A DNA stretch of 64,000 nucleotides from Advenella sp. FME57 (lineage in GTDB: Bacteria; Pseudomonadota; Gammaproteobacteria; Burkholderiales; Burkholderiaceae_B). Below, one piece after another: positions 1 to 64,000 of this stretch; the stretch's first letter is position 1; every line of letters starts with the position of its first letter. The stretch lies in assembly GCF_014897675.1 (NCBI RefSeq), contig NZ_JABUXU010000002.1, positions 248,001 to 312,000 on the forward strand, given 5' to 3'. A program made the position numbers and the translations under genes. The notes beneath the pieces are model-generated. The model saw only the letters and a list, made by a program, of their open reading frames with translations. It ran no database searches and was not told the DNA's origin.

Positions 1-2
1 AC

Positions 3-338
3 TTTCCACTGCTGCTCGGCCTATTGCTTATCGGAATAGGGGTGCTGATCGCGGCCACGCCGTCATCTTCAGATACTTCCGGTGATGGGGCGTCAATGTC
101 CGGGCTTGCGGTGCGGCCATGGTTATGCGTCGTAGGAGGAGTGCTGTGTTTTATTATTCTTGGCCAATATGGCGGACTGGTGCCGGCAACGTTCGCGCTG
201 ATTTTTATTTCAGCATTAGGTGACAGGAACAATTCCATACAGGTTGCGCTCGCACTTGCGGCCTGCGTGACGATCGCTGCGGTGGGCATATTCTATTATG
301 GAATGCAAATACAGTTTCCATTATTTGTGTGGGGTTAA
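3..338 (+). CDS. tctB: TctB-family small membrane subunit of a tripartite tricarboxylate transporter (5' truncated)
   Basis: The reading frame is open from the first bases of the window, so the N-terminus lies outside it. The visible 111 residues contain hydrophobic stretches (GIGVLIAAT near the left edge, a Trp-Leu-Cys-Val-Val-Gly segment in the middle, then two helices separated by a short GDRNN loop) and end in aromatic, membrane-like residues, as TctB proteins do. TctB is the poorly conserved four-helix partner of TctA in carboxylate uptake driven by ion gradients, fed by a periplasmic Bug (TctC) receptor. The stop lies 3 bases before the tctA start, so the two are co-transcribed. The family call rests mainly on the neighbour and the hydrophobicity pattern. 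Confidence 0.85.
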   Translation, partial: FPLLLGLLLIGIGVLIAATPSSSDTSGDGASMSGLAVRPWLCVVGGVLCFIILGQYGGLVPATFALIFISALGDRNNSIQVALALAACVTIAAVGIFYYGMQIQFPLFVWG

Positions 339-341
339 CGG

Positions 342-1862
342 ATGTTAGATAACTTAATTCTGGGTATTACCACCGCTTTTTCCCTGCACAATTTACTGTA
401 TTCCTTTCTTGGCGTCTTCGTTGGTAATCTGATAGGCGTATTGCCTGGTATCGGAGCACTGGCTGCGATTTCCATGCTGTTGCCACTGACGTATACTTTG
501 GAGCCAGCCGCTGCATTAATGATGCTGGCAGGAATTTATTACGGCACCAGTTTTGGTGGTGCCGCAACCTCGATCTTGCTTAATTTGCCTGGCACGGCTT
601 CTCACGCAGTCGTGTGTGTGGACGGCAACCCAATGGCAAAACAGGGACGTGGTGGGTCTGCCTTGTTCATCGCCATGTTTGCTTCATTCATTGGCGTCAT
701 GACCGGCATTGTTCTGATGCTGTTTTTCAGCCCGATGTTGACTGATGTTGCCTTTCTATTCGGTCCTGCTGAGTATTTTTCTCTCATGGCATTGGGATTA
801 TTGGCTGCGGCGACCTTGTCGACCGGGTCTCCCGTCAAAGGTATTGCTTCGGTGGTGATTGGTCTGGCTATTGGCGTCATCGGCACTGATGTCAATAGCG
901 GGGTTGCGCGATTTGATTTCGGCATTCCCGAACTGCAGGACGGAATTGCGTTGGTTACGCTGGCCATGGGGCTATTTGGTATCACAGATGTTCTGGCAAA
1001 TGCAGGCAAGATTGGCCAGGGGTCCGTCATTTCAGAATCAAAGATTACTGGCAGCGCCATACGGCCAGCCAAAGGTGAGATCAAACAATCCATGCCTGCT
1101 ATTGGGCGCGGTTCGGTGCTGGGTGGCGTTCTGGGCATTCTTCCCGGCGCGGGGGGGACAATTGCTTCGTTCATGTCCTACGCCATTGAAAAAAAATCAT
1201 CGAAGACCCCGCAGAGGTTTGGCAAAGGCGCTATCGAAGGCGTCGCCGGACCTGAGGCGGCCAATAGTTCTGCGGCGATCACAGCATTTATTCCTACCCT
1301 GACATTGGGGATTCCTGGAGATGCCGTGATGGCTCTGATGCTTGGAGCCTTAATGATTCAGAACATTCAGCCGGGGCCACAAATGATGGTCGAGCATCCG
1401 GAGTTGTTCTGGGGTCTGCTGATCAGCTTTGCCACAGGAAATCTGCTGCTTTTGATCTTGAACATTCCACTTATCGGCGTATGGGTAAAGCTGCTTTCCG
1501 TGCCTTACCGTCTGATCTATCCGACCGTGCTTTTCCTGATCAGTATTGGTGTGTACAGTACCAACAATAATCTTTTTGATGTTGTGGCCGTGCTTGTTAT
1601 TGGCATGTTTGGGTATTTGCTCGCCCGGCTCAAATTCCAACCTGCTCCTTTGTTGCTTGGCTTTGTACTGGGCCCTATGCTGGAAGAGAACTTCCGACGT
1701 GCGTTATTGTTGTCACGCGGTGATATGAGCACCTTTATGACAAGGCCGATCAGTTCGGTGTGTATGTCAATCATATTCGTGATCATCGCCTTCATTGTTT
1801 ATAAACGTGTCAAATCAACGGTCGCAGGCGGATCTGCGAAGGCATTGCGCGCTTCCGAATGA
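342..1862 (+). CDS. tctA: TctA-family large permease subunit of a tripartite tricarboxylate transporter
   Basis: The 506-residue protein has about a dozen hydrophobic segments and the family signature around residues 30-50 (GVLPGIGALAAIS followed by a Leu-Pro-Leu-Thr-Tyr helix). A second Gly/Pro-rich repeat (GILPGAGGTIASFMSY) lies near residues 265-280. This pair of inverted Gly-Pro motifs and the length of about 500 are typical of TctA. It forms the transport channel for di- or tricarboxylates in the inner membrane together with TctB just upstream. No tctC is visible downstream; the receptor may lie left of the window or be one of the Bug proteins encoded elsewhere. The substrate cannot be read from the sequence. 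Confidence 0.95.
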   Translation: MLDNLILGITTAFSLHNLLYSFLGVFVGNLIGVLPGIGALAAISMLLPLTYTLEPAAALMMLAGIYYGTSFGGAATSILLNLPGTASHAVVCVDGNPMAKQGRGGSALFIAMFASFIGVMTGIVLMLFFSPMLTDVAFLFGPAEYFSLMALGLLAAATLSTGSPVKGIASVVIGLAIGVIGTDVNSGVARFDFGIPELQDGIALVTLAMGLFGITDVLANAGKIGQGSVISESKITGSAIRPAKGEIKQSMPAIGRGSVLGGVLGILPGAGGTIASFMSYAIEKKSSKTPQRFGKGAIEGVAGPEAANSSAAITAFIPTLTLGIPGDAVMALMLGALMIQNIQPGPQMMVEHPELFWGLLISFATGNLLLLILNIPLIGVWVKLLSVPYRLIYPTVLFLISIGVYSTNNNLFDVVAVLVIGMFGYLLARLKFQPAPLLLGFVLGPMLEENFRRALLLSRGDMSTFMTRPISSVCMSIIFVIIAFIVYKRVKSTVAGGSAKALRASE

Positions 1863-1918
1863 CAGGAAAACGCAGGTAGCAGCGCAGTTCGACTCAGAAC
1901 GACACTGTTTTTGTCTAT

Positions 1919-1963
1919 AGATCGTGGTCCGGCGCAATTGCGAGCCTGCCACGATCTTTTTTT
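1919..1963 (+). terminator. Intrinsic terminator of the tctBA operon
   Basis: A perfect 9-bp stem (AGATCGTGG with CCACGATCT) encloses a 21-base loop that itself contains CGCAATTGCG. It is followed by a run of seven T. It starts 56 bases after the tctA stop. Confidence 0.8.
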
Positions 1964-2244
1964 ACGCCATTGGCCTAACGGCTTATTGCATCGGCTGAGC
2001 AATGGTCTTTGCCAAACGTTCTTTTTTGTTTAAGTATGGCAACAGGGGCCACGCGCACCAGATATGCGCCAGGGCGCTCAAATTTGGCATCCAGGTGCAA
2101 AATTGTGTCATTTTGCGTATTGCGTTGTACCCATATGAGGTTATTATTTGGACATTGTTGGGCACCGCAGTGGCACCGCGCAATGGCTTGAAAATTATGG
2201 GCGTGCAGGTTTATGCTGGAATTTTTAAGCTAGCCAGGCAAATA
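1964..2244. other. Intergenic stretch without a recognisable gene
   Basis: Together with the terminator before it, this separates tctA from the tRNA gene by about 380 bases. Short open frames here run into the tRNA gene or lack a ribosome-binding site. I see no convincing promoter, repeat or coding signal. Confidence 0.5.
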
Positions 2245-2321
2245 TGGTGCCTCCGGCGGGACTTGAACCCACAACCACCCGCTTAGAAGGCGGGTGCTCT
2301 ATCCAGTTGAGCTACGGAGAC
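2245..2321 (-). tRNA. tRNA-Arg with anticodon UCU
   Basis: The reverse complement folds into a full cloverleaf. The acceptor stem GTCTCCG pairs with CGGAGGC (one G-U pair at 2:71). The D arm has AGCTCAACTGGATAGAGC, the anticodon stem CCCGC/GCGGG encloses loop CTTCTAA, and the T arm carries GGTTCAAGTCC. The 3' CCA is encoded. The anticodon UCU reads AGA/AGG arginine codons. Length is 77 bases including CCA. It lies alone between tctA and the YciO-like gene, on the opposite strand to both. Confidence 0.97.
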
Positions 2322-2414
2322 AATCCAGCCCGTGATTCTAACCCGAACCCGCACCATGTGTCACTCAATTCGCTACAATAGGTGCACAGCCAGCCACAGA
2401 GTGAAATAATAATT

Positions 2415-3044
2415 ATGTCCATACTTTTTGATGTACACCCGGTTAACCCGCAGCCACGCCTGCTCAAACAGGCCGCACAATTGCTGGATAACGGCCGGTT
2501 ACTGGCCATACCCACCGATTCCAGTTATGCACTGGTGGCTCGTCTGGACGACAAGACGGCGGCCGATGGCTTGCGCCGCCTGCGCGGTCTGGACGAACGC
2601 CATCATCTAACGCTGCTGGTGCGCGATCTGGCGGAAATCGCCAAATTCGCCAAAGTCGACAATGCGCAATATCGTTTGCTGAAAAACGCGACCCCCGGCC
2701 CCTGGACATTCATTCTGGAGGCCACCAAGGACGTGCCGCGGCGGGTCTCGCATCCTTCCCGGAAAACCATTGGCATTCGTGTGCCAGACCATCCGGTCAC
2801 CTTGATGCTGATTGAGGAGCTGGGCACGCCGTTGCTGTCAACCTCCCTGATTCCCGAAGGCGAAGACATGCCGCTAAACGATCCGGATGAAATTACCGAT
2901 CGTTACGGCCACGCGTTGGCCGGGGTGATTGCCAGCGGTGCCTGCCCGACCCAGCCGACCACGGTCATTGATCTGACGACGGCGACGCCCACCATTCTCC
3001 GCAGGGGCTCAGGGGATCCGACAACCATTGGCCTGCCTGAGTGA
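2415..3044 (+). CDS. yciO: YciO-type Sua5/YrdC-domain protein (L-threonylcarbamoyladenylate synthase family)
   Basis: The 209-residue product matches the YrdC/Sua5 RNA-binding fold. Near the N-terminus is a lysine-poor strand followed by LLAIPTDSSYAL, then LRGLDERHHLTLLVRDL, GPWTFILEATKDVPRR, and GIRVPDHPV and LLSTSLIP toward the C-terminus. YciO proteins are single-domain paralogues of TsaC, which makes threonylcarbamoyl-AMP for the t6A37 tRNA modification. The motif order and the MSxxF-HP-NPQ-type N-terminus favour YciO over TsaC. I start at ATG 2415, which gives the usual length of about 206-209; a GTG at 2382 in frame would add 11 residues. Its exact cellular role is less settled than that of TsaC. 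Confidence 0.88.
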   Translation: MSILFDVHPVNPQPRLLKQAAQLLDNGRLLAIPTDSSYALVARLDDKTAADGLRRLRGLDERHHLTLLVRDLAEIAKFAKVDNAQYRLLKNATPGPWTFILEATKDVPRRVSHPSRKTIGIRVPDHPVTLMLIEELGTPLLSTSLIPEGEDMPLNDPDEITDRYGHALAGVIASGACPTQPTTVIDLTTATPTILRRGSGDPTTIGLPE

Positions 3045-3247
3045 GTTTGCGTATCCGGATGTAAACTGCCACGCTACCGGCCAAACGGCCCGGTCGAATC
3101 TGACTGCCTGCCAGCGACAGATGCCGATTGAAACGTGTTTTACGGGATTGTCATTAAATTTTCTCTTAATTTTATGCATTTCAATTAAACTACCGAATTA
3201 GCTATATGCTAGGCATTTAATATCAACCTTTTCTGGACGTTTCTATC

Positions 3248-4153
3248 ATGGCGGTCGACAGTTCTTCGTATCCTGTATTCACCGGCAGTTTTCCTGCCCT
3301 TGTGACTCCAATGCAACCCAATGGGGATATAGATTACGACGCATACAAGAAGCTGATCGACTGGCATATCCAGGAAGGATCTGACGGTCTGGTTGTTGTG
3401 GGCACTTCCGGCGAATCGCCCACAGTAGATGTGAGCGAACACACCGATCTTATCCGGGTGGCGGTAGAGCATACGGCCGGACGAATCCCGGTGATTGCCG
3501 GGGTAGGCGCAAACTCTACTGCAGAAGCCATTCATCTGACCAAAAAAGCCAGGGAAGTGGGGGCTGATGCGGGTCTGTCGGTTGTGCCCTACTACAACAA
3601 GCCCACCCAGGAAGGCCTGTTCCGTCATTTTGAGGCTATTGCCCGCGAAGGCGGCCTGCCCATCATGCTGTACAATGTGCCCGGTCGCACCGTTGCGGAT
3701 TTGTCCAACGATACGATATTGCGACTGGCGCAAGTGCAGGGAATTATCGGCATCAAGGATGCCACTGCTGATATTGCCCGTCTGGGCCTCTTGCTTCGGG
3801 ACAAACCAGAGTACTTTCAGGTTTTCAGTGGCGATGACCCCACTGCAGCGGCACTGATTCTGTTGGGTGGTAATGGAAATATTTCGGTCACGGCCAACAT
3901 AGCTCCCGCGCTGATGCACGAACTTTGTGTAGCCGCACGGTCTGGCGATGTGCCGCGGACTCGTGAACTTAATGCGAAACTGGCAGGTGTCAATAAAGTG
4001 CTATTTGTCGAAGCCAACCCCATTCCGGTCAAGTGGGCGCTTGTGCAAATGGGCCTGATCCAGGCCGGGTATCGGCTCCCAATGTGTGATCTGGGCGCCC
4101 AGCATCATGAAACTGTTCTGACTGCCCTGAAAGATCTCGGGCTGGTCAAATAA
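3248..4153 (+). CDS. dapA: 4-hydroxy-tetrahydrodipicolinate synthase
   Basis: It condenses pyruvate with aspartate semialdehyde, the first committed step of lysine and diaminopimelate synthesis in the cytoplasm. The 301-residue TIM-barrel protein shows the pyruvate-binding loop VGTSGES (residues 51-57), the YYNKPTQEG segment (115-123), the catalytic Tyr142 with Arg147 in YNVPGRT, and the Schiff-base lysine Lys170 in GIKDAT. The first motif has Thr-Ser where the Escherichia coli enzyme has Thr-Thr. The ATG follows an AT-rich leader after position 3130 that probably carries the promoter. bamC follows 15 bases downstream, an arrangement common in proteobacteria, so the two are likely one operon. 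A remnant of a second member of this family lies at 9316-9501. Confidence 0.97.
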
Positions 4154-4168
4154 TATAGGATTGAGAAT

Positions 4169-5290
4169 ATGCGTATGAATGCACGCTTTCTTGCAGTATC
4201 TGGTTTACTGTCACTCACCCTTCTGGCGGGATGTAATGTCATGGACGAAGTCATGGGTGAGACCGAACAGGTCGACTACAAAAGTACCGTAAGAGGTGAC
4301 CCGCTAAGCCTGCCGCCTGATCTGTCGTCGTCACAGATTAATCCGGCGTACAAGTCACCAGGCGGCTATGCATCGGCCAACGAATATAATAAGGCAGTGG
4401 CCCAGGCCAATCGCAATGCTGCATCCGGTGCGTCGGTCTTGCCTGAAACCCCCGGACTGAAAATCCAGAGTTCCGGCGCCAACCGCTGGCTGGAAGTGAG
4501 CCAGGAAGCGGGGAGTGTCTATCCTAAACTGATCGACTTCTGGGTCGATTCAGGCTTTACGATCAATCGCGATAATCCTCAAGCCGGACTGATTGAAACC
4601 GACTGGGCCGAAAATCGTGCAAAAATTCCTGGCAATCTGCTTAACCGGGCATTGGGCGCCATTATCAATATGGTTGAAGACAGCGGCGAGCGTGAACGCT
4701 TCCGTACGCGTCTGGAACGCTCAAATGGCAAAACGTTGGTGTTCATCAATCACGAACGCATGGTCGAAACACCCATGGATCGCGATGGTACAACATTCAA
4801 ATGGCTGCCTGCCAAGGAAGATCCGGGTCTGAACGCCGCGATGCTGTCGCGCCTGATGGTTTTCCTGGGGGCGACCAAGCAGCAGGCTGAAGCACAGGTG
4901 CGTCAAAGCGCTGCAGCGGCTGCCGCGCCAACCCATCCGGTCGTGATGGCCGATGTTGCCGCATTGCCACTGCAAATGGGCCAAAGCCAGGCCTACAATC
5001 AGGTGGGCGCTGCGATCAATTCTGCCGGTTTCACAGTGGATAATAGTGACCCGCAGGCCGGCACCTATGCAGTCCGTTACCTGGATACCGACACCGGCGA
5101 GAAGCGCCAGGCATCCAACTTTATCAGCCGGCTGTGGGGCGATAAAGGCAACCTGACGCCGTTGCCCTACACGATTGTGGTTACTTCCGAAGCCAGCCAG
5201 TCTGTTGTGACTGTACGCAACGAACAGGGCCAGGCAGATAACAGCGCGACCGCGCGTCGCATTCTGACGGTACTGGCCGAGAGAATGTAA
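4169..5290 (+). CDS. bamC: Outer membrane assembly lipoprotein BamC
   Basis: The 373-residue protein begins with a lipoprotein signal peptide: basic start, hydrophobic core and lipobox LLAGC, with Cys22 as the lipidated residue. The following segment, rich in Pro, Ser and Asp (LSLPPDLSS), matches the extended BamC N-terminus that lies along BamD. Two helix-grip domains follow, roughly residues 105-230 and 265-373, separated by an Ala-rich linker. BamC is an accessory part of the Bam complex, which folds beta-barrel proteins into the outer membrane. It lies 15 bases after dapA, the classical position for nlpB/bamC, and is followed by a terminator. Confidence 0.93.
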   Translation: MRMNARFLAVSGLLSLTLLAGCNVMDEVMGETEQVDYKSTVRGDPLSLPPDLSSSQINPAYKSPGGYASANEYNKAVAQANRNAASGASVLPETPGLKIQSSGANRWLEVSQEAGSVYPKLIDFWVDSGFTINRDNPQAGLIETDWAENRAKIPGNLLNRALGAIINMVEDSGERERFRTRLERSNGKTLVFINHERMVETPMDRDGTTFKWLPAKEDPGLNAAMLSRLMVFLGATKQQAEAQVRQSAAAAAAPTHPVVMADVAALPLQMGQSQAYNQVGAAINSAGFTVDNSDPQAGTYAVRYLDTDTGEKRQASNFISRLWGDKGNLTPLPYTIVVTSEASQSVVTVRNEQGQADNSATARRILTVLAERM

Positions 5291-5330
5291 TCTGACTGCA
5301 GTCCACAATAGTGTTTTGAAGTTCAGAAGA

Positions 5331-5357
5331 CCCGGCAGGCGATTGCCGGGTTTTTTT
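5331..5357 (+). terminator. Intrinsic terminator after bamC
   Basis: Perfect 7-bp GC-rich stem CCCGGCA/TGCCGGG with a 6-base loop and seven T directly after it. It closes the dapA-bamC unit 40 bases after the bamC stop and sits between the convergent bamC and roxA genes. Confidence 0.9.
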
Positions 5358-5365
5358 CTGTCCGG

Positions 5366-6553
5366 CTATTGCGCAATAACCCAGCCGTCATCCAGCCATT
5401 CCTGCAATAGCGTGAGCGTTGCAGCATTGGCTTTTTTCAGGTCGGCGCAGGTCAATACACGCGTGTCGGCGAATTTTTTAAGCGTGGCGTTGGTTCTCAA
5501 TTCCAGGGCTTCGCCGTTGATGAACAAGTCTGCGCCCCGATAGACCATGCGGCTGCGGCGATCCAGCACGAGGTTGCCATTGCCGTTGATCACGTCTTCA
5601 AGATCGACCATCTCTTGGGCAATCGGAAAGACAGTGAGGGAGTTTGGTTCGGTCAGCCAGCAGCCCAGAAAGCGTGCCGCCATGCGCTCAGTGAACGCAA
5701 TTTTCTGTACAGCAGCCAGTGCGCTGTCGATCAGTTCATCAGGCAGGGCGGCCGGTTCTGCGGTGGGTGCCAAACGTTTATCCTGGAATATGCCCGAGAG
5801 GTCTGGTCCCGGTAATGCAGGCGTGGAGTAGGGGCCAAAGCCCAGTCCATTACGCGCGCTCAACTGATCGGCGGCAACCTCCAGCAGCCCGCGCGCAAGA
5901 ACGGCCAGGGACGGGGCACGAAAACCGATAGAAACAGTAATGCACTCGTCCGACTCCGAGATGCCATCGTGTGCAATATGCGGTGGCAGATAGAGCATAT
6001 CGCCCGGCTCCAGCACAAACGCTTCTTCAGGTTCAAAATGCTGCAAAATCTTGCAGGCAATATCGGGAACCAGCGACAGGTCTTTCTGCTGGCTGATGCG
6101 CCAGCGTCGCTGTCCGCGCCCCTGGAGCAGGAAAACGTCGTAGCTGTCAAAATGCGGGCCGACACCGCCGTTGCGGGAGGCCAGGCTGATCATGATATCG
6201 TCCAGCCTGGCGTCGGGAATAAAACGGAACTGCTGCATCAGTGCTGCGGTTGCATCGTCATGCAGATCCACGCTTTGCACCAGCATAGACCAATTGGGTT
6301 CTGCCACCTTGGGAAAGCGTGCGAACGGACCATTTTCCATGTGCCATTCGTCATTTTCCTGCCAGATCAGGCGTGATTCGACATCATCGCGTTTTGCCAG
6401 TTTCTTCAGCCCGGCAGGGGGTACGGGACTACTGAAACCAGGAATGGCCTGTCTGATCAGCAGCGGTTTCTTTTGCCAGTAAGTCCGCATAAATTCGGCG
6501 GGGCTACGTCCACCCAGCAATGTCATGGGTGCGTGAATGTCAATGGATGTCAT
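5366..6553 (-). CDS. roxA: JmjC/cupin ribosomal oxygenase of the RoxA (YcfD) family
   Basis: This family is a 2-oxoglutarate and Fe(II) dependent oxygenase that hydroxylates an arginine of ribosomal protein L16 in E. coli. The 395-residue protein has the iron-binding His134-x-Asp136 ([10 protein letters not shown]) and a distal His195 in HIAHDGIS, with the typical LLQGxGxRRWR strand in between and a winged-helix C-terminal part. The N-terminal [16 protein letters not shown] segment is characteristic of the family. Its ATG overlaps the TGA of mutS by four bases (ATGA), so it is translated after mutS from the same mRNA. The substrate is inferred from E. coli. Confidence 0.9.
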
Positions 6554-9183
6554 GATTCTCCGCCAAAGCGGTTATGCAATTTGTACAGGGCGTCCAGCGC
6601 TTCGCGTGGACTCATATTATCGGGATCCAGTTCATGCAGGGCGTCGCGAAAGGCGGTAAGCTCAAGCGCATTGTCGCTCTGCTGGTCATCGGTCTCGTGC
6701 GTGGCAGTAAAAAGATTAAGCTGTGAGATGTCGCCTGCCTGGCTTTCCAGGCGATCCAGTTCCCGCTTGGCTTGGCGAATGACTGCAACGGGCAGGCCTG
6801 CCCGTTGCGCGACCTGGATACCGTAGCTGCGACTGGCCGGTCCTTCCTGAACTTCGTGCAGAAACACAATGCCACTGGCAGCTTCGGTGGCGGCAAGATG
6901 CACATTGATCGCTGACGGGTTCAGGTCGGGCAGCCGGGTAATTTCAAAATAATGGGTGGCAAACAGTGTCAGCGCATGATTGTGGTCCAGCAACCGGCAG
7001 GCAATGGCCCATGCCAGCGACAGACCGTCATAGGTAGACGTGCCTCGGCCTATCTCATCCATCAGCACGAGGCTGTTGGGTGTGCTGGCAGCCAGGATGG
7101 TGGCAGCCTCTGTCATCTCCATCATGAAGGTCGATTGGCCGCCTGCCAGATCGTCGGCAGCACCAATACGGGTGAAAATGCGGTCAATCACGCCGATTGT
7201 GGCGGCAGCGGCCGGCACAAAACTGCCCATGCGCGCCAGCAGTACGATCAGGGCCGTCTGGCGCATGTAGGTTGATTTACCACCCATATTGGGGCCGGTA
7301 ATGAGCAACATGCGTCTGTCATTGTCCATCAGACAGCTGTTGGGCGTGAATTGCTCAATCGTATGCTCGACCACCGGGTGGCGGCCGGCCTCGATATCGA
7401 TCAACGGGTGTTCGACCAGTTGCGGCGCTACCCATTCGTTATCCCTGGCATGACTGGCCAGCGCAAGATAGACGTCCAGTTCGGCAATGGCCTGCGCGCA
7501 ACGCTGCAGGGGAGTCACCCAAGCCTGCATGGTATCGAGTAGTTGCTCGTATAGCCATTTTTCGCGCGATAACGCCCGGTCGCGTGCCGACAGTACCTTG
7601 TCTTCGAATCCTTTTAGCTCCGGCGTAATATAACGTTCGACATTCTTGAGCGTCTGGCGGCGGCGGTAGTCCTCGGGCACTTTGTCGACCTGGCCCTTGG
7701 ATACTTCAATGAAAAATCCGTGAACACGATTGAACTCCACGCGTAGATTGGCAATGCCACTGCGCTGGCGCTCCCTGGCCTCCAGTTCTACTAGAAAGGC
7801 GCCGCTCTCGCTGGCCAGGGTACGCAGCTCATCGAGCTCGGCGTCAAACCCGGGCGCGATCACGCCGCCGTCGCGGATCATCGCGGCCGGTTCCGCCGCG
7901 ACGCCGGCCTGCAGCGCCGCGTGCAAGCTCGCATCAAGGGTCAGTTCGTCGTTGAGTACGTCAAGGCGTTCTGCATTGGCATGCTGGTCGCGCAAAACAG
8001 TCTGCAACTGGGGCAGCCGGGCCAGCGCATCGCGCAGGCTGGCCAGCTCGCGGGGCCGCACCGAACGCAAGGCGATTCGTGTTGCGATACGCTCAAGATC
8101 GGGAAACGCATTGAGTTCTGTACGCAGGTTATCCAATGCGATATGGGGATGCACGGGCCCGTCGGGACGTCCGGTCAGCATGGCCGCAACAGCGGTCTGG
8201 CGTGCGTTGATCTGGCTATTGGAGCGCAGGGGGTGGTGCAGCCAGTGACGCAGCTTGCGACTGCCCATGGGTGTTTCGCAGTGGTCCAGCAAAGAGAACA
8301 GGGTGGGCCGGCTCTCTCCGCTGATGGTTTCGGTAATTTCCAGGTTTTTGCGTGTGACCGGGTCAAGGACCAGATAATCCAGCGCGTGATCCACCATGAT
8401 GTGCTGGACGTGCGACAGCGATTGCGTTTGCGTGCGTTCGACGTAGCGCAGCAGCGCGCCGGCCGCGCAAATGGCGGCAGGCATATCGGCCATGCCGAAG
8501 CTGCCAAGCGAGTCGATCTGAAAATGCTGGCAAAGCAGGGCGTTGGCGTCATTCAGGTCATAGTGCCAGTCGGCAGTATGGCTGATCGAGCCGCCGAATT
8601 TGGTTTCGAGGGCAAAGGAGTCAGCGTGCACGATTTCCGCCGGAGCGATACGGTGGATTTCCGAGTCCAGGGCTTCCTTGTCGCATTGCGTGACTTTGAA
8701 TTGACCGCTGGCCAGGTTGAGCCATGCCAGCCCGTATTTTGGCGCCTTGCCTTTGGGCGGCAGAAAGATAGACAGCAGCGGCCGGTCCAGCTTAGAAGGC
8801 AACAGGGTTTCGTCGGTCAGCGTGCCAGGCGTAACAATGCGCACGATCTTGCGTTCAACGGGTCCCTTGCTTGTTGCCGGATCGCCGATCTGCTCGCAGA
8901 TTGCCACCGATTCACCCAGTGCCACCAGGCGCGCCAGATAGGTTTCCATGGCATGCACCGGAACGCCTGCCATGGGAATAGGCTGGCCATTTGAGTTTCC
9001 CCGCTTGGTGAGCGTCAGATTCAGCAGTCTGGCGGCCTGCTCGGCATCGTCATAGAACATTTCATAAAAATCTCCCATACGATAGAACAGCAGTACAGAC
9101 CCGGCCTCAAGCTTAAGGCGCAGGTACTGCTGCATCATGGGGGTGTGGCCGGGAGTCGCACTTTTACTGGTTTCTGCTGGCAT
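6550..9183 (-). CDS. mutS: DNA mismatch repair protein MutS
   Basis: At 877 residues it is close to the usual MutS length. The mismatch-reading Phe39-Tyr-Glu41 motif lies in GDFYEMF. The ATPase domain in the C-terminal third carries Walker [10 protein letters not shown] (about residue 630), the [15 protein letters not shown] segment and the FATHYFEIT signature. MutS scans DNA for mismatches and loops and recruits MutL. A shorter C-terminal tail ([22 protein letters not shown]) corresponds to the tetramerisation region. It is the first gene of a two-gene unit with roxA. The opposite strand holds long open frames that are shadows of this gene. Confidence 0.98.
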
Positions 9184-9315
9184 GAGTGATAGGTTGTCTA
9201 AAGTATTCTGGCGTTCAATCGGCTATTTTACGATTATCCTGGACCTGGTTGGGCGGCGAATCATTTACCAGCGGCAAATCAGCTGATAGTGCAGATGCTG
9301 CCCTGCGAGCAATAG

Positions 9316-9501
9316 CGGGCGGAAGCACATAACGGCGCCAATGCGACTGTGGTGAAGACTGCATTGCAACTTTTGGGCCAACATTGTGGTGCGACCCGAC
9401 CACCCTCTGCATGGCCGACGAATCCACAGGCGCTTGACACGCTCAGGCAATTGTTGAAAACCTGGCAGCAGGCTGCAGCAATCGGTAGGGTCAAGGACTG
9501 A
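9316..9501 (+). pseudogene. C-terminal remnant of a dihydrodipicolinate synthase/N-acetylneuraminate lyase family gene
   Basis: Directly after an in-frame TAG (9313-9315), 61 codons read through to a TGA. They encode ATVVKTALQLLG, then CGATRPPSAWP, then ALDTLRQLLKTW. This is the usual ending of DapA-like aldolases: the Val-Lys-x-Ala-Leu-x-x-x-Gly helix, an Arg-Pro-Pro turn and a final amphipathic helix. No start codon, ribosome site or catalytic core is left, and upstream bases break into other frames. I read it as the tail of a decayed paralogue, not a working gene. The match is from memory of the family, not from a search. Confidence 0.55.
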
Positions 9502-10000
9502 CCGAGGCTGGTGTCCCTGTTTTTATTGCATGACACGACCCGGTTCGGCATAAACTTCTCCTGTCGTGACAGCAGGGGCCGCAAGTGTGGCGCCTTTGGC
9601 GCATCTATGGGGGCTACGCCAGCATCACGCCTATCGCCAACATTACCAACATCACGGCCATTGCATATGAAATATTTATGGCTGACTAGTGCTTCCAGCA
9701 GAAAAATTGATGGCGCGCCGGGATATAGCGTTTCAATTTATTAGACGTCATTGCGTCGCTCTGTGCATCGCATGGGTGTAACTTTTTGTATGAATAAATT
9801 TCCAATTTGTGTCACATGAGAAAATTTCAATTGACCCAGATTACCCCATGATTGGATGGATTCGGATTAGGATAAAACACTTATCGAATGATTAGTGAAT
9901 GGTCGAAATAACCCGTACAGGCTGGTGTCTGATTGACAAGAATAACCTGTTTTTATGACGATTATAAAATTGCATGACAATGGGGTTTTCATTTAGAAAA

Positions 10001-10020
10001 TTTATTTCAGTTGAAATAAA
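10001..10020. promoter_or_regulatory. Perfect 9-bp inverted repeat (TTTATTTCA-GT-TGAAATAAA)
   Basis: Two perfect 9-base arms flank a 2-base centre, about 280 bases before the ehuB start. The size and symmetry suit a dimeric repressor or activator site. The TTTCA/TGAAA core recurs in the second palindrome at 10216-10233. No regulator gene is adjacent, so the protein that would bind is unknown. Confidence 0.4.
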
Positions 10021-10215
10021 CCTAGGGTTTTCCATGCATATATTTCATCTAAATGACGCATTTTCGAATGTAACGAATATATCGAAATTAATGTATTGCG
10101 GTTGTGCAGTACCGTTTATCTATGTTACTTCTATAGATGAAGCGATAACCGCTAGCGCAGAAAACACACTCTTTATGCGATGAATTTTATGCATGAAAAT
10201 GTGCTGTATGCTGCG

Positions 10216-10233
10216 TTTGAAAGTTATTTCAAA
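10216..10233. promoter_or_regulatory. Perfect 7-bp inverted repeat (TTTGAAA-GTTA-TTTCAAA) before ehuB
   Basis: Two perfect 7-base arms with a 4-base centre lie 70 bases upstream of the ehuB ATG, where an operator or leader hairpin would be expected. It shares TTTCA/TGAAA half-sites with the palindrome at 10001-10020. Function is inferred from symmetry and position only. Confidence 0.4.
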
Positions 10234-10302
10234 TGCAATTTTTATCAGGACTATTTCCAGATAAAAACTTCAGGATAAATCAACTTCAAGGGGAGTAGAA
10301 CG

Positions 10303-11166
10303 ATGAATAGAGTGCTCAAAACTCGAACCCTGCTGGCTCTCGCTGTAGCAACCGCTGCGGCTTTTAGTACAGTTGCGTCAGCTGCCACGTTGCAGGAAAT
10401 TAAAGACAAAGGCGTGGTACGGATTGCAGTTGCCAACGAAATACCCTACGGCTTTGTCGATCCCACAGGCGAGGCCAAAGGCGCCGGACCGGAAGTGGCC
10501 AAGCACATTATGGAGCAGCTTGGCGTAAAGGAAATCAAATGGGTCACCACTGGTTTCAGTTCACTTATTCCGGGCTTGAAAGCCGATCAGTTCGACATGG
10601 TGGCAGCAGAGATGGCTATCCTGCCCCAGCGTTGTCAGCAGGTGGCTTTCTCTGAACCTAACAGCTCATATGGCGAGGGCCTGCTGGTTGCCGAAGGCAA
10701 CCCGGACAATCTGCATAAATATGAAGACTTTAGCAAGTCAGACAAGAAAATCGCCATCATGGCGGGTGCCGACCAGCTCGAAATGCTGCAAAAGCTTGGT
10801 GTTGACGACAGCCGTATGGTGACTATCTCCAATAATGCAGATGCGATTTCGACAGTGTCTACCGGTCGTGCCGCAGCCTATGCAGCAACCAGTCTGACGG
10901 TCAGTGAACTGGCCAACAAGAGTGACAAAGTCGAGCCAGCAGAAAAATTTGAAGACCCGGTGATCGATGGAAAACCTGCACGCAGCTGGGGTGGTTTCAC
11001 CTTTGATCAGGGCTCGGATGATCTGCGTAAAGCAGTTAACGAAGAGCTGACCAAGTTCAAGAAAACACCCGAGTGGAAAAAGATTCTGACTACTTATGGC
11101 TTTTCCGAACATGATTTGGAAGAGTCTACCAAGCAAACGACAGAACAACTTTGCGCAGCAAAGTAA
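10303..11166 (+). CDS. ehuB: Ectoine/hydroxyectoine ABC transporter substrate-binding protein EhuB
   Basis: A 287-residue periplasmic binding protein of the amino-acid (type 2, SBP family 3) class. A Sec signal peptide ends near SAA at residues 26-28. Mature features typical of EhuB include VANEIPYGFVDPTGEAKGAGPEV near residues 45-65 (read as two adjoining motifs) and AEMAILPQRCQQVAFSEP near residues 105-120. EhuB captures the compatible solutes ectoine and hydroxyectoine. A strong ribosome site (AAGGGGAG) precedes the ATG. It is the first gene of ehuBCDA; a perfect hairpin follows it, probably keeping its mRNA segment more abundant than the permease part. The specificity call is by family resemblance and gene order. 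Confidence 0.87.
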   Translation: MNRVLKTRTLLALAVATAAAFSTVASAATLQEIKDKGVVRIAVANEIPYGFVDPTGEAKGAGPEVAKHIMEQLGVKEIKWVTTGFSSLIPGLKADQFDMVAAEMAILPQRCQQVAFSEPNSSYGEGLLVAEGNPDNLHKYEDFSKSDKKIAIMAGADQLEMLQKLGVDDSRMVTISNNADAISTVSTGRAAAYAATSLTVSELANKSDKVEPAEKFEDPVIDGKPARSWGGFTFDQGSDDLRKAVNEELTKFKKTPEWKKILTTYGFSEHDLEESTKQTTEQLCAAK

Positions 11167-11217
11167 TCAGGTTGTAGCTCTTTTGAGGGTTATGCGCAAG
11201 CCGTATGGCGTGCGCAC

Positions 11218-11246
11218 ATGGGTCTGCAAGGCAATTGCAGACCCAT
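11218..11246 (+). repeat. Perfect 12-bp hairpin between ehuB and ehuC
   Basis: ATGGGTCTGCAA and TTGCAGACCCAT pair perfectly around a 5-base loop. No T run follows, so it is not a standard intrinsic terminator. Such stem-loops after a binding-protein gene commonly protect the upstream mRNA from 3' exonucleases, giving more receptor than permease; that role is inferred here. Confidence 0.7.
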
Positions 11247-11343
11247 CCTTGGTTTGGCGACATCAGCCAGGCTCAAACTCACCGGCTCGTGCAGGCTGCC
11301 GCTTGCATCCTTCATTTCATTTCCAAAAAATATAAGGTGACCG

Positions 11344-12015
11344 ATGGATTGGAATATATATCTGACGCCCCTGTTGCAGGGTGCGTGGGTGACCGTTCAA
11401 CTGACAGTCTATTCGACCATACTGGGTGCGATCACCGCTTTTGTATTCGGTGTCGGCAAGCTTTCAAGCAACTGGTTTTATCGCGGATTCTCGATCTGCT
11501 TTGTCGAGATTTTTCGTGGAACGTCCCTGCTGGTGCAGCTGTTTTGGCTGTTCTTTGCGCTGCCGCTATTGGGCCAGGCCCTGGGCCTGGACTTTCGCAT
11601 GGCGCCGCTGGTCGCCGGGACGCTGGCCCTGGGTTTTAATATCGGTGCCTATGGTGCCGAGGTCGTGCGCGGCGCCCTCCAGGCAGTACCTCGCTCGCAA
11701 TTTGAGGCGGCCAAGGCGCTGGACTTTACACCCCGCCAGACATTACGGTTTATTTGCCTGCCACAGGCCATCCCGGAAATGATGCCCAGCTTTGGTAACC
11801 TGGCGGTGCAAAATCTTAAAGATACTGCATTGGTATCGTTGATCAGCCTGGGCGATATGGCGTTTCGTGCCGAACAGATCCGCAATTACACACAGGACAG
11901 CACGACGGTATACACCATTTTGCTATTCATGTATTTTGGCATGGCACTGATTCTGACCGGAATCATGAAGCTGCTGGAGCGATCTGTCGGGCGCTGGCGC
12001 GCGGGGAGGGCCTGA
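11344..12015 (+). CDS. ehuC: Ectoine/hydroxyectoine ABC transporter permease EhuC
   Basis: This 223-residue permease of the HisM/GlnP class has about five membrane segments. The cytoplasmic ATPase-contact loop is seen as EVVRGALQAVPRSQFEAAKALDF around residues 105-127 (two adjoining motifs) and is followed by LPQAIPEMMPSFGN. FRGTSLLVQLFWLFFALP lies near residue 60. It forms the membrane channel with EhuD, whose gene starts 2 bases after this stop. Assignment to ehu rather than another polar amino-acid system depends on EhuB upstream. Confidence 0.85.
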   Translation: MDWNIYLTPLLQGAWVTVQLTVYSTILGAITAFVFGVGKLSSNWFYRGFSICFVEIFRGTSLLVQLFWLFFALPLLGQALGLDFRMAPLVAGTLALGFNIGAYGAEVVRGALQAVPRSQFEAAKALDFTPRQTLRFICLPQAIPEMMPSFGNLAVQNLKDTALVSLISLGDMAFRAEQIRNYTQDSTTVYTILLFMYFGMALILTGIMKLLERSVGRWRAGRA

Positions 12016-12017
12016 TC

Positions 12018-12706
12018 ATGTTTTTTGGTATTGAATGGGATACCAGCAGCAATTGGGCTTTTGCTGTTTCGATTTTTCCGATACTGCTCAAAGGCCTGGT
12101 GGTTACGCTGCAAGCGACCGTGCTGGGCTTTCTCGTAGCCATGGTGCTGGGCCTGATTCTGGCCGGACTTAAAAGTGCCCGGCTGGCCATCATCTCGTGG
12201 CCTGCAAAATTCATCACTGAATTTATCCGCGATACGCCGTTACTGGTCCAGCTTTTCTTTCTTTATTATGTGTTGCCCGAGCACGGCATTGTTTTGCCTG
12301 CTTTTATGACCGGGGCACTGGCATTGGGGGTGCAGTACAGCGCCTACCTGTCCGAGGTCTACCGGGCTGGCATCGAGTCCATCCCGCGCGGACAGACCGA
12401 GGCGTCGCGGGCATTGGACTTGGCGCCTGTGCGCACGTTCGGCTTCATCATTCTGCCGCAGGCGATCCCGCGCATTATTCCCGCAATGGGGAACTATCTG
12501 GTCTCCATCATGAAGGATGTGCCGGTGCTGTCGGTCGTTACCGTGCTGGAAATGCTCAATGTTGCAAAAATCATAGGTGATCGTACCTTCAATTATCTGA
12601 TACCGCTATCCATGGTGGGGATCATTTACCTGATCCTGACGATCGTCGCGTCCTATGGGGTGCGATATCTGGACACCCACCTGCCAAAACGAGGAATACC
12701 TTTACG

Positions 12707-12710
<4 letters not shown>
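12018..12710 (+). CDS. ehuD: Ectoine/hydroxyectoine ABC transporter permease EhuD
   Basis: The 230-residue partner permease has the same architecture as EhuC: FIRDTPLLVQLFFLYYVLP near residues 70-88, the ATPase-coupling loop EVYRAGIESIPRGQTEASRAL near residues 114-134 (split motif), and LPQAIPRIIPAMGNYL. The start sits only 2 bases after the ehuC stop, and its last codons overlap the ehuA start by four bases (ATGA). Translation of ehuCDA is therefore tightly coupled. Confidence 0.86.
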
Positions 12711-13582
<872 letters not shown>

Positions 13583-13589
13583 TATCACG

Positions 13590-13611
13590 CAGGGCACGAC
13601 AACGTGCCCTG
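13590..13611 (+). terminator. Strong hairpin after ehuA, possible operon end
   Basis: A perfect 9-bp stem (CAGGGCACG/CGTGCCCTG) with loop ACAA starts 7 bases after the ehuA stop. There is no following T run, so it may act as an mRNA 3'-end stabiliser or with Rho rather than as a classical terminator. pncA converges on it from the other side. Confidence 0.55.
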
Positions 13612-13742
13612 ATGCGCATATGGCGGTTGCCATTGATGGTGTGATGTTGCAGAGAAAATGCGGCATTGCTAGGGCAGCCACCAATGCTGGCGCTTCATGA
13701 CAGAAGTCGCAAAATGCGAGACTGATTCTTGCACCGCAGATC

Positions 13743-14399
13743 TTAAGGAGTGCCGGCCAGGTTGTCGCTGTACACGATCCGGATGCCTTGTTCCAGCAGT
13801 GTCTTGCGCGTGTTTGTATCCGTTTGCACGGTAACCGGGGCGGTTGCATCCCAGATGACAAATGTATTGAATCCGGCAGCCCGCGCGTCCTGCGCGGTCC
13901 ATAGTACGCACACATCTCTTGCCAGGCCGCCAATATACACATCCCGAACCTGACGATCCCTTAGCCAGCCGGCAAGACCGGTCAAGGGGCGCTCGCCTGC
14001 GGGGTTGTAGTTTTCGCAAAACGCACTGTACGAGTCAACAACCGGATCGGTGCCTTTGCGTACGATGACATTCATCCTGTTCCAGTCGATGGCCTCATGC
14101 AGTGCCGCACCGTTTGTTCCCTGCAGGCAGTGATCCGGCCATAGCACCTGAGGATGGCCGTAAAGCGCAATGCTGTCAAAGGGTTTGCTGCCGCTGTGCG
14201 AGGACGCAAAGGAAATATGGCCGCCTGGATGCCAATCCTGGGTGGCGACATAATGGGCAAAACGATCCTGCGCCAGTATGGTCTGTACGGGCGCGACAAT
14301 GGCATCGGCCTGTTCGCATGCGAGCGGGCCGCCCGGCATGAAGTCTGGCTGGATATCGACCAGAATAAGCGCGCTGTGAGGCAAGATGCTGTTTGTCAT
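13743..14399 (-). CDS. pncA: Nicotinamidase
   Basis: It hydrolyses nicotinamide to nicotinate for NAD salvage. The 218-residue isochorismatase-fold protein shows the catalytic triad Asp15 (LVDIQPDF), Lys115 (VRKGTD) and Cys164 (GGLARDVCV), plus metal ligands Asp55, His57 and His61 in TQDWHPGGHISFA and His90 in WPDHC. I start at ATG 14399 because it overlaps the stop of the upstream dehydrogenase by one base (TAATG), a coupled arrangement; an ATG seven codons earlier would intrude further into that gene. The neighbour on the same strand three genes upstream is amn, also a nucleotide-salvage enzyme. Confidence 0.95.
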   Translation of the reverse strand: MTNSILPHSALILVDIQPDFMPGGPLACEQADAIVAPVQTILAQDRFAHYVATQDWHPGGHISFASSHSGSKPFDSIALYGHPQVLWPDHCLQGTNGAALHEAIDWNRMNVIVRKGTDPVVDSYSAFCENYNPAGERPLTGLAGWLRDRQVRDVYIGGLARDVCVLWTAQDARAAGFNTFVIWDATAPVTVQTDTNTRKTLLEQGIRIVYSDNLAGTP

Positions 14400-15352
14400 T
14401 ACACGTTTTCGTCCAGCCATTGGATCAATTGTTGTTGTACATTGATCGAAAATTTGCGGTATACCTGTTCACTGACAAAGCCCATATGCGGGGTTAGCAA
14501 TATATTGGGCAGCGCCTGCAGCTCGGGATTGATGCCTGGTTCATCATCAAAGACATCCAGCGCGGCAAACCCCGGGCGGCCTTGTTGCAGGGCCTTGACC
14601 AGGGCCGGCGTGTCAATCAGGCTGGATCGCGAGGTATTGACCAGCAGGCTACCCGGTTGCATCAGCGCCAGCGTGTCGCTGTTGAGCAGCTTGCGCGTGG
14701 CATCGGAGACCACAATATGCAGTGATACCACGTCGGAAGTCGACAGCAGGGTTTCCAGTGATACGCTGCTTGCCTGCTCTTCGCGGGCCCGTTCTGGTGT
14801 CATGTGCGGACTCCATGCCTGCACTTGCATGCCGAAGGCGCGAGCGACAGCAGCCATGCGCTTGCCGATGTGTCCAAGACCGATCAGCCCCAAACGCTTG
14901 CCTTCCAGTACTTCGGGCAGATGCTGGCAGATTGCGGGCGTACGCCACAGCGGCTGTTGCGGGCTGACAAGCAGGTCCGGCAGTTTTTTTGCAGACGCAA
15001 GAATCAGCGACCAGGCCAGCTCGCAGGTGCTGGCTTTGGACGGACCGAATTCGGTCGCCGTGACCTTGATGCCGACCGTTTCGGCTGCCTGCTGATCAAG
15101 CGTGTTGTTGCGGGTGCCTGTAAAAATGATGCGTTTCAGATTGGGCAATTGCGCGATCAGCGACTTGGGAAAAGGCGTGCGGTCGCGCATCAATACAATG
15201 CATTGCGCCTGGGCCACTGCGGCCAGCAATTGCTCGTCGCGCAAGCGGTCGTGATGGATTGTCAGACGGCTGCGGTTTTCTATATCGGACCAGTCTACCA
15301 GGCGGGCAAGCCCGTGTTCCCAGTCATCCAGTATGACTATTGAAGGTTTCAT
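14399..15352 (-). CDS. D-isomer-specific 2-hydroxyacid dehydrogenase
   Basis: A 317-residue NAD(P)-dependent dehydrogenase. The nucleotide-binding loop GLIGLGHIGKR is at residues 155-165, the catalytic Arg242 in NTSRSSLID, Glu271 in DVFDDEP and His289 in LTPHMGF. The family covers phosphoglycerate, glyoxylate/hydroxypyruvate and formate dehydrogenases; the sequence alone does not fix the substrate, and the C-terminal ACT domain of SerA is absent. The start at 15352 has a good GGAG six bases upstream; an ATG 39 codons earlier has no such support and would lengthen the N-terminus beyond the family norm. It is coupled to pncA by TAATG. Confidence 0.9.
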   Translation of the reverse strand: MKPSIVILDDWEHGLARLVDWSDIENRSRLTIHHDRLRDEQLLAAVAQAQCIVLMRDRTPFPKSLIAQLPNLKRIIFTGTRNNTLDQQAAETVGIKVTATEFGPSKASTCELAWSLILASAKKLPDLLVSPQQPLWRTPAICQHLPEVLEGKRLGLIGLGHIGKRMAAVARAFGMQVQAWSPHMTPERAREEQASSVSLETLLSTSDVVSLHIVVSDATRKLLNSDTLALMQPGSLLVNTSRSSLIDTPALVKALQQGRPGFAALDVFDDEPGINPELQALPNILLTPHMGFVSEQVYRKFSINVQQQLIQWLDENV

Positions 15353-15501
15353 GTAATGCTCCGCAAAAAGGCAGTGATGCATGCGTTGCCCGAGCGAGCG
15401 GCAACCATAACTTTTTCGGTCAGTGAAAAACAGTATATTACCTCGCAGGCCGGCACCTTGCATATGCACGGTGTGGGAACGATAATTCGGCCGCCAGGCG
15501 C

Positions 15502-16431
15502 CTAGCCCTGAAACCAGGCCAGCAGCATAGAGACACTGATGACCGAGAGCACGGTTGAGATAAAGATGGATTGCGAGACCAGATGCGTGTCACGCTGGTA
15601 CATGGTGGCCAGCATGAAGGGGCCGGTGCCGATGGGCAGGGCGGCAAGCAGTACCGCCGCTTCGCGTTGCACCGGCGGCATGTCAAAGACGATAAAGGCC
15701 AGGAATGCGGTGGCAGCCGGTAGAAACAGCATTTTCATGAAAAGAACCGCGCCCAGTGCCGGGTGTGGACGGATACTGCGCGTTTGCGCCAGAAACAGGC
15801 CAATGGTAACCAGGGCACAGGGGCTGGCCGAACTGCCCAGCAGGCGCGTCAGTTCCGCTAGGGGCGCCGGCAATGCAATGCCCAGACCTGACAAGGCCAT
15901 GCCCGCCAGGGGCGAGACAATCAGCGGATTTTTTGCCAATGCCGCACCGGTATGCCGCAGGCTGGTCCATACACTGCCATGTTTTTTCAACCCGGTTTCC
16001 AGACAGACGATGGACAGGGCAAACAGGACGCAGGCGGTCAGTATCATGGTAATAATGACGGGTATGATACCGGCCTGACCGTAGGCCAGCATACATAGCG
16101 GCAGGCCCATATAGCCGGCGTTGCTATAGGACGCGGACAGGCTTGCCACACTATTGTCTGGCAGGCTGAAGCGGCGCCGCTGCCAAACCATGAAAATGAA
16201 AAAGGTGGCCAGCATGCCGCCGGTACTGGCCAGAATGAACGGAATCTGGTTCAGTTCTTCCCAACTGACCGTGGCCATGGCATGAAACAACAGCGCCGGC
16301 AATGCCAGCCAGACCACATAGCTATTGAGGTGCTGGCTTGCCTGATCCGACAGGATCCGTCGTCGAGCGGCGACATAACCGGTCAGAATCAGCGCAAAAA
16401 CCGGAAAAGCGGCATTGATAACGGAATTCAA
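15502..16431 (-). CDS. AEC (auxin efflux carrier) family permease
   Basis: A 309-residue inner-membrane protein with about ten hydrophobic segments. It opens with INAAFPVFALILTGYVAA and contains the mid-protein SASYSNAGYMGLPL motif (near residues 98-112), typical of AEC transporters, where an Asn-x-Gly-x-x-Gly break lies within a helix. Bacterial members export or import small organic acids such as malonate or malate. It starts 8 bases after the amn stop on the same strand, so the two form an operon. Substrate unknown. Confidence 0.9.
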   Translation of the reverse strand: MNSVINAAFPVFALILTGYVAARRRILSDQASQHLNSYVVWLALPALLFHAMATVSWEELNQIPFILASTGGMLATFFIFMVWQRRRFSLPDNSVASLSASYSNAGYMGLPLCMLAYGQAGIIPVIITMILTACVLFALSIVCLETGLKKHGSVWTSLRHTGAALAKNPLIVSPLAGMALSGLGIALPAPLAELTRLLGSSASPCALVTIGLFLAQTRSIRPHPALGAVLFMKMLFLPAATAFLAFIVFDMPPVQREAAVLLAALPIGTGPFMLATMYQRDTHLVSQSIFISTVLSVISVSMLLAWFQG

Positions 16432-16439
16432 AATACGGG

Positions 16440-17933
16440 TTATTTAAAAGCGGTTTCGATAAAGCTGCGCAGTTTACGCGAATGCAGTCGCTCCCGGGGC
16501 ATTTCACGCAGTTTTTCCAGCGCCCGCATGCCGATGCGCAAATGCTGGCTGACCTGCTTGCGATAGAAGTCCGAGGCCATGCCGGGCAGCTTCAATTCGC
16601 CATGCAGGGGCTTGTCCGACACACATAGCAGCGTGCCGTACGGGACGCGGAAGCGAAAACCATTGGCAGCGATGGTTGCCGATTCCATGTCAAGTGCAAT
16701 GGCCCGCGATTGCGAGAAACGCTGCACCGGTTCATGCTGGTCCCGCAACTCCCAGTTACGGTTATCAATGGTGGCCACGGTTCCGGTACGCATGATGCGT
16801 TTAAGCTCCCAGTCTGACAGCCCGGATATTTCCTCTACTGCATGTTCCAGGGCGATCTGGATTTCCGCCAGCGGCGGCACCGGCACCCATAGTGGCAGGT
16901 CGGCATCCAGGACGTGATCTTCCCGCACATAGCCATGCGCCAGCACATAGTCGCCCAAGCGCTGCGTGTTGCGCAGCCCGGCGCAATGGCCCAGCATGAT
17001 CCAGGCCGATGGCCGCAGCGTTGCGATGTGGTCGGTAATAGTCTTGGCATTTGACGGCCCCACGCCAATATTGACAAGTGTGATGCCGTTGCCATCCTCG
17101 CGCTTCAGGTGATAGGCGGGCATTTGCGGCAACCGTTGCAGCTTTTGGGACGGATCCGGCTGACCCTTGCGCGTAACGTGGTTGCCCGGCTCGACCAATG
17201 CCGTATAGCCCGATGATTCGTCCTCGATCAATTGGGTGGCCCGCTCAATAAATTCGTCAACGTAAAACTGGTAGTTGGTAAACAGGACGAAATTCTGAAA
17301 ATGCTCCGGCGCGGTTGCCGTGTAGTGCTGCAGCCGGTGCAATGAATAATCAATGCGTGGCGCGGTAAAGGGGGCCAGCGGTCCTGGCAGCCCGGGCTCT
17401 TCACGCAAAGTGCCATTGACGATGGCATCGTCCATGACGGCCAGATCAGGGACATCGAAGAAATTGCGCAATGAAGAGCCGATCGTGTCCGCATAGACGC
17501 CTTCAACATACTGGCCGCCGGTAAATGCAAAATGCAGCGGGATAGGGATATCGGATTCGCCGATCTCTACAGGCAATTGATGGTTTTTCATGATCAGCCC
17601 GATTTGCTCAAGCAAGTAGCTCTTGAACTGCAGGGGCTGGGTGATGGTTGTCTGATATAGGCCGGGCTCCGTAGTATGCCCGTATGACAGACGTGAATCG
17701 ACTTCCTGATGGTCGGGCACATGCAGGCGAATGGCGGGGTAGCAGGCGCGTGTGCGCTGATCAGACCGGCTCTCGCCGCTGATGTAGCGGTAAAAGGACT
17801 CACGGATGAACAGTGTATTGCGCTCGTAGATGCGCAGCAGTTCTTCGAAAGCCAGGGCCGGGTCGCGGAAACTGGAAAAACCGATTCTTTGTGGAGAATG
17901 AAAGGTAGAGGGCGTACTTTGCTGTGTGGTCAT
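16440..17933 (-). CDS. amn: AMP nucleosidase
   Basis: It splits AMP into adenine and ribose 5-phosphate, regulating the adenylate pool. The 497-residue protein (E. coli Amn 484) has the N-terminal Amn domain (EELLRIYERNTLFIRESF; YTALVEPGNHVTRKGQPDPSQ as adjoining segments) and a C-terminal nucleoside-phosphorylase-like domain from about residue 285. That domain shows GVGPSNAKT, LGHCAGLR, DYVLAHGYVRED and the catalytic-end motifs ALDMESATIAANGFRFRVPYGT (split) and CVSDKPLHGE. The AEC permease gene follows after 8 bases. A 14-base direct repeat lies in its upstream region (18001-18053). Confidence 0.94.
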   Translation of the reverse strand: MTTQQSTPSTFHSPQRIGFSSFRDPALAFEELLRIYERNTLFIRESFYRYISGESRSDQRTRACYPAIRLHVPDHQEVDSRLSYGHTTEPGLYQTTITQPLQFKSYLLEQIGLIMKNHQLPVEIGESDIPIPLHFAFTGGQYVEGVYADTIGSSLRNFFDVPDLAVMDDAIVNGTLREEPGLPGPLAPFTAPRIDYSLHRLQHYTATAPEHFQNFVLFTNYQFYVDEFIERATQLIEDESSGYTALVEPGNHVTRKGQPDPSQKLQRLPQMPAYHLKREDGNGITLVNIGVGPSNAKTITDHIATLRPSAWIMLGHCAGLRNTQRLGDYVLAHGYVREDHVLDADLPLWVPVPPLAEIQIALEHAVEEISGLSDWELKRIMRTGTVATIDNRNWELRDQHEPVQRFSQSRAIALDMESATIAANGFRFRVPYGTLLCVSDKPLHGELKLPGMASDFYRKQVSQHLRIGMRALEKLREMPRERLHSRKLRSFIETAFK

Positions 17934-18000
17934 GGATAAGCGCTGATTGTTATGGTCGTTAACGAAAGCGGGCCATATTGCAATCTGATCCCATACGAAA

Positions 18001-18053
18001 GCTTTGCTGTCCTGTAATATGGTGCCGGAAAGTGGTGTCGCTTTGCTGTCCTG
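18001..18053. repeat. 14-base direct repeat upstream of amn
   Basis: GCTTTGCTGTCCTG occurs at 18001-18014 and again at 18040-18053, 39 bases apart, both followed by an AT-rich hexamer (TAATAT, AAGTAT). It lies 70-120 bases upstream of amn (minus strand) and about 140 bases before mscS (plus strand). It could be a pair of protein-binding sites or a small duplication; no transposase or target-site feature is nearby. Confidence 0.55.
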
Positions 18054-18187
18054 AAGTATATTCTGTCATTATGACACGTTAAAATTCTGCCGTAGCGAAT
18101 GCCCGCTATCGGTGTGGGCCTGTCCGGTAGCGTCAGCCGGCGCGAGCCTTTCCGTTTTTTGAAAAAACCCGCAAGAGAGTGATTTAT

Positions 18188-19027
18188 ATGGATATTCAAC
18201 AAATCGAAAGTTTCTGGCCATTTTTGCAGCGCTTCGCCGTTGACCTGGTGGTCGCTTTCATTATTCTGGGCATTGGCTGGACCATTTCCAGGTGGCTGGG
18301 CAATATGGTGCAGCGCCTGAGCGCTAGATCAGAAAAAATCGATCCCACGATCATTCCCATGTTCCGCACGGTCGTGATCTGGAGTGTGCGGATATTTACC
18401 ATTATTGCCGTGCTGTCGCAATTCGGTGTACAAACGGCCAGCCTGATTGCCGTACTGGGCGCCGCCGGCCTGGCTATCGGCCTGGCTTTGCAGGGCACGC
18501 TGCAAAATATTGCAGCCGGCATCATGTTGCTGGGCTTGCGGCCCCTGCGAGTGGGGGAGAGCGTGACAGTGGCTGCGGGCATTTCGGGCACCGTCGACGA
18601 AGTCGGGCTGTTTCTGACGCGGATTGTGCAGGCCGACGGCGTGCAGGTAACGGTACCCAATAGTACGGTCTGGAATGGAACGATCATCAATCTGAGCCGT
18701 AACCACAACCGCCGCATGGATGTACCGGCATATATCCGTTATGGCGATGACGTCAACCGGGCGATCGAAGTGCTGCTCAAACTGATCGGCGAACAGCGCA
18801 GCGCCTTGAAAATGCCAGCGCCGTCGGTTTTCGTAGGCGATCGCAAGGACGGCATCATTACCCTCACATTGCGGGTCTGGGCCAGTGCAGACAATTTCTT
18901 CAATCTGCAGAATGATTTGAATCGTGAGGTGCCGATGCGATTGAAAGAAGAAGGGTTTGAAAGCCCGAGTCCATTGCGGGTGGCCGTGCAGGAAGTGGGT
19001 GTCAATAATCAGGCCAGCGCCAAATAG
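18188..19027 (+). CDS. Small-conductance mechanosensitive channel, MscS family
   Basis: A 279-residue channel that releases solutes under membrane tension. Two or three N-terminal helices lead to the pore helix with its Ala/Gly pattern (AVLGAAGLAIGLALQG near residues 87-102, then LQNIAAGIMLLGLRPLRVGE). The beta domain carries VDEVGLFLTRI and VPNSTVWNGTIINLS. Length matches E. coli MscS (286). I start at ATG 18188, eight bases after AGAGAG; a GTG at 18179 would add three residues. Its distance from the ectoine importer (about 5 kb) is too great for co-regulation to be assumed. Confidence 0.94.
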   Translation: MDIQQIESFWPFLQRFAVDLVVAFIILGIGWTISRWLGNMVQRLSARSEKIDPTIIPMFRTVVIWSVRIFTIIAVLSQFGVQTASLIAVLGAAGLAIGLALQGTLQNIAAGIMLLGLRPLRVGESVTVAAGISGTVDEVGLFLTRIVQADGVQVTVPNSTVWNGTIINLSRNHNRRMDVPAYIRYGDDVNRAIEVLLKLIGEQRSALKMPAPSVFVGDRKDGIITLTLRVWASADNFFNLQNDLNREVPMRLKEEGFESPSPLRVAVQEVGVNNQASAK

Positions 19028-19252
19028 CCATTATTCAATCTCCCGACGCTGGTGCAGCAAAAATGCCAGGCGGTGCGCGGCAGCGGGGCGCGCTACTGTC
19101 GGCCAGCCAGGGCGTTACGGTCGCGTTCGCGCCCGCTCAAGAGGGTGGATCGGCGTCCGCATTCACCATTACCGCTGAATTAGGGGCTGTCGGGGCTGCG
19201 GCGGGTCTGCGCTGAGCCTCAGGTTCTGGGCCAGCCCGGCCGATCAGACAGC

Positions 19253-20113
19253 TTATGGCCGATAGACAGTTTTCAGAATGTTGGTACACACCCCACGCAT
19301 CATATCCACTTCCTCCTGGGTCATATGGATGCGTGTAAACATATAGCGCATGCGTGGCATCAGCTTTTTCGGATAATTGGGATTGAGAAAATCGATCCCG
19401 ATCAACGCGCTTTCCCAGTGATTGATGAACGCTTCGACCTTTTCGGCGGGGGCATAGTCGCGATCGACCATGTCTGTATAGGCATGGGCGGGCCTCGCTA
19501 GCAACAGGTCGGGGCGGCCAGCTGATGTCTGCGTTCCTGTGGAAAGCGGATTGCCGGACTGAGCCGGGGCCGTTGCGCCGGTGTGCCGGACTGCCGGCGG
19601 CGCCTGCATGGCGTAGTTTAGCTCCCAGGCCGCCAGCAGCAGGGCTTGTGAAACGTTCAGGGAGCTGTACGAAGGGTTGGCGGGAATATGGCATATGCGA
19701 TGGCAGCGGCTGATATCGTCATTGTCCAGCCCCGTTCTTTCTGTTCCCAACACAATCGCAATACGCGTATCGGCATGATTATTCAGATGCGTTCGCGATA
19801 GCTGCGCTGTCTGGCGGATGTCCAGCGAAGGCGGGCCCATGTCGCGGGTACGGGCAGTCAGGGCAAAGGCCAGGGTAATGCCGGCCAGGGCCGCGTCAAG
19901 GTCGGGCGCAAGATGTGCCGCTTGCAGGATGTCGGTGGCCCCGCTGGCCAGCGCCAGGGCCTCTTCATGGGCCAGGATGCCGCTATCTTTCGGATTGACC
20001 AGAACCAGATCGCCAAATCCCATGTTTTTGATTGCTCTTGCGGCAGAACCCACATTGCCAGGGTGGGTCGGCGACACCATGATAAAGCGGACCCGGGTAT
20101 GTAGCGGTGACAT
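19253..20113 (-). CDS. trmJ: tRNA (cytidine/uridine-2'-O)-methyltransferase TrmJ
   Basis: A SpoU-class knotted methyltransferase that modifies position 32 of several tRNAs. The 286-residue protein has the three SpoU motifs: [23 protein letters not shown] (residues 11-33, in two parts), [15 protein letters not shown] near residue 138 and the knot motif [16 protein letters not shown] near residue 165. A C-terminal helical extension after about residue 215 ([38 protein letters not shown] split) is characteristic of TrmJ and absent from TrmL. It is divergent from suhB, as in many Beta- and Gammaproteobacteria. Confidence 0.93.
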
Positions 20114-20224
20114 AAAATTCCTTCGAACGGCATGAATATGGACAGAAATGATGGGATTTGCAGAAGTCTGCTTTATTGTCCATTAAAATGCGTATTTTAC
20201 TACTCAACCGAAGTCTGGAAAGCT

Positions 20225-21019
20225 ATGCACCCCATGCTCACCATCGCCGTACGTGCTGCCCGCCGTGCCGGCGCCATTATCAATCGTGGCAGTCTCGATC
20301 TGGATAAAGTCCAGATTGCACGCAAAGGCCCCAACGATTACGTTACCGAAATTGATCGGAACGCAGAACAGGCAGTGATCGAGGTGTTACGCGACGCTTA
20401 TCCGGACCACGCTTTTCTGGGCGAGGAATCCGGCCACATCCCGGGCGCGAGGGATAAGGAAAACGAAGTGCCGGAGTATCAGTGGGTGATCGATCCCCTG
20501 GATGGCACCACCAATTTCGTACACGGGTTCCCCAATTACGCCGTGTCCATCGCCCTGTTGCACAAGGGTGTCGTCACTCAGGCCGTAGTCTATGATCCGG
20601 CCCGCAATGAAATGTTTACTGCCACCCGTGGTGGTGGCGCCTTTCTGAACGACCGCCGGGTGCGTGTCGGCAGCCGGACCCGCTTTTCCGACGCACTGAT
20701 CTCTGGCCGTTTCCCTTCTGTTTCCGGCTCCAACCGTACCGGCGCCGAGCGCTACTACGGGCTGGTCGACGACTGTTCCGGCTTTCGCCGCCTTGGCGCG
20801 ACCGTACTGGAACTGGCGTATGTTGCAGCCGGTCGTTTCGATGGCTATTGCGGGGTTCACCTCAAACCCTGGGACCTGGCAGCAGGTAGCCTGCTGATCC
20901 AGGAAGCAGGCGGGCTTATTGCCGATTTCGAAGGCGAACAGACCTGGCTCAAAACCGGCAATGTGCTGGCAGCCAGCCCCAAAATCTTCACTCAAATGCT
21001 TATTTCGCTGAAGCAGTAA
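20225..21019 (+). CDS. suhB: Inositol-1-monophosphatase SuhB
   Basis: A 264-residue Mg-dependent, Li-sensitive phosphatase fold, almost the same length as E. coli SuhB (267). Metal-binding motifs are GEESG (residues 66-70), [12 protein letters not shown] (87-98) and the C-terminal KPWDLAAG. SuhB also acts with Nus factors in antitermination of rRNA transcription. The start at 20225 gives the conserved N-terminus [16 protein letters not shown]; longer frames upstream cross the trmJ promoter region. It is divergent from trmJ and followed by uppP after 28 bases. Confidence 0.95.
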
Positions 21020-21047
21020 ATTGTTGTCCGGTTCGGAGCCCGTCATT

Positions 21048-21902
21048 ATGGATCAAGTGTGGTACCTGTTTAAAGCCGTTGTTCTGGGTATTGTCGAAGG
21101 GATAACCGAATTTTTGCCGATTTCCAGCACCGCCCATTTGCTGATCCTGGGGGACTGGATCGGCTTTGACTCCGGGCAATTCAAGGTGTATGAAATCGTG
21201 ATCCAGCTCGGATCCATTCTGGCGGTGATGTGGTTGTATCGGCAGCGCCTGCGCGAGATTATTGTCGGCACCTTCACCGGTAACCGGACCGAGCAGCGCT
21301 TTACCATGAATTTGATCATTGCCTTTTTGCCGGCGGCCATTATCGGCCTGCTGCTGATCAAACATATCAGTCAACTGCTCGATGGCAAGTTCATGATTTA
21401 CGCTTTTACGCTCGTAGTGGGCGGCATCATTATGCTGTGGGTGGAACGGCGTCCTTCAATGGCCAAGCACACTACCCTGCAGGAGCATGAACTGGCTCAT
21501 CAGACAAGAAGCCTGGAAGATATCACCTGGAAGCAGGCGCTGGTTGTGGGGTTCGCTCAATGTCTGGCCATGATTCCGGGGACGTCGCGTTCGGGCGCAA
21601 CGATTATTTCCGGCATGATGGCTGGTATTCATCGCAAGACGGCCACCGAGTTTTCCTTTTTCCTGGCCATGCCAACCATGATCGCCGCCACGGTATTGAG
21701 CTTGTACAGGCATGGTGGCCAGCTGAGCGAGAGCAATTTGCTCGCGGTCCTGCTGGGCTTTGTTGCCGCCTATATTAGTGCATTGGTTGTGGTGCGCGCC
21801 CTGATGCGATTCCTGTCCAGTGCATCCTATCGTCCTTTTGGCTGGTACCGTATCGTCTTTGGTATTGTCGTTGCACTATGGGCTTGGAACCAGGTCGCCT
21901 AG
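21048..21902 (+). CDS. uppP: Undecaprenyl-diphosphatase UppP (BacA)
   Basis: It recycles the lipid carrier for peptidoglycan and other envelope polymers by dephosphorylating undecaprenyl pyrophosphate; it confers bacitracin tolerance when abundant. The 284-residue membrane protein has the two signature loops, GIVEGITEFLPISSTAHL at about residues 14-31 and PGTSRSGATI near residue 177, with about eight membrane helices. ATG 21048 is preceded by GGAG at nine bases; a TTG at 21021 is less likely. It probably shares a transcript with suhB and ends at the hairpin at 21922. Confidence 0.96.
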   Translation: MDQVWYLFKAVVLGIVEGITEFLPISSTAHLLILGDWIGFDSGQFKVYEIVIQLGSILAVMWLYRQRLREIIVGTFTGNRTEQRFTMNLIIAFLPAAIIGLLLIKHISQLLDGKFMIYAFTLVVGGIIMLWVERRPSMAKHTTLQEHELAHQTRSLEDITWKQALVVGFAQCLAMIPGTSRSGATIISGMMAGIHRKTATEFSFFLAMPTMIAATVLSLYRHGGQLSESNLLAVLLGFVAAYISALVVVRALMRFLSSASYRPFGWYRIVFGIVVALWAWNQVA

Positions 21903-21921
21903 TTTTTATCGAACCAGCAGA

Positions 21922-21961
21922 AAATGAGAAAATGCCGGCATTGCCCGGCATTTTCTCATTT
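21922..21961. terminator. 17-bp perfect hairpin after uppP
   Basis: AAATGAGAAAATGCCGG and CCGGCATTTTCTCATTT pair perfectly around a 6-base loop, 20 bases after the uppP stop. The A-rich upstream and T-rich downstream arms make it a likely bidirectional terminator, serving uppP and the convergent MaoC-gene transcript. Confidence 0.8.
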
Positions 21962-22024
21962 CGTTGTCTGTGATCCGCTGTGATGCACGACGATGCTGCC
22001 TATTGCATGCGTGATCTTCGCCGG

Positions 22025-22891
22025 TTACTGCGTGCCGCGCAGGGCGGCATAGCCGTTACTGAGCACAACAACGTTGCGTTCCTGGACGCTGACCTGAAAG
22101 TGAATCTGATCCGCGCCTTCGCGCCAGATGTCGCAAAGCAGTGTTTCACCCGGATACACCGGCGCCGAAAAACGGGCATCGAAACGGTATAGCACGGCAG
22201 GGTCGTTGTCGCAGCAGTCCTGTACAACCGCTCTTGCGGCGTGCCCGTAGGTGCACAGTCCGTGCAAAATCGGCCGTTCGAACCCGGCCGCGGCAGCTGT
22301 CTGCGGGTCAATATGCAGCGGATTCGGATCTGCATTCAGTCGGTAGAGAATAGCGGCATTGGGCGCCACCGGAATCCTGCGCCGATAATCAGGTGCACGT
22401 TCAGGCACCCTTGGCAGGGCAGCCACGGGGGCATTTCCTTGGCCGAACCCGCCGTCAGCACGGCAAAATGTGGTCTGCTGGATTGTGGCCACAAGCGTAT
22501 TGTTTACATCGTACATATTGCGTTCGGCAATGACCAGTGCGCCCTTGTCGGCGCCCTTGTCGATTACATGCGAAATATGTGTCTTGCCGGTCAGTACGCC
22601 TTCGGCGGCCAGTGGTCTGTGCCAGATGCTGCGTTGCTCACCATGCACCAGTTTGACCCAGTTGATCCCGGTTGCCGGGTCTTGCATCCAGAAGCCTGGA
22701 TAGCACAGAATGCTGCTCATCGTAGGAAACGCCTGCAGCTGTTTTTCATATACAAATTGCAGTTGTGATGGATCCAGCGGGTCCGAGCCCAGGCCGATAC
22801 CCAGCGCGTACAGTATGCTGTCGCGCTGCGTATAGCTGTGGCGGGTATCGGCAAAACGCCAGTTCTTGATCCGTTCGTAATCCAGTGGCAT
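22025..22891 (-). CDS. MaoC-family (R)-specific enoyl-CoA hydratase, double hot-dog type
   Basis: A 288-residue protein with an N-terminal half related to MaoC-like domains and a C-terminal hydratase-2 domain. The hydratase-2 motif is YRLNADPNPLHIDP, giving the catalytic pair Asp188 and His193. It is followed by GFERPILHGLCTYG. Proteins of this layout hydrate 2-enoyl-CoA to (R)-3-hydroxyacyl-CoA, like the hydratase part of the eukaryotic multifunctional enzyme 2. It lies 17 bases after the SDR gene, which resembles the dehydrogenase part of the same enzyme, so the pair likely performs two successive beta-oxidation steps. Chain type unknown. Confidence 0.92.
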   Translation of the reverse strand: MPLDYERIKNWRFADTRHSYTQRDSILYALGIGLGSDPLDPSQLQFVYEKQLQAFPTMSSILCYPGFWMQDPATGINWVKLVHGEQRSIWHRPLAAEGVLTGKTHISHVIDKGADKGALVIAERNMYDVNNTLVATIQQTTFCRADGGFGQGNAPVAALPRVPERAPDYRRRIPVAPNAAILYRLNADPNPLHIDPQTAAAAGFERPILHGLCTYGHAARAVVQDCCDNDPAVLYRFDARFSAPVYPGETLLCDIWREGADQIHFQVSVQERNVVVLSNGYAALRGTQ

Positions 22892-22908
22892 GCGGCTGCT
22901 CCTTGTAA

Positions 22909-23823
22909 TCAGATGGGATCCCAGTTGATCACGTCGGGAGAGCGCTCCAGTTTATGGAACTGGCCCTGCATGGCCGGGATGGCGATCTGAGCGATCAACT
23001 CGGGCGTCCAGCCATCGGACATGTGCACGGAGCGTACCGGACGAGGCTGGCTAAAGAGGAGAATTTCATTGGCCCGTACCCCGAAAATCTGACCGGTTAC
23101 GTCTGCGCCGGCATCGCTGCCCAGATAGACAGCCATCGGCGCGACTTTATGCGTTTCCATTTTCTGCAGTTTCTGCACCCGCGCTTTTTCTTCAGGCGTT
23201 TCGGCGGGAATCGAACTGGTCATGCGGCTCCAGGCAAACGGCGCAATGCAATTGGATCTGACGTTATACCGGGCCATGTCAAGTGCAATCGACTTGGATA
23301 AGGCGGCGATACCCAGCTTGGCTGCGGAGTAGTTGGACTGGCCGAAATTGCCGATGAGCCCCGATGTTGACGTCATGTGTACATAAGCGCCCGACTCTTG
23401 TTCTCGAAAATAGGGAGCAGCAGCGCGACTGACAAAAAATGTTCCATGCAGGTGCACGTCAATGACCTGGCGCCATTCTTCTTCGTTCATTTTATGAAAC
23501 AGGCGGTCGCGCAGATTGCCGGCATTGTTGACGACGATATCAATACGACCGAAATGGTCCATGGCCGTCTGCACAATCTGGCTGGCCGACTCATAGCCGG
23601 CGACACTGTCGGTATTGGCGACTGCGGTGCCGCCAGCTGCGGTGATTTCGTCGACCACAGCGTGCGCGGGGCCATCAGTTCCCCCCTGACCGCTCAAAGA
23701 CACCCCGATATCGTTCACAACCACTTTTGCGCCGGCCTTGGCATAGGCGATTGCAATGTCCCGGCCGATACCACCTCCGGCCCCGGTAACAATCACTACT
23801 TTTCCTTCTGCAATTGAGCCCAT
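22909..23823 (-). CDS. SDR-family 3-hydroxyacyl-CoA dehydrogenase (MFE-2-like)
   Basis: A 304-residue short-chain dehydrogenase. The cofactor loop TGAGGGIGR is at residues 13-21, NNAG at 99-102, and the catalytic Ser154, Tyr165 and Lys169 lie in YSAAK. The insertion VNDIGVSLSGQGG after the second strand and the long C-terminal tail are typical of the (R)-3-hydroxyacyl-CoA dehydrogenase domain of peroxisomal MFE-2 and its bacterial homologues. It is the first gene of a two-gene unit with the MaoC hydratase and divergent from a LysR regulator that probably controls it. Confidence 0.9.
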   Translation of the reverse strand: MGSIAEGKVVIVTGAGGGIGRDIAIAYAKAGAKVVVNDIGVSLSGQGGTDGPAHAVVDEITAAGGTAVANTDSVAGYESASQIVQTAMDHFGRIDIVVNNAGNLRDRLFHKMNEEEWRQVIDVHLHGTFFVSRAAAPYFREQESGAYVHMTSTSGLIGNFGQSNYSAAKLGIAALSKSIALDMARYNVRSNCIAPFAWSRMTSSIPAETPEEKARVQKLQKMETHKVAPMAVYLGSDAGADVTGQIFGVRANEILLFSQPRPVRSVHMSDGWTPELIAQIAIPAMQGQFHKLERSPDVINWDPI

Positions 23824-23977
23824 CGGCTTCTCCTGTAAATTTCATTCATCCGCTCGCCAGCATGGCCGGTCGATCCAGTTAGGGATTACTATCTATTGTT
23901 GTTCGATTTCATGATAGGCCATAATGGCGGACGGCATTGTTCGTATTTCTCAACCCCCCCCTTCGTGTAAGCTTAAG

Positions 23978-24886
23978 ATGCGTTATGACCTGACAGACCT
24001 CAAACTGTTCATCAATATTGGTGAAGTCTCAAACCTGACCAAGGCTGCAGAAAAAACCTTTCTGTCGCTGCCGGCTGCCAGCGCCCGTATCAAGAATCTG
24101 GAAGACTCCCTCAAGGTGCGGCTGCTGATCCGCCAGGTTACCGGCGTGAGCGTCACCCCCGCCGGAGAAGTATTTCTGAAGTATGCCAAGGGGGTGTTCC
24201 AGCAACTGGAATGCATGCATGCCGAGCTTCAGCCGTTTTCCACCGGCATCAAGGGCAAGCTGCGGATCATGGCCAACACCGCTGCCACCCACTCCTTCAT
24301 GTCCGAAGCGTTGTCGACGTTTCTGGCCGAAAATCCCGATATTGATATTGAACTGGAAGAGAAACTATCCAAGGAAATTGTCTCTGCCATCCGTGGTGGG
24401 TCAGTAGACATTGGCATTGTCTCCAGCAATGTCAACCTGGATGGCCTGGATGTGGTGCCGCTGTTTCGGGACGAGCTGGTGGCCGTTACCCATTTGGCGC
24501 ACCCGTTGAAAGATCAGAAAGAAATTTCATTTGAAACCCTGATCGACCAGTACCAGTTTATCGGTATTAACCCCGAAAGTGCGATCCAGACGTTTCTGGA
24601 TGACAAAGCCTACAAACTGGGCAAGCGCTTGCATCAGCGCGTGCATGTTGGCAGTTTCGAAGCGGTCTGCCGCATGGTTGACGCCGGCATTGGGCTGGCT
24701 ATCGTACCGGTCGAATGCGCCCGCGCCTACAGCAGGGCTCCGCGCTTGCATATACTCAAACTCACAGATGAATGGGCCGATCGCGAACGCAATGTCTGTC
24801 GTCTGGCTGGGCGGGACCTGCCCGCGTATGCAGAAAAATTCATCGGCCATCTGCTTGATGTATCGCATCGGATGCATGATCGCTAG
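23978..24886 (+). CDS. LysR-family transcriptional regulator
   Basis: A 302-residue regulator: winged helix-turn-helix at about residues 4-62 (DLTDLKLFINIGEVSNLTKAAE split; LSLPAASARIKNLED as recognition part) and an effector domain from about residue 90 with the periplasmic-binding fold. The ligand is unknown. I start at ATG 23978, just before the conserved DLTDL; an ATG at 23924 would add 18 unlikely residues. It is divergent from the SDR-MaoC genes. In the shared gap, CTATC (23889) and GATAG (23913) form a spaced inverted repeat that may be its operator. Confidence 0.88.
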   Translation: MRYDLTDLKLFINIGEVSNLTKAAEKTFLSLPAASARIKNLEDSLKVRLLIRQVTGVSVTPAGEVFLKYAKGVFQQLECMHAELQPFSTGIKGKLRIMANTAATHSFMSEALSTFLAENPDIDIELEEKLSKEIVSAIRGGSVDIGIVSSNVNLDGLDVVPLFRDELVAVTHLAHPLKDQKEISFETLIDQYQFIGINPESAIQTFLDDKAYKLGKRLHQRVHVGSFEAVCRMVDAGIGLAIVPVECARAYSRAPRLHILKLTDEWADRERNVCRLAGRDLPAYAEKFIGHLLDVSHRMHDR

Positions 24887-25068
24887 TGGTGGGGGTCTTG
24901 AAATGGGCTGATTCGTTCAATGGAATCGCTAAGATCTTATCGGAGTAGGGTGAACGGGGATCCGGCAATTCGATAACTGAATGGATTGTCGGACTATATA
25001 CGTCTGATACATCAGGAAAATAAAAAATAATTGTGATGTGGCACGATTACTTGATTTGCCTCAATTCG

Positions 25069-25092
25069 TATAATTATAGGAGATTCTATAAT
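25069..25092 (+). promoter_or_regulatory. Likely promoter -10 box overlapped by a 7-bp palindrome
   Basis: A perfect TATAAT at 25069-25074 overlaps the left arm of ATTATAG-(6)-CTATAAT (25073-25092). The site lies about 90 bases before the small ribbon-helix-helix gene. A palindrome on the -10 box is the classical place for an autorepressor; no good -35 box at 17 bases is visible. Function is inferred. Confidence 0.45.
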
Positions 25093-25179
25093 AAACGCGA
25101 TGGACTGACACGCAGCCCATACGGACCTGGACGAGCCGGCGTTTATCGACATTGTCAATTTCAGGAAGGAGTGTTCCCT

Positions 25180-25401
25180 ATGGCAAACAGCAACACTGAA
25201 CACAGTCGCAGACTGAGAGCAAAAAACGCAACAGAGACGAACAAACGATTGGTTGCTGCTGGCTTGATTAAGCTGGTCACCTTTCGGCTTAAATCGGATC
25301 TGGCAAATGAGTTTGACGCCATTGCCCATGAGCGCGGCTTGAGCCGACCGGCCACTTTACAGATGCTTTGCGATATGTACCGGCAGCAAAACGCTAAATA
25401 G
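25180..25401 (+). CDS. Small ribbon-helix-helix-like DNA-binding protein
   Basis: A 73-residue basic protein. After an N-terminal tail rich in Arg, Asn and Thr, residues 31-40 (KLVTFRLKSD) look like the DNA-contacting beta strand of the MetJ/Arc/CopG fold. They are followed by a helix (LANEFDAIAHERG), a turn (LSRP) and a second helix (TLQMLCDMYRQ). The ribosome site AGGAAGGAG eight bases before ATG is among the best in the window, so it is surely translated. No toxin gene adjoins it, so it is not an obvious antitoxin. It may repress itself through the palindrome at 25073 and possibly the Bug gene downstream. Confidence 0.75.
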   Translation: MANSNTEHSRRLRAKNATETNKRLVAAGLIKLVTFRLKSDLANEFDAIAHERGLSRPATLQMLCDMYRQQNAK

Positions 25402-25606
25402 CTTGTCAAGTTGGCTTCTCGCATCTTGTGAATAGTACTCGGAGTCGCGAACACCCACATGAACTGTGGCAACCGGTCTTAGGCAGCGCTGAGGGGATCC
25501 TTCACGTATAAAAAACAGGAAATGGAAGGTTCTCGCGGCATAATTGGAGGGTGAAGAACCCACAAGAACGTCATGTCATTGCGAACATGACAATAAGGAG
25601 ACTGTT

Positions 25607-26605
25607 TTGAAAACCCTGATGATGCAACGCAGGCAACTGCTCAAATCCGCGCTTTATGGCGCTGCCGCCGTATACGGCCTGCGACCGGCCATGGCTTTTG
25701 CTGCGCAGTGGCCGGCAAAGGCGGTCAGTTTTATTGTTCCTTTTGCGCCGGGCGGGCCGGTAGACACGGTCGCGCGCATCGTGACTAACGGTCTGACGCA
25801 GCAATGGCAGCAGACGGCCATTATTGAAAATCGCGCGGGCGCCGGTGGAATTCTGGGGGCCAGGCTGTCGGCTCAGGCTAAATCAGACGGGTACAATTAT
25901 TTTTTTGCCGCCATTCATCACGCTATTTTACCCAGCCTGAATAAATCCCTGGATTACGACATTCAGAAGGATTTTGTACCGGTAGGCGCGGTTGCCCGGT
26001 TCCCGATCATACTGATTGCCCATCCGTCCCTGAAGGTCAAGTCTGTCAAGGAGCTGATCACGCTGGCAAAAGAACAGCCCGGTAAAATTGCCTATAGTTC
26101 CTCGGGAACGGGCGGCGGCACGCATTTGGCCGGCGCCTTGTTCGCCAGCATGGCCGGCATTGAGCTGCAACACGTGCCCTACAAGGGTAGTGCGCCGGCA
26201 GTTCAGGACCTGGTGGGCGGGCAGGTGCAGTTGATGTTTGCCGATGCTACGTCCGCCTTGCCTTTCATTAAATCAGGCAAGGTGATTCCGCTGGGTGTAG
26301 GCAATCCTCAGCGATCGGACCTGGCGCCGGATGTGCCCCCCATTGCCGATGAAGGCTTGCCAGGCTACGAAGCCTATTCCTGGAGTGGTCTGTTTGCGCC
26401 CGCGGGCACGCCGGCCGATATTGTGAAACAGTTCAATCAAAATCTCAACGCGCAGTTGAACGACAAGAGCGTCATTGCGAAAATGCAGGGCAGCGGATCG
26501 GAGGCGATGCCTATGACGCCGGAAGAGTTCGGCAAATTTCTGAGCGATGAAATTGCCAAGTGGCACAAGACCATTACCGATGCCAACATTACCATCCAGG
26601 GCTGA
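25607..26605 (+). CDS. Bug-family tripartite tricarboxylate transporter substrate-binding protein
   Basis: Bug (TctC) proteins are periplasmic receptors, mostly for carboxylates. This 332-residue one has the FIVPFAPGGPVDTVAR ligand loop near residue 45, the VIENRAGAGG-type segment (here IIENRAGAGGILGA) and the HVPYKGSAPA motif near residue 205. The signal peptide carries twin arginines (QRRQLLKSA), suggesting Tat export. The best start is TTG 25607, six bases after AAGGAG; ATG codons at 25619 and 25622 are too far from that site. It follows the ribbon-helix-helix gene by 205 bases. Ligand unknown. Confidence 0.9.
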   Translation: MKTLMMQRRQLLKSALYGAAAVYGLRPAMAFAAQWPAKAVSFIVPFAPGGPVDTVARIVTNGLTQQWQQTAIIENRAGAGGILGARLSAQAKSDGYNYFFAAIHHAILPSLNKSLDYDIQKDFVPVGAVARFPIILIAHPSLKVKSVKELITLAKEQPGKIAYSSSGTGGGTHLAGALFASMAGIELQHVPYKGSAPAVQDLVGGQVQLMFADATSALPFIKSGKVIPLGVGNPQRSDLAPDVPPIADEGLPGYEAYSWSGLFAPAGTPADIVKQFNQNLNAQLNDKSVIAKMQGSGSEAMPMTPEEFGKFLSDEIAKWHKTITDANITIQG

Positions 26606-26623
26606 CGTAGCACGCAACAAGGA

Positions 26624-26678
26624 CAATCAGGCCGTACGCGGCTCCCTCTACAGTGAGATAGCGCGTACTGCCTGATTG
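26624..26678. terminator. Long hairpin between two convergent Bug genes
   Basis: Seventeen-base arms (CAATCAGGCCGTACGCG and CGCGTACTGCCTGATTG) pair with a single mismatch around a 21-base loop. It begins 18 bases after one Bug stop and ends 31 bases before the other, so it probably ends both transcripts. No strong T run is present on either side. Confidence 0.6.
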
Positions 26679-26709
26679 CGTTAGCTGAAGCGTCGGGCGA
26701 TGGCCGGTT

Positions 26710-27684
26710 CTATTTGTCTGCCTGGATGCCGGCTTTTGCAGTGACCTCGCCCCACAACCGGTATTCGTTATCGATACGTGACTTCAGTTGCTTGCCACTG
26801 CGCAGCGAAATGGTGTAGCCCACTTTTTCCATCTGCTTGCGGTACTCGGGCAATTCAGAGACCGTCTTCAAGGCTTTTTCAATCTGCCCGGCGGTAGCGT
26901 CGTCCAGTTTTGCGGGACCGACAACACCGTACCAGCCGGTTACATCATAGTCGTCAATGCCCGCTTCGGACATAGATGGAACGTCGGGTAAAGCGCGATT
27001 ACGTTCTTTGGAGGTGACCGCCAGGGCCCGCACCTTGCCACTGTTGATGTAATTGATCGCCGTACCGGTGATGTCAAACATCATTGACGTCTTCCCGCCA
27101 ATCACATCGATCATGGCCGGCGCATTGCCGCGATAGGGAACGTGCAGCATTTCTGTGTCGGTTCGCTGCTTGAGCAGTTCGGCAGATAGTTGGTTGGATG
27201 ATCCTACCCCTGCCGAACCAAAGGATAAGGCGCCAGGATTGGCTTTGGCGTAGGCAACCAGTTCACTGATGTTTTTAACAGGCAGTTTGTTATTGACGAC
27301 CAGCACATTGGTATATTCGACCAGGTTGCCCAGGTAGCGGAAATCCCTATCCTTGTCGATCTGGATTCCTTTTTGAATATGCGGTGTGATGGTCAGCGTC
27401 GGGCTGGCCAGAAAATACAGCACGCTGCCGTCGGCCGGAGCCCGTGCTACATTTTCCGCAGCGATGATGCCACTGGCGCCGGTTTTGTTTTCGATAACGA
27501 CAGGCTGTCCGACCTGGTCGCCCAGAAATTTGGCAAATTGCCGGGCGGCCGTGTCTACCGGTCCGCCGGCTGCATAGCCGACCACCAGTTTGACGGGCTT
27601 GTCAGGCCAGTGATCGCTTGCCCAGACGAGGGCGGGGGACAGCAGCAACAGCAGGGGAGTGAAACGCAGGGAACGTTTTGACAT
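26710..27684 (-). CDS. Bug-family substrate-binding protein
   Basis: 324 residues with a Sec signal peptide (basic MSKRSLRF, a poly-Leu core, cleavage near VWA-SD). The ligand loop reads VVGYAAGGPVDTAAR instead of the more common Pro-rich form, and later segments are IENKTGASG and HVPYRGNAPA. ATG 27684 has GGAG five bases upstream; an upstream GTG/TTG extension is unlikely. It is the last gene of the minus-strand series that begins with the DUF35 gene, 79 bases after the next Bug gene. Two tandem, clearly different receptors suggest two ligands or ligand forms. Confidence 0.9.
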   Translation of the reverse strand: MSKRSLRFTPLLLLLSPALVWASDHWPDKPVKLVVGYAAGGPVDTAARQFAKFLGDQVGQPVVIENKTGASGIIAAENVARAPADGSVLYFLASPTLTITPHIQKGIQIDKDRDFRYLGNLVEYTNVLVVNNKLPVKNISELVAYAKANPGALSFGSAGVGSSNQLSAELLKQRTDTEMLHVPYRGNAPAMIDVIGGKTSMMFDITGTAINYINSGKVRALAVTSKERNRALPDVPSMSEAGIDDYDVTGWYGVVGPAKLDDATAGQIEKALKTVSELPEYRKQMEKVGYTISLRSGKQLKSRIDNEYRLWGEVTAKAGIQADK

Positions 27685-27763
27685 GATGTCTCCATTGGTC
27701 AGTTCGTGGTCGAAAGGCGCATAGGAAACGCGCCTTTCGCAATACACAGCTGCAGGCCCGGCG

Positions 27764-28747
27764 TTATTCGATGCGGGCGCCTGACTGGTCGACTGCGGTT
27801 TTCCATTTTTTTATTTCAGCTGTAATGAGATCGGCAAATTGCCCGGGTGTTGAACCCTCTATTTCGTAGCCGTATTGGGTCAGTTGCTGCCTGACTGCAG
27901 GCGTTTGGGCTGCATCATTGAATGCCTTGTTCAGTTGCATGAGTGCGTCCTCAGGGGTGCCCGCCGGCGCCAGGATACCGTACCAGCCATTGACCTCAAA
28001 GCCTGGCACACCGGATTCAGCCACAGTAGGAACATCGGGCAGGACAGCCGAACGCTTTGCTCCTGTAACGGCAAGGCCTTTGAGTTTGCCCGCCTTCACA
28101 TGGGGCAGGGAGGTGGAAATGCTGTCAAACATCAGCGAGACTTCGCCGGAGAGCATGGCCACCACGGCGGGTCCGCTACCTTTGTAGGGCACATGGATCA
28201 TTTTGGTGTCGGTGGCGCTTTTGAACAGTTCTGCCGCCAGATGACTGGTGTTGCCATTACCAGCAGAGGCAAACGTGAGCTTGTCCGGGTTGGCCTTGGC
28301 ATAGTCGATCAACTCCTGCGTCGTATTTGCCGGTGTCTGCTTGGCGGCGGTGACCAGCATGGGCAAGGTAGCCAGGACCGACACCGGCGCGAAATCCTTC
28401 TCGGTATCGTAGGGCAGCGATTTATACATGCTGGGGTTGATCGCGTGCGCAGCCAGCACCATTAGCACGGTATAGCCATCGGGTTTGGATCGTGCCAGTT
28501 GTGCCGTAGCGATGGTGCCACCGGCGCCGGGACGGTATTCAAGAACAACCGGTTGTTTGATTGTTTTCTGCATCTGCGCGGCAATCGGCCGGGCCAGCAT
28601 ATCGGCGCTGCCGCCCGGTGGATAAGGAATCAGCAGCGTAATGGGTTTGTCGGGAAAGGCCTGAGCGCCTGCGCTTAGCGCCAGCCCGAATGCCAGCACG
28701 CTTGCGTGCAGCATCAGATGCCGCAGTCTGTTGAATCTTGTCTTCAT
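27764..28747 (-). CDS. Bug-family substrate-binding protein
   Basis: 327 residues; signal peptide with core VLAFGLALSAGAQA, mature part starting near FPDKPITLL. Ligand loop LIPYPPGGSADMLAR, then VLEYRPGAGGTIA and HVPYKGSGPA. The chosen ATG at 28747 is preceded by GGAGACATC as in the neighbouring Bug gene, showing that the two leaders are related. A longer open frame upstream has no signal peptide and is rejected. It lies 223 bases after the CoA-transferase B gene on the same strand, which suggests, without proving, that its ligand is the acid activated by that enzyme. Confidence 0.9.
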   Translation of the reverse strand: MKTRFNRLRHLMLHASVLAFGLALSAGAQAFPDKPITLLIPYPPGGSADMLARPIAAQMQKTIKQPVVLEYRPGAGGTIATAQLARSKPDGYTVLMVLAAHAINPSMYKSLPYDTEKDFAPVSVLATLPMLVTAAKQTPANTTQELIDYAKANPDKLTFASAGNGNTSHLAAELFKSATDTKMIHVPYKGSGPAVVAMLSGEVSLMFDSISTSLPHVKAGKLKGLAVTGAKRSAVLPDVPTVAESGVPGFEVNGWYGILAPAGTPEDALMQLNKAFNDAAQTPAVRQQLTQYGYEIEGSTPGQFADLITAEIKKWKTAVDQSGARIE

Positions 28748-28970
28748 GATGTCTCCTTGGATTTTATATTGCTCTTGATGGCAGACAATAGATGCCTGCC
28801 AGTGGTGCTTTGTCGCCGTGTAATCAATCACACTTGTAATCGCCGGTTGCGGGCGTTTTTCAGGATAGGGCAAGGTAGCGCAACCTTTTTGATGCTCAAT
28901 GGTAGGGCATGTTTCGGGTTCCTCCTGGCACTTGCGCGCCACCCGCTACATTACACTGCCAATCTGCTGT

Positions 28971-29669
28971 TCAATCCAGATAGGGTAGTCCTGCACTGTC
29001 CACCCGGATTGTCTGGCATGGGCCATCCATGTGCAGCGTCGCCTCGCTCAGGTCCTGCAACTGTTGCTGTGTCAGTCCTTGCACCATGGCACGTATAATA
29101 AAGCGGCCCTCGCACACCTGGACGATGGCCAGATCGGTGTAAACATAATCGACCACGCCGGCGCCTGTCAGCGGGTAGGTGCAATGATGCAATAATTTGG
29201 CTGCACCGGTCTTGGTTGTATGTTCCATCATGACCAGCACCTGCTTTGCTCCTACGGCCAGGTCCATCGCGCCGCCAATCGCTGCAATCGCATTGGGCGC
29301 ATCGGTGATCCAGTTTGCCAGGTCCCCGTTTTCGGCAACCTGAAAGCCGCCCAGGATCGAGTAGTCCAGATGTCCGCCACGCATCATGGCAAATGAATTG
29401 GTGTGTTCGGTAATAGAGGCGCCCTGCAACAGGACAATGGGTTTACGGCTGGCGTTGATGATGTCGGTATCGATTTCGTCATTAATCGCGCTGCGTCCCA
29501 TGCCCAGAATGCCGTTCTCGCTGTGCAGGATAATTTCCCTGTCTGGCGGCAGGTAGTCTGCGACAGACGTAGGCATGCCGATACCAAGATTGACATAGGC
29601 GCCATCGGGCAGGCTGTTGGCTACCAGTCTGGCAATCTGTTCCCTGTCAAGACGGATGTAGTCAGTCAT
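28971..29669 (-). CDS. 3-oxoacid CoA-transferase-type enzyme, subunit B
   Basis: The 232-residue beta subunit of a family I CoA transferase. The catalytic glutamate that forms the glutamyl-CoA thioester is Glu51 in the signature SENGILGMG; GIGMPTSVADYL lies just before it and GGAMDLAVGAKQVLV later. The enzyme moves CoA from a donor such as succinyl-CoA to an acyl acceptor. Its ATG overlaps the end of subunit A by 8 bases, and AGGAG stands six bases upstream. Known members include acetoacetate, 3-oxoadipate and related transferases; the acceptor cannot be read from sequence. Confidence 0.93.
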   Translation of the reverse strand: MTDYIRLDREQIARLVANSLPDGAYVNLGIGMPTSVADYLPPDREIILHSENGILGMGRSAINDEIDTDIINASRKPIVLLQGASITEHTNSFAMMRGGHLDYSILGGFQVAENGDLANWITDAPNAIAAIGGAMDLAVGAKQVLVMMEHTTKTGAAKLLHHCTYPLTGAGVVDYVYTDLAIVQVCEGRFIIRAMVQGLTQQQLQDLSEATLHMDGPCQTIRVDSAGLPYLD

Positions 29670-30336
29670 GCTGCGCTCCTGCAAGTACGATATGTTTCAC
29701 AAAAATTCCCGGGGTCATGACCTGTTCGGGATGAATACTGCCCAGTTCGACCACTTTATCGACTTGCGCGATGGTGTGTTTGGCGGCAGTACACATGACG
29801 GGATTGAAGTTTCTGGCTGCCCAGCGATAGGTCAGATTGCCCCAACGATCTCCCAGATGGGCACGCACCAGCGCAAAATCGGCATGCAGGGGTTCTTCCA
29901 GCACATAGCCAACACCGTTGACGACGCGTTCTTCCTTGTTTTCCGATACGCGCGTGCCATAGCCGGTAGGCGTAAAAAACGGACCGAGTCCCGCGCCGGC
30001 TGCACGCATTCTTTCGGCCAGGGTGCCTTGTGGAGTGCATTCGAGCTCAATCGTGCCGGCACGAAACGCCTGCGCGAACACATCCGATTGCGGAGGGCGG
30101 GGATGAGAGCAGATGATTTTTCTGACCTGGCCATTTTTGATCAGACGGGCAATACCGACCTCGCGCGTGCCGGCGTTATTGCTGATGATCGTTAAATTGC
30201 GAGTCCCCATTTTTGCAAGACTGGCCAGCATTTCAAATGGAATGCCTGCGTCGCCAAAGCCGCCCACCATGATGGACGCCCCTTCGGGGATCTGGCTCAA
30301 TGCTGCTTCGTGTGTTTCTAGAATCTTGTTTATCAT
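29662..30336 (-). CDS. 3-oxoacid CoA-transferase-type enzyme, subunit A
   Basis: The 224-residue alpha subunit with the glycine-rich CoA-binding signature GASIMVGGFGDAGIP at residues 18-32 and later GTLAERMRAAGAG and TPTGYGT. It forms the heterotetrameric transferase with subunit B. The length and motifs match the Sco/Pca/Ato group. It begins 168 bases after the thiolase-like gene on the same strand; whether they share a transcript is open, as the gap has no clear terminator. Confidence 0.93.
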   Translation of the reverse strand: MINKILETHEAALSQIPEGASIMVGGFGDAGIPFEMLASLAKMGTRNLTIISNNAGTREVGIARLIKNGQVRKIICSHPRPPQSDVFAQAFRAGTIELECTPQGTLAERMRAAGAGLGPFFTPTGYGTRVSENKEERVVNGVGYVLEEPLHADFALVRAHLGDRWGNLTYRWAARNFNPVMCTAAKHTIAQVDKVVELGSIHPEQVMTPGIFVKHIVLAGAQHD

Positions 30337-30504
30337 CTCATTCCAATGTAGGGCAGCTTGCCCGGCTATTGTTGTGTATGCGCCTGCCTGGCGTCTTTAC
30401 GGCAGCCTGCCGGCAGATCTTCATCTACCGTCATTGCGCCAAGCCTGACGTTGTCCCTTGTCCAGGTCCGTATGATTTGTTCCCTGGGCGACAGTTAATG
30501 ATTC

Positions 30505-31677
30505 TCAAAGTGCCGCTTCGGTACCCAATATCGCAGTCGATTGGCTCGAGAGCGTGCCACCGTTGCCATGGACGACAGCAAGTTGGGCGTTGGCAACCTG
30601 GCGGGCATCGCATTGTCCTCTTAACTGCCTGACCGCTTCGATCAGAATAAAAATCCCGTACATGCCCGGATGCACGCAAGAGAGGCCTCCGCCGTTAGTG
30701 TTGACCGGCAAGTGTCCGCCGGGGGCGATGCCGCCTTTGCTTACAAAATCCCCGCCTTCGCCCTTGCGGCAAAAACCCAGGTCTTCCATGAACAGAATCG
30801 TATTGATGGTAAACGCGTCATATACCTCGGCGACGTCAATATCCGAGGGCTTGACGCCGGCCATTTCAAACGCAATTTTCCCGGACTGTTTGGCTGCGGT
30901 CACGGTCAGATCGCCCATGGAGGAAATCTGGCGATTCCACACGGCCGTGGAGTTACCCAGGACGTAAACGGGTTTCTGCTTGAGCGTTTTGGCCCGGTCG
31001 GCTCGCACCAGCACATAGGCGCCGGCGCCATCGCTCACCAGGCAACAATCGCGCACGGTCAGCGGATCAGACACCATGCGTGCCGAGAGCACCTGATCAA
31101 TCGTGAGCGGATCGCGCATGGAAGCCTCGGGATTGAGCTGGGCCCATTGTCGGGCGGCAACGGCTACCTCGGCCAGATGTTCGCGAGTCGTGCCGTATTG
31201 ATGCATGTGCCGGGCGGCAGCCAGTGCATAGGAGCTTAGCGGGCTCAAGGGTTGATAAGGGTTTTCGTAAGGCTGCGGGTCCATGACCTTGCGCATGTTG
31301 CCGATCGCGGCCCGATTCAGTGTGGAGCTGCGTTGCGTACTGCCGTAACAGACGAGCACGGCATTGCACTGGCCGGAGGCTAATGCCTGCATGGCCGGCA
31401 TCAGGTGCGCAACAAAACTGGAGCCGCCCACCATCGTGTTATCAATAAAGGTCGGTTTGATGCCCAGGTGCTCGATCACCGGCATCGCCCACATGGTCGA
31501 GGCGACGCTGGCCGTGGCAATGCCGTCGATATCCTGCATGGTCAGGCCGGCGTCGTGCACGGCACGCGTGGCGGCCTGAACCAGAATTTCCATTTCGGTA
31601 TAGCCCTCTGCCAGCCCCAGCCCTGCATGTCCGACACCGACAATTGCGGTTGCACCGCGCAGTTTCGCGTCTATCAT
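30505..31677 (-). CDS. Thiolase-like acyl-CoA protein of the SCP2-thiolase/Ltp group
   Basis: The 390-residue thiolase fold belongs to the branch that pairs with a DUF35 protein. Where classical thiolases have the nucleophilic cysteine, this protein has VGGSSFVAHL (residues 83-92) without Cys. The usual His-Asp-Cys-Phe motif is Tyr286-Asp-Ala-Phe, as in retro-aldol Ltp enzymes of steroid degradation. Cys334-Val-His336 and HGNGG (370-374) complete the site. It may therefore be a C-C lyase or an unusual thiolase rather than an ordinary acetyl-CoA acyltransferase. The start overlaps the DUF35 stop by four bases (ATGA), so the two are translated together. Confidence 0.88.
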   Translation of the reverse strand: MIDAKLRGATAIVGVGHAGLGLAEGYTEMEILVQAATRAVHDAGLTMQDIDGIATASVASTMWAMPVIEHLGIKPTFIDNTMVGGSSFVAHLMPAMQALASGQCNAVLVCYGSTQRSSTLNRAAIGNMRKVMDPQPYENPYQPLSPLSSYALAAARHMHQYGTTREHLAEVAVAARQWAQLNPEASMRDPLTIDQVLSARMVSDPLTVRDCCLVSDGAGAYVLVRADRAKTLKQKPVYVLGNSTAVWNRQISSMGDLTVTAAKQSGKIAFEMAGVKPSDIDVAEVYDAFTINTILFMEDLGFCRKGEGGDFVSKGGIAPGGHLPVNTNGGGLSCVHPGMYGIFILIEAVRQLRGQCDARQVANAQLAVVHGNGGTLSSQSTAILGTEAAL

Positions 31678-32072
31678 GCTTGATCTCCTGCTGGAACAAA
31701 GACCAGCAACGTGCTGTCGTCTGTCTGCTTGATGCGGGCGCTGACCGCCAGGCCGATTTTCACCTCGTCAGGCGTGATCTGTTCTACCCGGCTCATCATG
31801 CGGGGGCCTTCCTCCAGGTCGATCAGGGCTACATTATAGTCGCCGCCTTTTTCCGGTTTGTTGCGAACGACGGTGGTGGAATACACCGTGCCCTTGCCTG
31901 AGGGTTCGTACCATTGCAGGTCGTCGCTGCCGCAGTGGGGACAGATCATGCGCGGGTAGAAGATGCTGTTGTTACATTGGCCACAGCGCTGAATGGTAAA
32001 CACGCCGGCCTGTAGCTGGGTGTGGTAGTACTTGTCTGCGCCGGTGTCCAGCGCCTGGTTGCTCACGGTCAT
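31674..32072 (-). CDS. DUF35 OB-fold/zinc-ribbon acyl-CoA-binding partner protein
   Basis: A 132-residue protein with a rubredoxin-like zinc ribbon (Cys30, Cys33, Cys44, Cys47: CGQC and CPHC) and then an OB-fold strand pattern with GKGTVYSTTVVR and NVALIDLEEGPRMMSR. Such proteins bind thiolase-like partners and complete their active site; known pairs are BbsA-BbsB of anaerobic toluene degradation and the ChsH2-DUF35/Ltp2 complex. It is the promoter-proximal gene of the minus-strand series and is coupled to the thiolase-like gene. Confidence 0.92.
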   Translation of the reverse strand: MTVSNQALDTGADKYYHTQLQAGVFTIQRCGQCNNSIFYPRMICPHCGSDDLQWYEPSGKGTVYSTTVVRNKPEKGGDYNVALIDLEEGPRMMSRVEQITPDEVKIGLAVSARIKQTDDSTLLVFVPAGDQA

Positions 32073-32388
32073 GGGCTATTCCTGTATCTAAAATTGCATA
32101 TGTCGTACAGTATTGATTCGGGGTCCCCGATTGGCAATCTGTTTTTCCCGAAGGATAACTTCAGACACACTTAACTCACGTTTTCCCTCAAGCGATGCCA
32201 GGCTCAAAAACAGGCGAACGGGGGCTTCCGGAATACAGAATTGCGATCCCCGGAAATTTGTAGTGAGATAGGGTCTGTACCGATTGTTTGCCAATGACTT
32301 ATTGTCAGATTGGTTATGATGACGGGTTTATTGAAGCCGATAGCCATGCTTGCGTCGGTCAGTTTGGAATTTTCAGGGGAGTGCAGCT

Positions 32389-33189
32389 GTGGAAAAAAAA
32401 GACTATGAGACGATTTTGTTTGAGTATCGCGACAGCGTGGGATATATCACGCTCAACAGGCCGGACAAACTCAACAGCTTTACGGGGCAGATGCACAGCG
32501 AGTTGCGCGACGTCCTGGACTTTCTTGAGTCGCGGGCGGATTTACGCGGGGTCATTCTGACCGGGGCAGGGCGCGGGTTTTGTGCGGGTCAGGACCTGGG
32601 TGAGCGCCAGCCGCTGGAGCCGGGCCAGTTTCGTGACCTGGGCGAAGCGCTGGAGAAAAATTACAAACCACTGATTTTGCGGATGCGTGCCTTGCCGGCA
32701 CCGATTGTTTGTTTCGTCAATGGCGTGGCAGCCGGGGCAGGCATGAGCCTGGCGCTGGCCTGCGATCTGGTTTTTGCGGTCAAATCTGCCAAATTTATTC
32801 AGGCATTTGCCAAAATCAGTCTGGTGCCGGACGCCGGGTCCACTCATTTTCTGCCGCGTCTGATCGGCACCCAGCGCGCCATGGGCGCAGCCATGCTGGC
32901 AGAACCGATATCTGGCGAACAGGCCGAACAATGGGGCATGATCTGGAAGTGCATTGCCGATGATCAACTGCAATCGCAAATGCAAACCGTCCATACGCAA
33001 CTGACCACCGGCGCGACGCGCGCGCTGGCGGCAACCAAACACGCACTGTACGCGAGCGCCGATAACAGCCTGCCCGAACAACTCGAACTGGAAATTGAAC
33101 TGCAGCGCGAGATGGGAATGAGCGAGGATTATCGGGAGGGCAGCAAAGCGTTTCGGGAAAAGCGCAAGCCGCTATTTCAGGGCCGCTAG
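32389..33189 (+). CDS. Enoyl-CoA hydratase/isomerase family protein, PaaG-like
   Basis: A 266-residue crotonase-fold enzyme. The oxyanion-hole segments are GRGFCAGQDL (residues 61-70) and NGVAAGAGMSLALACDLVF (111-129), and the acidic active-site region is LVPDAGSTHFLPRL (145-158). This sequence and the following GEQAEQWGMIW closely recall PaaG, the 1,2-epoxyphenylacetyl-CoA isomerase, though no other paa gene is near. GTG 32389 is the best start: GGGGAG lies seven bases upstream and the length then fits PaaG (262). An ATG at 32350 lacks a ribosome site. It is divergent from the DUF35-thiolase genes. Confidence 0.85.
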   Translation: MEKKDYETILFEYRDSVGYITLNRPDKLNSFTGQMHSELRDVLDFLESRADLRGVILTGAGRGFCAGQDLGERQPLEPGQFRDLGEALEKNYKPLILRMRALPAPIVCFVNGVAAGAGMSLALACDLVFAVKSAKFIQAFAKISLVPDAGSTHFLPRLIGTQRAMGAAMLAEPISGEQAEQWGMIWKCIADDQLQSQMQTVHTQLTTGATRALAATKHALYASADNSLPEQLELEIELQREMGMSEDYREGSKAFREKRKPLFQGR

Positions 33190-33277
33190 CGCGCAGGCGA
33201 CTGTCAGGGGTATACGGCGCGGACTGTGGCGGACTCAAGCGGGGAGCTGCGGTCCGATCCGGCCGTGCCGCGCGGGC

Positions 33278-34081
33278 TTATTGTTGTGCTGTTTGACCGG
33301 CGTCTGGCGCCGTATAGCCGTGCATGGTGATCCCAGCTGCGCTGATCGATAGATAGCCGCCCCGAAAAGGCGGGTGATCCCATTCCCAGTCGGGTAACAC
33401 CCAGCGACACCGTTGCGTCCCATAGTCTTCGAATTGATGGCACTTGGGTTTGTGTGTATGGCCATGGACCATATGAATCAGCGCGGGATGATCGCGGAAT
33501 ATGTCCGATATCGCCTCATGGGCGACATCCATCAGATACATTGGTTTTGTGCCATGCGCATGCATGCTGGTCTTGCGGGCGCGACGCGCGATCGCCCGTC
33601 GTACTTGCAATGGCAGGGCCAGAAACAGCCGTCGTATCAATGGATGGCGCGACAGTTTACGGAAACGCTGGAAGGACACGTCGTGTGTACATAGCTCGTC
33701 GCCGTGGCTGATATGGATGGGGCCGGCATCGGTGTGAAACAGGGTCGAATCGGGCATGAGCGTCGCGCCCAGCGCACGGGCCAGATCCGGACCCATCAGA
33801 AAATCACGATTGCCATGGCCTATGAACAGCGGGATTTTTTTGGCCGTTTCGGCCAGATGCCCGATGGCTTCCTGCAGCCATGGTTCGGGACCATTGAGCG
33901 CGGCATCGTCGCCAATCCAGGCGTCAAAAATATCACCTGCCAGTATAAGCCCGTTGGCATGCGCTGCCGCCTCTGTCAGAAAAGCATAGAAAACGCGGCA
34001 GGTTTCGGGAACCTGCCGCGCCAGATGAATATCCGAGGCGACCCAGACTGTTCCGGGCAGCGTAAAATCAGTTTTCGACAA
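33278..34081 (-). CDS. lpxH: UDP-2,3-diacylglucosamine diphosphatase LpxH
   Basis: It cleaves UDP-2,3-diacylglucosamine to lipid X in lipid A synthesis. The calcineurin-like metal-binding motifs are SDIHL (near residue 17 of the chosen start), [32 protein letters not shown] and MVHGHTHKP near the end. The start is uncertain: TTG 34081 gives 267 residues and a 14-base overlap with the isomerase gene upstream, while ATG 34120 adds 13 residues and a larger overlap; neither has a strong ribosome site. The order TPR protein, PPIase, lpxH, next to divergent cysS, fits Bordetella-like genomes. Confidence 0.92.
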
Positions 34082-34697
34082 CGCTGGCTTTTTCAATGAT
34101 GATGGGTTCAACCGGCACATCTTGATGGAAACCACGGTTACCGGTTTTTACGCCCTCGATTTTGTCGATCACGTCCTGACCCTGGACAACTTTACCAAAT
34201 ACGGCATAGCCCCAGCCTTGGGCAGTAGGAGCCGAGAAGTTCAGGAAATCGTTGTCCTTGGCATTAATGAAAAACTGGGCAGTGGCCGATTGCGGATCGT
34301 TGGTGCGAGCCATGGCAATGGTGTATTTGTCGTTTTTCAAGCCGTTATCGGCTTCATTTTTGATCGGCGCTTCGGTCTCTTTCTGTTTCATGTCAACGTC
34401 AAAACCGCCACCTTGGATCATGAATCCTTTGATCACGCGGTGAAAGATCAGGTTGTCGAAGAAACCATTATTGACATATTTCAGAAAGTTTTCTGTGGTA
34501 ACCGGTGCTTTCTCAGCATCCAGTTCCAGGACGAAATCGCCCTGATTGGTTTGCAGTTTGACCTGTGGCTGACTCATGGATGTTTCCTTTTTAGTTGAAG
34601 AATCTGCGGCGTGTGCCGCCTGTAGCGCGGCGACCGACAGAACGGCCCCCAGAGCGAAGCCGGCGATGCGGCGTGAAAATGCAAAGTGTGATATCAC
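34068..34697 (-). CDS. Cyclophilin-type peptidyl-prolyl cis-trans isomerase, with exported and internal-start forms
   Basis: The full 209-residue form begins with a Sec signal peptide ([17 protein letters not shown], cleavage near residue 30) and then a cyclophilin domain with [36 protein letters not shown] (split) and GYAVFGKVV. At codon 41 an internal ATG (34577) follows AAGGA at a suitable distance and yields [15 protein letters not shown], the typical N-terminus of cytoplasmic PpiB. So one gene may supply both periplasm and cytoplasm. It follows the TPR gene by two bases and overlaps the lpxH start. Confidence 0.93.
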
Positions 34698-34699
34698 GT

Positions 34700-35413
34700 T
34701 CAGTTACCTTCAATGATGCGCCCGATGGCCTGCGCCTGGGCTGCCGCCCCGGGGATGCCATGACGGGAGGCATCGGCAAACGCTTTCTGGGACAGCATCA
34801 ATTGCACCATACCCATGTTGCGCAATGCAACCCCATAGCGGGGATTAATTGATAGAGCGGTTTTGAGCGCCTCATAGGCCGGGTCCGTAAGCCCCGCTTG
34901 CAGATAGAGCGCGGCCATATTGTTCCATGGTTCGGCCAGCTCCGGGTAGCTGGACGTCATGCTGCGATAGACCTCCAGCGCCTGCGGCTTGCGGTCCAGC
35001 GCTGCCAGCGCGCGCCCTTTCAGAAACAGCAATTGAACATCTGTTGCCGGCGCGATAATACGGTCATTGGCATTCTGGCGCCGTTCTATCTCCTGCAGCG
35101 CCTTGGCTGCCTGGCCCTGCGTGATCATTGCGCTCAGACGGCTTGCCGCGCCCGAAGCCGTTTCCGGAATGGACGTGTCAACCGACGGTTCCAGCTTTTT
35201 CAGAACGTTTGCCAGCCCCTGCCAGCCGGGCTCGCGCGCGTTGGCGCCGTTGTCCTGGGCGTACATTGGCGAGGGGATGCCATCGGCGGCGCCGCCTGAA
35301 GGCGTCGAGCCGGCCTGATACGGGGTTGTCGCCTGCTGGGCCATTGCCTGCAGCGCTGGCAACAGGCACAGGGAGCACACTAACAGCGAACGGTGAATAA
35401 CATTAAGTTTCAC
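34700..35413 (-). CDS. Exported tetratricopeptide-repeat protein
   Basis: A 237-residue protein with a signal peptide ([17 protein letters not shown], cleavage near residue 26), a Gly/Ser/Pro-rich linker, and about three TPR units from residue 115 to 215 ([54 protein letters not shown]). TPRs mediate protein contacts; the partner is unknown. It is the first gene of the TPR-PPIase-lpxH unit, which points to a role in the envelope, perhaps beside the periplasmic isomerase. It is divergent from cysS. Confidence 0.88.
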
Positions 35414-35609
35414 AGCGCTTATCCAGAAAATCGTGAAAGAAAACCTTCAAGTACATGCAGCCTCTGGTGAGGACTTGCTATACTTACTCCTTCGTATTTT
35501 AGCCTTAGTTGAGCGTGCGGCGTATAAACCCTAACCTGCTACGGCTTTTTTTTTCTTTGTTGCACCGGTCAATCCCGACCGTTGGCACGTCTGGTTTTTT
35601 ATTTCCGCC

Positions 35610-37061
35610 ATGCAAATATTCAATACCCTTTCCCGCGCCAAAGCGCCTTTTGTTACGGTAGAGCCCGGCAAAGTGCGGATGTACGTTTGCGGCATGACGG
35701 TCTATGATTTCTGTCACCTGGGCCATGCCCGTATGCTGGTCAGCTTCGACGTGGTTCAGCGCTGGCTGCGCCAAAGCGGCTATCAGGTCGACTATGTACG
35801 CAATATCACCGATATCGACGACAAAATCATCAATAAGGCCGTGTCGCTGAACCAGCCTTTACATGCCGTTACGTCTTTCTATACCGACGCCATGCATGCC
35901 GATGAGCGGGCGCTGAACGTACAGCCTCCCGATCGGGAGCCTCGCGCCACCATGTATATACCCGGTATGCTGCAAATTATCAAGGACTTGCAGGACAAGG
36001 ACCTGGCGTACCAGACCCCCGATGGGGACGTTAACTATGCGGTACGCAGTTTTCCTGGTTACGGCAAGCTATCGGGCAAAGTGCTGGATGATCTGCGCGC
36101 GGGCAACCGGGTTGCCGTCTCCGACGGCAAGCGTGACCCGTTCGATTTCGTTCTGTGGAAGCAGGCTAAACCCAACGAACCCAAAGACTCCATCTGGGAT
36201 TCGCCTTTCGGGCGCGGTCGTCCCGGTTGGCACATTGAATGTTCGGCCATGAGCCGGGAACTGCTTGGCCAGCCTCTGGATATCCATGGCGGCGGCCCTG
36301 ATCTGAAGTTTCCGCATCATGAGAACGAAATCGCGCAGTCCGAAGGCGCCTACGGCGGTACGCTGGCCAATTGGTGGATGCATTGTGGCCCGCTGATGGT
36401 GGATGATGAAAAAATGTCCAAATCATTGGGCAATTTCAGGACAATCCGTGATACTGTCAGCTCAGAGCCCGATAGCGCATCGGCCGATTACCGGATCAAC
36501 ATGCGCGAAGCGGAAATGCTGCGGTTTTTTGTGGTGCGCAACCATTACCGGAGCCCGCAGAACTTTACGCCAGATAACCTGTACAATGCACAGGCTGCGC
36601 TGGATCGAATTTATCAGACGTTCAACAATACCGGGGTGACCGATACTGCATCCATCGATTGGTCGCTGGATTTTGAACAGGCGTTCAAAGCCGCCATGGA
36701 TGACGACTTCAATACCGCTGTGGCCATTGCTGTCCTGTTTGATATGGTTACCGAAGCAAACCGGCGCAACAGCGCAACGCTCAGCGGCCGGATCCGGGCA
36801 CTGGGCGGGGTATTGGGCCTGTTGCAACAGGATCCGCAGCATTACCTGCAGTCGCCGACACGCTATATCAAGCGTGAAGGTCAGTCTGTAGCCGCAACGG
36901 CCTTGAGCGAGCCTGATATCGAAGCACTGATCGAGCAGCGTCGCCAGGCCAAGCAGGACCGTGATTTCGGCAAGGCCGATCAGATCCGTGCACAGCTCAA
37001 GGAGCAGGGCGTGGAACTTGAGGATAAACCAGGTGGCCTGACGCAATGGCGTCGCGCCTGA
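35610..37061 (+). CDS. cysS: Cysteinyl-tRNA synthetase
   Basis: A 483-residue class I synthetase that charges tRNA-Cys. Cys28 in the CGMTVYD segment is the zinc ligand, the HIGH motif is HLGH (residues 36-39), [10 protein letters not shown] follows near residue 209 and the KMSKS motif lies at about 268-272. The C-terminal DALR-like and anticodon-binding parts are complete. The chosen ATG starts the conserved [10 protein letters not shown] HhH-GPD glycosylase gene follows after 11 bases. Confidence 0.98.
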
Positions 37062-37072
37062 TAGGGGAAGAC

Positions 37073-37696
37073 ATGTCATCTGCAGCACCTGCGCCGGTAA
37101 AGCCCGAATATTGGGACGAGGCCGTTACATTTCTGATCAAGAAAGATCGCATTCTTCGCAAAATCATTCCGGCCAATCCCGATTTATGGCTGGCTACCAA
37201 CAAAACGGCCTTTGTCACATTGGCGCGGGCCATTATCGGCCAGCAGATTTCGTCCAAGACGGCAGACCTGCACTGGAAAAATTTCACACAGCTTTGCGGT
37301 CATCGGCCATCGCCGGCCACTGTTCTTGAATACAATGAGGCGCAATGGCGGGAAGCGGGGTTGTCCAGGCGAAAAACGGAATACATTCTGGATTTGGCGA
37401 ATCATTTCAACGAGCGTAAAGTAAATCCGCTGAAATGGTCTAAAATGGATGACGAAGATATCATTACCGAATTATGTGCAATTCGGGGCATCAGCCGCTG
37501 GACGGCGGAAATGTTCCTTATTTTTAATTTGCACAGACCAGATATTCTGCCAATCGATGACCAGGGGCTGCTCAAGGCAATCTCGGCGCACTATTTTAGC
37601 GGTGAACCTGTATCACGGTACGAGGTACGCGAAGTAGCACAATCATGGCAACCGTGGCGAACAGTGGCGACATGGTACTTATGGCGCAGCCTTTAA
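37073..37696 (+). CDS. HhH-GPD family DNA-3-methyladenine glycosylase (AlkA type)
   Basis: It removes alkylated bases from DNA. The 207-residue protein has the helix-hairpin-helix motif LCAIRGISRWTAEMFLIF (residues 134-151) and a downstream catalytic aspartate in PIDDQGLLKA, most likely Asp163. The N-terminal AlkA beta domain is absent, so it is a compact form. ATG 37073 has AGGGGAAG directly upstream; an earlier ATG at 37046 inside cysS is less likely. It sits between cysS and accA in what is probably one transcript. Confidence 0.9.
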   Translation: MSSAAPAPVKPEYWDEAVTFLIKKDRILRKIIPANPDLWLATNKTAFVTLARAIIGQQISSKTADLHWKNFTQLCGHRPSPATVLEYNEAQWREAGLSRRKTEYILDLANHFNERKVNPLKWSKMDDEDIITELCAIRGISRWTAEMFLIFNLHRPDILPIDDQGLLKAISAHYFSGEPVSRYEVREVAQSWQPWRTVATWYLWRSL

Positions 37697-37742
37697 AGGC
37701 GTAGCCGGGTGCGCGTGAACAACCATTCATGACAAGACAACT

Positions 37743-38702
37743 ATGAAATTTACTTTTTTAGAATTTGAAGGACCTATAGCAGAGCTCGAACAGAAGATCG
37801 AGCAGTTGCGCCATGTTTCCTCTGATTCGGCAGTCGACATTTCCGAAGAAATCACCAAACTGCAGCAAAAAAGCGAGAGTCTGACCAACAGTATCTATTC
37901 CAAACTCACGCCCTGGCAGACCGCACTGGTTGCCAGGCATCCGCAAAGACCGTATACCATGGACTATGTCCGTGAAATCTTCACCGATTTTCACGAACTG
38001 CATGGCGATCGCATGTATGAAGACGATCTGTCCATCGTGGGGGGCCTGGCCCGATTCTCTGGCGAAGCCTGCATGGTTATCGGCCACCAGAAAGGGCGCG
38101 ACACCAAAGAGCGCGCCAAGCGCAATTTCGGCATGCCACGCCCCGAAGGCTATCGCAAGGCGCGGCGTCTGATGCGTCTGGCAGAAAAATTCCAATTGCC
38201 GATATTCACTTTTGTGGATACACCGGGCGCCTATCCTGGTATTGGCGCCGAAGAGCGCGGGCAATCTGAAGCCATCGGGCACAATTTGTATGCCATGGCA
38301 GAATTGCGCGTTCCCATTATTGCCACGATAATTGGCGAAGGCGGCTCGGGTGGCGCGCTTGCCATCGCAGTAGGTGATGTCGTGCAGATGCTGCAATACT
38401 CCACCTATGGTGTCATTTCCCCTGAAGGCTGTGCCTCCATTCTCTGGCGCAGTGCCGACAAGGCACCTGTGGCGGCCGAAGCACTGGGCATTACCGCGCC
38501 ACGGCTGCTGGAGTTTGGTCTGATCGATAAAGTTGTACCCGAGCCGGTGGGTGGCGCGCAACGCGATGCCGTGACCATGGCCAAAACCCTGAAGCGCTCG
38601 CTTTCCGAAGCGCTGCGGCAGGTGTCTGGTATGGACGTTGATGAGCTTCTGGATAGAAGACTGGAGCGACTCATGTCTTATGGTCGTGTCCAGGACAAAT
38701 AA
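37743..38702 (+). CDS. accA: Acetyl-CoA carboxylase carboxyltransferase subunit alpha
   Basis: It transfers the carboxyl group from biotin to acetyl-CoA to make malonyl-CoA with AccD. The 319-residue crotonase-like protein has the alpha-type N-terminus ([19 protein letters not shown] split) and the CoA-site segments [19 protein letters not shown] and [15 protein letters not shown] with [10 protein letters not shown]. Length equals that of the E. coli protein (319). tilS overlaps its 3' end by 23 bases. Confidence 0.98.
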
Positions 38703-39729
38703 TTCTTTCTTGCAGCAGCCGGGCTGGCTTGAAGACACCACGCTTCTTGAGCCCTTGCATGCTGTTCTTTGCACGATAGACGCAGGCAATATTGCAATTG
38801 GGGTAAGCGGCGGCGCCGATTCGGCCATGCTGCTGGTTGCCGCAGCCCAGATTGCCACGCAGCAAAAAAAAACCATACATGCTGTTCATGTACACCACGG
38901 GTTGGTGGCGGCGGCTGACGCCTGGGCCGCGCATACGGCACAACTGGCACAACAGGTTGGCGTGGCATTTCATTTGCTGCCGGTGCAGGTCGCATCCGAT
39001 TCAGGCAAAGGTATTGAAGCGGCGGCTCGACTGGCGCGCTATAACGCATTCGAACACTGGTCGTTAAATCACGATTGCCATCATATGCTGCTTGCCCATC
39101 ATCGTGACGATCAGGCCGAAACCATGCTGCTGCGCCTGTTACGCGGAGCCGGCGTGCAGGGCATGTCAGGGATGGCGGCCCAGACCCGGCGCGGGTCCCT
39201 GCGGTTATCCCGTCCATGGCTGGCTGTGGGGCGCAACCGGATCCTGGACGCCGCTGCCCGTTATGAAGCGCAGACCGGATGGATGGCCGTGCAGGACCCG
39301 ACCAATCGGGATGAAAAATATACCCGAGCCGCCGTGCGCACCCTGCTTACACCGGTCCTGAATAAGCGCTGGCCCCAGTGGCAGGGGAATCTGCTGCGTC
39401 ATGCGCGCGTGATGGCAGAAAGCACCTTGCTGCTGCAAGACCTGGGCGATATGGATCTGCAGCATTGTCTGCTTTCTGAAGACGGACTTGGCTTTTCTCT
39501 GGCCCGTTGGCGCGAACTGCCGCAACATCGCCAGGCCAACGTGCTGCGCCAGTGGTTGCATCGCCTGCATATTGCCATGCCTACTGAAGCGCGACTGAAC
39601 CAGTGGCTGCTGCAACTGCGGCAAGTGCATGCGCTTGGACACGATCGCAACATTCTGCTGAAGCACCAGGGGTGCCATATCGTATGCCGGCGCGGCCAGG
39701 TGAAAGTGCTTCTGGACGATGCAGGCTGA
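38680..39729 (+). CDS. tilS: tRNA(Ile)-lysidine synthetase
   Basis: It converts cytidine 34 of tRNA-Ile(CAU) to lysidine, so that AUA is read as Ile. The ATP-binding P loop SGGADS is at residues 43-48; [26 protein letters not shown] and [16 protein letters not shown] follow as in all TilS. The 349-residue protein lacks the long C-terminal part of the E. coli enzyme (432), as is common in this bacterial group. The start inside accA (ATG 38680) keeps a normal length; GTG 38686 is an alternative. Confidence 0.94.
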
Positions 39730-40069
39730 TCGAGTATGCCAGGCATTCTGGTATGGCGTGGCTCTGTTACTGCGACATTATTGCAACTGTGTATCCATGT
39801 ATATTTTTGTTGTAGTCCTCAATATCTAATAAGTGCTTGATTTGGCGTATTTGCATGCGAGCTGCGCGCTCCTGGCCTCATGAGGGCAAACCAACTGGTT
39901 CTATACCGATTAAATCACTTGTCGTAATATAAAAAGCATATTGCCCAGCCTGTTGCATGTCAGTCATGCCGGCCCACATGCAGCGACGGCTCATAGTGGC
40001 GCTGTGTGGCGCGCCGGTGCTACAAAAAAAGGAAGATACATAAGACCCCAACCGCCGTTGCAGGACGAT
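39730..40069. other. Gap after tilS without a recognised gene
   Basis: In the Bordetella relatives I know, the aspartate kinase gene lysC follows tilS; here it is absent. The 340 bases hold no supported gene. A GGAAG at 40031-40035 resembles a ribosome site but is followed by ATA rather than a normal start codon. Confidence 0.4.
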
Positions 40070-40201
40070 ATGATTCCTGCCGTGGTGGAATATCTGAGCG
40101 TTGAGTATGGTGGCCAGGACCGCGCAGCCGCGCATGCCGATTACGAAAAGGCCATGGCCGCGCTGAAAAATCCTGCGGCCGGCGATACCAGCAAAAAATA
40201 G
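40070..40201 (+). CDS. Possible 43-residue hypothetical protein
   Basis: ATG 40070 opens 43 codons with G+C and codon choice like the neighbouring genes: an N-terminal IPAVVEYLSVEYGGQ, an Ala-rich helix (DRAAAHADYEKAMAAL) and a Lys-rich end. The frame is open further upstream to 39941 but that part looks non-coding. I do not recognise a family. An intrinsic terminator 44 bases after its stop suggests a real transcript. It may equally be the end of a decayed gene. No clear ribosome site is found at the ATG. Confidence 0.35.
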   Translation: MIPAVVEYLSVEYGGQDRAAAHADYEKAMAALKNPAAGDTSKK

Positions 40202-40244
40202 CACTGCGAGCACCTTTGGCAAGCGAATGTGGTAGAGTCAAAGC

Positions 40245-40285
40245 ATGCCTGCACTTCACGAATGTGAGGCAGGCATCCTTTTTTT
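40245..40285 (+). terminator. Intrinsic terminator just before the GST gene
   Basis: ATGCCTGC and GCAGGCAT form a perfect 8-bp outer stem, with a TCAC/GTGA inner stem around GAAT, then CC and seven T. The T run ends 14 bases before the ATG of the GST gene, so any GST promoter either overlaps the hairpin or transcription reads through it. Confidence 0.75.
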
Positions 40286-40299
40286 ATTCTGGCTTTTTT

Positions 40300-40953
40300 A
40301 TGTCCCATCCTGTTCTCTATTCGTTCCGACGCTGCCCGTACGCCATGCGCGCCCGGCTGGCTATCGCGGCCAGCGCGCAGACCTGCCAATTGCGTGAAAT
40401 CGTTCTGCGCAACAAGCCTGCTGCCATGCTGGCTGCCTCGCCAAAGGGAACTGTGCCGGTATTGATTCTTCCCAATGGGCAGGTGCTTGAACAAAGCCTG
40501 GATATCATGCTATGGGCCTTGCGCCAAAATGATCCATCTGGCTGGCTGGCGCCGGCGGGGTGTTCGCTGGCCGATATGCTGGCGCTCATCGAGTCCTGCG
40601 AGCAGGATTTCAAGTGTCATCTTGACCGCTACAAATATCCGCAACGTTACGATCTTGAACACGGATTGCAGCACCGCACTCAGGCGGCAGGCTGGTTAAT
40701 GACACTGGAAGGCACCCTGAGTCGTACGCCTTATCTTTCGGGTACGCATTGCGCGCTTGCCGACATGGCCATTGCTCCGTTTGTCAGGCAGTTTGCGCAT
40801 ACTGATTTTGCGTGGTTTGAAACGCAGGCCTGGCCGCATGTGCTGCGCTGGCTTGAAAACTGGAAGCAGTCAGCAATCTTTGCGCGGGTGATGCACAAAT
40901 ATGCACCATGGGAAGACGGACAGCCGCCTGTGCTGTTTCCGCCACCTATGTAG
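40300..40953 (+). CDS. Glutathione S-transferase family protein
   Basis: A 217-residue protein with a thioredoxin-like N-terminal domain: LYSFRRCPYAMRARLAI (Cys12 in CPYAMR), VLRNKPAAML and GTVPVLILPNGQVLEQSLDIM (split), followed by an all-helical domain with ALADMAIAPFVRQFAHTD. The CPYA site resembles Omega-class or glutaredoxin-like GSTs that use cysteine rather than tyrosine or serine. ATG 40300 begins the fold properly, but the T-rich sequence in front gives a poor ribosome site. Its 3' end overlaps the convergent LysR gene by 8 bases. Confidence 0.88.
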   Translation: MSHPVLYSFRRCPYAMRARLAIAASAQTCQLREIVLRNKPAAMLAASPKGTVPVLILPNGQVLEQSLDIMLWALRQNDPSGWLAPAGCSLADMLALIESCEQDFKCHLDRYKYPQRYDLEHGLQHRTQAAGWLMTLEGTLSRTPYLSGTHCALADMAIAPFVRQFAHTDFAWFETQAWPHVLRWLENWKQSAIFARVMHKYAPWEDGQPPVLFPPPM

Positions 40954-41851
40954 GCTGCGCTTCGGCGATCTGATATAGCCAATCCTTGAAGATACGAATT
41001 TTTGGCACTTGGCTTTCATCGGCACGCCAGGACACCGTGTGGGTGACCACATCCATTTCTTTAAAGACACCTTGTCCTAGTTCGATCAGATCGCCGCGGG
41101 CCAACTCGCGCTCGGCCAGGCGTGTACTTTCCAATGCCACGCCCATGCCGTCGGTTGCCGCCGATAGCGACATCGCGGCACGATCAAATGATGGCCGAGG
41201 CCTGGCCGGCAACCGAAGGTTGTTCAAGGTAAACCAGCTGGCCCAGGTCACATTATTCAATTGTGAATCAATCAGAACCAGTTTTTTTATCAGTGCCGCT
41301 GCGTCTGCGCCAGCCTCCACCAACGAGTGTGAACACAAGGGCACATTTCTCTCGGTGCCAAGCGGCTCATTCACAATGCCGGCGCGTTCGATGATCGTGC
41401 CATAACAAATCGAAATGTCCAGTTCGCGCATGCGAACCAGATCCACCTGTTCCGACCCGGTAGTCAGGCGAATCGTAATATCAGGATGCGCTTTCATGAA
41501 ATGCGGCAACTTGGGTCCGAGCCATTTGACGGCCAGGCTGGGGGCGCAATAGAGCGCGAGCACCTGAGCCTTGGGTGCGAGCGACACTTCGGCGCAGGCA
41601 GCTTCAATAACGTCAAATATTCTTGAAAGACTCTCCAGGAACCGCTGGCCTTCGAGTGTGAGCTCTACACGCCGATTGCGCCTGATAAAGAGCGCGCAGC
41701 CAAAATAGTCTTCAAGTTTGCGGACCTGATGACTGATTGCCGATTGGGTCAAATGCAATTCCTGTGCAGCCAGCGTAAAGCTTTTTAAGCGAGCGGCCGA
41801 CTCAAAGGCGCGTAGCAAGGTGAAGTGCGGGATGTTTCTCATATTTTTCAT
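40946..41851 (-). CDS. LysR-family regulator, GcvA-like
   Basis: A 301-residue regulator with HTH segment IPHFTLLRAFESAARLKSF / AAQELHLTQSAISHQVRKLE and an effector domain from about residue 95. The LTQSAISHQV recognition helix and the RRNRRVELTLEGQ wing are typical of the GcvA branch. Two ATG codons (41851 and 41842) are possible; the first is used. It is divergent from the class II aldolase gene with about 117 bases between start codons, so it likely controls that gene and the MFS permease behind it. Confidence 0.9.
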   Translation of the reverse strand: MKNMRNIPHFTLLRAFESAARLKSFTLAAQELHLTQSAISHQVRKLEDYFGCALFIRRNRRVELTLEGQRFLESLSRIFDVIEAACAEVSLAPKAQVLALYCAPSLAVKWLGPKLPHFMKAHPDITIRLTTGSEQVDLVRMRELDISICYGTIIERAGIVNEPLGTERNVPLCSHSLVEAGADAAALIKKLVLIDSQLNNVTWASWFTLNNLRLPARPRPSFDRAAMSLSAATDGMGVALESTRLAERELARGDLIELGQGVFKEMDVVTHTVSWRADESQVPKIRIFKDWLYQIAEAQPT

Positions 41852-41968
41852 TATCCATGAATCACATTCATGATTCCATGAAGAACTATCGTTTGTCAAG
41901 GTTGCGGGGGCGTGTGACGATGTGGACGTTCAAAGTTCATCTATTGAGTATTTAACAGGAGAAAACGC

Positions 41969-42808
41969 ATGGCAGCTGTACTTGAAAAAACCGATATTGC
42001 GCTCGATGACGGTCGTGTATCCATTTACCAGCCTGAACAAAAAGAGTTGATCTTTCCCGAGCTCCCGCAGTTTACGACTGTATCGGCGCACAGGCAGCAT
42101 TTGAAAGAACGGCTTGTCGCCGCTTGCCGTGCATTTGCCTTGCAGGGCTACGACTACGGGTTTGCCGGACACCTGACCATTCGGGATCCGGAAGACCCGG
42201 GGCTGTATTGGACCAATCCGATGGCAGTTCATTTTTCACAAGTAAAGGTATCAAACCTGATTCTTGCCGATCACACCGGCAAGGTTGTCGAAGGCAGGCA
42301 CGCCATTAACAGGGCAGGGTTTGTCTTGCACGCAGCCGTACACGAGCAGCATCAGGATATTGTTGCCATGTGCCATGCACATACGGTGTACGGAACTGCA
42401 TTTGCAGCTTTGGGAAAACCACTGGCGCCCATCAGTCAGGATGCAGCTGCGTTTTTTGAAGATCATGTGGTGATCGGCGACGAAGCCGGGCAGGTCGCGG
42501 TAGAGGTCAAGGCTGGGCATAAAGTGGCCAATGCATTTGCCGGCGTGAAAGCGGCAATTCATCAGAATCACGGCTTGCTGACGGCGAGCCGTCACAGCAT
42601 AGAGGCTGCGGCATTCTGGTTTATTGCACTTGAGCGTTGCTGCCAGCAGCAACTGATGATCGAGGCAACCGGGATTACGCCTCGCCTGGTAACGCCAGAG
42701 CGCGCACGTTATAGCCGGGAACATGTGGGCAGTGAATACATCGGCTGGCTGCATTTCCAGGCAATCTGGGATCAACTGGTGGCTACGCAGCCTGACATGT
42801 TTGATTAA
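41969..42808 (+). CDS. Class II aldolase/adducin family protein
   Basis: A 279-residue zinc-dependent enzyme fold. Metal ligands are His136 and His138 in MCHAHTVYG and His201 in HQNHGLL; an active-site Glu/Asp lies between. In this family are fuculose- and ribulose-phosphate aldolases and 3,4-dihydroxyphthalate-type decarboxylases. The N-terminal FALQGYDYGFAGHLTIRDPE segment (split) and the length above 250 fit the non-sugar branch that acts on organic acids. With the MFS permease and the Rieske oxygenase beyond it, an aromatic or oxo-acid decarboxylase is plausible, but unproven. Confidence 0.88.
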   Translation: MAAVLEKTDIALDDGRVSIYQPEQKELIFPELPQFTTVSAHRQHLKERLVAACRAFALQGYDYGFAGHLTIRDPEDPGLYWTNPMAVHFSQVKVSNLILADHTGKVVEGRHAINRAGFVLHAAVHEQHQDIVAMCHAHTVYGTAFAALGKPLAPISQDAAAFFEDHVVIGDEAGQVAVEVKAGHKVANAFAGVKAAIHQNHGLLTASRHSIEAAAFWFIALERCCQQQLMIEATGITPRLVTPERARYSREHVGSEYIGWLHFQAIWDQLVATQPDMFD

Positions 42809-42915
42809 TGTTTATTTGGCAGCGTTTCACATGACCCGCGTCATGCGAAGCGAACAAGCTTGAGATGACAACAATCGGGCCGGCCAAATAATCCTTTTTT
42901 TCGGTGGAGACAATA

Positions 42916-44289
42916 ATGCAGATTGAAAATGATGTTGAACAAGGTGCTGTCAAAGACGAGGCAGGGCTATACAGGAAAGTGATGTGGCGGTTATTGCCAT
43001 TTCTCTTTCTTTGTTATATGTGCGCATATCTAGACCGTATCAATGTGAGTTTTGCCAAATTACAAATGTTGAATGATCTGTCGTTCAGCGAAGAAGTTTA
43101 CGGATTGGGCGCCGGGATATTTTTTGTGGGCTATTTGTTGTTTGAGGTGCCAAGCAATCTGATACTGTTGCGTGTCGGCGCGCGACGCTGGATTGCCAGG
43201 ATCATGGTGACCTGGGGAGCGCTATCGGCCTGCATGATGTTTGTGACTACACCAACCAGTTTTTATATTCTGAGATTTTTGCTGGGGGTCGCTGAAGCCG
43301 GTTTTATTCCCGCCATTTTGCTGTACCTGACGTACTGGTTTCCATCATCACGCAGAAGTAAAGTGACCGCTCTGTTCCTTACCGGCATTCCTATGTCAGG
43401 TGTGATTGGCGGACCACTGTCCGGCTGGATATTGAATGGTATGGGCGGCGTATATGGCCTGACGGGATGGCAGTGGCTGTTTGTGCTGGAAGGCATTCCG
43501 ACCGTTCTTGTCGGTATTATTGCTTTTTTCTATCTGGATGACCGGGTATCTGACGCCAAATGGCTCAATGCTGCAGAAAAACGGCTGATAAGCTCGAACC
43601 TGGATGCGGACAAGCAGAGCCACCAATTGCATTCAGTCAAAGAAGGCTTGCTTGATCCTAAAATCTGGCTGATGAGCTGCATTTATTTCTGTTTCACCAT
43701 GGGACTGTATGGCGTGAGTTTCTGGCTGCCGTCGCTGATCAAGGCTACCGGTGTAAACGATCCTCTCAATATCGGACTGCTTACCGCAATTCCGTATGCA
43801 GCCGCAACGCTGACAATGATTCTGGTCAGCCGACGCTCGGACGAAAAGGGCGAACGCAGGTGGCATCTGGCCATCCCGGGTATCGTGGGCGCGCTGAGCC
43901 TATGCGCGAGTGTCGTCTTTGCCCATAGCCCGACAATTGCTATTGTTGCATTAACGATAGGAACGATGGGAGTGATGACAACCATTTCCCAGTTCTGGAC
44001 GTTGCCGCCGGCTATTCTGGGGGGAGCGGCGGCGGCTGCCGGGATTGCGCTTGCAAACTCGGTCGGGAGTATCTCGGGTGTGGTCAGTCCATATCTGATC
44101 GGCTGGTTTCAGACCCATACCGGCGCTACCGGTGGCGGCGTGTATGGCTTGGCGATCAGCATGTTGATCGGTAGCGCGCTGGTCTTTGCCGTCCCGGGCA
44201 GAATGGTGAACAGTAAAAAGCAAGCAGCAACGAAGGCTCAGAACGAGACAGGGAGCGTGCGCCGGCCCATTGTTACGGCAGAAATCTGA
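42916..44289 (+). CDS. MFS transporter of the anion:cation symporter type
   Basis: A 457-residue, 12-helix permease. The first helix carries the ACS-family pattern CAYLDRINVSFAKLQM, then GAGIFFVGYLLFEVPSNL and, at the domain link, a long cytoplasmic loop. Members import phthalate, tartrate, hexuronates or other organic acids with protons. ATG 42916 follows GGTGGAG; the GTG at 42904 is part of that site. It lies 107 bases after the aldolase gene and ends 24 bases before the convergent GntR gene, so it belongs with the aldolase. Confidence 0.92.
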   Translation: MQIENDVEQGAVKDEAGLYRKVMWRLLPFLFLCYMCAYLDRINVSFAKLQMLNDLSFSEEVYGLGAGIFFVGYLLFEVPSNLILLRVGARRWIARIMVTWGALSACMMFVTTPTSFYILRFLLGVAEAGFIPAILLYLTYWFPSSRRSKVTALFLTGIPMSGVIGGPLSGWILNGMGGVYGLTGWQWLFVLEGIPTVLVGIIAFFYLDDRVSDAKWLNAAEKRLISSNLDADKQSHQLHSVKEGLLDPKIWLMSCIYFCFTMGLYGVSFWLPSLIKATGVNDPLNIGLLTAIPYAAATLTMILVSRRSDEKGERRWHLAIPGIVGALSLCASVVFAHSPTIAIVALTIGTMGVMTTISQFWTLPPAILGGAAAAAGIALANSVGSISGVVSPYLIGWFQTHTGATGGGVYGLAISMLIGSALVFAVPGRMVNSKKQAATKAQNETGSVRRPIVTAEI

Positions 44290-44313
44290 TTGCTGTAACG
44301 ACAAGCAGAGTGA

Positions 44314-45000
44314 TCAGGCTGTGTCCTGGTTGCTTTGCTGTTTGAGTACTTCATCCAGTCGTTTTACCAGACTCACACGGGCGCGACTGGTATGTAAATC
44401 GGTCAGTTCCACCGCGCGTTTGCTGTCACCTTCGGCGATTGCGTTGGCAATGGCTTCATGTTCATCCCAAATGGATTGCCGTTGTGCAGACGATTGCAGC
44501 ACCGCACCCATGACTCGTCGCAAATGGTTCCAGTGCACCAGCGCGCTTTCGGCAATCAGCGGATTGCCCGAAGCCTGGTATATGGCGGTATGAAAGGCAA
44601 TGTCCGTATCGATAAGCGCTTTGACCACACCACTTTTGGAGGCTTGACGACCATTAACGATCAGTTCCGGATCTATTTCTGCCTTGCGCTCGGCAGCAAG
44701 ACGAACCGCAAGCATGTCCAGCGCGCCCCGGATTTCGTAAAGCCTGCCGGTCCAGTCAGGGTCCAGAGGAGATACCAAAATGCCTCTTCCTGGCGCGTCC
44801 TGAACAAATCCGTCTTTTTTCAGTAAGCGTAATGCCTGTAGCACCGGCGAGCGGGAAACCGCCATCTGTTCGGCGATCTCTTCCTGGGTGATGCGCATTC
44901 CCGGCGCAAGAGTGCCATCGCTAATTGCGTCAAGTAGCGCTTTATACACTTCGTCTACGTAGTCGGGACGAGACTGCAGTTTCATAAGTTTGTTGTTCAT
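44314..45000 (-). CDS. GntR-family regulator, FadR/FCD subfamily
   Basis: A 228-residue repressor with an N-terminal winged helix (ISDGTLAPGMRITQEEIAEQM split; SRSPVLQALRLLKKDGFV) and an all-helical FCD ligand domain with the metal-type pattern DTDIAFHTAIYQASGNPL and a later HEAIANAIAEGD. FCD regulators usually respond to small organic acids. It is divergent from the Rieske oxygenase gene, and the region between contains three GTATAC palindromes that are probably its operators. Confidence 0.92.
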   Translation of the reverse strand: MNNKLMKLQSRPDYVDEVYKALLDAISDGTLAPGMRITQEEIAEQMAVSRSPVLQALRLLKKDGFVQDAPGRGILVSPLDPDWTGRLYEIRGALDMLAVRLAAERKAEIDPELIVNGRQASKSGVVKALIDTDIAFHTAIYQASGNPLIAESALVHWNHLRRVMGAVLQSSAQRQSIWDEHEAIANAIAEGDSKRAVELTDLHTSRARVSLVKRLDEVLKQQSNQDTA

Positions 45001-45107
45001 GATGCTCTTTTAACACGTCTGTGTCTGATAACGCCGCCGGTCACGGATGCAACATTGCAGGACAAGCGCCGGAGCGTCCGATTCATTTTACAAATTGTAG
45101 TGCATTA

Positions 45108-45195
45108 TCTGTATACAGAATACAAACACAAGGGTTTACCCATATGTACAGCGTTCAGTTGGCGTTTTATTCTTTGTATACAGAGTTCAGTATAC
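45108..45195. promoter_or_regulatory. Three GTATAC-centred operator candidates between gntR and the Rieske oxygenase gene
   Basis: TCTGTATACAGA (45108-45119) is a perfect 12-base palindrome. CTTTGTATACAGAG (about 45172-45185) has the same core with one mismatched pair. AGTATACATT (45189-45198) is a weaker third copy. Cores start at 45111, 45176 and 45190, that is 65 and 14 bases apart. TGTATACA-type sites are known for FCD-class GntR repressors such as VanR. The spacing would allow looping or independent control of both divergent promoters. Confidence 0.7.
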
Positions 45196-45253
45196 ATTAA
45201 ATCAATAATTTAACCCGCAATGGGAATTCACAACCTTTAGAGGAAGCGATGAA

Positions 45254-46816
45254 ATGAGCAGACCAATGGATAAAGCAGAACAGGGCCGAGGCGCCGGCGC
45301 CGCAGGTGCAGTGACAAAAAAACTGATTCCTTACGGCGGCTATTACACCAACAAGATTCCAGGCCATGATCCGGAATTGACCGAGGTGGGGCCGGGTACA
45401 CCGATGGGAGAATACATGCGCGGTTTCTGGCATCCGGTTTGCATGGCAATGGAATTGACCGACACGCCCCGTTTTTTGAAAATCCTGGGCGAAGAGCTGG
45501 TGGCTTTCAAGGACGGGAGCGGGCGCATTGGTTTGTTGCATGCGCATTGTGTCCATCGCGGCGCTTCGCTGGAGTATGGGGCCATTCAGGAACGCGGCAT
45601 TATGTGTTGTTATCACGGCATGGTGTTTGATGTTGACGGTACCTGCCTGCGTGCGCCGTTTCCCAAAGGCGAAGAAAAAGAAGCAGAGAAATTTGCCTGT
45701 TCGATTCAACAGGGGGCCTACAAAGCGGTGGAACGTAACGGACTTATTTTTGCGTACATGGGCCCGCCGGATAAAGAGCCGCCTTTTCCCGAGTGGGAAG
45801 GAAATTTCACCGTTGCACAAGGTGATGAACTGGTGCCGTTCAGCAATTTCCAACATTGCAATTGGCTGCAGGTCCAGGATAATGCGGCAGATAATTATCA
45901 CACCATGGCACTGCATGCAGCAAAAAATGTGGTCGATGGGCATTATCAAGGCACGACCTTTGATGAAGTTGGCGCCGCTTCTATGGAGGTGCCGCCTGAT
46001 ATGCAATTTATTCCTGTACACCAGGGCCGCAGCCTGGCTTGCTCAGGGGCCCGGCGAGTGGACAAGGACCGTTTGTTTATCCGCGTACAGCACCAGATAC
46101 TGCCGAATTTGAGCCTGCATGCATATACCTCGGAAGATGGTTCGAATAAAAAGTTGTTCAGCCGCTTTCATATCATCCGCTGGACCGTACCCGTTGATGA
46201 TGAAAATGCCAAAATGATCGGATGGCGCGTCATGGGTCCAGGGATCGACACGCGTAGCGTGGGAGACAAAGGCATGGTCGGCTATGAAAGCATCGATTTT
46301 CTGGAGGGTCAGGTTGCCATGCGCCGACCCGAGCGTTTTGGCAAATATAAGCTGGAAGATATGCCGCCCATTCCACCCAATCACCGGGAGCGGGCCAATT
46401 ATAAAGAATGCCAGTATGCACCAGGCGATTATGAAGCCATTATCAGCCAGCGCCCGATTGCTATCCATGCGCTGGAAAACCCGACCAAATTCGACGCCGG
46501 TTTGTACATGTTCAGGAAACTGTTGCGGGATGGCATTCGGGGGACTAACCCGGCCGCGTCAGCCGACGGATTCAGGCAGTGGTTACTGGAGACGGGCGGT
46601 GCACCCAATAGTTATTGCTCGGGCAACGTCTTTGATCTTCCTGTAGCGGAGACCGTTGAGGCTGAAGTGGCGCAGCGTCGATTTGTCGCCAAGCAGATTG
46701 TTGCCATTCTAACTGAAAGCGACAAGCACACGGGCCCTGCCCGGGCGGACTTCGTACGCGACAGGATGGAACTGCTGGAAAAAACGGCGAAAGACACTTA
46801 CGGTAAACAGGTGTAA
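45254..46816 (+). CDS. Rieske-type aromatic ring-hydroxylating oxygenase, alpha subunit
   Basis: A 520-residue oxygenase. The Rieske cluster ligands are Cys99-x-His101 and Cys118-x-x-His121 (HAHCVHRGASLEYG; CCYHG). The catalytic iron site is in QDNAADNYHTMALH with Asp213, His216 and His221, preceded by Asn203. It resembles the phthalate 4,5-dioxygenase/3-chlorobenzoate dioxygenase group, which has only an alpha subunit and a PDR-type reductase. It is longer than typical members (about 430-450), mainly through a C-terminal extension. The reductase gene follows after 70 bases. Substrate probably an aromatic or heterocyclic carboxylate; not fixed by sequence. Confidence 0.92.
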   Translation: MSRPMDKAEQGRGAGAAGAVTKKLIPYGGYYTNKIPGHDPELTEVGPGTPMGEYMRGFWHPVCMAMELTDTPRFLKILGEELVAFKDGSGRIGLLHAHCVHRGASLEYGAIQERGIMCCYHGMVFDVDGTCLRAPFPKGEEKEAEKFACSIQQGAYKAVERNGLIFAYMGPPDKEPPFPEWEGNFTVAQGDELVPFSNFQHCNWLQVQDNAADNYHTMALHAAKNVVDGHYQGTTFDEVGAASMEVPPDMQFIPVHQGRSLACSGARRVDKDRLFIRVQHQILPNLSLHAYTSEDGSNKKLFSRFHIIRWTVPVDDENAKMIGWRVMGPGIDTRSVGDKGMVGYESIDFLEGQVAMRRPERFGKYKLEDMPPIPPNHRERANYKECQYAPGDYEAIISQRPIAIHALENPTKFDAGLYMFRKLLRDGIRGTNPAASADGFRQWLLETGGAPNSYCSGNVFDLPVAETVEAEVAQRRFVAKQIVAILTESDKHTGPARADFVRDRMELLEKTAKDTYGKQV

Positions 46817-46886
46817 ACGATCAGGCGGGCAGGCAGCCCGCCGTGAGCACGTTTCCAATAACGATATCAAAGATGGTAGACACGAT

Positions 46887-47885
46887 ATGAGCACAGATAT
46901 AGCGACGAATCCGGCGAGCGCGACAGCGTCAACGCTTTCATTGATGGTCAGGCAGATCCGTTATGAGGCCACCGGCATCCATTCATACGAATTGGTTCAT
47001 CCGCAGGGTGATGATTTGCCGGTATTTACTGCCGGGGCGCATCTGGATATACACATACAGCCAGGGCTGATCCGGCAGTACTCGCTTTGTAATGATCCGA
47101 CGGACACAAAGCGCTACGTCATTGCTGTTCTGAAGTCCGAGACCGGGTTGGGTGGCTCAAAAACCTTGCATGAAACGCTAAGGGTGCAGGACATGGTTAA
47201 AGTCAGTGTGCCGCGCAACCATTTTCCGCTGCAGCCAGACGCCAGAAAAATCCTGCTTCTGGCAGGAGGCATTGGCATTACGCCCTTAAAATCGATGATC
47301 CACACCCTTGATAAATGGTCGATGGATTATCAATTGCATTACTGTGCGAGGGACGCGTCCTGTGCTGCTTTCACCGCCGCTTTCGCTGACCATGCAAAGG
47401 TGCATTTGCACTTCGACAACGGCGACCCGGCCCGAGGTTTGGATATTGCGGCGCTGCTGAACGCTTCAGAGGACGGCACACACGTGTATTTTTGTGGTCC
47501 CCCCGGCTTTATGCAAGCCTGTTCGCAGGCAACACAGGAATGGCCCGACGGGACAGTTCACTGTGAGTATTTCAAGGCGCCAGTGGCTGAGCGTAAAGAT
47601 AAAGAATCGGATTCAGAATTTGACGGCCGCTTTAAGGTGAGAATAGCCAGTACGGGGCAGCAGATCGGTGTGCCTGCCGATAAAAGTTTGGTAGAGGCGC
47701 TGGCCGACGCTGGAATAGAGCTGGAGACGTCCTGCGTTTCAGGCTTGTGCGGGATGTGCAAAGTTCGCTATCTGGAGGGCGAGGTCGACCATCAGGACTA
47801 CATTCTGAGCCCTGATGAGCAATCCGAATATCTGACTGCGTGTGTTTCCAGAGCGAAAAGCGAACTGCTGGTGCTTGATCTGTGA
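46887..47885 (+). CDS. Phthalate-dioxygenase-reductase/VanB-type oxidoreductase
   Basis: A 332-residue electron-transfer protein. An FMN-binding beta barrel has RQYSLC at residues 63-68, the NAD(P) domain has LAGGIGITPLKSM at 125-137 and YFCGPPGFM at 201-209, and a plant-type [2Fe-2S] domain sits at the C-terminus with Cys283, Cys288, Cys291 and Cys319. This order (FMN, NAD, ferredoxin) defines the PDR/VanB class, which passes electrons to single-component Rieske oxygenases. It is the second gene of the oxygenase operon under the GntR operators. Confidence 0.95.
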   Translation: MSTDIATNPASATASTLSLMVRQIRYEATGIHSYELVHPQGDDLPVFTAGAHLDIHIQPGLIRQYSLCNDPTDTKRYVIAVLKSETGLGGSKTLHETLRVQDMVKVSVPRNHFPLQPDARKILLLAGGIGITPLKSMIHTLDKWSMDYQLHYCARDASCAAFTAAFADHAKVHLHFDNGDPARGLDIAALLNASEDGTHVYFCGPPGFMQACSQATQEWPDGTVHCEYFKAPVAERKDKESDSEFDGRFKVRIASTGQQIGVPADKSLVEALADAGIELETSCVSGLCGMCKVRYLEGEVDHQDYILSPDEQSEYLTACVSRAKSELLVLDL

Positions 47886-48040
47886 AGTTTGCGATGACCC
47901 ATGGCCGAGCCTGCGTTTTGTGGTGTCGGCCGCCAGGCCATGAAGCGATAGCGCCGGCAATCCTGTGTTCATTGCATTGCTCAATCCATTAGTTGAGCCG
48001 ATCAATTGGCCAGATTAGTTACCCAGATTAATCGGCCCCA

Positions 48041-50125
48041 TTAACCGGCCAGGATCGCGATGCCGTCTGCCGCTTTTACTCCCTGTCCGTCGGGCAGAAC
48101 AAACAGTGGGTTGATCTCGGCTTCAATAAGCCTGTCTCCCACGCTGGCCACCATATTGGAAAAGTTCACGATGGCTTGGGCCAACGCTTGCTGATCGGCT
48201 TTTATGCGGCCGCGATAGCCATCGAGCAGGGGCCAGGTACGCAGATCATGCATCATGTCATAGGCGTCAGCAAGACTGAGCCCACCTTGTTGCGGCAACA
48301 GACGCATTGTGGTGTCCTTCAGTAATTCTGCAGTCACGCCGCCCATGCCAAGCAAAATTGCGCTGCCCAGCGCATCACGATGAAAGCCCAGGATCAGTTC
48401 GATGCCAGAGGTCACCATCTGCTGTACCAGAAACTGTTCAGGACGCACGCCGGTTTTGGCATAGACTTCTGTTTGCATCCGGGTGATGCGCTCGGCCACA
48501 TGCTCGGGTGCAACGCCCACGCACACGCCACCAACATCGCTTTTATGCATGATCTGGCTGGACAGTATTTTCAGCACGACCGCAGATCCATATTGCAGGG
48601 CGGCCGCCTGTGCCTGTATCGGATTCGAGACAATGGTTTGTCCGGCGCCGGCAATGCCGAATCGAGAAAACAGGTCTCTGGCCTGGGCTTCGTTCAATGT
48701 TCCCGCCGGCAGGTCTGCCAGTGGGGTCGACTGGACAATGCACGGCGCCTGCAGGGCAGGTTCTGCCTGGGTTTGCCACATGGCATCCAGGGCAACAGCG
48801 CAGCACTCCGGTTCCATGAATGCAGGTATTTGCCTTTGATTGAGCAGACGGGCCACATTTGGCGCATGCGGGCTGACGAATGCGACAATGGGTTTGTCTG
48901 TCTCGGGCAGGCAATCACAAATGGCATTGGCCATCAATTGCGGATTGCCCAGGCTGGACGAACCCACAATCATGACCAGTGCGTCATAGTCGTCACTGGC
49001 CGACAGGGTGGCGATTGCGCCACGCAACAGATCAGGCTGTAGACCGGCCAGGGTCACGTCAACCGGGTTGCGATCCAGCGCCGCCGGCATATCACCCTGC
49101 AGTGCAAGCAATGCGGCTGCGGTCCGGGCGCCTGGCGCCGGGGTTTCAAAACCGGCCACGCCCAGGCTGTCTGACACCAATGTGCCGGCGCCGCCAGTTG
49201 ACGTCAGAATGGCGACACGTCTGCCGCGCAGTATGCGTCCGGTCGATAATGCGCTTGGCATATCCAGCAGGTCGCTGAATCGCTGCGCGCGGATCACACC
49301 GGTCTGCCGGAACAGGGCGTCATACATCGTGTCCTGACCGGCTAATGCGCCCGTATGCGAGATGGCCGCCTGGGCGCCCGCTTCGGATCTGCCGATTTTG
49401 AACGCCACGATAGGCTTTCCCGCAAGTCGCGCCCGCAATGCAGCGGCGCGAAATTTTTGTGGATTGCGTATTGATTCAATATACAGTGCAATCACTTTGG
49501 TGGACGTATCGTCAACCAGATAGTCGATGAAATCGGCCATTTCCAGGTCCACTTCATTACTGGTCGATATCAGCTTGGACATGCCGATTCCGCGTGCCGC
49601 GGCGCGCGAGAGCAGGGCGCCCAGAATGCCGCCGCTTTGCGAAACCACGCCAACGTCGCCGACCGGGAACTGATCCATTTCCAGCGCTCCGCTTGCAGAC
49701 AGCGGAATGCCATCGGTCAGATTGACCAGACCAATGGTATTGGGTCCCAGTATTCGCATTGCGCCAGCGGCCTGCCGCAGTTGTTGCTGGCGTTCTTTTC
49801 CCTCGGCTCCTGCTTCGGAATAGCCGCTGGCAAGCACGATGGCCGCCGCGGTGCCTTTTTGCGCCAGTTCCCGAACTGCCTGATGCGCACGCCCGGCGCC
49901 CAGCAATATGATGGCCACATCAGGAACCGCCGGCAGCGAGTCAATATCCGGATAGCACGGTACGTCGCCAATATGCGTCACGCGCGGGTTGACGGGATAG
50001 ATGGCGCCATCAAAGCCATGTTTGCGCAAATAGGCCAGGGGCCTTCCCGCTGTTTTTCCCAAATCGGCAGAGGCGCCGATGATTGCCACGCTGCGTGGCC
50101 GAATAAGACGTGATATTGCATTCAT
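48041..50125 (-). CDS. NDP-forming acyl-CoA synthetase (acetate-CoA ligase ADP-forming family)
   Basis: A 694-residue fusion of the alpha and beta parts. A CoA-binding Rossmann domain (RSVAIIGASADLGKTAGRPL, residues 11-30) is followed by succinyl-CoA-ligase-like domains with VSQSGGILGA (161-170) and the phosphorylated His257 in ISHTGALAG. A C-terminal ATP-grasp domain shows VVLKILSSQIMHKSDVGGV. It activates a carboxylic acid with CoA while splitting ATP to ADP, or runs in reverse. It is the last gene of the Bug-hydratase-synthetase operon, so its acid is probably the Bug ligand or a product of it. Confidence 0.92.
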   Translation of the reverse strand: MNAISRLIRPRSVAIIGASADLGKTAGRPLAYLRKHGFDGAIYPVNPRVTHIGDVPCYPDIDSLPAVPDVAIILLGAGRAHQAVRELAQKGTAAAIVLASGYSEAGAEGKERQQQLRQAAGAMRILGPNTIGLVNLTDGIPLSASGALEMDQFPVGDVGVVSQSGGILGALLSRAAARGIGMSKLISTSNEVDLEMADFIDYLVDDTSTKVIALYIESIRNPQKFRAAALRARLAGKPIVAFKIGRSEAGAQAAISHTGALAGQDTMYDALFRQTGVIRAQRFSDLLDMPSALSTGRILRGRRVAILTSTGGAGTLVSDSLGVAGFETPAPGARTAAALLALQGDMPAALDRNPVDVTLAGLQPDLLRGAIATLSASDDYDALVMIVGSSSLGNPQLMANAICDCLPETDKPIVAFVSPHAPNVARLLNQRQIPAFMEPECCAVALDAMWQTQAEPALQAPCIVQSTPLADLPAGTLNEAQARDLFSRFGIAGAGQTIVSNPIQAQAAALQYGSAVVLKILSSQIMHKSDVGGVCVGVAPEHVAERITRMQTEVYAKTGVRPEQFLVQQMVTSGIELILGFHRDALGSAILLGMGGVTAELLKDTTMRLLPQQGGLSLADAYDMMHDLRTWPLLDGYRGRIKADQQALAQAIVNFSNMVASVGDRLIEAEINPLFVLPDGQGVKAADGIAILAG

Positions 50126-50144
50126 GATTGTGTTGCTTTTCCCG

Positions 50145-50945
50145 TTATTTGGTGGTCTTTTTTTCGGCCATTCTGGACAGGAATGCCATCACGGCTTCCC
50201 GGTGCTCGGTGCTGGTGTAACAGATGCCCTGGGCCTGGCTCCCCTGGGCAAATGCTTGCGCTGCTGTCAGTTCGAATGTTTGATTCAAAATGGTTTTCCC
50301 CAGGGCCAGTGCGGTTCCTGAACCGGCGCTCAGTTCTATTGCCCATTGCTGTGCGTTGCTCAATAATGCGTCGGGCGGGACCACACGATCTGCGATCCCC
50401 AGAGCCAGTGCTTCCTGTGCAGCGACGGTGCGCCCGCTGAATATAAGTTCCTTGGCTTTGGGCAGGCCGATGCGTCGTGGCAGAAAGTACATGCCGCCGC
50501 CATCGGGAATGAGCCCTCGATTGATGTATGACCAGCTGAAAGTGGCGGCCTCCGAGGCGACGATAAAATCGCAACTCATGGCTGTATCGGCGCCCAGGCC
50601 CGAGGCCGGGCCGTTGACCGCAGCAATGGTAGGTTTGGGCATAGTATGCAGCAGCGACACTGCATGGTGGACGCGCTGCTGGCGACTCCAGCCATTGATG
50701 GCGACCTCTCCGGGCTGTGCCTGCATGCGCCGCTGCATACCCGCGATATCCCCGCCTGCGCAAAAGCCCTTGCCATTGCCGGTCAGAACCAGCGCCCGAA
50801 TGGATTTGTTGGCCGCGATTTGTTCCAGGGCCTCAATGAACTCTGTTCGCATATCGTCACTCATGGCGTTGCGTTTTTCAGGTCGGTTGAGAAATACAGT
50901 TGCAATACCGGATTGCACCTGGACATCGATCAATGTGTGTGTCAT
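50145..50945 (-). CDS. Enoyl-CoA hydratase/isomerase family protein
   Basis: A 266-residue crotonase. The oxyanion-hole segments are GNGKGFCAGGDIAGM near residue 60 and AVNGPASGLGADTAMSCDFI near 110. In the active-site region INRGLIPDGGGMYFLPRRI the second catalytic acid is not obvious (Asp in PDGG), as in isomerases of the family. It lies 28 bases after the Bug gene and 19 bases before the NDP-forming synthetase, on one transcript. The reaction may be hydration or isomerisation of the CoA ester made by the synthetase. Confidence 0.9.
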   Translation of the reverse strand: MTHTLIDVQVQSGIATVFLNRPEKRNAMSDDMRTEFIEALEQIAANKSIRALVLTGNGKGFCAGGDIAGMQRRMQAQPGEVAINGWSRQQRVHHAVSLLHTMPKPTIAAVNGPASGLGADTAMSCDFIVASEAATFSWSYINRGLIPDGGGMYFLPRRIGLPKAKELIFSGRTVAAQEALALGIADRVVPPDALLSNAQQWAIELSAGSGTALALGKTILNQTFELTAAQAFAQGSQAQGICYTSTEHREAVMAFLSRMAEKKTTK

Positions 50946-50973
50946 ATCACTGCTTCCTTTATTTCGATTGCGA

Positions 50974-51966
50974 CTAGTCCAGCGTGATTTTGCTGGATGA
51001 AATTACCTTTTTCCAACGGGCTTGCTCGCCTTTGATATAGTCATCGAGCGCCTGGGGTGTGCCTGTGGATATCACCAGCCCTTCGCCTTGAACCTTTTTC
51101 CTGAACGTATCGGTGCCGGATGCTTTATGCGCAGCGGCATTCAGCGTTGCGATGACCTCCGGCGGCGTACCGGCCGGTGCATAAAGGCCATACCAGCTGT
51201 CCAGCACATAGTCAGCTAAACCGCTTTGGGCAATAGTGGGAATATCCGGCAGCGCAGGAGAGCGCTCGGCTGTGGTCACACCCAATGCCCGCAACGTTCC
51301 CGCTTCCAAGGAGGGGCCCACCGCAGCGGCAGTGCCGAACATCGTATCGACATGGCCGCCCAACAGGTCATTCAGCGCCGGCCCAGCGCCCCGATAAGGC
51401 ACATGCGACATATTTATTTTCGCCAGAGACTCGAGCAGTTCGCCGGCCAGATGCGCCGAGGTGCCCACGCCCTGAGACGCATAGGTGAGCGTGCCGGGCT
51501 TTTGTTTTGCTGTCTCGATCAAATCCTTCACGGATTTGATCGGACTGTCGGGTCTGACCACGAGCACGCTGGGAGAGTGGCCGATCATGCTGATTGCGGC
51601 GAATGCCTTATCGGTATCGTAAGGTAGCTTCGGATGCAGATAGGGATTGACGACATGGGCAAAGGTCGCCATCAGCAGCGTGTATCCGTCGGGGCGCGCC
51701 CTGGCCACTTCGTCCGAGCCGATGGTGGTGCCTGCACCGGGCTTGTTCTCTACAATTACCGGTTGTTTCAGCTCACGCGCCATGCCTTCTGCCAGCAGCC
51801 GGGAAATCATATCCGTGCCACCTCCCGGGGCAAAGGGGACAATCAGCCGCACCGGCCGTTCAGGAAAGGCTGCTTGTGCAGCCTGGCTCGCAAAGGCCGC
51901 TGTCAGGCCGGTCATTGCCAAGAAGGCTGCCTTCAGGCAAGCGCTTGATATGTTTCTAGTTTTCAT
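50974..51966 (-). CDS. Bug-family substrate-binding protein
   Basis: 330 residues; signal peptide core FLAMTGLTAAFASQAAQA, mature part from FPERPVRLI. Ligand loop VPFAPGGGTDMISR, then VIVENKPGAGTTIGSDE (IENK-type segment) and HVPYRGAGPA. ATG 51966 is preceded by a GGAG-type site; an ATG five codons earlier is less likely. It is the first gene of the operon with the crotonase and acyl-CoA synthetase and is divergent from an IclR regulator, so this receptor probably serves the same carboxylate pathway. Confidence 0.92.
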   Translation of the reverse strand: MKTRNISSACLKAAFLAMTGLTAAFASQAAQAAFPERPVRLIVPFAPGGGTDMISRLLAEGMARELKQPVIVENKPGAGTTIGSDEVARARPDGYTLLMATFAHVVNPYLHPKLPYDTDKAFAAISMIGHSPSVLVVRPDSPIKSVKDLIETAKQKPGTLTYASQGVGTSAHLAGELLESLAKINMSHVPYRGAGPALNDLLGGHVDTMFGTAAAVGPSLEAGTLRALGVTTAERSPALPDIPTIAQSGLADYVLDSWYGLYAPAGTPPEVIATLNAAAHKASGTDTFRKKVQGEGLVISTGTPQALDDYIKGEQARWKKVISSSKITLD

Positions 51967-52038
51967 GAGGTCTCCTGTCATTGTCTGGTTGTTCAGGCGC
52001 TGCCTTGCGGCGGCCCAAGCTTGTGTTGGCGTATCAAT

Positions 52039-52079
52039 ATTACGATTGCAGTTTATGCGTTAAACTTGCAATACGTAAT
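52039..52079. promoter_or_regulatory. Interrupted palindrome between the Bug operon and iclR, likely IclR operator
   Basis: ATTACG-ATTGCA-GTTT on the left and AAAC-TTGCAAT-ACGTAAT on the right are inverted copies that differ only by two single-base insertions. Seven bases separate the arms. The site ends 38 bases before the iclR ATG and about 73 bases from the Bug start, so it could control both directions. IclR proteins bind such 14- to 18-base imperfect palindromes. Confidence 0.65.
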
Positions 52080-52117
52080 AACGAAATTTCACTAGATGGA
52101 ATTGAAGAGGAGTACGT

Positions 52118-52894
52118 ATGGTCAGCAAAAACGTGCAGGAACGCCTGGATCGCCCGGCTCAAAATCGCTCACTGGAGCGCGGGATCGACATTCTTCGAGC
52201 GTTCCGTCCAGGAGCGGATTTGATAGGAAACAGTGAGTTGGCCGAACGCACTGGCCTGGCGCCGGCAACGGTCAGCCGCTTGACGCAAACCCTGGTGCGC
52301 ACCGGAATGCTTGATTACGAAGCTCGCGAACGCGCCTATCGGCTGGCAGCGCCGTTGCTCAGCTTTGGGCATGCAATGCGTTCGGCGTCGCCTGTGTTGA
52401 AAATTGCAGCGCCGCTGATGCAACGCATTGCCCAGGCGCACAAAATCAATGTGGGGATTGCGGTCATTGACCATGATGAAATGGTCTATCTGGAATCGGT
52501 CCGATTCAATAAGAAAGTCTCGCTGCGCAATGTGGTCGCGGGGCAGCGGGTGCCCATTGAACTGACCTCGCTGGGCCGGGCGTATCTGGCAAGCATGGCG
52601 CCGCAGGCGCGCGATGAATTGATGCAACGCCTGCACCTGCGACGCCATGCAGACTGGGCCTCGCTGGAGCGGCAAATTCGGCAATCGCTGCGGCAGGTGC
52701 GAAAATCAGGTTTTTGCGTCGCATCCTGGCAGCCGAACGTGATTGCGCTGGCAACGCCATTGCGTTTCAAGTATCAGCCTGTTCATGTGTTGAATGTCAG
52801 CGTCAACACGCATCTGCCAGCAGTCGATATCGTGAGCAAACTCAGCCCGGTTCTGATGGAACTGGCCGGCGCAGTGCTTGAGGCAGAAAATTAA
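52118..52894 (+). CDS. IclR-family transcriptional regulator
   Basis: A 258-residue regulator with an N-terminal winged helix (SLERGIDILRAFRP; LAERTGLAPATVSRLTQTL) and a GAF-like effector domain with HDEMVYLESVRFNKKVSLRN (split) and a C-terminal AGFCVA-like segment, here KSGFCVASWQPNVIALATP. The ATG follows GAGGAG at five bases. It is divergent from the Bug-hydratase-synthetase operon and probably senses the acid or CoA ester of that pathway. Confidence 0.93.
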   Translation: MVSKNVQERLDRPAQNRSLERGIDILRAFRPGADLIGNSELAERTGLAPATVSRLTQTLVRTGMLDYEARERAYRLAAPLLSFGHAMRSASPVLKIAAPLMQRIAQAHKINVGIAVIDHDEMVYLESVRFNKKVSLRNVVAGQRVPIELTSLGRAYLASMAPQARDELMQRLHLRRHADWASLERQIRQSLRQVRKSGFCVASWQPNVIALATPLRFKYQPVHVLNVSVNTHLPAVDIVSKLSPVLMELAGAVLEAEN

Positions 52895-53015
52895 TGGCCA
52901 GTGGCATTACTGTCGGAAGATATAACGGCAGCAATGGATATGAGCCGACGGGACCGCAATTTCAGTTGTGATTGATTTGCCGCAACGCTGGGCGGTCCTG
53001 GCTCACGTCGATCAA

Positions 53016-53420
53016 TCAATTTTTCCTGGCTGGAGATTTTTTCGATTGTCTGGCCTGCAGTTTTTGCTGATTGAACAGAACCGCTGCCTGGATAAGTATC
53101 TTTAGTGCGGGCTTATTGATCCGGTCGCCTTCAAACAGGTCAATGGCGCGCCATTGTTTTCCGTCCAGCCCGGCGTTAAATAGCTTCTCTGGGTCGGGCA
53201 GGTGGGCACCCTGGGAAAAAGTGAGTTTGACCTTGTTCTTGTGCGCGTTACCAACCACAATATTTCCGTCGCGGGACCATACCGGGCTGCCCATCCATTT
53301 GAATTCTTCAATGATGTCGCTGTCGGCAGCAAGAATCGTCTTGCGGATATTGGCCAGCATGTTGCCACGCCAGTCTGTGAGTTTTGCAATCAGATCGTCA
53401 ATGTGTTCGGAGGCTGTCAT
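53016..53420 (-). CDS. DUF1801 (YdhG-like) protein
   Basis: A 134-residue protein with the DUF1801 core: helix HIDDLIAKLTDWRGNMLANIRK (split), EEFKWMGSPVWSRDGNIV and KVKLTFSQGAHLPDPEKLFN (split), ending in a Lys/Arg-rich tail. The fold resembles a frataxin-like or phospholipid-binding alpha/beta sheet; biochemical function is not known. The ATG at 53420 starts the conserved part; a longer frame upstream lacks support. It stands alone between iclR and the acetyltransferase gene. Confidence 0.85.
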   Translation of the reverse strand: MTASEHIDDLIAKLTDWRGNMLANIRKTILAADSDIIEEFKWMGSPVWSRDGNIVVGNAHKNKVKLTFSQGAHLPDPEKLFNAGLDGKQWRAIDLFEGDRINKPALKILIQAAVLFNQQKLQARQSKKSPARKN

Positions 53421-53613
53421 GGCAACGATTCTCCAGTGTGTTATCTGGTAAATGGCGGGGCAGGTGGATAAAGCCAGATTCCTGTTTGGCATCCTGGCCA
53501 GGGTCTCGAACAATAATAATGTCTTTTCATCCCTTGGGTATACAGGCCAAGGCGATCGGGAAACATTTTACCTTTTTATAACGATGCCCTCAGAACCAAG
53601 TAGCGTCCCACGA

Positions 53614-54183
53614 TCAATGGGGCGGTTTACCTGTTTTCCAATCGGTTTGTGTCACGCGGTAGAGCACGTGTTGGCGCAAGGGGTGGCCTTCGGTCAGCGC
53701 GGGGTGCCCGAAATCATCGCTGGCGTGGTGCCACATACCCAATCGCTGCATGAGCGAGATGGACGGGGTGTTGATTGCCGCAGTGTATGCCACGACCTGT
53801 GGTAAGTGTAACGCGCCAAAGGCGTAGTCGAGGGCTGCACGCGCACCTTCGCTGGCGTAGCCCATTTTCCAGTATGGACGGGCGAGCCGCCAGCCAATTT
53901 CCACGCATGGCATAAACGGGGCGTCGAAAGAGGGCACGGATAGTCCGATGAATCCGGCAAAATCAGCCACGCCGGTAATCTGTACTGCCCAAAATCCAAA
54001 TTGCGTGGTGTCAAGTCGGTGCCGTATTCGGGCAGCCAGGGCGTCGCTCTCCTGCCGATTCAGCACAGCGGGAAAATAACGCATCACGTGCGGATCGGCA
54101 TTCAAGGCGGCAAAGGCGGCTAAATCGCTATCTTGCCATTGCCTTAGCATTAAACGAGGGGTGGATAGAACCGGGGCTGCCAT
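53614..54183 (-). CDS. GNAT-family N-acetyltransferase, RimJ/RimL type
   Basis: A 189-residue protein with the GNAT layout: LSTPRLMLRQWQDSDLAAFAAL at the N-terminus (two motifs), ADFAGFIGLSVPS, EIGWRLARPYWKMGYASEGARAALDYAF with the acetyl-CoA loop around Tyr-Trp-Lys-Met-Gly-Tyr-Ala, and the final NTPSISLMQRLGMWHH. RimJ-type enzymes acetylate protein N-termini or small molecules; the substrate is unknown. No operon partner. Confidence 0.9.
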   Translation of the reverse strand: MAAPVLSTPRLMLRQWQDSDLAAFAALNADPHVMRYFPAVLNRQESDALAARIRHRLDTTQFGFWAVQITGVADFAGFIGLSVPSFDAPFMPCVEIGWRLARPYWKMGYASEGARAALDYAFGALHLPQVVAYTAAINTPSISLMQRLGMWHHASDDFGHPALTEGHPLRQHVLYRVTQTDWKTGKPPH

Positions 54184-54491
54184 TGCTGACCTTTGACGGA
54201 GAGTTCGGGAATATTTTACACGCGAGAGAATGTTTTGTTCACGCCAGAACGTCAGCTATTGCCATCATCTGATTAGAGTGCTTTTGGGCTCGCCTGTCGA
54301 TGCGATACGTGCCTGGTGCTCATGTTGCCATGAGCGTCGCGAGACCGAAGTCTGATGAAATGATCGCAAGAAACATCGTGTTTTCAGCAGGCGGAAAGCC
54401 GATGGGCGGGCCCGGCATGTCAACGGCCTTTCATGCTGCGGTGCGTTACAATCCAAACTTCGATAATTAAAATCTCAATCAGAGGCATCCG
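54184..54491. other. Gap between the acetyltransferase and MFS genes
   Basis: About 300 bases containing the promoters of two divergent genes. A minus-strand open frame (54265-54456) has no ribosome site and no family resemblance. I see no repeat or palindrome of note. Confidence 0.4.
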
Positions 54492-55730
54492 TTGAATACG
54501 CAGTCGATCTCAATAAATAAAGTCAAGCTCATGCTTTATTTTCTGTTGTCCGGGTTTGTTTTGAGTCAGGCTTATCGTACTATGGGCGGTATTCTTTCCG
54601 TGCCATTGAAGACCGAGTTCATGCTTGACAGCGACAGGCTGGCAGGCGTGATCGGTTCTTTTCATATTGCATTTGGCTGCCTGCAGGTGGTGATCGGTAT
54701 TCTGATCGACAATTTTGGTATTAGAAAAACCATTCTTGTTGTTTCTCCATTTTCAGTGGTGGGCGCGGTGCTGTCGGCCATGGCAGTGTCTCCGGCGATG
54801 TTGCAGTGGGGGCAGATTTTGATTGGCTTTGGTTGTGCCCCGGCCTTTTTGGCGTGTATTGTTTTGATGGCCCGGCATTTTTCGGGTAAGCAGTTTTCAA
54901 TGATGTACGCCTTTGCCTTGGGATCGGGCAGTCTGGGGCTGATTTTTACCGCAACGCCGACCGCCTGGCTGGTTGGTCATTTCGGCTGGCGCAGCTGCTT
55001 TTATATTCTGGCGTTCTTGAGTTTTCTGACCTGGCTGCTGATTTACTTTGGGGTTCGTAATGTGGACAGTGAACTGGAGGCCTCATCGCTCAGTCTTAAA
55101 CAGAAGATCCTTGTGGCAGTGCGTTCAATATCGGGCTATAAGGCCTTGCTGAAAATCCGGGAAACGCCAGGCATTCTGTCGCTGGTGTTCGTCATTTATG
55201 CCGCGTTTTTGACGCTGCGAGGCTTATGGCTGGGGCCGCTGCTGGTCGAGCGTCATCACGCAAGCCTGGTTTTTGCGGGGAACCTGGCCCTGCTGCTGTC
55301 CATTATTTCCGTGTTCAGCCCGATGCTGTTCGGGCGCCTGGATCCGGGCCCCGGCAAGCGCTATGCGTATTTATGCATGCAGCCCTGGGTTCTGGTGATT
55401 GCGTTCGTTATCCTGGCTTATAGCCAGCAGCTGTGGCTTAGTATCGCCGCAATCGTCGTTATAGCGGTCGGCGCCGGCAATACCGTCTGGCAACTGGCCG
55501 ATGCCAAGGAGGTATACCCTCAGAACATGCAGGGCCGTGCCATTGCGCTATTTAACACGTCGCTGTTTCTGGGTGCATCATTTATGCAATGGATCTCGGG
55601 CAAGGCCCATGATTTGTTCAACCTGCAGGGCGAAGACATTTTTACCTCTGCCTTTCTAATGTCAGCGATTGTTTTGTCCATAGGGATTATGGCATACATC
55701 ATATTGCGGCGGCCTGCACGCCGCGTTTAA
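54492..55730 (+). CDS. MFS transporter
   Basis: A 412-residue protein with 12 predicted helices. Helix 2 to 3 shows LAGVIGSFHIAFGCLQVVIG and the motif-A-like loop DNFGIRKT; helix 4 to 5 has QILIGFGCAPAFLACIVLMAR and the second half begins after a loop near residue 200. The start is a TTG at 54492, with AGAGG six bases upstream and no ATG nearby that keeps the first helix. Substrate unknown. The GHR gene converges on it after 31 bases. Confidence 0.9.
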   Translation: MNTQSISINKVKLMLYFLLSGFVLSQAYRTMGGILSVPLKTEFMLDSDRLAGVIGSFHIAFGCLQVVIGILIDNFGIRKTILVVSPFSVVGAVLSAMAVSPAMLQWGQILIGFGCAPAFLACIVLMARHFSGKQFSMMYAFALGSGSLGLIFTATPTAWLVGHFGWRSCFYILAFLSFLTWLLIYFGVRNVDSELEASSLSLKQKILVAVRSISGYKALLKIRETPGILSLVFVIYAAFLTLRGLWLGPLLVERHHASLVFAGNLALLLSIISVFSPMLFGRLDPGPGKRYAYLCMQPWVLVIAFVILAYSQQLWLSIAAIVVIAVGAGNTVWQLADAKEVYPQNMQGRAIALFNTSLFLGASFMQWISGKAHDLFNLQGEDIFTSAFLMSAIVLSIGIMAYIILRRPARRV

Positions 55731-55761
55731 GCGACGGGGCAGGCACTATGGCTTGCTGCAT

Positions 55762-56739
55762 TTATAGCTTGCGGCTGGGCGGGCGTTCCAGATCCAGAAT
55801 CGGGCCCAGCGGAACGATACCATTCGGATTGATGGTCTGGTGGCTCTGATAGTAATGCCGTTTGATATGATCAAAGTCGATGGTGGCGGCAACGCCCGGC
55901 CATTGGTAGAGTTCGCGGGTGTAGCTCCACAGGTTTTCGTAGTCGATCAGGCGTCTGAGATTGCATTTGAAATGGCCGTGATACACCGCATCAAAGCGGA
56001 TCAGGGTAGTGAACAGGCGCCAGTCGGCTTCGGTCACTGTCTGCCCAAGCAGATAACGGCGCTGGCCCAGTTCGGTCTCCAGCGCATCCAGTGTGGCAAA
56101 CAGACTGGTTACTTCTTTTTCATAAGCCGCCTGATCTGTCGCAAAGCCCGCCTTGTACACGCCGTTATTGATGTTGTTGTAAATTCGCGCGTTGACCTGA
56201 TCGATTTGCGGCAACAGCGCAGCAGGGGAGAAGTCAACAGGTGTTGCGCCAATGCCATCAAATGCGCTATTGAGCATGCGGATGATCTCCGCTGATTCGT
56301 TGTTCACAATCGTGTTGCGTTCCAGATCCCACAGGACGGGTACCGTGACGCGACCACTATAGTCTGGCTGCGCTTTCAGATAGACTTCATACAGATACCG
56401 GGCGTTGCCGACCGGATCGCCCACGACTCCAGCGCCTGGTTCAAAGGTCCAACCCTTGTCTCCCATGTACGGATTGACAACGGACACGCTGATCTTGTCT
56501 TCCAGGCCTTTGAGTGCGCGCAGGATCAGTGTGCGATTTGCCCAAGGGCAGGCCAGTGACACATAGAGATGGTAACGACCGGCTTCGGCCCGGAAGCCGC
56601 CTTCGCCGCTCGCACCGGGGCTGCCGTCTGCTGTGATCCAGTGACGAAACTGCGCGTCGCTGCGGACAAAGCGGCCGCCGCTGCCGGCCGTGTCATACCA
56701 CTGATTCTGCCATTTTCCGTCGATTAATAGTCCCATCAT
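55762..56739 (-). CDS. Glutathionyl-hydroquinone reductase (YqjG/ECM4 family)
   Basis: A 325-residue Xi-class glutathione transferase that removes glutathione from glutathionyl-hydroquinones. The catalytic Cys64 stands in SLACPWANRTLI, followed by VVNPYMGDKGWTFEP and the large helical domain with GVYKAGFATDQAAYE and LTEADWRLFTTLIRFDAVYHGHFKCN (here VTEADWRLF). The N-terminal extension before the thioredoxin fold (RSDAQFRHWITADG) is a family hallmark. It often accompanies aromatic catabolism, where quinones arise. Confidence 0.93.
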   Translation of the reverse strand: MMGLLIDGKWQNQWYDTAGSGGRFVRSDAQFRHWITADGSPGASGEGGFRAEAGRYHLYVSLACPWANRTLILRALKGLEDKISVSVVNPYMGDKGWTFEPGAGVVGDPVGNARYLYEVYLKAQPDYSGRVTVPVLWDLERNTIVNNESAEIIRMLNSAFDGIGATPVDFSPAALLPQIDQVNARIYNNINNGVYKAGFATDQAAYEKEVTSLFATLDALETELGQRRYLLGQTVTEADWRLFTTLIRFDAVYHGHFKCNLRRLIDYENLWSYTRELYQWPGVAATIDFDHIKRHYYQSHQTINPNGIVPLGPILDLERPPSRKL

Positions 56740-57114
56740 ATTCCTTGCTATTGTGCTGTCGGATCGGATTCGCTGATGATTTGCCGGCCTCTGGCGGACC
56801 AGGTCATCGCCGGCTGCAGCCGGTAACCAAATGCAGGCGCATACAGCAGCGCGTCAAGGGGGCATCATACTTTTGCCGGATACAAGCCTTCGAACGAATC
56901 CGTGCAGCCTATGATAGCCCTGGTGCTATGACATTGCAAAGAAGGTCGCGGTGTTCAGGCGAAAAGGTCGTGCGCCTGCCGCTATCCGATCGGATGAAAC
57001 ATGAGTACGATAGACTGGCCCAATCGCGGCCGAAAATGGCCTATATTAACGGTGTGAAGCCGATCATTGCAGAGATCGCTTTGCTTATTTTTTGTGCAAC
57101 AGGAGATGTTTTCC
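56740..57114. other. Divergent promoter region of the GHR and catalase genes
   Basis: The 375 bases carry an open frame that shows no family resemblance. A catalase leader would be a natural place for OxyR control, but I do not find the four spaced ATAG/CTAT elements. TATATT near 57041 may be a -10 box. Confidence 0.4.
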
Positions 57115-58614
57115 ATGAATGAATCAGACAAAAAGCCCGCTTCCGGATCTACCACAGGCGCTGGCGCGCCCGCGCAAAGCGATCGCAACTCGCTTACTGT
57201 CGGACCTAACGGGCCAATTTTGCTTCACGACGTCCATTTTCTTGAGCAAATGGCACACTTTAATCGCGAAAAAGTGCCGGAGCGTCAGCCACATGCAAAG
57301 GGGGCCGGTGCATTTGGCGAGTTCGAAACGACGGAAGACGTCTCTGCATACACAAAAGCCGCAGTTTTTCAAAAAGGCTGTAAGACCGAGATGCTGGCGC
57401 GGTTCTCTACCGTGGCCGGGGAAGCAGGCAGTCCTGATACGTGGCGCGACGTGCGCGGCTTCTCCCTGAAGTTCTACACAGACGAGGGTAACTACGATCT
57501 GGTGGGCAACAATACCCCGGTCTTTTTTGTGCGCGATCCGATGAAATTCCCGCACTTTATTCGCAGCCAGAAACGGTTGCCCGATTCCGGATTGCGCGAC
57601 AATCATATGCAGTGGGACTTCTGGACCAGCAACCCTGAAACAGCGCATCAGGTCACCTATCTGATGGGCGAACGTGGCCTGCCGCGTACCTGGCGTCATA
57701 TGAACGGTTACGGTTCACATACCTATATGTGGATCAACGCCGCGGGTGAAAAATTCTGGGTCAAATATCATTTCCATACAAACCAGGGAATGGCGTTTTT
57801 CAGTAACGAGCAAGCCTCTGCAATGGCGGGTAAAGATGCCGATTTTCACAGGCGTGACCTGTTTGATGCCATTGCCCGCGGCGAGCATCCAAGCTGGGTG
57901 CTGTCGGTGCAGATCATGCCTTATGCCGATGCCGGCAAGTACCGTTTCAATCCCTTTGATCTGACCAAAACCTGGTCGCACAAAGATTATCCGTTGATCA
58001 AGGTCGGTACGATGACACTGAACCGCAATCCCGAGAACTTTTTTGCACAGATCGAACAGGCTGCGTTTTCGCCTGGCAACGTGGTTCCGGGTATCGGCCT
58101 GTCTCCGGACAAAATGCTGCTGGGACGTGCCTTTGCGTACAACGATGCGCAGCGCAATCGCATCGGCACCAATTTCCATCAGTTGCCGGTGAACCGTCCC
58201 AAAGTTCCTGTCAATACCTATATGTTCGATGGTCAGATGGCTTATGAGCACAGTGGTAATGCGCCCGTTTACGCGCCCAACAGTGCCGGACGTGACTGGG
58301 CCGACAGTACCGGGAAAATGGACGACGGTTGGGAAACAGATGGCGATATGGTTCGGCAAGCCTATTCGCTGCATGCCGACGATGATGATTTCGGCCAGCC
58401 CGGCACGCTCGTCCGCCACGTCTTCAATGATGAGCAACGCAACAAGCTGATAGAACAGGTGGCCGGCAGCTTGCTGGGCGGTGTACGTAGCCCGGTCCTG
58501 GAACGTGCCTTCGACTACTGGAAGCGTATTGACGCGGACGTTGGACGTCGCATTGAAGAAAAAGTGCGTGCAGGCAATGCACCCGAGCCGGCTACCGGTG
58601 AAGGCGAAGCCTGA
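57115..58614 (+). CDS. Monofunctional haem catalase (small-subunit, clade 3 type)
   Basis: It breaks down hydrogen peroxide. The 499-residue protein shows the distal His60 in [13 protein letters not shown], the Asn in [14 protein letters not shown], and the proximal haem ligand Tyr at about residue 342 in [15 protein letters not shown]. The ATG at 57115 lies nine bases after AGGAG. The length is typical of small-subunit catalases and there is no C-terminal flavodoxin-like domain. No signal peptide is seen, so it is cytoplasmic. Confidence 0.96.
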
Positions 58615-58771
58615 CCTGCGATGCACCGGCTCGCGCGCGAGCGCCCAAATGCGCCTGACTTAAGTGACTGGCGTAAATTACTGGCTTAAGCAATGATTTA
58701 AGTGATGAGCTTATTCGATATGTTTTAGCGATGTGATTAAGCGGGACAAAGGCGAGTTAAAAAAGGCCCTG

Positions 58772-58820
58772 GAGCGTTGAATGCCAACTGTAATGGTTGA
58801 TATTTCAACGCTCTTTTTTT
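58772..58820 (+). terminator. Intrinsic terminator downstream of the catalase gene
   Basis: GAGCGTTGAA and TTCAACGCTC form a perfect 10-bp stem with an inner CAAC/GTTG stem, followed by seven T. It stands 158 bases after the catalase stop, leaving an unusually long 3' untranslated region. Confidence 0.85.
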
Positions 58821-59004
58821 GCCAGCAGTTTTGATCATCGGTACACAATTGTGTTGTGCCCGCCATCATAAACGCAGCCCCACTGCCGGTGATTTCGGCT
58901 TGACAGCGTTGCTGGCGTATGCCCGCATCACCTGTGCACGACACGTGCCCAAGCTTAATGGTATAACCGTTTATTACGCAGGTTTATTCTTTAAGGGGTG
59001 GACG

Positions 59005-59913
59005 ATGGATTTGCGGCAGATTGAGTGCTTTATTTGTGTAGCCGAATTAGGCAGCTTTACGCAGGCGGCGATGGTGCTTGGTGTAGGGCAGCCTGCGCTT
59101 AGCCGGCAGGTCAGAGGCCTGGAGGTAGAGCTCAGGCAGACCTTGTTCTACCGCAATGGGCGCGGTGTCTGTCTTACCGAAGCAGGTAAACGGTTGCTGG
59201 CACACGGACGGACCATCCAGATGCAATTTGAGCATGCCCGTCATGATGTAGAAGACGCCAGAGGCTGTGCACTTGGACGTGTGACGATTGGCCTTCCTTA
59301 CGCCGCAGCCCGGGCACTAAGCATTCCTTTTATCAAGTCATTCAGAGAGCAATATCCGAAAGCCAACCTATGCATCACTGAAGGGTTGACTATCCATCTA
59401 TACGAATGGCTACAAGCAGGGCGGATTGATATTGCCTTGTTGCATGATCCGATACCGTCACCAAGTCTTGATTTATGCCCGGTTCGCAAGGATAACCTCC
59501 TTTTGCTTGCATACAAGGACAGGGAGGCGTCGGACATCGGTCCATCGATATCCTTGCGTAAAGTGGCAGGCTTGCCGCTCATCATCCCTTGCCGACCGCA
59601 CCCGCTGCGCATGATGGTTGAAACTCGGCTGGCTGCCATGCAGCTTAAGCCCAATATTGCGCTTGAGATCGACGCAGTAGCGACGATCGTTAAGCTAGTC
59701 TCTCAGAACGAGGGATACGCCATAGCGACGGATCACGCCGTGGCAATCAGCGACGCTAAGGACCATCTGCACATGCGTCGCATCATCGCACCGCGTATGA
59801 TCAGCACACTGGCTTTGGCTACCTCGGCGGATCGGCCACGCACCACGCTGGTGGTCCGCACCTGTGAACTGTTGCAGCAAGTTGTGGGCAGCCACTCTCG
59901 AGGTACTCGCTAA
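59005..59913 (+). CDS. LysR-family transcriptional regulator
   Basis: A 302-residue regulator with HTH MDLRQIECFICVAELGSF / AAMVLGVGQPALSRQVRGLE and a standard effector domain. The ATG 59005 follows AAGGGG; a longer frame from 58819 overlaps the upstream terminator and is rejected. The next gene in the same direction, 215 bases on, is a Bug receptor followed by the LigJ-type hydratase; LysR is the likely controller of that pair. Confidence 0.9.
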   Translation: MDLRQIECFICVAELGSFTQAAMVLGVGQPALSRQVRGLEVELRQTLFYRNGRGVCLTEAGKRLLAHGRTIQMQFEHARHDVEDARGCALGRVTIGLPYAAARALSIPFIKSFREQYPKANLCITEGLTIHLYEWLQAGRIDIALLHDPIPSPSLDLCPVRKDNLLLLAYKDREASDIGPSISLRKVAGLPLIIPCRPHPLRMMVETRLAAMQLKPNIALEIDAVATIVKLVSQNEGYAIATDHAVAISDAKDHLHMRRIIAPRMISTLALATSADRPRTTLVVRTCELLQQVVGSHSRGTR

Positions 59914-60128
59914 GATCATGGCAATGTCTTGTTGTCCCCGCTGCATGAGGGGCTCAACTGCACGGGTTCAGATATGTATTTAAGGAATATCAGCTAGTCG
60001 GAAATGCTTCTGTTAATTAAAACGAAGAACTATTAGCATGGCCCGGTGGTAGGAAAAATAATTGCTTCGCCACAGACCTGATGGCAGTGATAACGCCAAT
60101 CATCATAAAAATTGCAGGAGACAAGCTC

Positions 60129-61112
60129 ATGAAACACATAACCAAACAGATAGTCAGGAAATTTTTCATTTGCGCCATTGCGGCTCTTAGTGTCATTAGC
60201 GTGCCGGTCAACGCGGCTTATCCAGAAAAACCGATTACATTAGTTGTTCCCTTTCCCCCCGGAGGGGCCGTCGATACGCTAGGCCGGATTTTTGCCGACA
60301 GTATCAATGCCCAGACCGGCAAGCCCGTGATCGTGGAGAACCGGGCGGGAGCCAATGGCAATATTGGGACCGAGGCAGTGGTAAGGGCTGCAGCTGACGG
60401 TTATACAGTGCTGATTGGCGCCAATGGCCTGGCAACCAATCCGGCGGTGTATCCCAAACGGGCATTTAACGAGGTCAGAGATCTTGCTCCGGTCGCTTAT
60501 GTAGGCTATGCACCGTTGATTCTTGTCGTCGCCCGCAATTCACCGTACACGACTTTTGCTGAGCTGTTGAACGAGGCCAAGGCTAAGCCGGGTGCCGTGT
60601 CTTTTGCCACCTCCGGCAGTGGAAGTGCCCCCCATCTGGCCTCTGAGCTGCTTAAGATAACGACCGATACCGACATGCTGCACGTTCCCTACAAGGGAGG
60701 CGCACCAGCTAAACTTGATCTGGTTTCAGGCCGGGTTTCTTTTATGTTTCTCAATCCTCTGGAGGCGGTGCCCCAGGTGGAAAGCAAAAAATTGCGCGCT
60801 TTGATGGTTGACAATGATAAACGCATTGCGCAATTGCCGGATGTTCCTACAGCCAAGGAGCTTGGGTATTCCGATCTTGAAGCAAAAGTCTGGTGGGGGT
60901 TCGCGGTGCCCAAAGCGACTGCACCTGAAATTATCCAGACGCTTAATACATATATCAACACCGCCCTGAAAGACCCCGCGGTCCAAAGCAAGCTGGAGAA
61001 AATGGCGATTGAAATTGGTGGCGGAACGGTCGAGCAGTTCAATACGTTTTATCTTGAACAGGTAGACAAATGGGAGAAGGTAGTAGAAAAGGCGAACCTT
61101 CGCGCCAACTGA
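60129..61112 (+). CDS. Bug-family substrate-binding protein
   Basis: 327 residues; signal peptide core FFICAIAALSVISVPVNA, mature part from AYPEKPITL. Ligand loop VVPFPPGGAVDTLGR, then VIVENRAGANGNIG and HVPYKGGAPA. GGAG lies eight bases before ATG 60129. The gene is followed after 69 bases by the LigJ-type hydratase, so the ligand may be a tricarboxylate or aromatic acid of that pathway. Confidence 0.92.
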   Translation: MKHITKQIVRKFFICAIAALSVISVPVNAAYPEKPITLVVPFPPGGAVDTLGRIFADSINAQTGKPVIVENRAGANGNIGTEAVVRAAADGYTVLIGANGLATNPAVYPKRAFNEVRDLAPVAYVGYAPLILVVARNSPYTTFAELLNEAKAKPGAVSFATSGSGSAPHLASELLKITTDTDMLHVPYKGGAPAKLDLVSGRVSFMFLNPLEAVPQVESKKLRALMVDNDKRIAQLPDVPTAKELGYSDLEAKVWWGFAVPKATAPEIIQTLNTYINTALKDPAVQSKLEKMAIEIGGGTVEQFNTFYLEQVDKWEKVVEKANLRAN

Positions 61113-61181
61113 TACTGAATCCAATCAACCGCCTGCAAACGAAGCGACTTGCCTGGCATTGCATAAAAAATGGGATGGGGA

Positions 61182-62213
61182 ATGATTATTGATTGCCACG
61201 GACACTATACGACAGCGCCCAAAGCGCTTGAAGATTTCAGGAAATGCCAGATCGCCATGCTGGCCGAAGATTTTGGCGGCGAGTGCAGACGAATGCGTCA
61301 TATTACCGATGACCAGATTCGCGAGTCCCTGGAGGAAAACCAGTTGCGTATTCAGCAAGAGCGTGGGGTCGATCTGACCTTATTTTCTCCACGTGCCGGT
61401 GGTATGGCGCATCATATAGGTGACGCGCGCAGCAGTGAGATTTGGACACGGCATTGCAATGATTTGATTCATCGCGCAGTACGCCTGTTCCCGACCAGGC
61501 TGGCCGGTGTCTGTCAATTGCCGCAATCGCCAGGCGTAAGCACTGGCAATTGTGTATCTGAACTTGTACGGTGTGTGCAGGAACTGGGGTTCGTCGGCTG
61601 CAATATTAATCCTGATCCCACTGATGGCTATTGGACCGATCCGCCGTTGACCACACGTCATTGGTACCCGCTTTTTGAAAAAATGGTTGAACTTGATGTT
61701 CCCGGCATGATTCATACCAGTTGCTCCTGCAATCCCAATTTCCATTTTACCGGAGCACATTATCTGAATGGAGATACAACGGCTTTCATGCAGTTTGTCG
61801 AATCGGATCTGTTTCGTGATTTTCCTACGCTCAAATTGATTATCCCGCATGGAGGCGGGGCCGTGCCATATCATTGGGGGCGTTATCGCGGTCTTGCCCA
61901 GAACATGGGCAGACCGCCATTGCATACACTGCTTGAAAACGTGTTCTTTGATACTTGCGTTTACCATCAGCCTGGCATCGAGTTGCTATTGAACGTCATA
62001 CCGCATGAAAATATCTTGTTTGCATCGGAAATTATTGGTGCAGTCAAGGGCGTGGATCCGCAAACCGGTTTTAACTATGACGACACGAAACGCTATATCG
62101 ATGCCGTTGATTGGCTTACGCCTGATGCACGAAAGCTAATCATGAGCGGCAATGCCTTGCGGGTGTTCAGCCGGTTACACAAGCAACTGGAGATCCAACA
62201 GGGCAGTGCATAG
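61182..62213 (+). CDS. ligJ: 4-oxalomesaconate hydratase-type amidohydrolase (LigJ family)
   Basis: LigJ hydrates 4-oxalomesaconate to 4-carboxy-4-hydroxy-2-oxoadipate in the protocatechuate 4,5-cleavage and gallate routes. The 343-residue protein starts MIIDCHGHYTTAPKALEDF with the metal-binding His6-x-His8, and continues with FSPRAGGMAHHIGD, PQSPGVSTGNC, NINPDPTDGYWTDPPLT, HYLNGDTTAFMQF, IPHGGGAVPYHWGRYRG and FDTCVYHQPG. These agree along the whole length with the Sphingobium LigJ sequence as I remember it. The other lig genes are not adjacent. GGGATGGGG supports ATG 61182 or ATG 61170. Confidence 0.88.
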   Translation: MIIDCHGHYTTAPKALEDFRKCQIAMLAEDFGGECRRMRHITDDQIRESLEENQLRIQQERGVDLTLFSPRAGGMAHHIGDARSSEIWTRHCNDLIHRAVRLFPTRLAGVCQLPQSPGVSTGNCVSELVRCVQELGFVGCNINPDPTDGYWTDPPLTTRHWYPLFEKMVELDVPGMIHTSCSCNPNFHFTGAHYLNGDTTAFMQFVESDLFRDFPTLKLIIPHGGGAVPYHWGRYRGLAQNMGRPPLHTLLENVFFDTCVYHQPGIELLLNVIPHENILFASEIIGAVKGVDPQTGFNYDDTKRYIDAVDWLTPDARKLIMSGNALRVFSRLHKQLEIQQGSA

Positions 62214-62242
62214 CAGCCCAATAATGCTGCAGTATATGGCGC

Positions 62243-63136
62243 TCATGTACGAACCGACATATCCGAGGCCAGCGCCCGGAATCTGGAGGTGGCCATCGAT
62301 TCGGTTTCCTGCCTGTATACCAATCCGTAGCCAATGCGCTTGACGGTCGATTCATCTTCAAGCCGTTTGTAGATGATGCGATAGCGGTTGATATTCTCCA
62401 TCACTGACGGCACCAGGGCCAGACCAAAATTGCTTTCGACCAGCGATAGGACCGTCTGCACCTGTACGGCAACCTGGGATACCTTTGGCGAGAAGCCGGC
62501 CGACTGGCATGCGGCCATCATCGCATAATGCAGGCCGCGAGCATGCTCGGACGAATAGACGATGAACGGGGTGTCGGCCAGATCGCTCAGCCGTACCGGC
62601 TGGTTGGCCAATGCGTGCCCCTCGGGCAGCGCCAGAATGAAATGATCGTTCTCCAGAATTTGCATATTGACATCGGCGCTGGCCAATATCGGGGTCCTGA
62701 TAAGCCCGATATCGAGCTTGCCCGAACTGACAGCTTGCACGATTTGTGTCGAGGTAGCTTCGCTGAAAGAGAGCGAAATTTTGGGATATGACGTACGAAA
62801 TGCCGATACCAGCTTCTGAAACAACTGCTGGGTGGTCGAGCCAACTATGCCGATACGCAAAGAGCCGTTGGTGCCCTCGCGGATTTCAAGTGCCGTTTGT
62901 TCCACTTGCTCGGCAGCCTGCAAAAGACGGATCGACAGCGGCAGAATGTGGGCGCCTTCTTCTGTGAGCGACACGCCTTTGGGATTGCGATGAAACAGCG
63001 TAAGCCCCAGTTCGGCTTCGAGTTTCTGGATAGAGACCGAAAGCGGGGGCTGGGCAATATGCAATTTTTCGGCTGCCTTGTGAAAGTTCAGCGTTTCGGC
63101 TAGCACGACAAAATGTCTGATACGGCGCAGTTCCAA
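62243..63136 (-). CDS. LysR-family transcriptional regulator
   Basis: A 297-residue regulator with HTH ELRRIRHFVVLAETLNFHKAAE (split) and QPPLSVSIQKLEAELG, then a wing with FHRNPKGVSLTEEG, typical of the BenM/CatR-like branch that controls aromatic catabolism. TTG 63136 has AGGA eight bases upstream and gives the usual LysR N-terminus; an ATG 16 codons earlier would add unusual residues. It ends 29 bases after the LigJ gene, converging with it, and starts near the truncated Bug gene. Confidence 0.88.
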   Translation of the reverse strand: MELRRIRHFVVLAETLNFHKAAEKLHIAQPPLSVSIQKLEAELGLTLFHRNPKGVSLTEEGAHILPLSIRLLQAAEQVEQTALEIREGTNGSLRIGIVGSTTQQLFQKLVSAFRTSYPKISLSFSEATSTQIVQAVSSGKLDIGLIRTPILASADVNMQILENDHFILALPEGHALANQPVRLSDLADTPFIVYSSEHARGLHYAMMAACQSAGFSPKVSQVAVQVQTVLSLVESNFGLALVPSVMENINRYRIIYKRLEDESTVKRIGYGLVYRQETESMATSRFRALASDMSVRT

Positions 63137-63250
63137 TTTGAATATCCTGATAATCGCATACGTAGGGGTGTTGCCGGTACGCATTACCGGAACAGTCTGA
63201 CCGATTTTATCAAGCTTGGCAGGACTATGGCTGATGCTGCGCCGGCAAGC

Positions 63251-64000
63251 TTACTGTTTGGCAATGCCCGCACGTGCTGCCGCCTTGGACCAGCGCTCAA
63301 TTTCGGTGCGCTGAAAGCGGGCCAGATCACCCGAGTCGCCGGGGAAGGCTTCCCAGTTTATTTTCGCCAGAAAAGCTTTGGCATCGTCAGTTCGATAAAT
63401 GTCCTCCAGCGTTTTGCTTAGCAGGTCGCGCACATTCTCGGTTAAGCCGGCGGGGCCGAAAGCCGCTGTCCAGTTGACCATGTAATAGTCCGTATAGCCC
63501 AGTTCCTTCAGGGTGGGAATGGATGGGGCCGTGGCCAGGCGATCGGTGCCGGTGACGGCAATGATTTTGACTTTGCCTGCGTTGGCCAGCGGCAGTATGG
63601 CGCCATAGTCGGCAAATACAAAATCCACCTGGCCCGAGGCCAGGTCCGTGAGCGCTGGGGATGCGCCCTTATAAGGAATTTGTCTGGCGGTAATCTGCGC
63701 CATGGACAGAAATAATTCAGTGGCAATTCGATAGGAAGCGCTGCCGCTACCATAGTTCATTTTTCCGGGATGTTTTTTGGCATACTCGAGCAATTGCGGA
63801 ATCGATGAATAAGGTGCAGAGGCATTGACGGCCACGCCCATTGCTCCAAAGCTGAGTTTGGCCAGCGGTGTCAGGCCCTTGACGGGGTCATAGGGCAGGG
63901 ACTTGAACATCGCTACATTGGTGGCAACGGGCGAGTTGCTGGCAAACAGCAGGGTATAACCATCCGGCTTTGCACTGGCAACGGCTTCGGCGGCGATGAA
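63251..64000 (-). CDS. Bug-family substrate-binding protein (5' end cut by the window)
   Basis: The frame is open to the right end of the window, so the signal peptide and about 80 residues are missing. The visible part carries AKPDGYTLLFASNSP, LPYDPVKGLTPLAKL, the KMNYGSGSASYRIA helix region, a QIPYKGASPALTDLASGQ motif and a C-terminal FQRTEIERWSKAAARAG. It is the sixth Bug gene of the window and is transcribed in the same direction as the LysR gene, 115 bases upstream of it. Confidence 0.9.
   Translation of the reverse strand, partial: FIAAEAVASAKPDGYTLLFASNSPVATNVAMFKSLPYDPVKGLTPLAKLSFGAMGVAVNASAPYSSIPQLLEYAKKHPGKMNYGSGSASYRIATELFLSMAQITARQIPYKGASPALTDLASGQVDFVFADYGAILPLANAGKVKIIAVTGTDRLATAPSIPTLKELGYTDYYMVNWTAAFGPAGLTENVRDLLSKTLEDIYRTDDAKAFLAKINWEAFPGDSGDLARFQRTEIERWSKAAARAGIAKQ

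Follow-up and report, generated by a model that had tools for sequence, protein, structure and literature searches.

Gene content and setting of the block

The window analysed here is a 64,000-nucleotide stretch of the Advenella sp. FME57 genome, in which a block of catabolic genes (22025–33189) is flanked by the housekeeping genes uppP and lpxH (Table 1). Profile matches bore out the gene content given in an initial annotation of the window, namely both subunits of a CoA transferase, an SDR dehydrogenase, a MaoC hydratase, a thiolase-like enzyme (THL) with a DUF35 protein, a PaaG-like enzyme and three Bug receptors. Of the two regulators it had listed, the LysR-type gene stands and is retained in all eight congeners fetched (8/8), while the sole candidate for the second, a 73-codon open reading frame, returned no match in a Pfam search at E 0.01. 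The absence of an acyl-CoA dehydrogenase, also remarked on at that stage, holds for the genes called in 22025–33189. GC content is 0.556 in the block and 0.546 in the rest of the window, and gives no sign of recent import.

Table 1. Features of the block, with positions in the window and profile matches.
Feature	Position	Strand	Profile match or remark
MaoC-type hydratase 2, double hot-dog as in MFE-2	22025–22891	-	PF22622 (MFE-2 hydratase-2 N) + PF01575
SDR, (3R)-hydroxyacyl-CoA dehydrogenase-like, MFE-2-like, PRK07791 type	22909–23823	-	NF005861, 286.9 bits (cut-off 373 not reached)
LysR-type regulator, divergent from SDR-MaoC	23924–24886	+	PF00126 + PF03466
73-codon ORF, possible second regulator of the initial annotation	25180–25401	+	unsupported
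Bug/TctC periplasmic receptor 1	25619–26605	+	PF03401
Bug/TctC periplasmic receptor 2	26710–27747	-	PF03401
Bug/TctC periplasmic receptor 3	27764–28942	-	PF03401
3-oxoacid-type CoA-transferase subunit B, ENG motif	28971–29669	-	TIGR02428, 274.7 bits (cut-off 243.55)
3-oxoacid-type CoA-transferase subunit A	29662–30336	-	TIGR02429, 336 bits (cut-off 128.5)
THL, thiolase-fold enzyme, probable CoA-dependent retro-aldolase	30505–31677	-	NF004811/PRK06158, 676.7 bits (cut-off 421)
DUF35 zinc-ribbon/OB-fold protein, putative partner of THL	31674–32072	-	PF12172 + PF01796
PaaG-like enoyl-CoA hydratase/isomerase (crotonase)	32389–33189	+	TIGR02280, 344.7 bits (just below cut-off 345.15)

Sequence motifs are well kept among relatives, including D..NPLH and HGl of the MaoC hydratase (alignment of 48 homologues), STSG and NYxxAK of the SDR (25 orthologues) and the ENG motif of CoA-transferase subunit B, which is invariant in 40 sequences. 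The CoA transferase belongs to the PcaIJ/Sco family (PF01144). The DUF35 and THL genes overlap by 4 bases, and the best PDB sequence matches of the DUF35 protein are ChsH2(DUF35) in 6ok1 and the Shy domain in 9myr. DUF35 partners serve true thiolases as well.

Among the matches listed by full-text literature searches, in one case the best 10 of 411, and with most subscription journals outside their scope, no paper dealt in its title or opening abstract lines with an NF004811 cluster and none with the route, in keeping with its earlier description as uncharacterised.

Conservation and co-occurrence of the genes

The block is retained in synteny in eight Advenella congeners, and SDR-MaoC-DUF35-THL is collinear in five other loci, and the gene-order comparison supports the earlier proposal that the sub-blocks belong together. 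Among the matches listed we surveyed 109 distinct THL loci, counting neighbours within 8 kb of THL, and found DUF35 in 95, the SDR in 67, the MaoC hydratase in 38, and PimC and PimD together in 24 of them. Of 53 places with a MaoC homologue, 32 had a THL homologue (at least 54% identity) no more than 15 kb away, as had 22 of the 28 where MaoC identity was at least 55%. Across the 150 genomes of the MaoC and THL searches, our own included, 37 held both genes, four MaoC only, seven THL only and 102 neither (Fisher p ~1.6e-23, in a test that ignores genome relatedness); the linkage of MaoC to THL exceeds chance. One record, of a P. aeruginosa plasmid, brings together DUF35 and an NF004811 member with MaoC, ECH, a PRK07791-like SDR and a PimC/PimD-like pair. 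Since its parts cluster elsewhere too and congeners keep it, the block reads as one putative route. Three unrelated sub-blocks adjoining by chance would agree with the presence of CoA-transferase genes near THL in only 33 of the 109 loci among the matches listed, and with the lack of a common operator evident by eye in alignments of three intergenic regions, but MaoC and the SDR travel with THL-DUF35 across genera in altered orders, which makes such an assembly very improbable.

The initial annotation had supposed, from the lack of an acyl-CoA dehydrogenase, that the substrate must differ or other genes must help, and the missing enzyme is partly explained by PimC/PimD-like acyl-CoA dehydrogenase pairs, one of which lies between DUF35 and the crotonase in three congeners (L036–L038) and another outside the block in the Advenella genome itself. 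Itaconate/methylsuccinate-type genes, scored as at least three of the five families ich-mcd-mmgE-ict-ccl within 8 kb, adjoin THL in 28 of the 109 loci among the matches listed, and a full set of this type is found elsewhere in the same Advenella genome.

Active site, phylogeny and predicted structure of THL

The nucleophile loop contains no Cys in the window THL, nor in 118 of 120 THL homologues with data. Gly85 of THL occupies the thiolase Cys column in a 51-sequence alignment and when HMMER aligns THL to 6esq, and Met82 does so in two other alignments; it is at position 82 that the two remaining THL (L063 and L110) possess a Cys, and four more distant rows of the tree have one a single place past the thiolase Cys column of the 51-sequence alignment. 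At the HDxF position of thiolases all 121 THL read YDAF, aligned with the YDxF motifs of Ltp2, Sal and IpfD, and a single row of the retro-aldolase-side clade (dL177) has HDAF instead. The GHP-type His of thiolases is kept in THL as His336, which is invariant (121/121), as is Ala288 (121/121). A passage in PMC12329534 gives Tyr302 and Cys304 as the catalytic residues of Sal, and Tyr294 and Tyr344 as those of Ltp2; neither Tyr344 nor Cys304 has a counterpart in any of the 121 THL, and because this second catalytic residue differs, THL forms a lineage separate from Ltp2 and Sal.

In the IQ-TREE phylogeny a branch with support 100/99 divides 44 enzymes lacking Cys in the 51-sequence-alignment column, including THL, Ltp2, Sal and IpfD, from seven thiolases including BbsB, with THL falling outside the Ltp2-IpfD-Sal branch (91/85). 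A structure model of THL reached pLDDT 93.5 with 34 diverse sequences and pLDDT 40 with 10 close sequences. Its best Foldseek matches by E-value were 4u4e, Sal and Ltp2, and its TM-scores to thiolases (e.g. 6esq) were about equal to those for Sal and Ltp2. THL thus shows the features of DUF35-dependent CoA retro-aldolases (no Cys, a YDxF Tyr, an adjacent DUF35 gene, tree grouping) and lacks the nucleophilic Cys and HDxF His of BbsAB and SCP2 thiolases, and is probably not a thiolase. Of the parallels drawn in the initial annotation, the one to Ltp/DUF35 enzymes was well chosen, whereas the one to the bbs pathway fails on the Cys and His that BbsB keeps, on the tree position and on the family of the CoA transferase.

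At 15 of the 109 loci among the matches listed, a FadJ-type enzyme takes the place of the SDR and MaoC, and across these 109 loci it never co-occurs with the SDR or with this MaoC family (0 and 0). Dehydrogenase motifs were present in all 18 FadJ-type sequences and hydratase motifs in 17 of the 18; three of the 15 FadJ loci contain another, short MaoC-domain gene. The substitution points to formation of a 3-ketoacyl-CoA, an intermediate that a pure retro-aldol route would not require, and as the pure model leaves it unexplained, the retro-aldol reading is weakened. The same exchange would fit a genuine BbsAB-type thiolase as the identity of THL-DUF35, with the CoA transferase activating the acid, MaoC hydrating, the SDR oxidising to 3-ketoacyl-CoA and thiolysis following. 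The enzyme set fits such R-specific beta-oxidation (MFE-2 plus SCPx), as do the retained GHP-type His and the position-82 Cys of 2/120 homologues, yet the window THL has lost the nucleophile, HDxF has become YDAF, and the tree places it away from BbsB and the SCP2 thiolases, so that we regard thiolysis by THL as unlikely. As the best reading, a Bbs-type thiolase was ruled out by the missing Cys and His and by the tree. In six of the 109 loci among the matches listed, THL has within 8 kb an SCP2-type thiolase that possesses both Cys and HDCF, hence thiolysis there needs no THL.

A Cys-less thiolase-fold enzyme might instead act on 3-oxo- or 3-hydroxyacyl-CoA in a different way, for example by decarboxylation or by hydrolytic retro-Claisen cleavage. 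FadJ exclusivity is consistent with this, as is a biotin carboxylase linked to THL in 18 of the 109 loci among the matches listed, with the CoA-transferase gene CtA in 17 of those 18; TbSLP, of the same superfamily, weakly decarboxylates malonyl-CoA according to a passage in PMC12329534. Ltp2, Sal and IpfD, the clade's three characterised members, are all described as retro-aldolases, however, and we consider another chemistry for THL distinctly doubtful.

Proposed route and comparison with known systems

On the gene content and the active-site comparison, the block is probably a single catabolic module for an imported acid, in which THL-DUF35 would act as a retro-aldolase of 3-hydroxyacyl-CoA. 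We infer the following reaction and order of steps. Bug receptors would take up an organic acid, to be converted to its CoA thioester, a PimC/PimD-like heteromeric acyl-CoA dehydrogenase would introduce a C2–C3 double bond and MaoC would hydrate the enoyl product to 3-hydroxyacyl-CoA, which THL and DUF35 would cleave to acetyl-CoA or propionyl-CoA and a ketone, 3-oxoacid or aldehyde. As the nucleophilic Cys is missing, THL would form no acyl-enzyme intermediate; the base is likely to be Tyr286 of YDAF, by analogy with Ltp2 and Sal, and our guess for the acid is His336. The CoA transferase may activate the substrate acid, a role that is unproved, and its family fits activation of a 3-oxoacid product equally. 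The SDR and PaaG-like enzyme could provide one more round of ordinary beta-oxidation or shift a double bond.

Retro-aldol cleavage would suit acids with a branched beta carbon, because these cannot give a 3-ketoacyl-CoA. The substrate is probably a non-steroid acid; that it is branched, and perhaps dicarboxylic, is weakly indicated. A role in place of HMG-CoA lyase in leucine catabolism was rejected, since five NF004283 matches above cut-off in the genome leave no gap to fill. Sulfur acids are a speciality of Advenella. Neither 'thiolase' nor 'CoA-transferase' occurs in the main text of the proteome paper on A. mimigardefordensis (PMC5373536), a result that is neutral on sulfur acids. A passage of the Alcanivorax pristane proteome study (PMC6850023) names FadAB, FadAB2 and one more ketoacyl-CoA thiolase.

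A bolder and rather unlikely extension is that THL-DUF35 (NF004811) is a third CoA-dependent retro-aldolase lineage, with which many Proteobacteria would cut beta-methyl-branched, largely isoprenoid-derived acids and diacids, at which ordinary beta-oxidation stops, to acetyl-CoA and a ketone or 3-oxoacid; combined with a turn of beta-oxidation, the route could yield methylsuccinate (e.g. from 3-methyladipate) for the neighbouring methylsuccinate/itaconate-type genes. The NCBI model NF004811 labels these proteins acetyl-CoA acetyltransferases. If they are retro-aldolases, the key reaction in a common type of catabolic cluster is wrongly labelled in many genomes, and the thiolase label and part of the picture of branched-acid degradation may need revision. 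Retro-aldol bypass of branched carbons would then extend beyond steroid and ibuprofen metabolism, with a bearing on the mineralisation of isoprenoid and branched acids, and THL would be a candidate aldol biocatalyst. Until recently, according to a 2025 paper, it was unclear where methylsuccinate comes from; with the link to methylsuccinate-type genes this origin becomes testable.

The igr module comprises the ChsE1E2 dehydrogenase, a MaoC hydratase and the Ltp2-DUF35 aldolase, as a passage in PMC12502768 describes. The dehydrogenation, hydration and retro-aldol cleavage proposed for the block parallel those of igr. With the igr/Ltp2-ChsH2(DUF35) steroid systems of M. tuberculosis and C. testosteroni (ORF40–44) the block shares MaoC, DUF35 and a Cys-less thiolase-fold aldolase-like enzyme with the YDxF Tyr, and some congeners' blocks, not that of the window, add a heteromeric acyl-CoA dehydrogenase. 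Gene kinds equal to those of igr would suit a steroid or bile-acid side-chain operon proper, but here MaoC and DUF35 are separate genes, an SDR, a crotonase and Bug receptors are added, THL lies outside the Ltp2-IpfD-Sal branch and has YDAF for YDHF and His336 for the second catalytic Tyr, and a search of the Advenella genome for one steroid ring marker, KshA_C (PF19298), gave no match, all of which leaves such an operon extremely improbable. The bile-acid aldolase Sal-Shy likewise has a Cys-less thiolase fold, a DUF35 partner and a YDxF Tyr base in common with THL, but uses Cys304 of YDCY with Gln352 where THL has Ala288 and His336. The ibuprofen-degradation pair IpfD-IpfE (pIBU218), whose step is described as a retro-aldolase reaction (PMC9195938), resembles THL in having YDAF, a DUF35 partner and no Cys; the HPGMYG motif is missing from IpfD, which falls in another branch and acts on an aromatic diol-CoA from a dioxygenase, an enzyme absent from the Advenella block.

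The bbs operon with its benzoylsuccinyl-CoA thiolase BbsAB has in common with the block a thiolase fold with a DUF35-like subunit, an SDR, a hydratase and a CoA transferase, but BbsB retains Cys and HDAF on the opposite, thiolase side of the tree. BbsEF, as a class III CoA transferase, belongs to a different family from the enzyme of the block. The closest solved structure to THL is 4u4e, a putative thiolase of Sphaerobacter thermophilus with no loop Cys, YDSF and HPGMYG, for which we know of no function. The itaconate/methylsuccinate cluster ich-mcd-mmgE-ict-ccl is a separate pathway outside the window block, and the same families adjoin THL elsewhere.

A catabolic gene block conserved in Advenella, and related clusters elsewhere

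The block is a conserved catabolic module, apparently not previously studied, and its key enzyme, THL (a thiolase-fold protein without the thiolase nucleophile and a probable CoA-dependent retro-aldolase), is very likely misnamed. Gene calls in the window, which comes from a 4.74 Mb genome, bear out the gene set described in the initial annotation, with these gene kinds present between the flanking genes uppP and lpxH. The comparison with relatives suggested there gave the same order, MaoC-SDR-LysR-three Bug receptors-CtB-CtA-THL-DUF35-ECH-lpxH, in all eight congeneric stretches fetched (L031–L038), of which L038 begins within the block and had its MaoC gene located by a separate search, and four show the uppP side, the remainder stopping short of it. 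L036–L038 hold an extra Bug-like gene between CtA and THL and also two acyl-CoA dehydrogenase genes between DUF35 and ECH, PimC-type and PimD-type by clustering, which in L037 score 453.3 and 261.1 bits, under the equivalog cut-offs. THL is identical between L035 and the A. kashmirensis W13003 record (L071), and likewise between L038 and A. mandrilli (L072); both loci come from genomes (G003, G005) marked as same-genus, which places the window's genome in Advenella. A ninth congener (G004) carries MaoC and SDR at a contig edge, with no close THL among the matches listed in the homologue search. The DUF35 frame of L031 is broken and its cysS likewise matches piecewise, possibly reflecting assembly errors rather than decay.

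Positions of the gene clusters discussed (G000, genome of the window; C, contig; L, fetched locus)
Feature	Stretch	Position in stretch	Position in contig
Block	Window, G000:C36:248001-312000	22025-33189	
THL	Window	30505-31677(-)	
Broken DUF35 frame	L031	7562-7837	
Second THL of the window's genome	L060, G000:C59:197000-216000	8364-9530	
Itaconate/methylsuccinate-type genes	L190, G000:C59:33000-52000	4388-11457	C59:37.4-44.5 kb
pim-like locus	L191, G000:C36:207000-226000	4898-13471	C36:211.9-220.5 kb
P. aeruginosa p2014S05-249-1 gene set	L158	7628-21137	
pBPS33-1 thiolase-like/DUF35 pairs	L161	6835-11176	
pIBU218 Ltp2-like enzyme and DUF35 partner	L182	5588-7152	

Genes were called in 120 loci and the window, a non-random sample (30 loci, ten further matches of one search and the best 80 of 578 of another), giving 121 THL genes, 109 of them distinct after twelve duplicate loci were dropped. 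Full 8 kb were available on both sides of THL in 78 of the 109, hence neighbour counts are minimum values. In the 8 kb to either side of THL, DUF35, Bug receptors, SDR, MaoC, CtA, ECH, PimC and PimD occur in at least 95, 91, 67, 38, 33, 32, 25 and 24 of these distinct best-match loci, respectively, and SDR, MaoC, DUF35 and THL are consecutive and in one direction in five (L046, L054, L068, L069, L102). Among 150 genomes, the matches listed place both MaoC and THL in 37, MaoC only in four, THL only in seven and neither in 102, where the Fisher p (about 1.6e-23) overstates independence as the genomes are related; THL lies within 15 kb at 32 of the 53 MaoC places among the matches listed. Despite this relatedness gene orders differ between loci, which argues for selection on linkage. 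The activating enzyme also differs, being CtAB, a class III transferase or an AMP-forming ligase, with an ‘acetate--CoA ligase family’ protein on a P. aeruginosa plasmid and one Pseudosulfitobacter plasmid.

Active site and phylogeny of THL

On sequence grounds THL probably functions like the steroid and ibuprofen retro-aldolases, and it belongs to neither the Ltp2 nor the Sal subfamily. It matches NF004811, which NCBI names acetyl-CoA acetyltransferase, with 676.7 bits. By sequence, 4u4e is the closest solved chain, followed by Sal (9myr) and Ltp2 (6ok1), and the predicted model (pLDDT 93.5, pTM 0.94) returned the same top three in Foldseek E-value order (TM-scores 0.86, 0.90 and 0.88), thiolases ranking close behind (6esq, TM-score 0.89).

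Thiolases require a nucleophilic Cys. Alignments disagree on the THL residue in this column, which is Gly85 both in a 51-sequence alignment and when HMMER aligns THL to 6esq, and Met82 in two other alignments. Gly85 is favoured because it aligns with Sal Gly89, whose backbone amide is reported, in the excerpted text of the source, to contact the substrate hydroxyl (PMC12329534). The window THL has no Cys in either candidate column, and 118 of the 120 homologues with data have none anywhere in the nucleophile loop; the exceptions, L063 and L110, have Cys at THL position 82 (GTCVGGSS, GTCLGGSS), the thiolase Cys column in two alignments but not in the 51-sequence alignment. All 121 THL proteins have YDAF for the thiolase HDxF and retain His336. 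Catalytic residues named in the same excerpts are Tyr302 and Cys304 in Sal, and Tyr294 and Tyr344 in Ltp2 (PMC12329534). THL Tyr286 aligns with Sal Tyr302 and Ltp2 Tyr294, Ala288 with Sal Cys304, and His336 with Sal Gln352 and, less surely owing to a gap, Ltp2 Tyr344; the base thus aligned appears retained and the acid different.

An IQ-TREE tree of 51 proteins contains a branch (100/99) separating seven thiolases from 44 rows without Cys in the 51-sequence-alignment column, including Ltp2, Sal and IpfD of pIBU218, the last identified by its position beside ring-hydroxylating dioxygenase genes; BbsB falls on the thiolase side. On the Cys-less side, four rows (dL170, dL172, dL173, dL176) have Cys one place past the column, and 43 have YDxF, dL177 having HDAF. 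THL lies outside the branch holding Sal, Ltp2 and IpfD, at a support (91/85) not among the strongest. Excerpts of PMC9195938 describe the IpfD step as cleavage by a retro-aldolase. Besides IpfD/E, pIBU218 encodes a further enzyme, Ltp2-like and paired with DUF35, beside a crotonase and a CoA-transferase gene. On the Hydrogenophaga plasmid pBPS33-1 two thiolase-like/DUF35 pairs adjoin each other, neither having the thiolase Cys, with an IS1071 transposase gene nearby.

FadJ-type loci and candidate substrates

At least 15 of the 109 distinct best-match loci (e.g. L057–L060, L062–L066) carry a FadJ-type enzyme, combining hydratase and 3-hydroxyacyl-CoA dehydrogenase, in place of SDR and MaoC, and next to THL it co-occurs with the SDR family in none of the 109 and with the MaoC family in none, three of the 15 holding a different, short MaoC-domain gene. 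All 18 FadJ-type sequences have the dehydrogenase motifs and 17 have the hydratase motifs, motifs which we take to be catalytic. CtA occurs in 12 of the 15 loci, biotin carboxylase in 11 and an aldehyde-dehydrogenase gene (c44) in six; CtA is also found in 17 of the 18 biotin-carboxylase loci among the 109. The c44 gene may be compatible with an aldehyde product, or may be part of a neighbouring operon. The second THL-DUF35 cluster of the window's genome is of the FadJ type, with CoA-transferase and biotin-dependent carboxylase genes (CT, BC, BCCP). A pure retro-aldol route does not need a 3-hydroxyacyl dehydrogenase, hence the FadJ-type loci count against it: either they perform an extra turn of beta-oxidation, or THL works on a ketone after all.

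The PimC/PimD-like dehydrogenases hint at a dicarboxylic acid substrate. A DcaP-family porin gene follows THL on a Polaromonas plasmid. In L039 the class III transferase encoded close to THL is similar to succinate-glutarate CoA-transferase, scoring 501.3 bits (cut-off 750). Itaconate/methylsuccinate-type genes (Ich, Ict, Ccl, Mcd, Msi, named by family and gene order, not by comparison with characterised genes) are further neighbours of THL: at least 28 of the 109 distinct best-match loci have three or more of the five no further than 8 kb from it, among them Achromobacter (8), Limnohabitans (4), Bordetella, Castellaniella, Alcanivorax, Alloalcanivorax, a Rhodospirillum MAG and other MAGs. Such clusters are common in Betaproteobacteria, so adjacency to THL in related Achromobacter counts little alone. 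The window's genome has clustered matches to all five genes, and also a pim-like locus about 57 kb from the block (PimC 57%, PimD 34%, FadJ 51%, second CtA 66%, and an AMP ligase). A beta-methyl diacid, perhaps 3-methyladipate, would engage all these genes.

A proposed core route resembling the igr module

A like gene set is present on P. aeruginosa plasmid p2014S05-249-1, with an NF004811 member (694.2 bits), a PimC/PimD-like pair, a PRK07791-like SDR, MaoC, ECH and DUF35; the final gene, cut by the end of the stretch, is annotated NADH:quinone reductase. This plasmid segment, which includes wapB along with the complete THL module, has the look of chromosomal DNA, its counterpart presumably being the PA1014–PA1024 region. 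In the excerpted text of PMC12502768, the igr module comprises the dehydrogenase ChsE1E2, the hydratase ChsH1H2(MaoC) and the aldolase Ltp2-DUF35. From the igr-like enzyme set of the PimC/PimD clusters and this plasmid, we infer a core reaction in which dehydrogenation would be followed by hydration and then retro-aldol cleavage. Clusters with PimC/PimD, MaoC, DUF35 and THL hold the three enzyme kinds of igr, but differ in adding SDR, a crotonase, an activator and Bug receptors.
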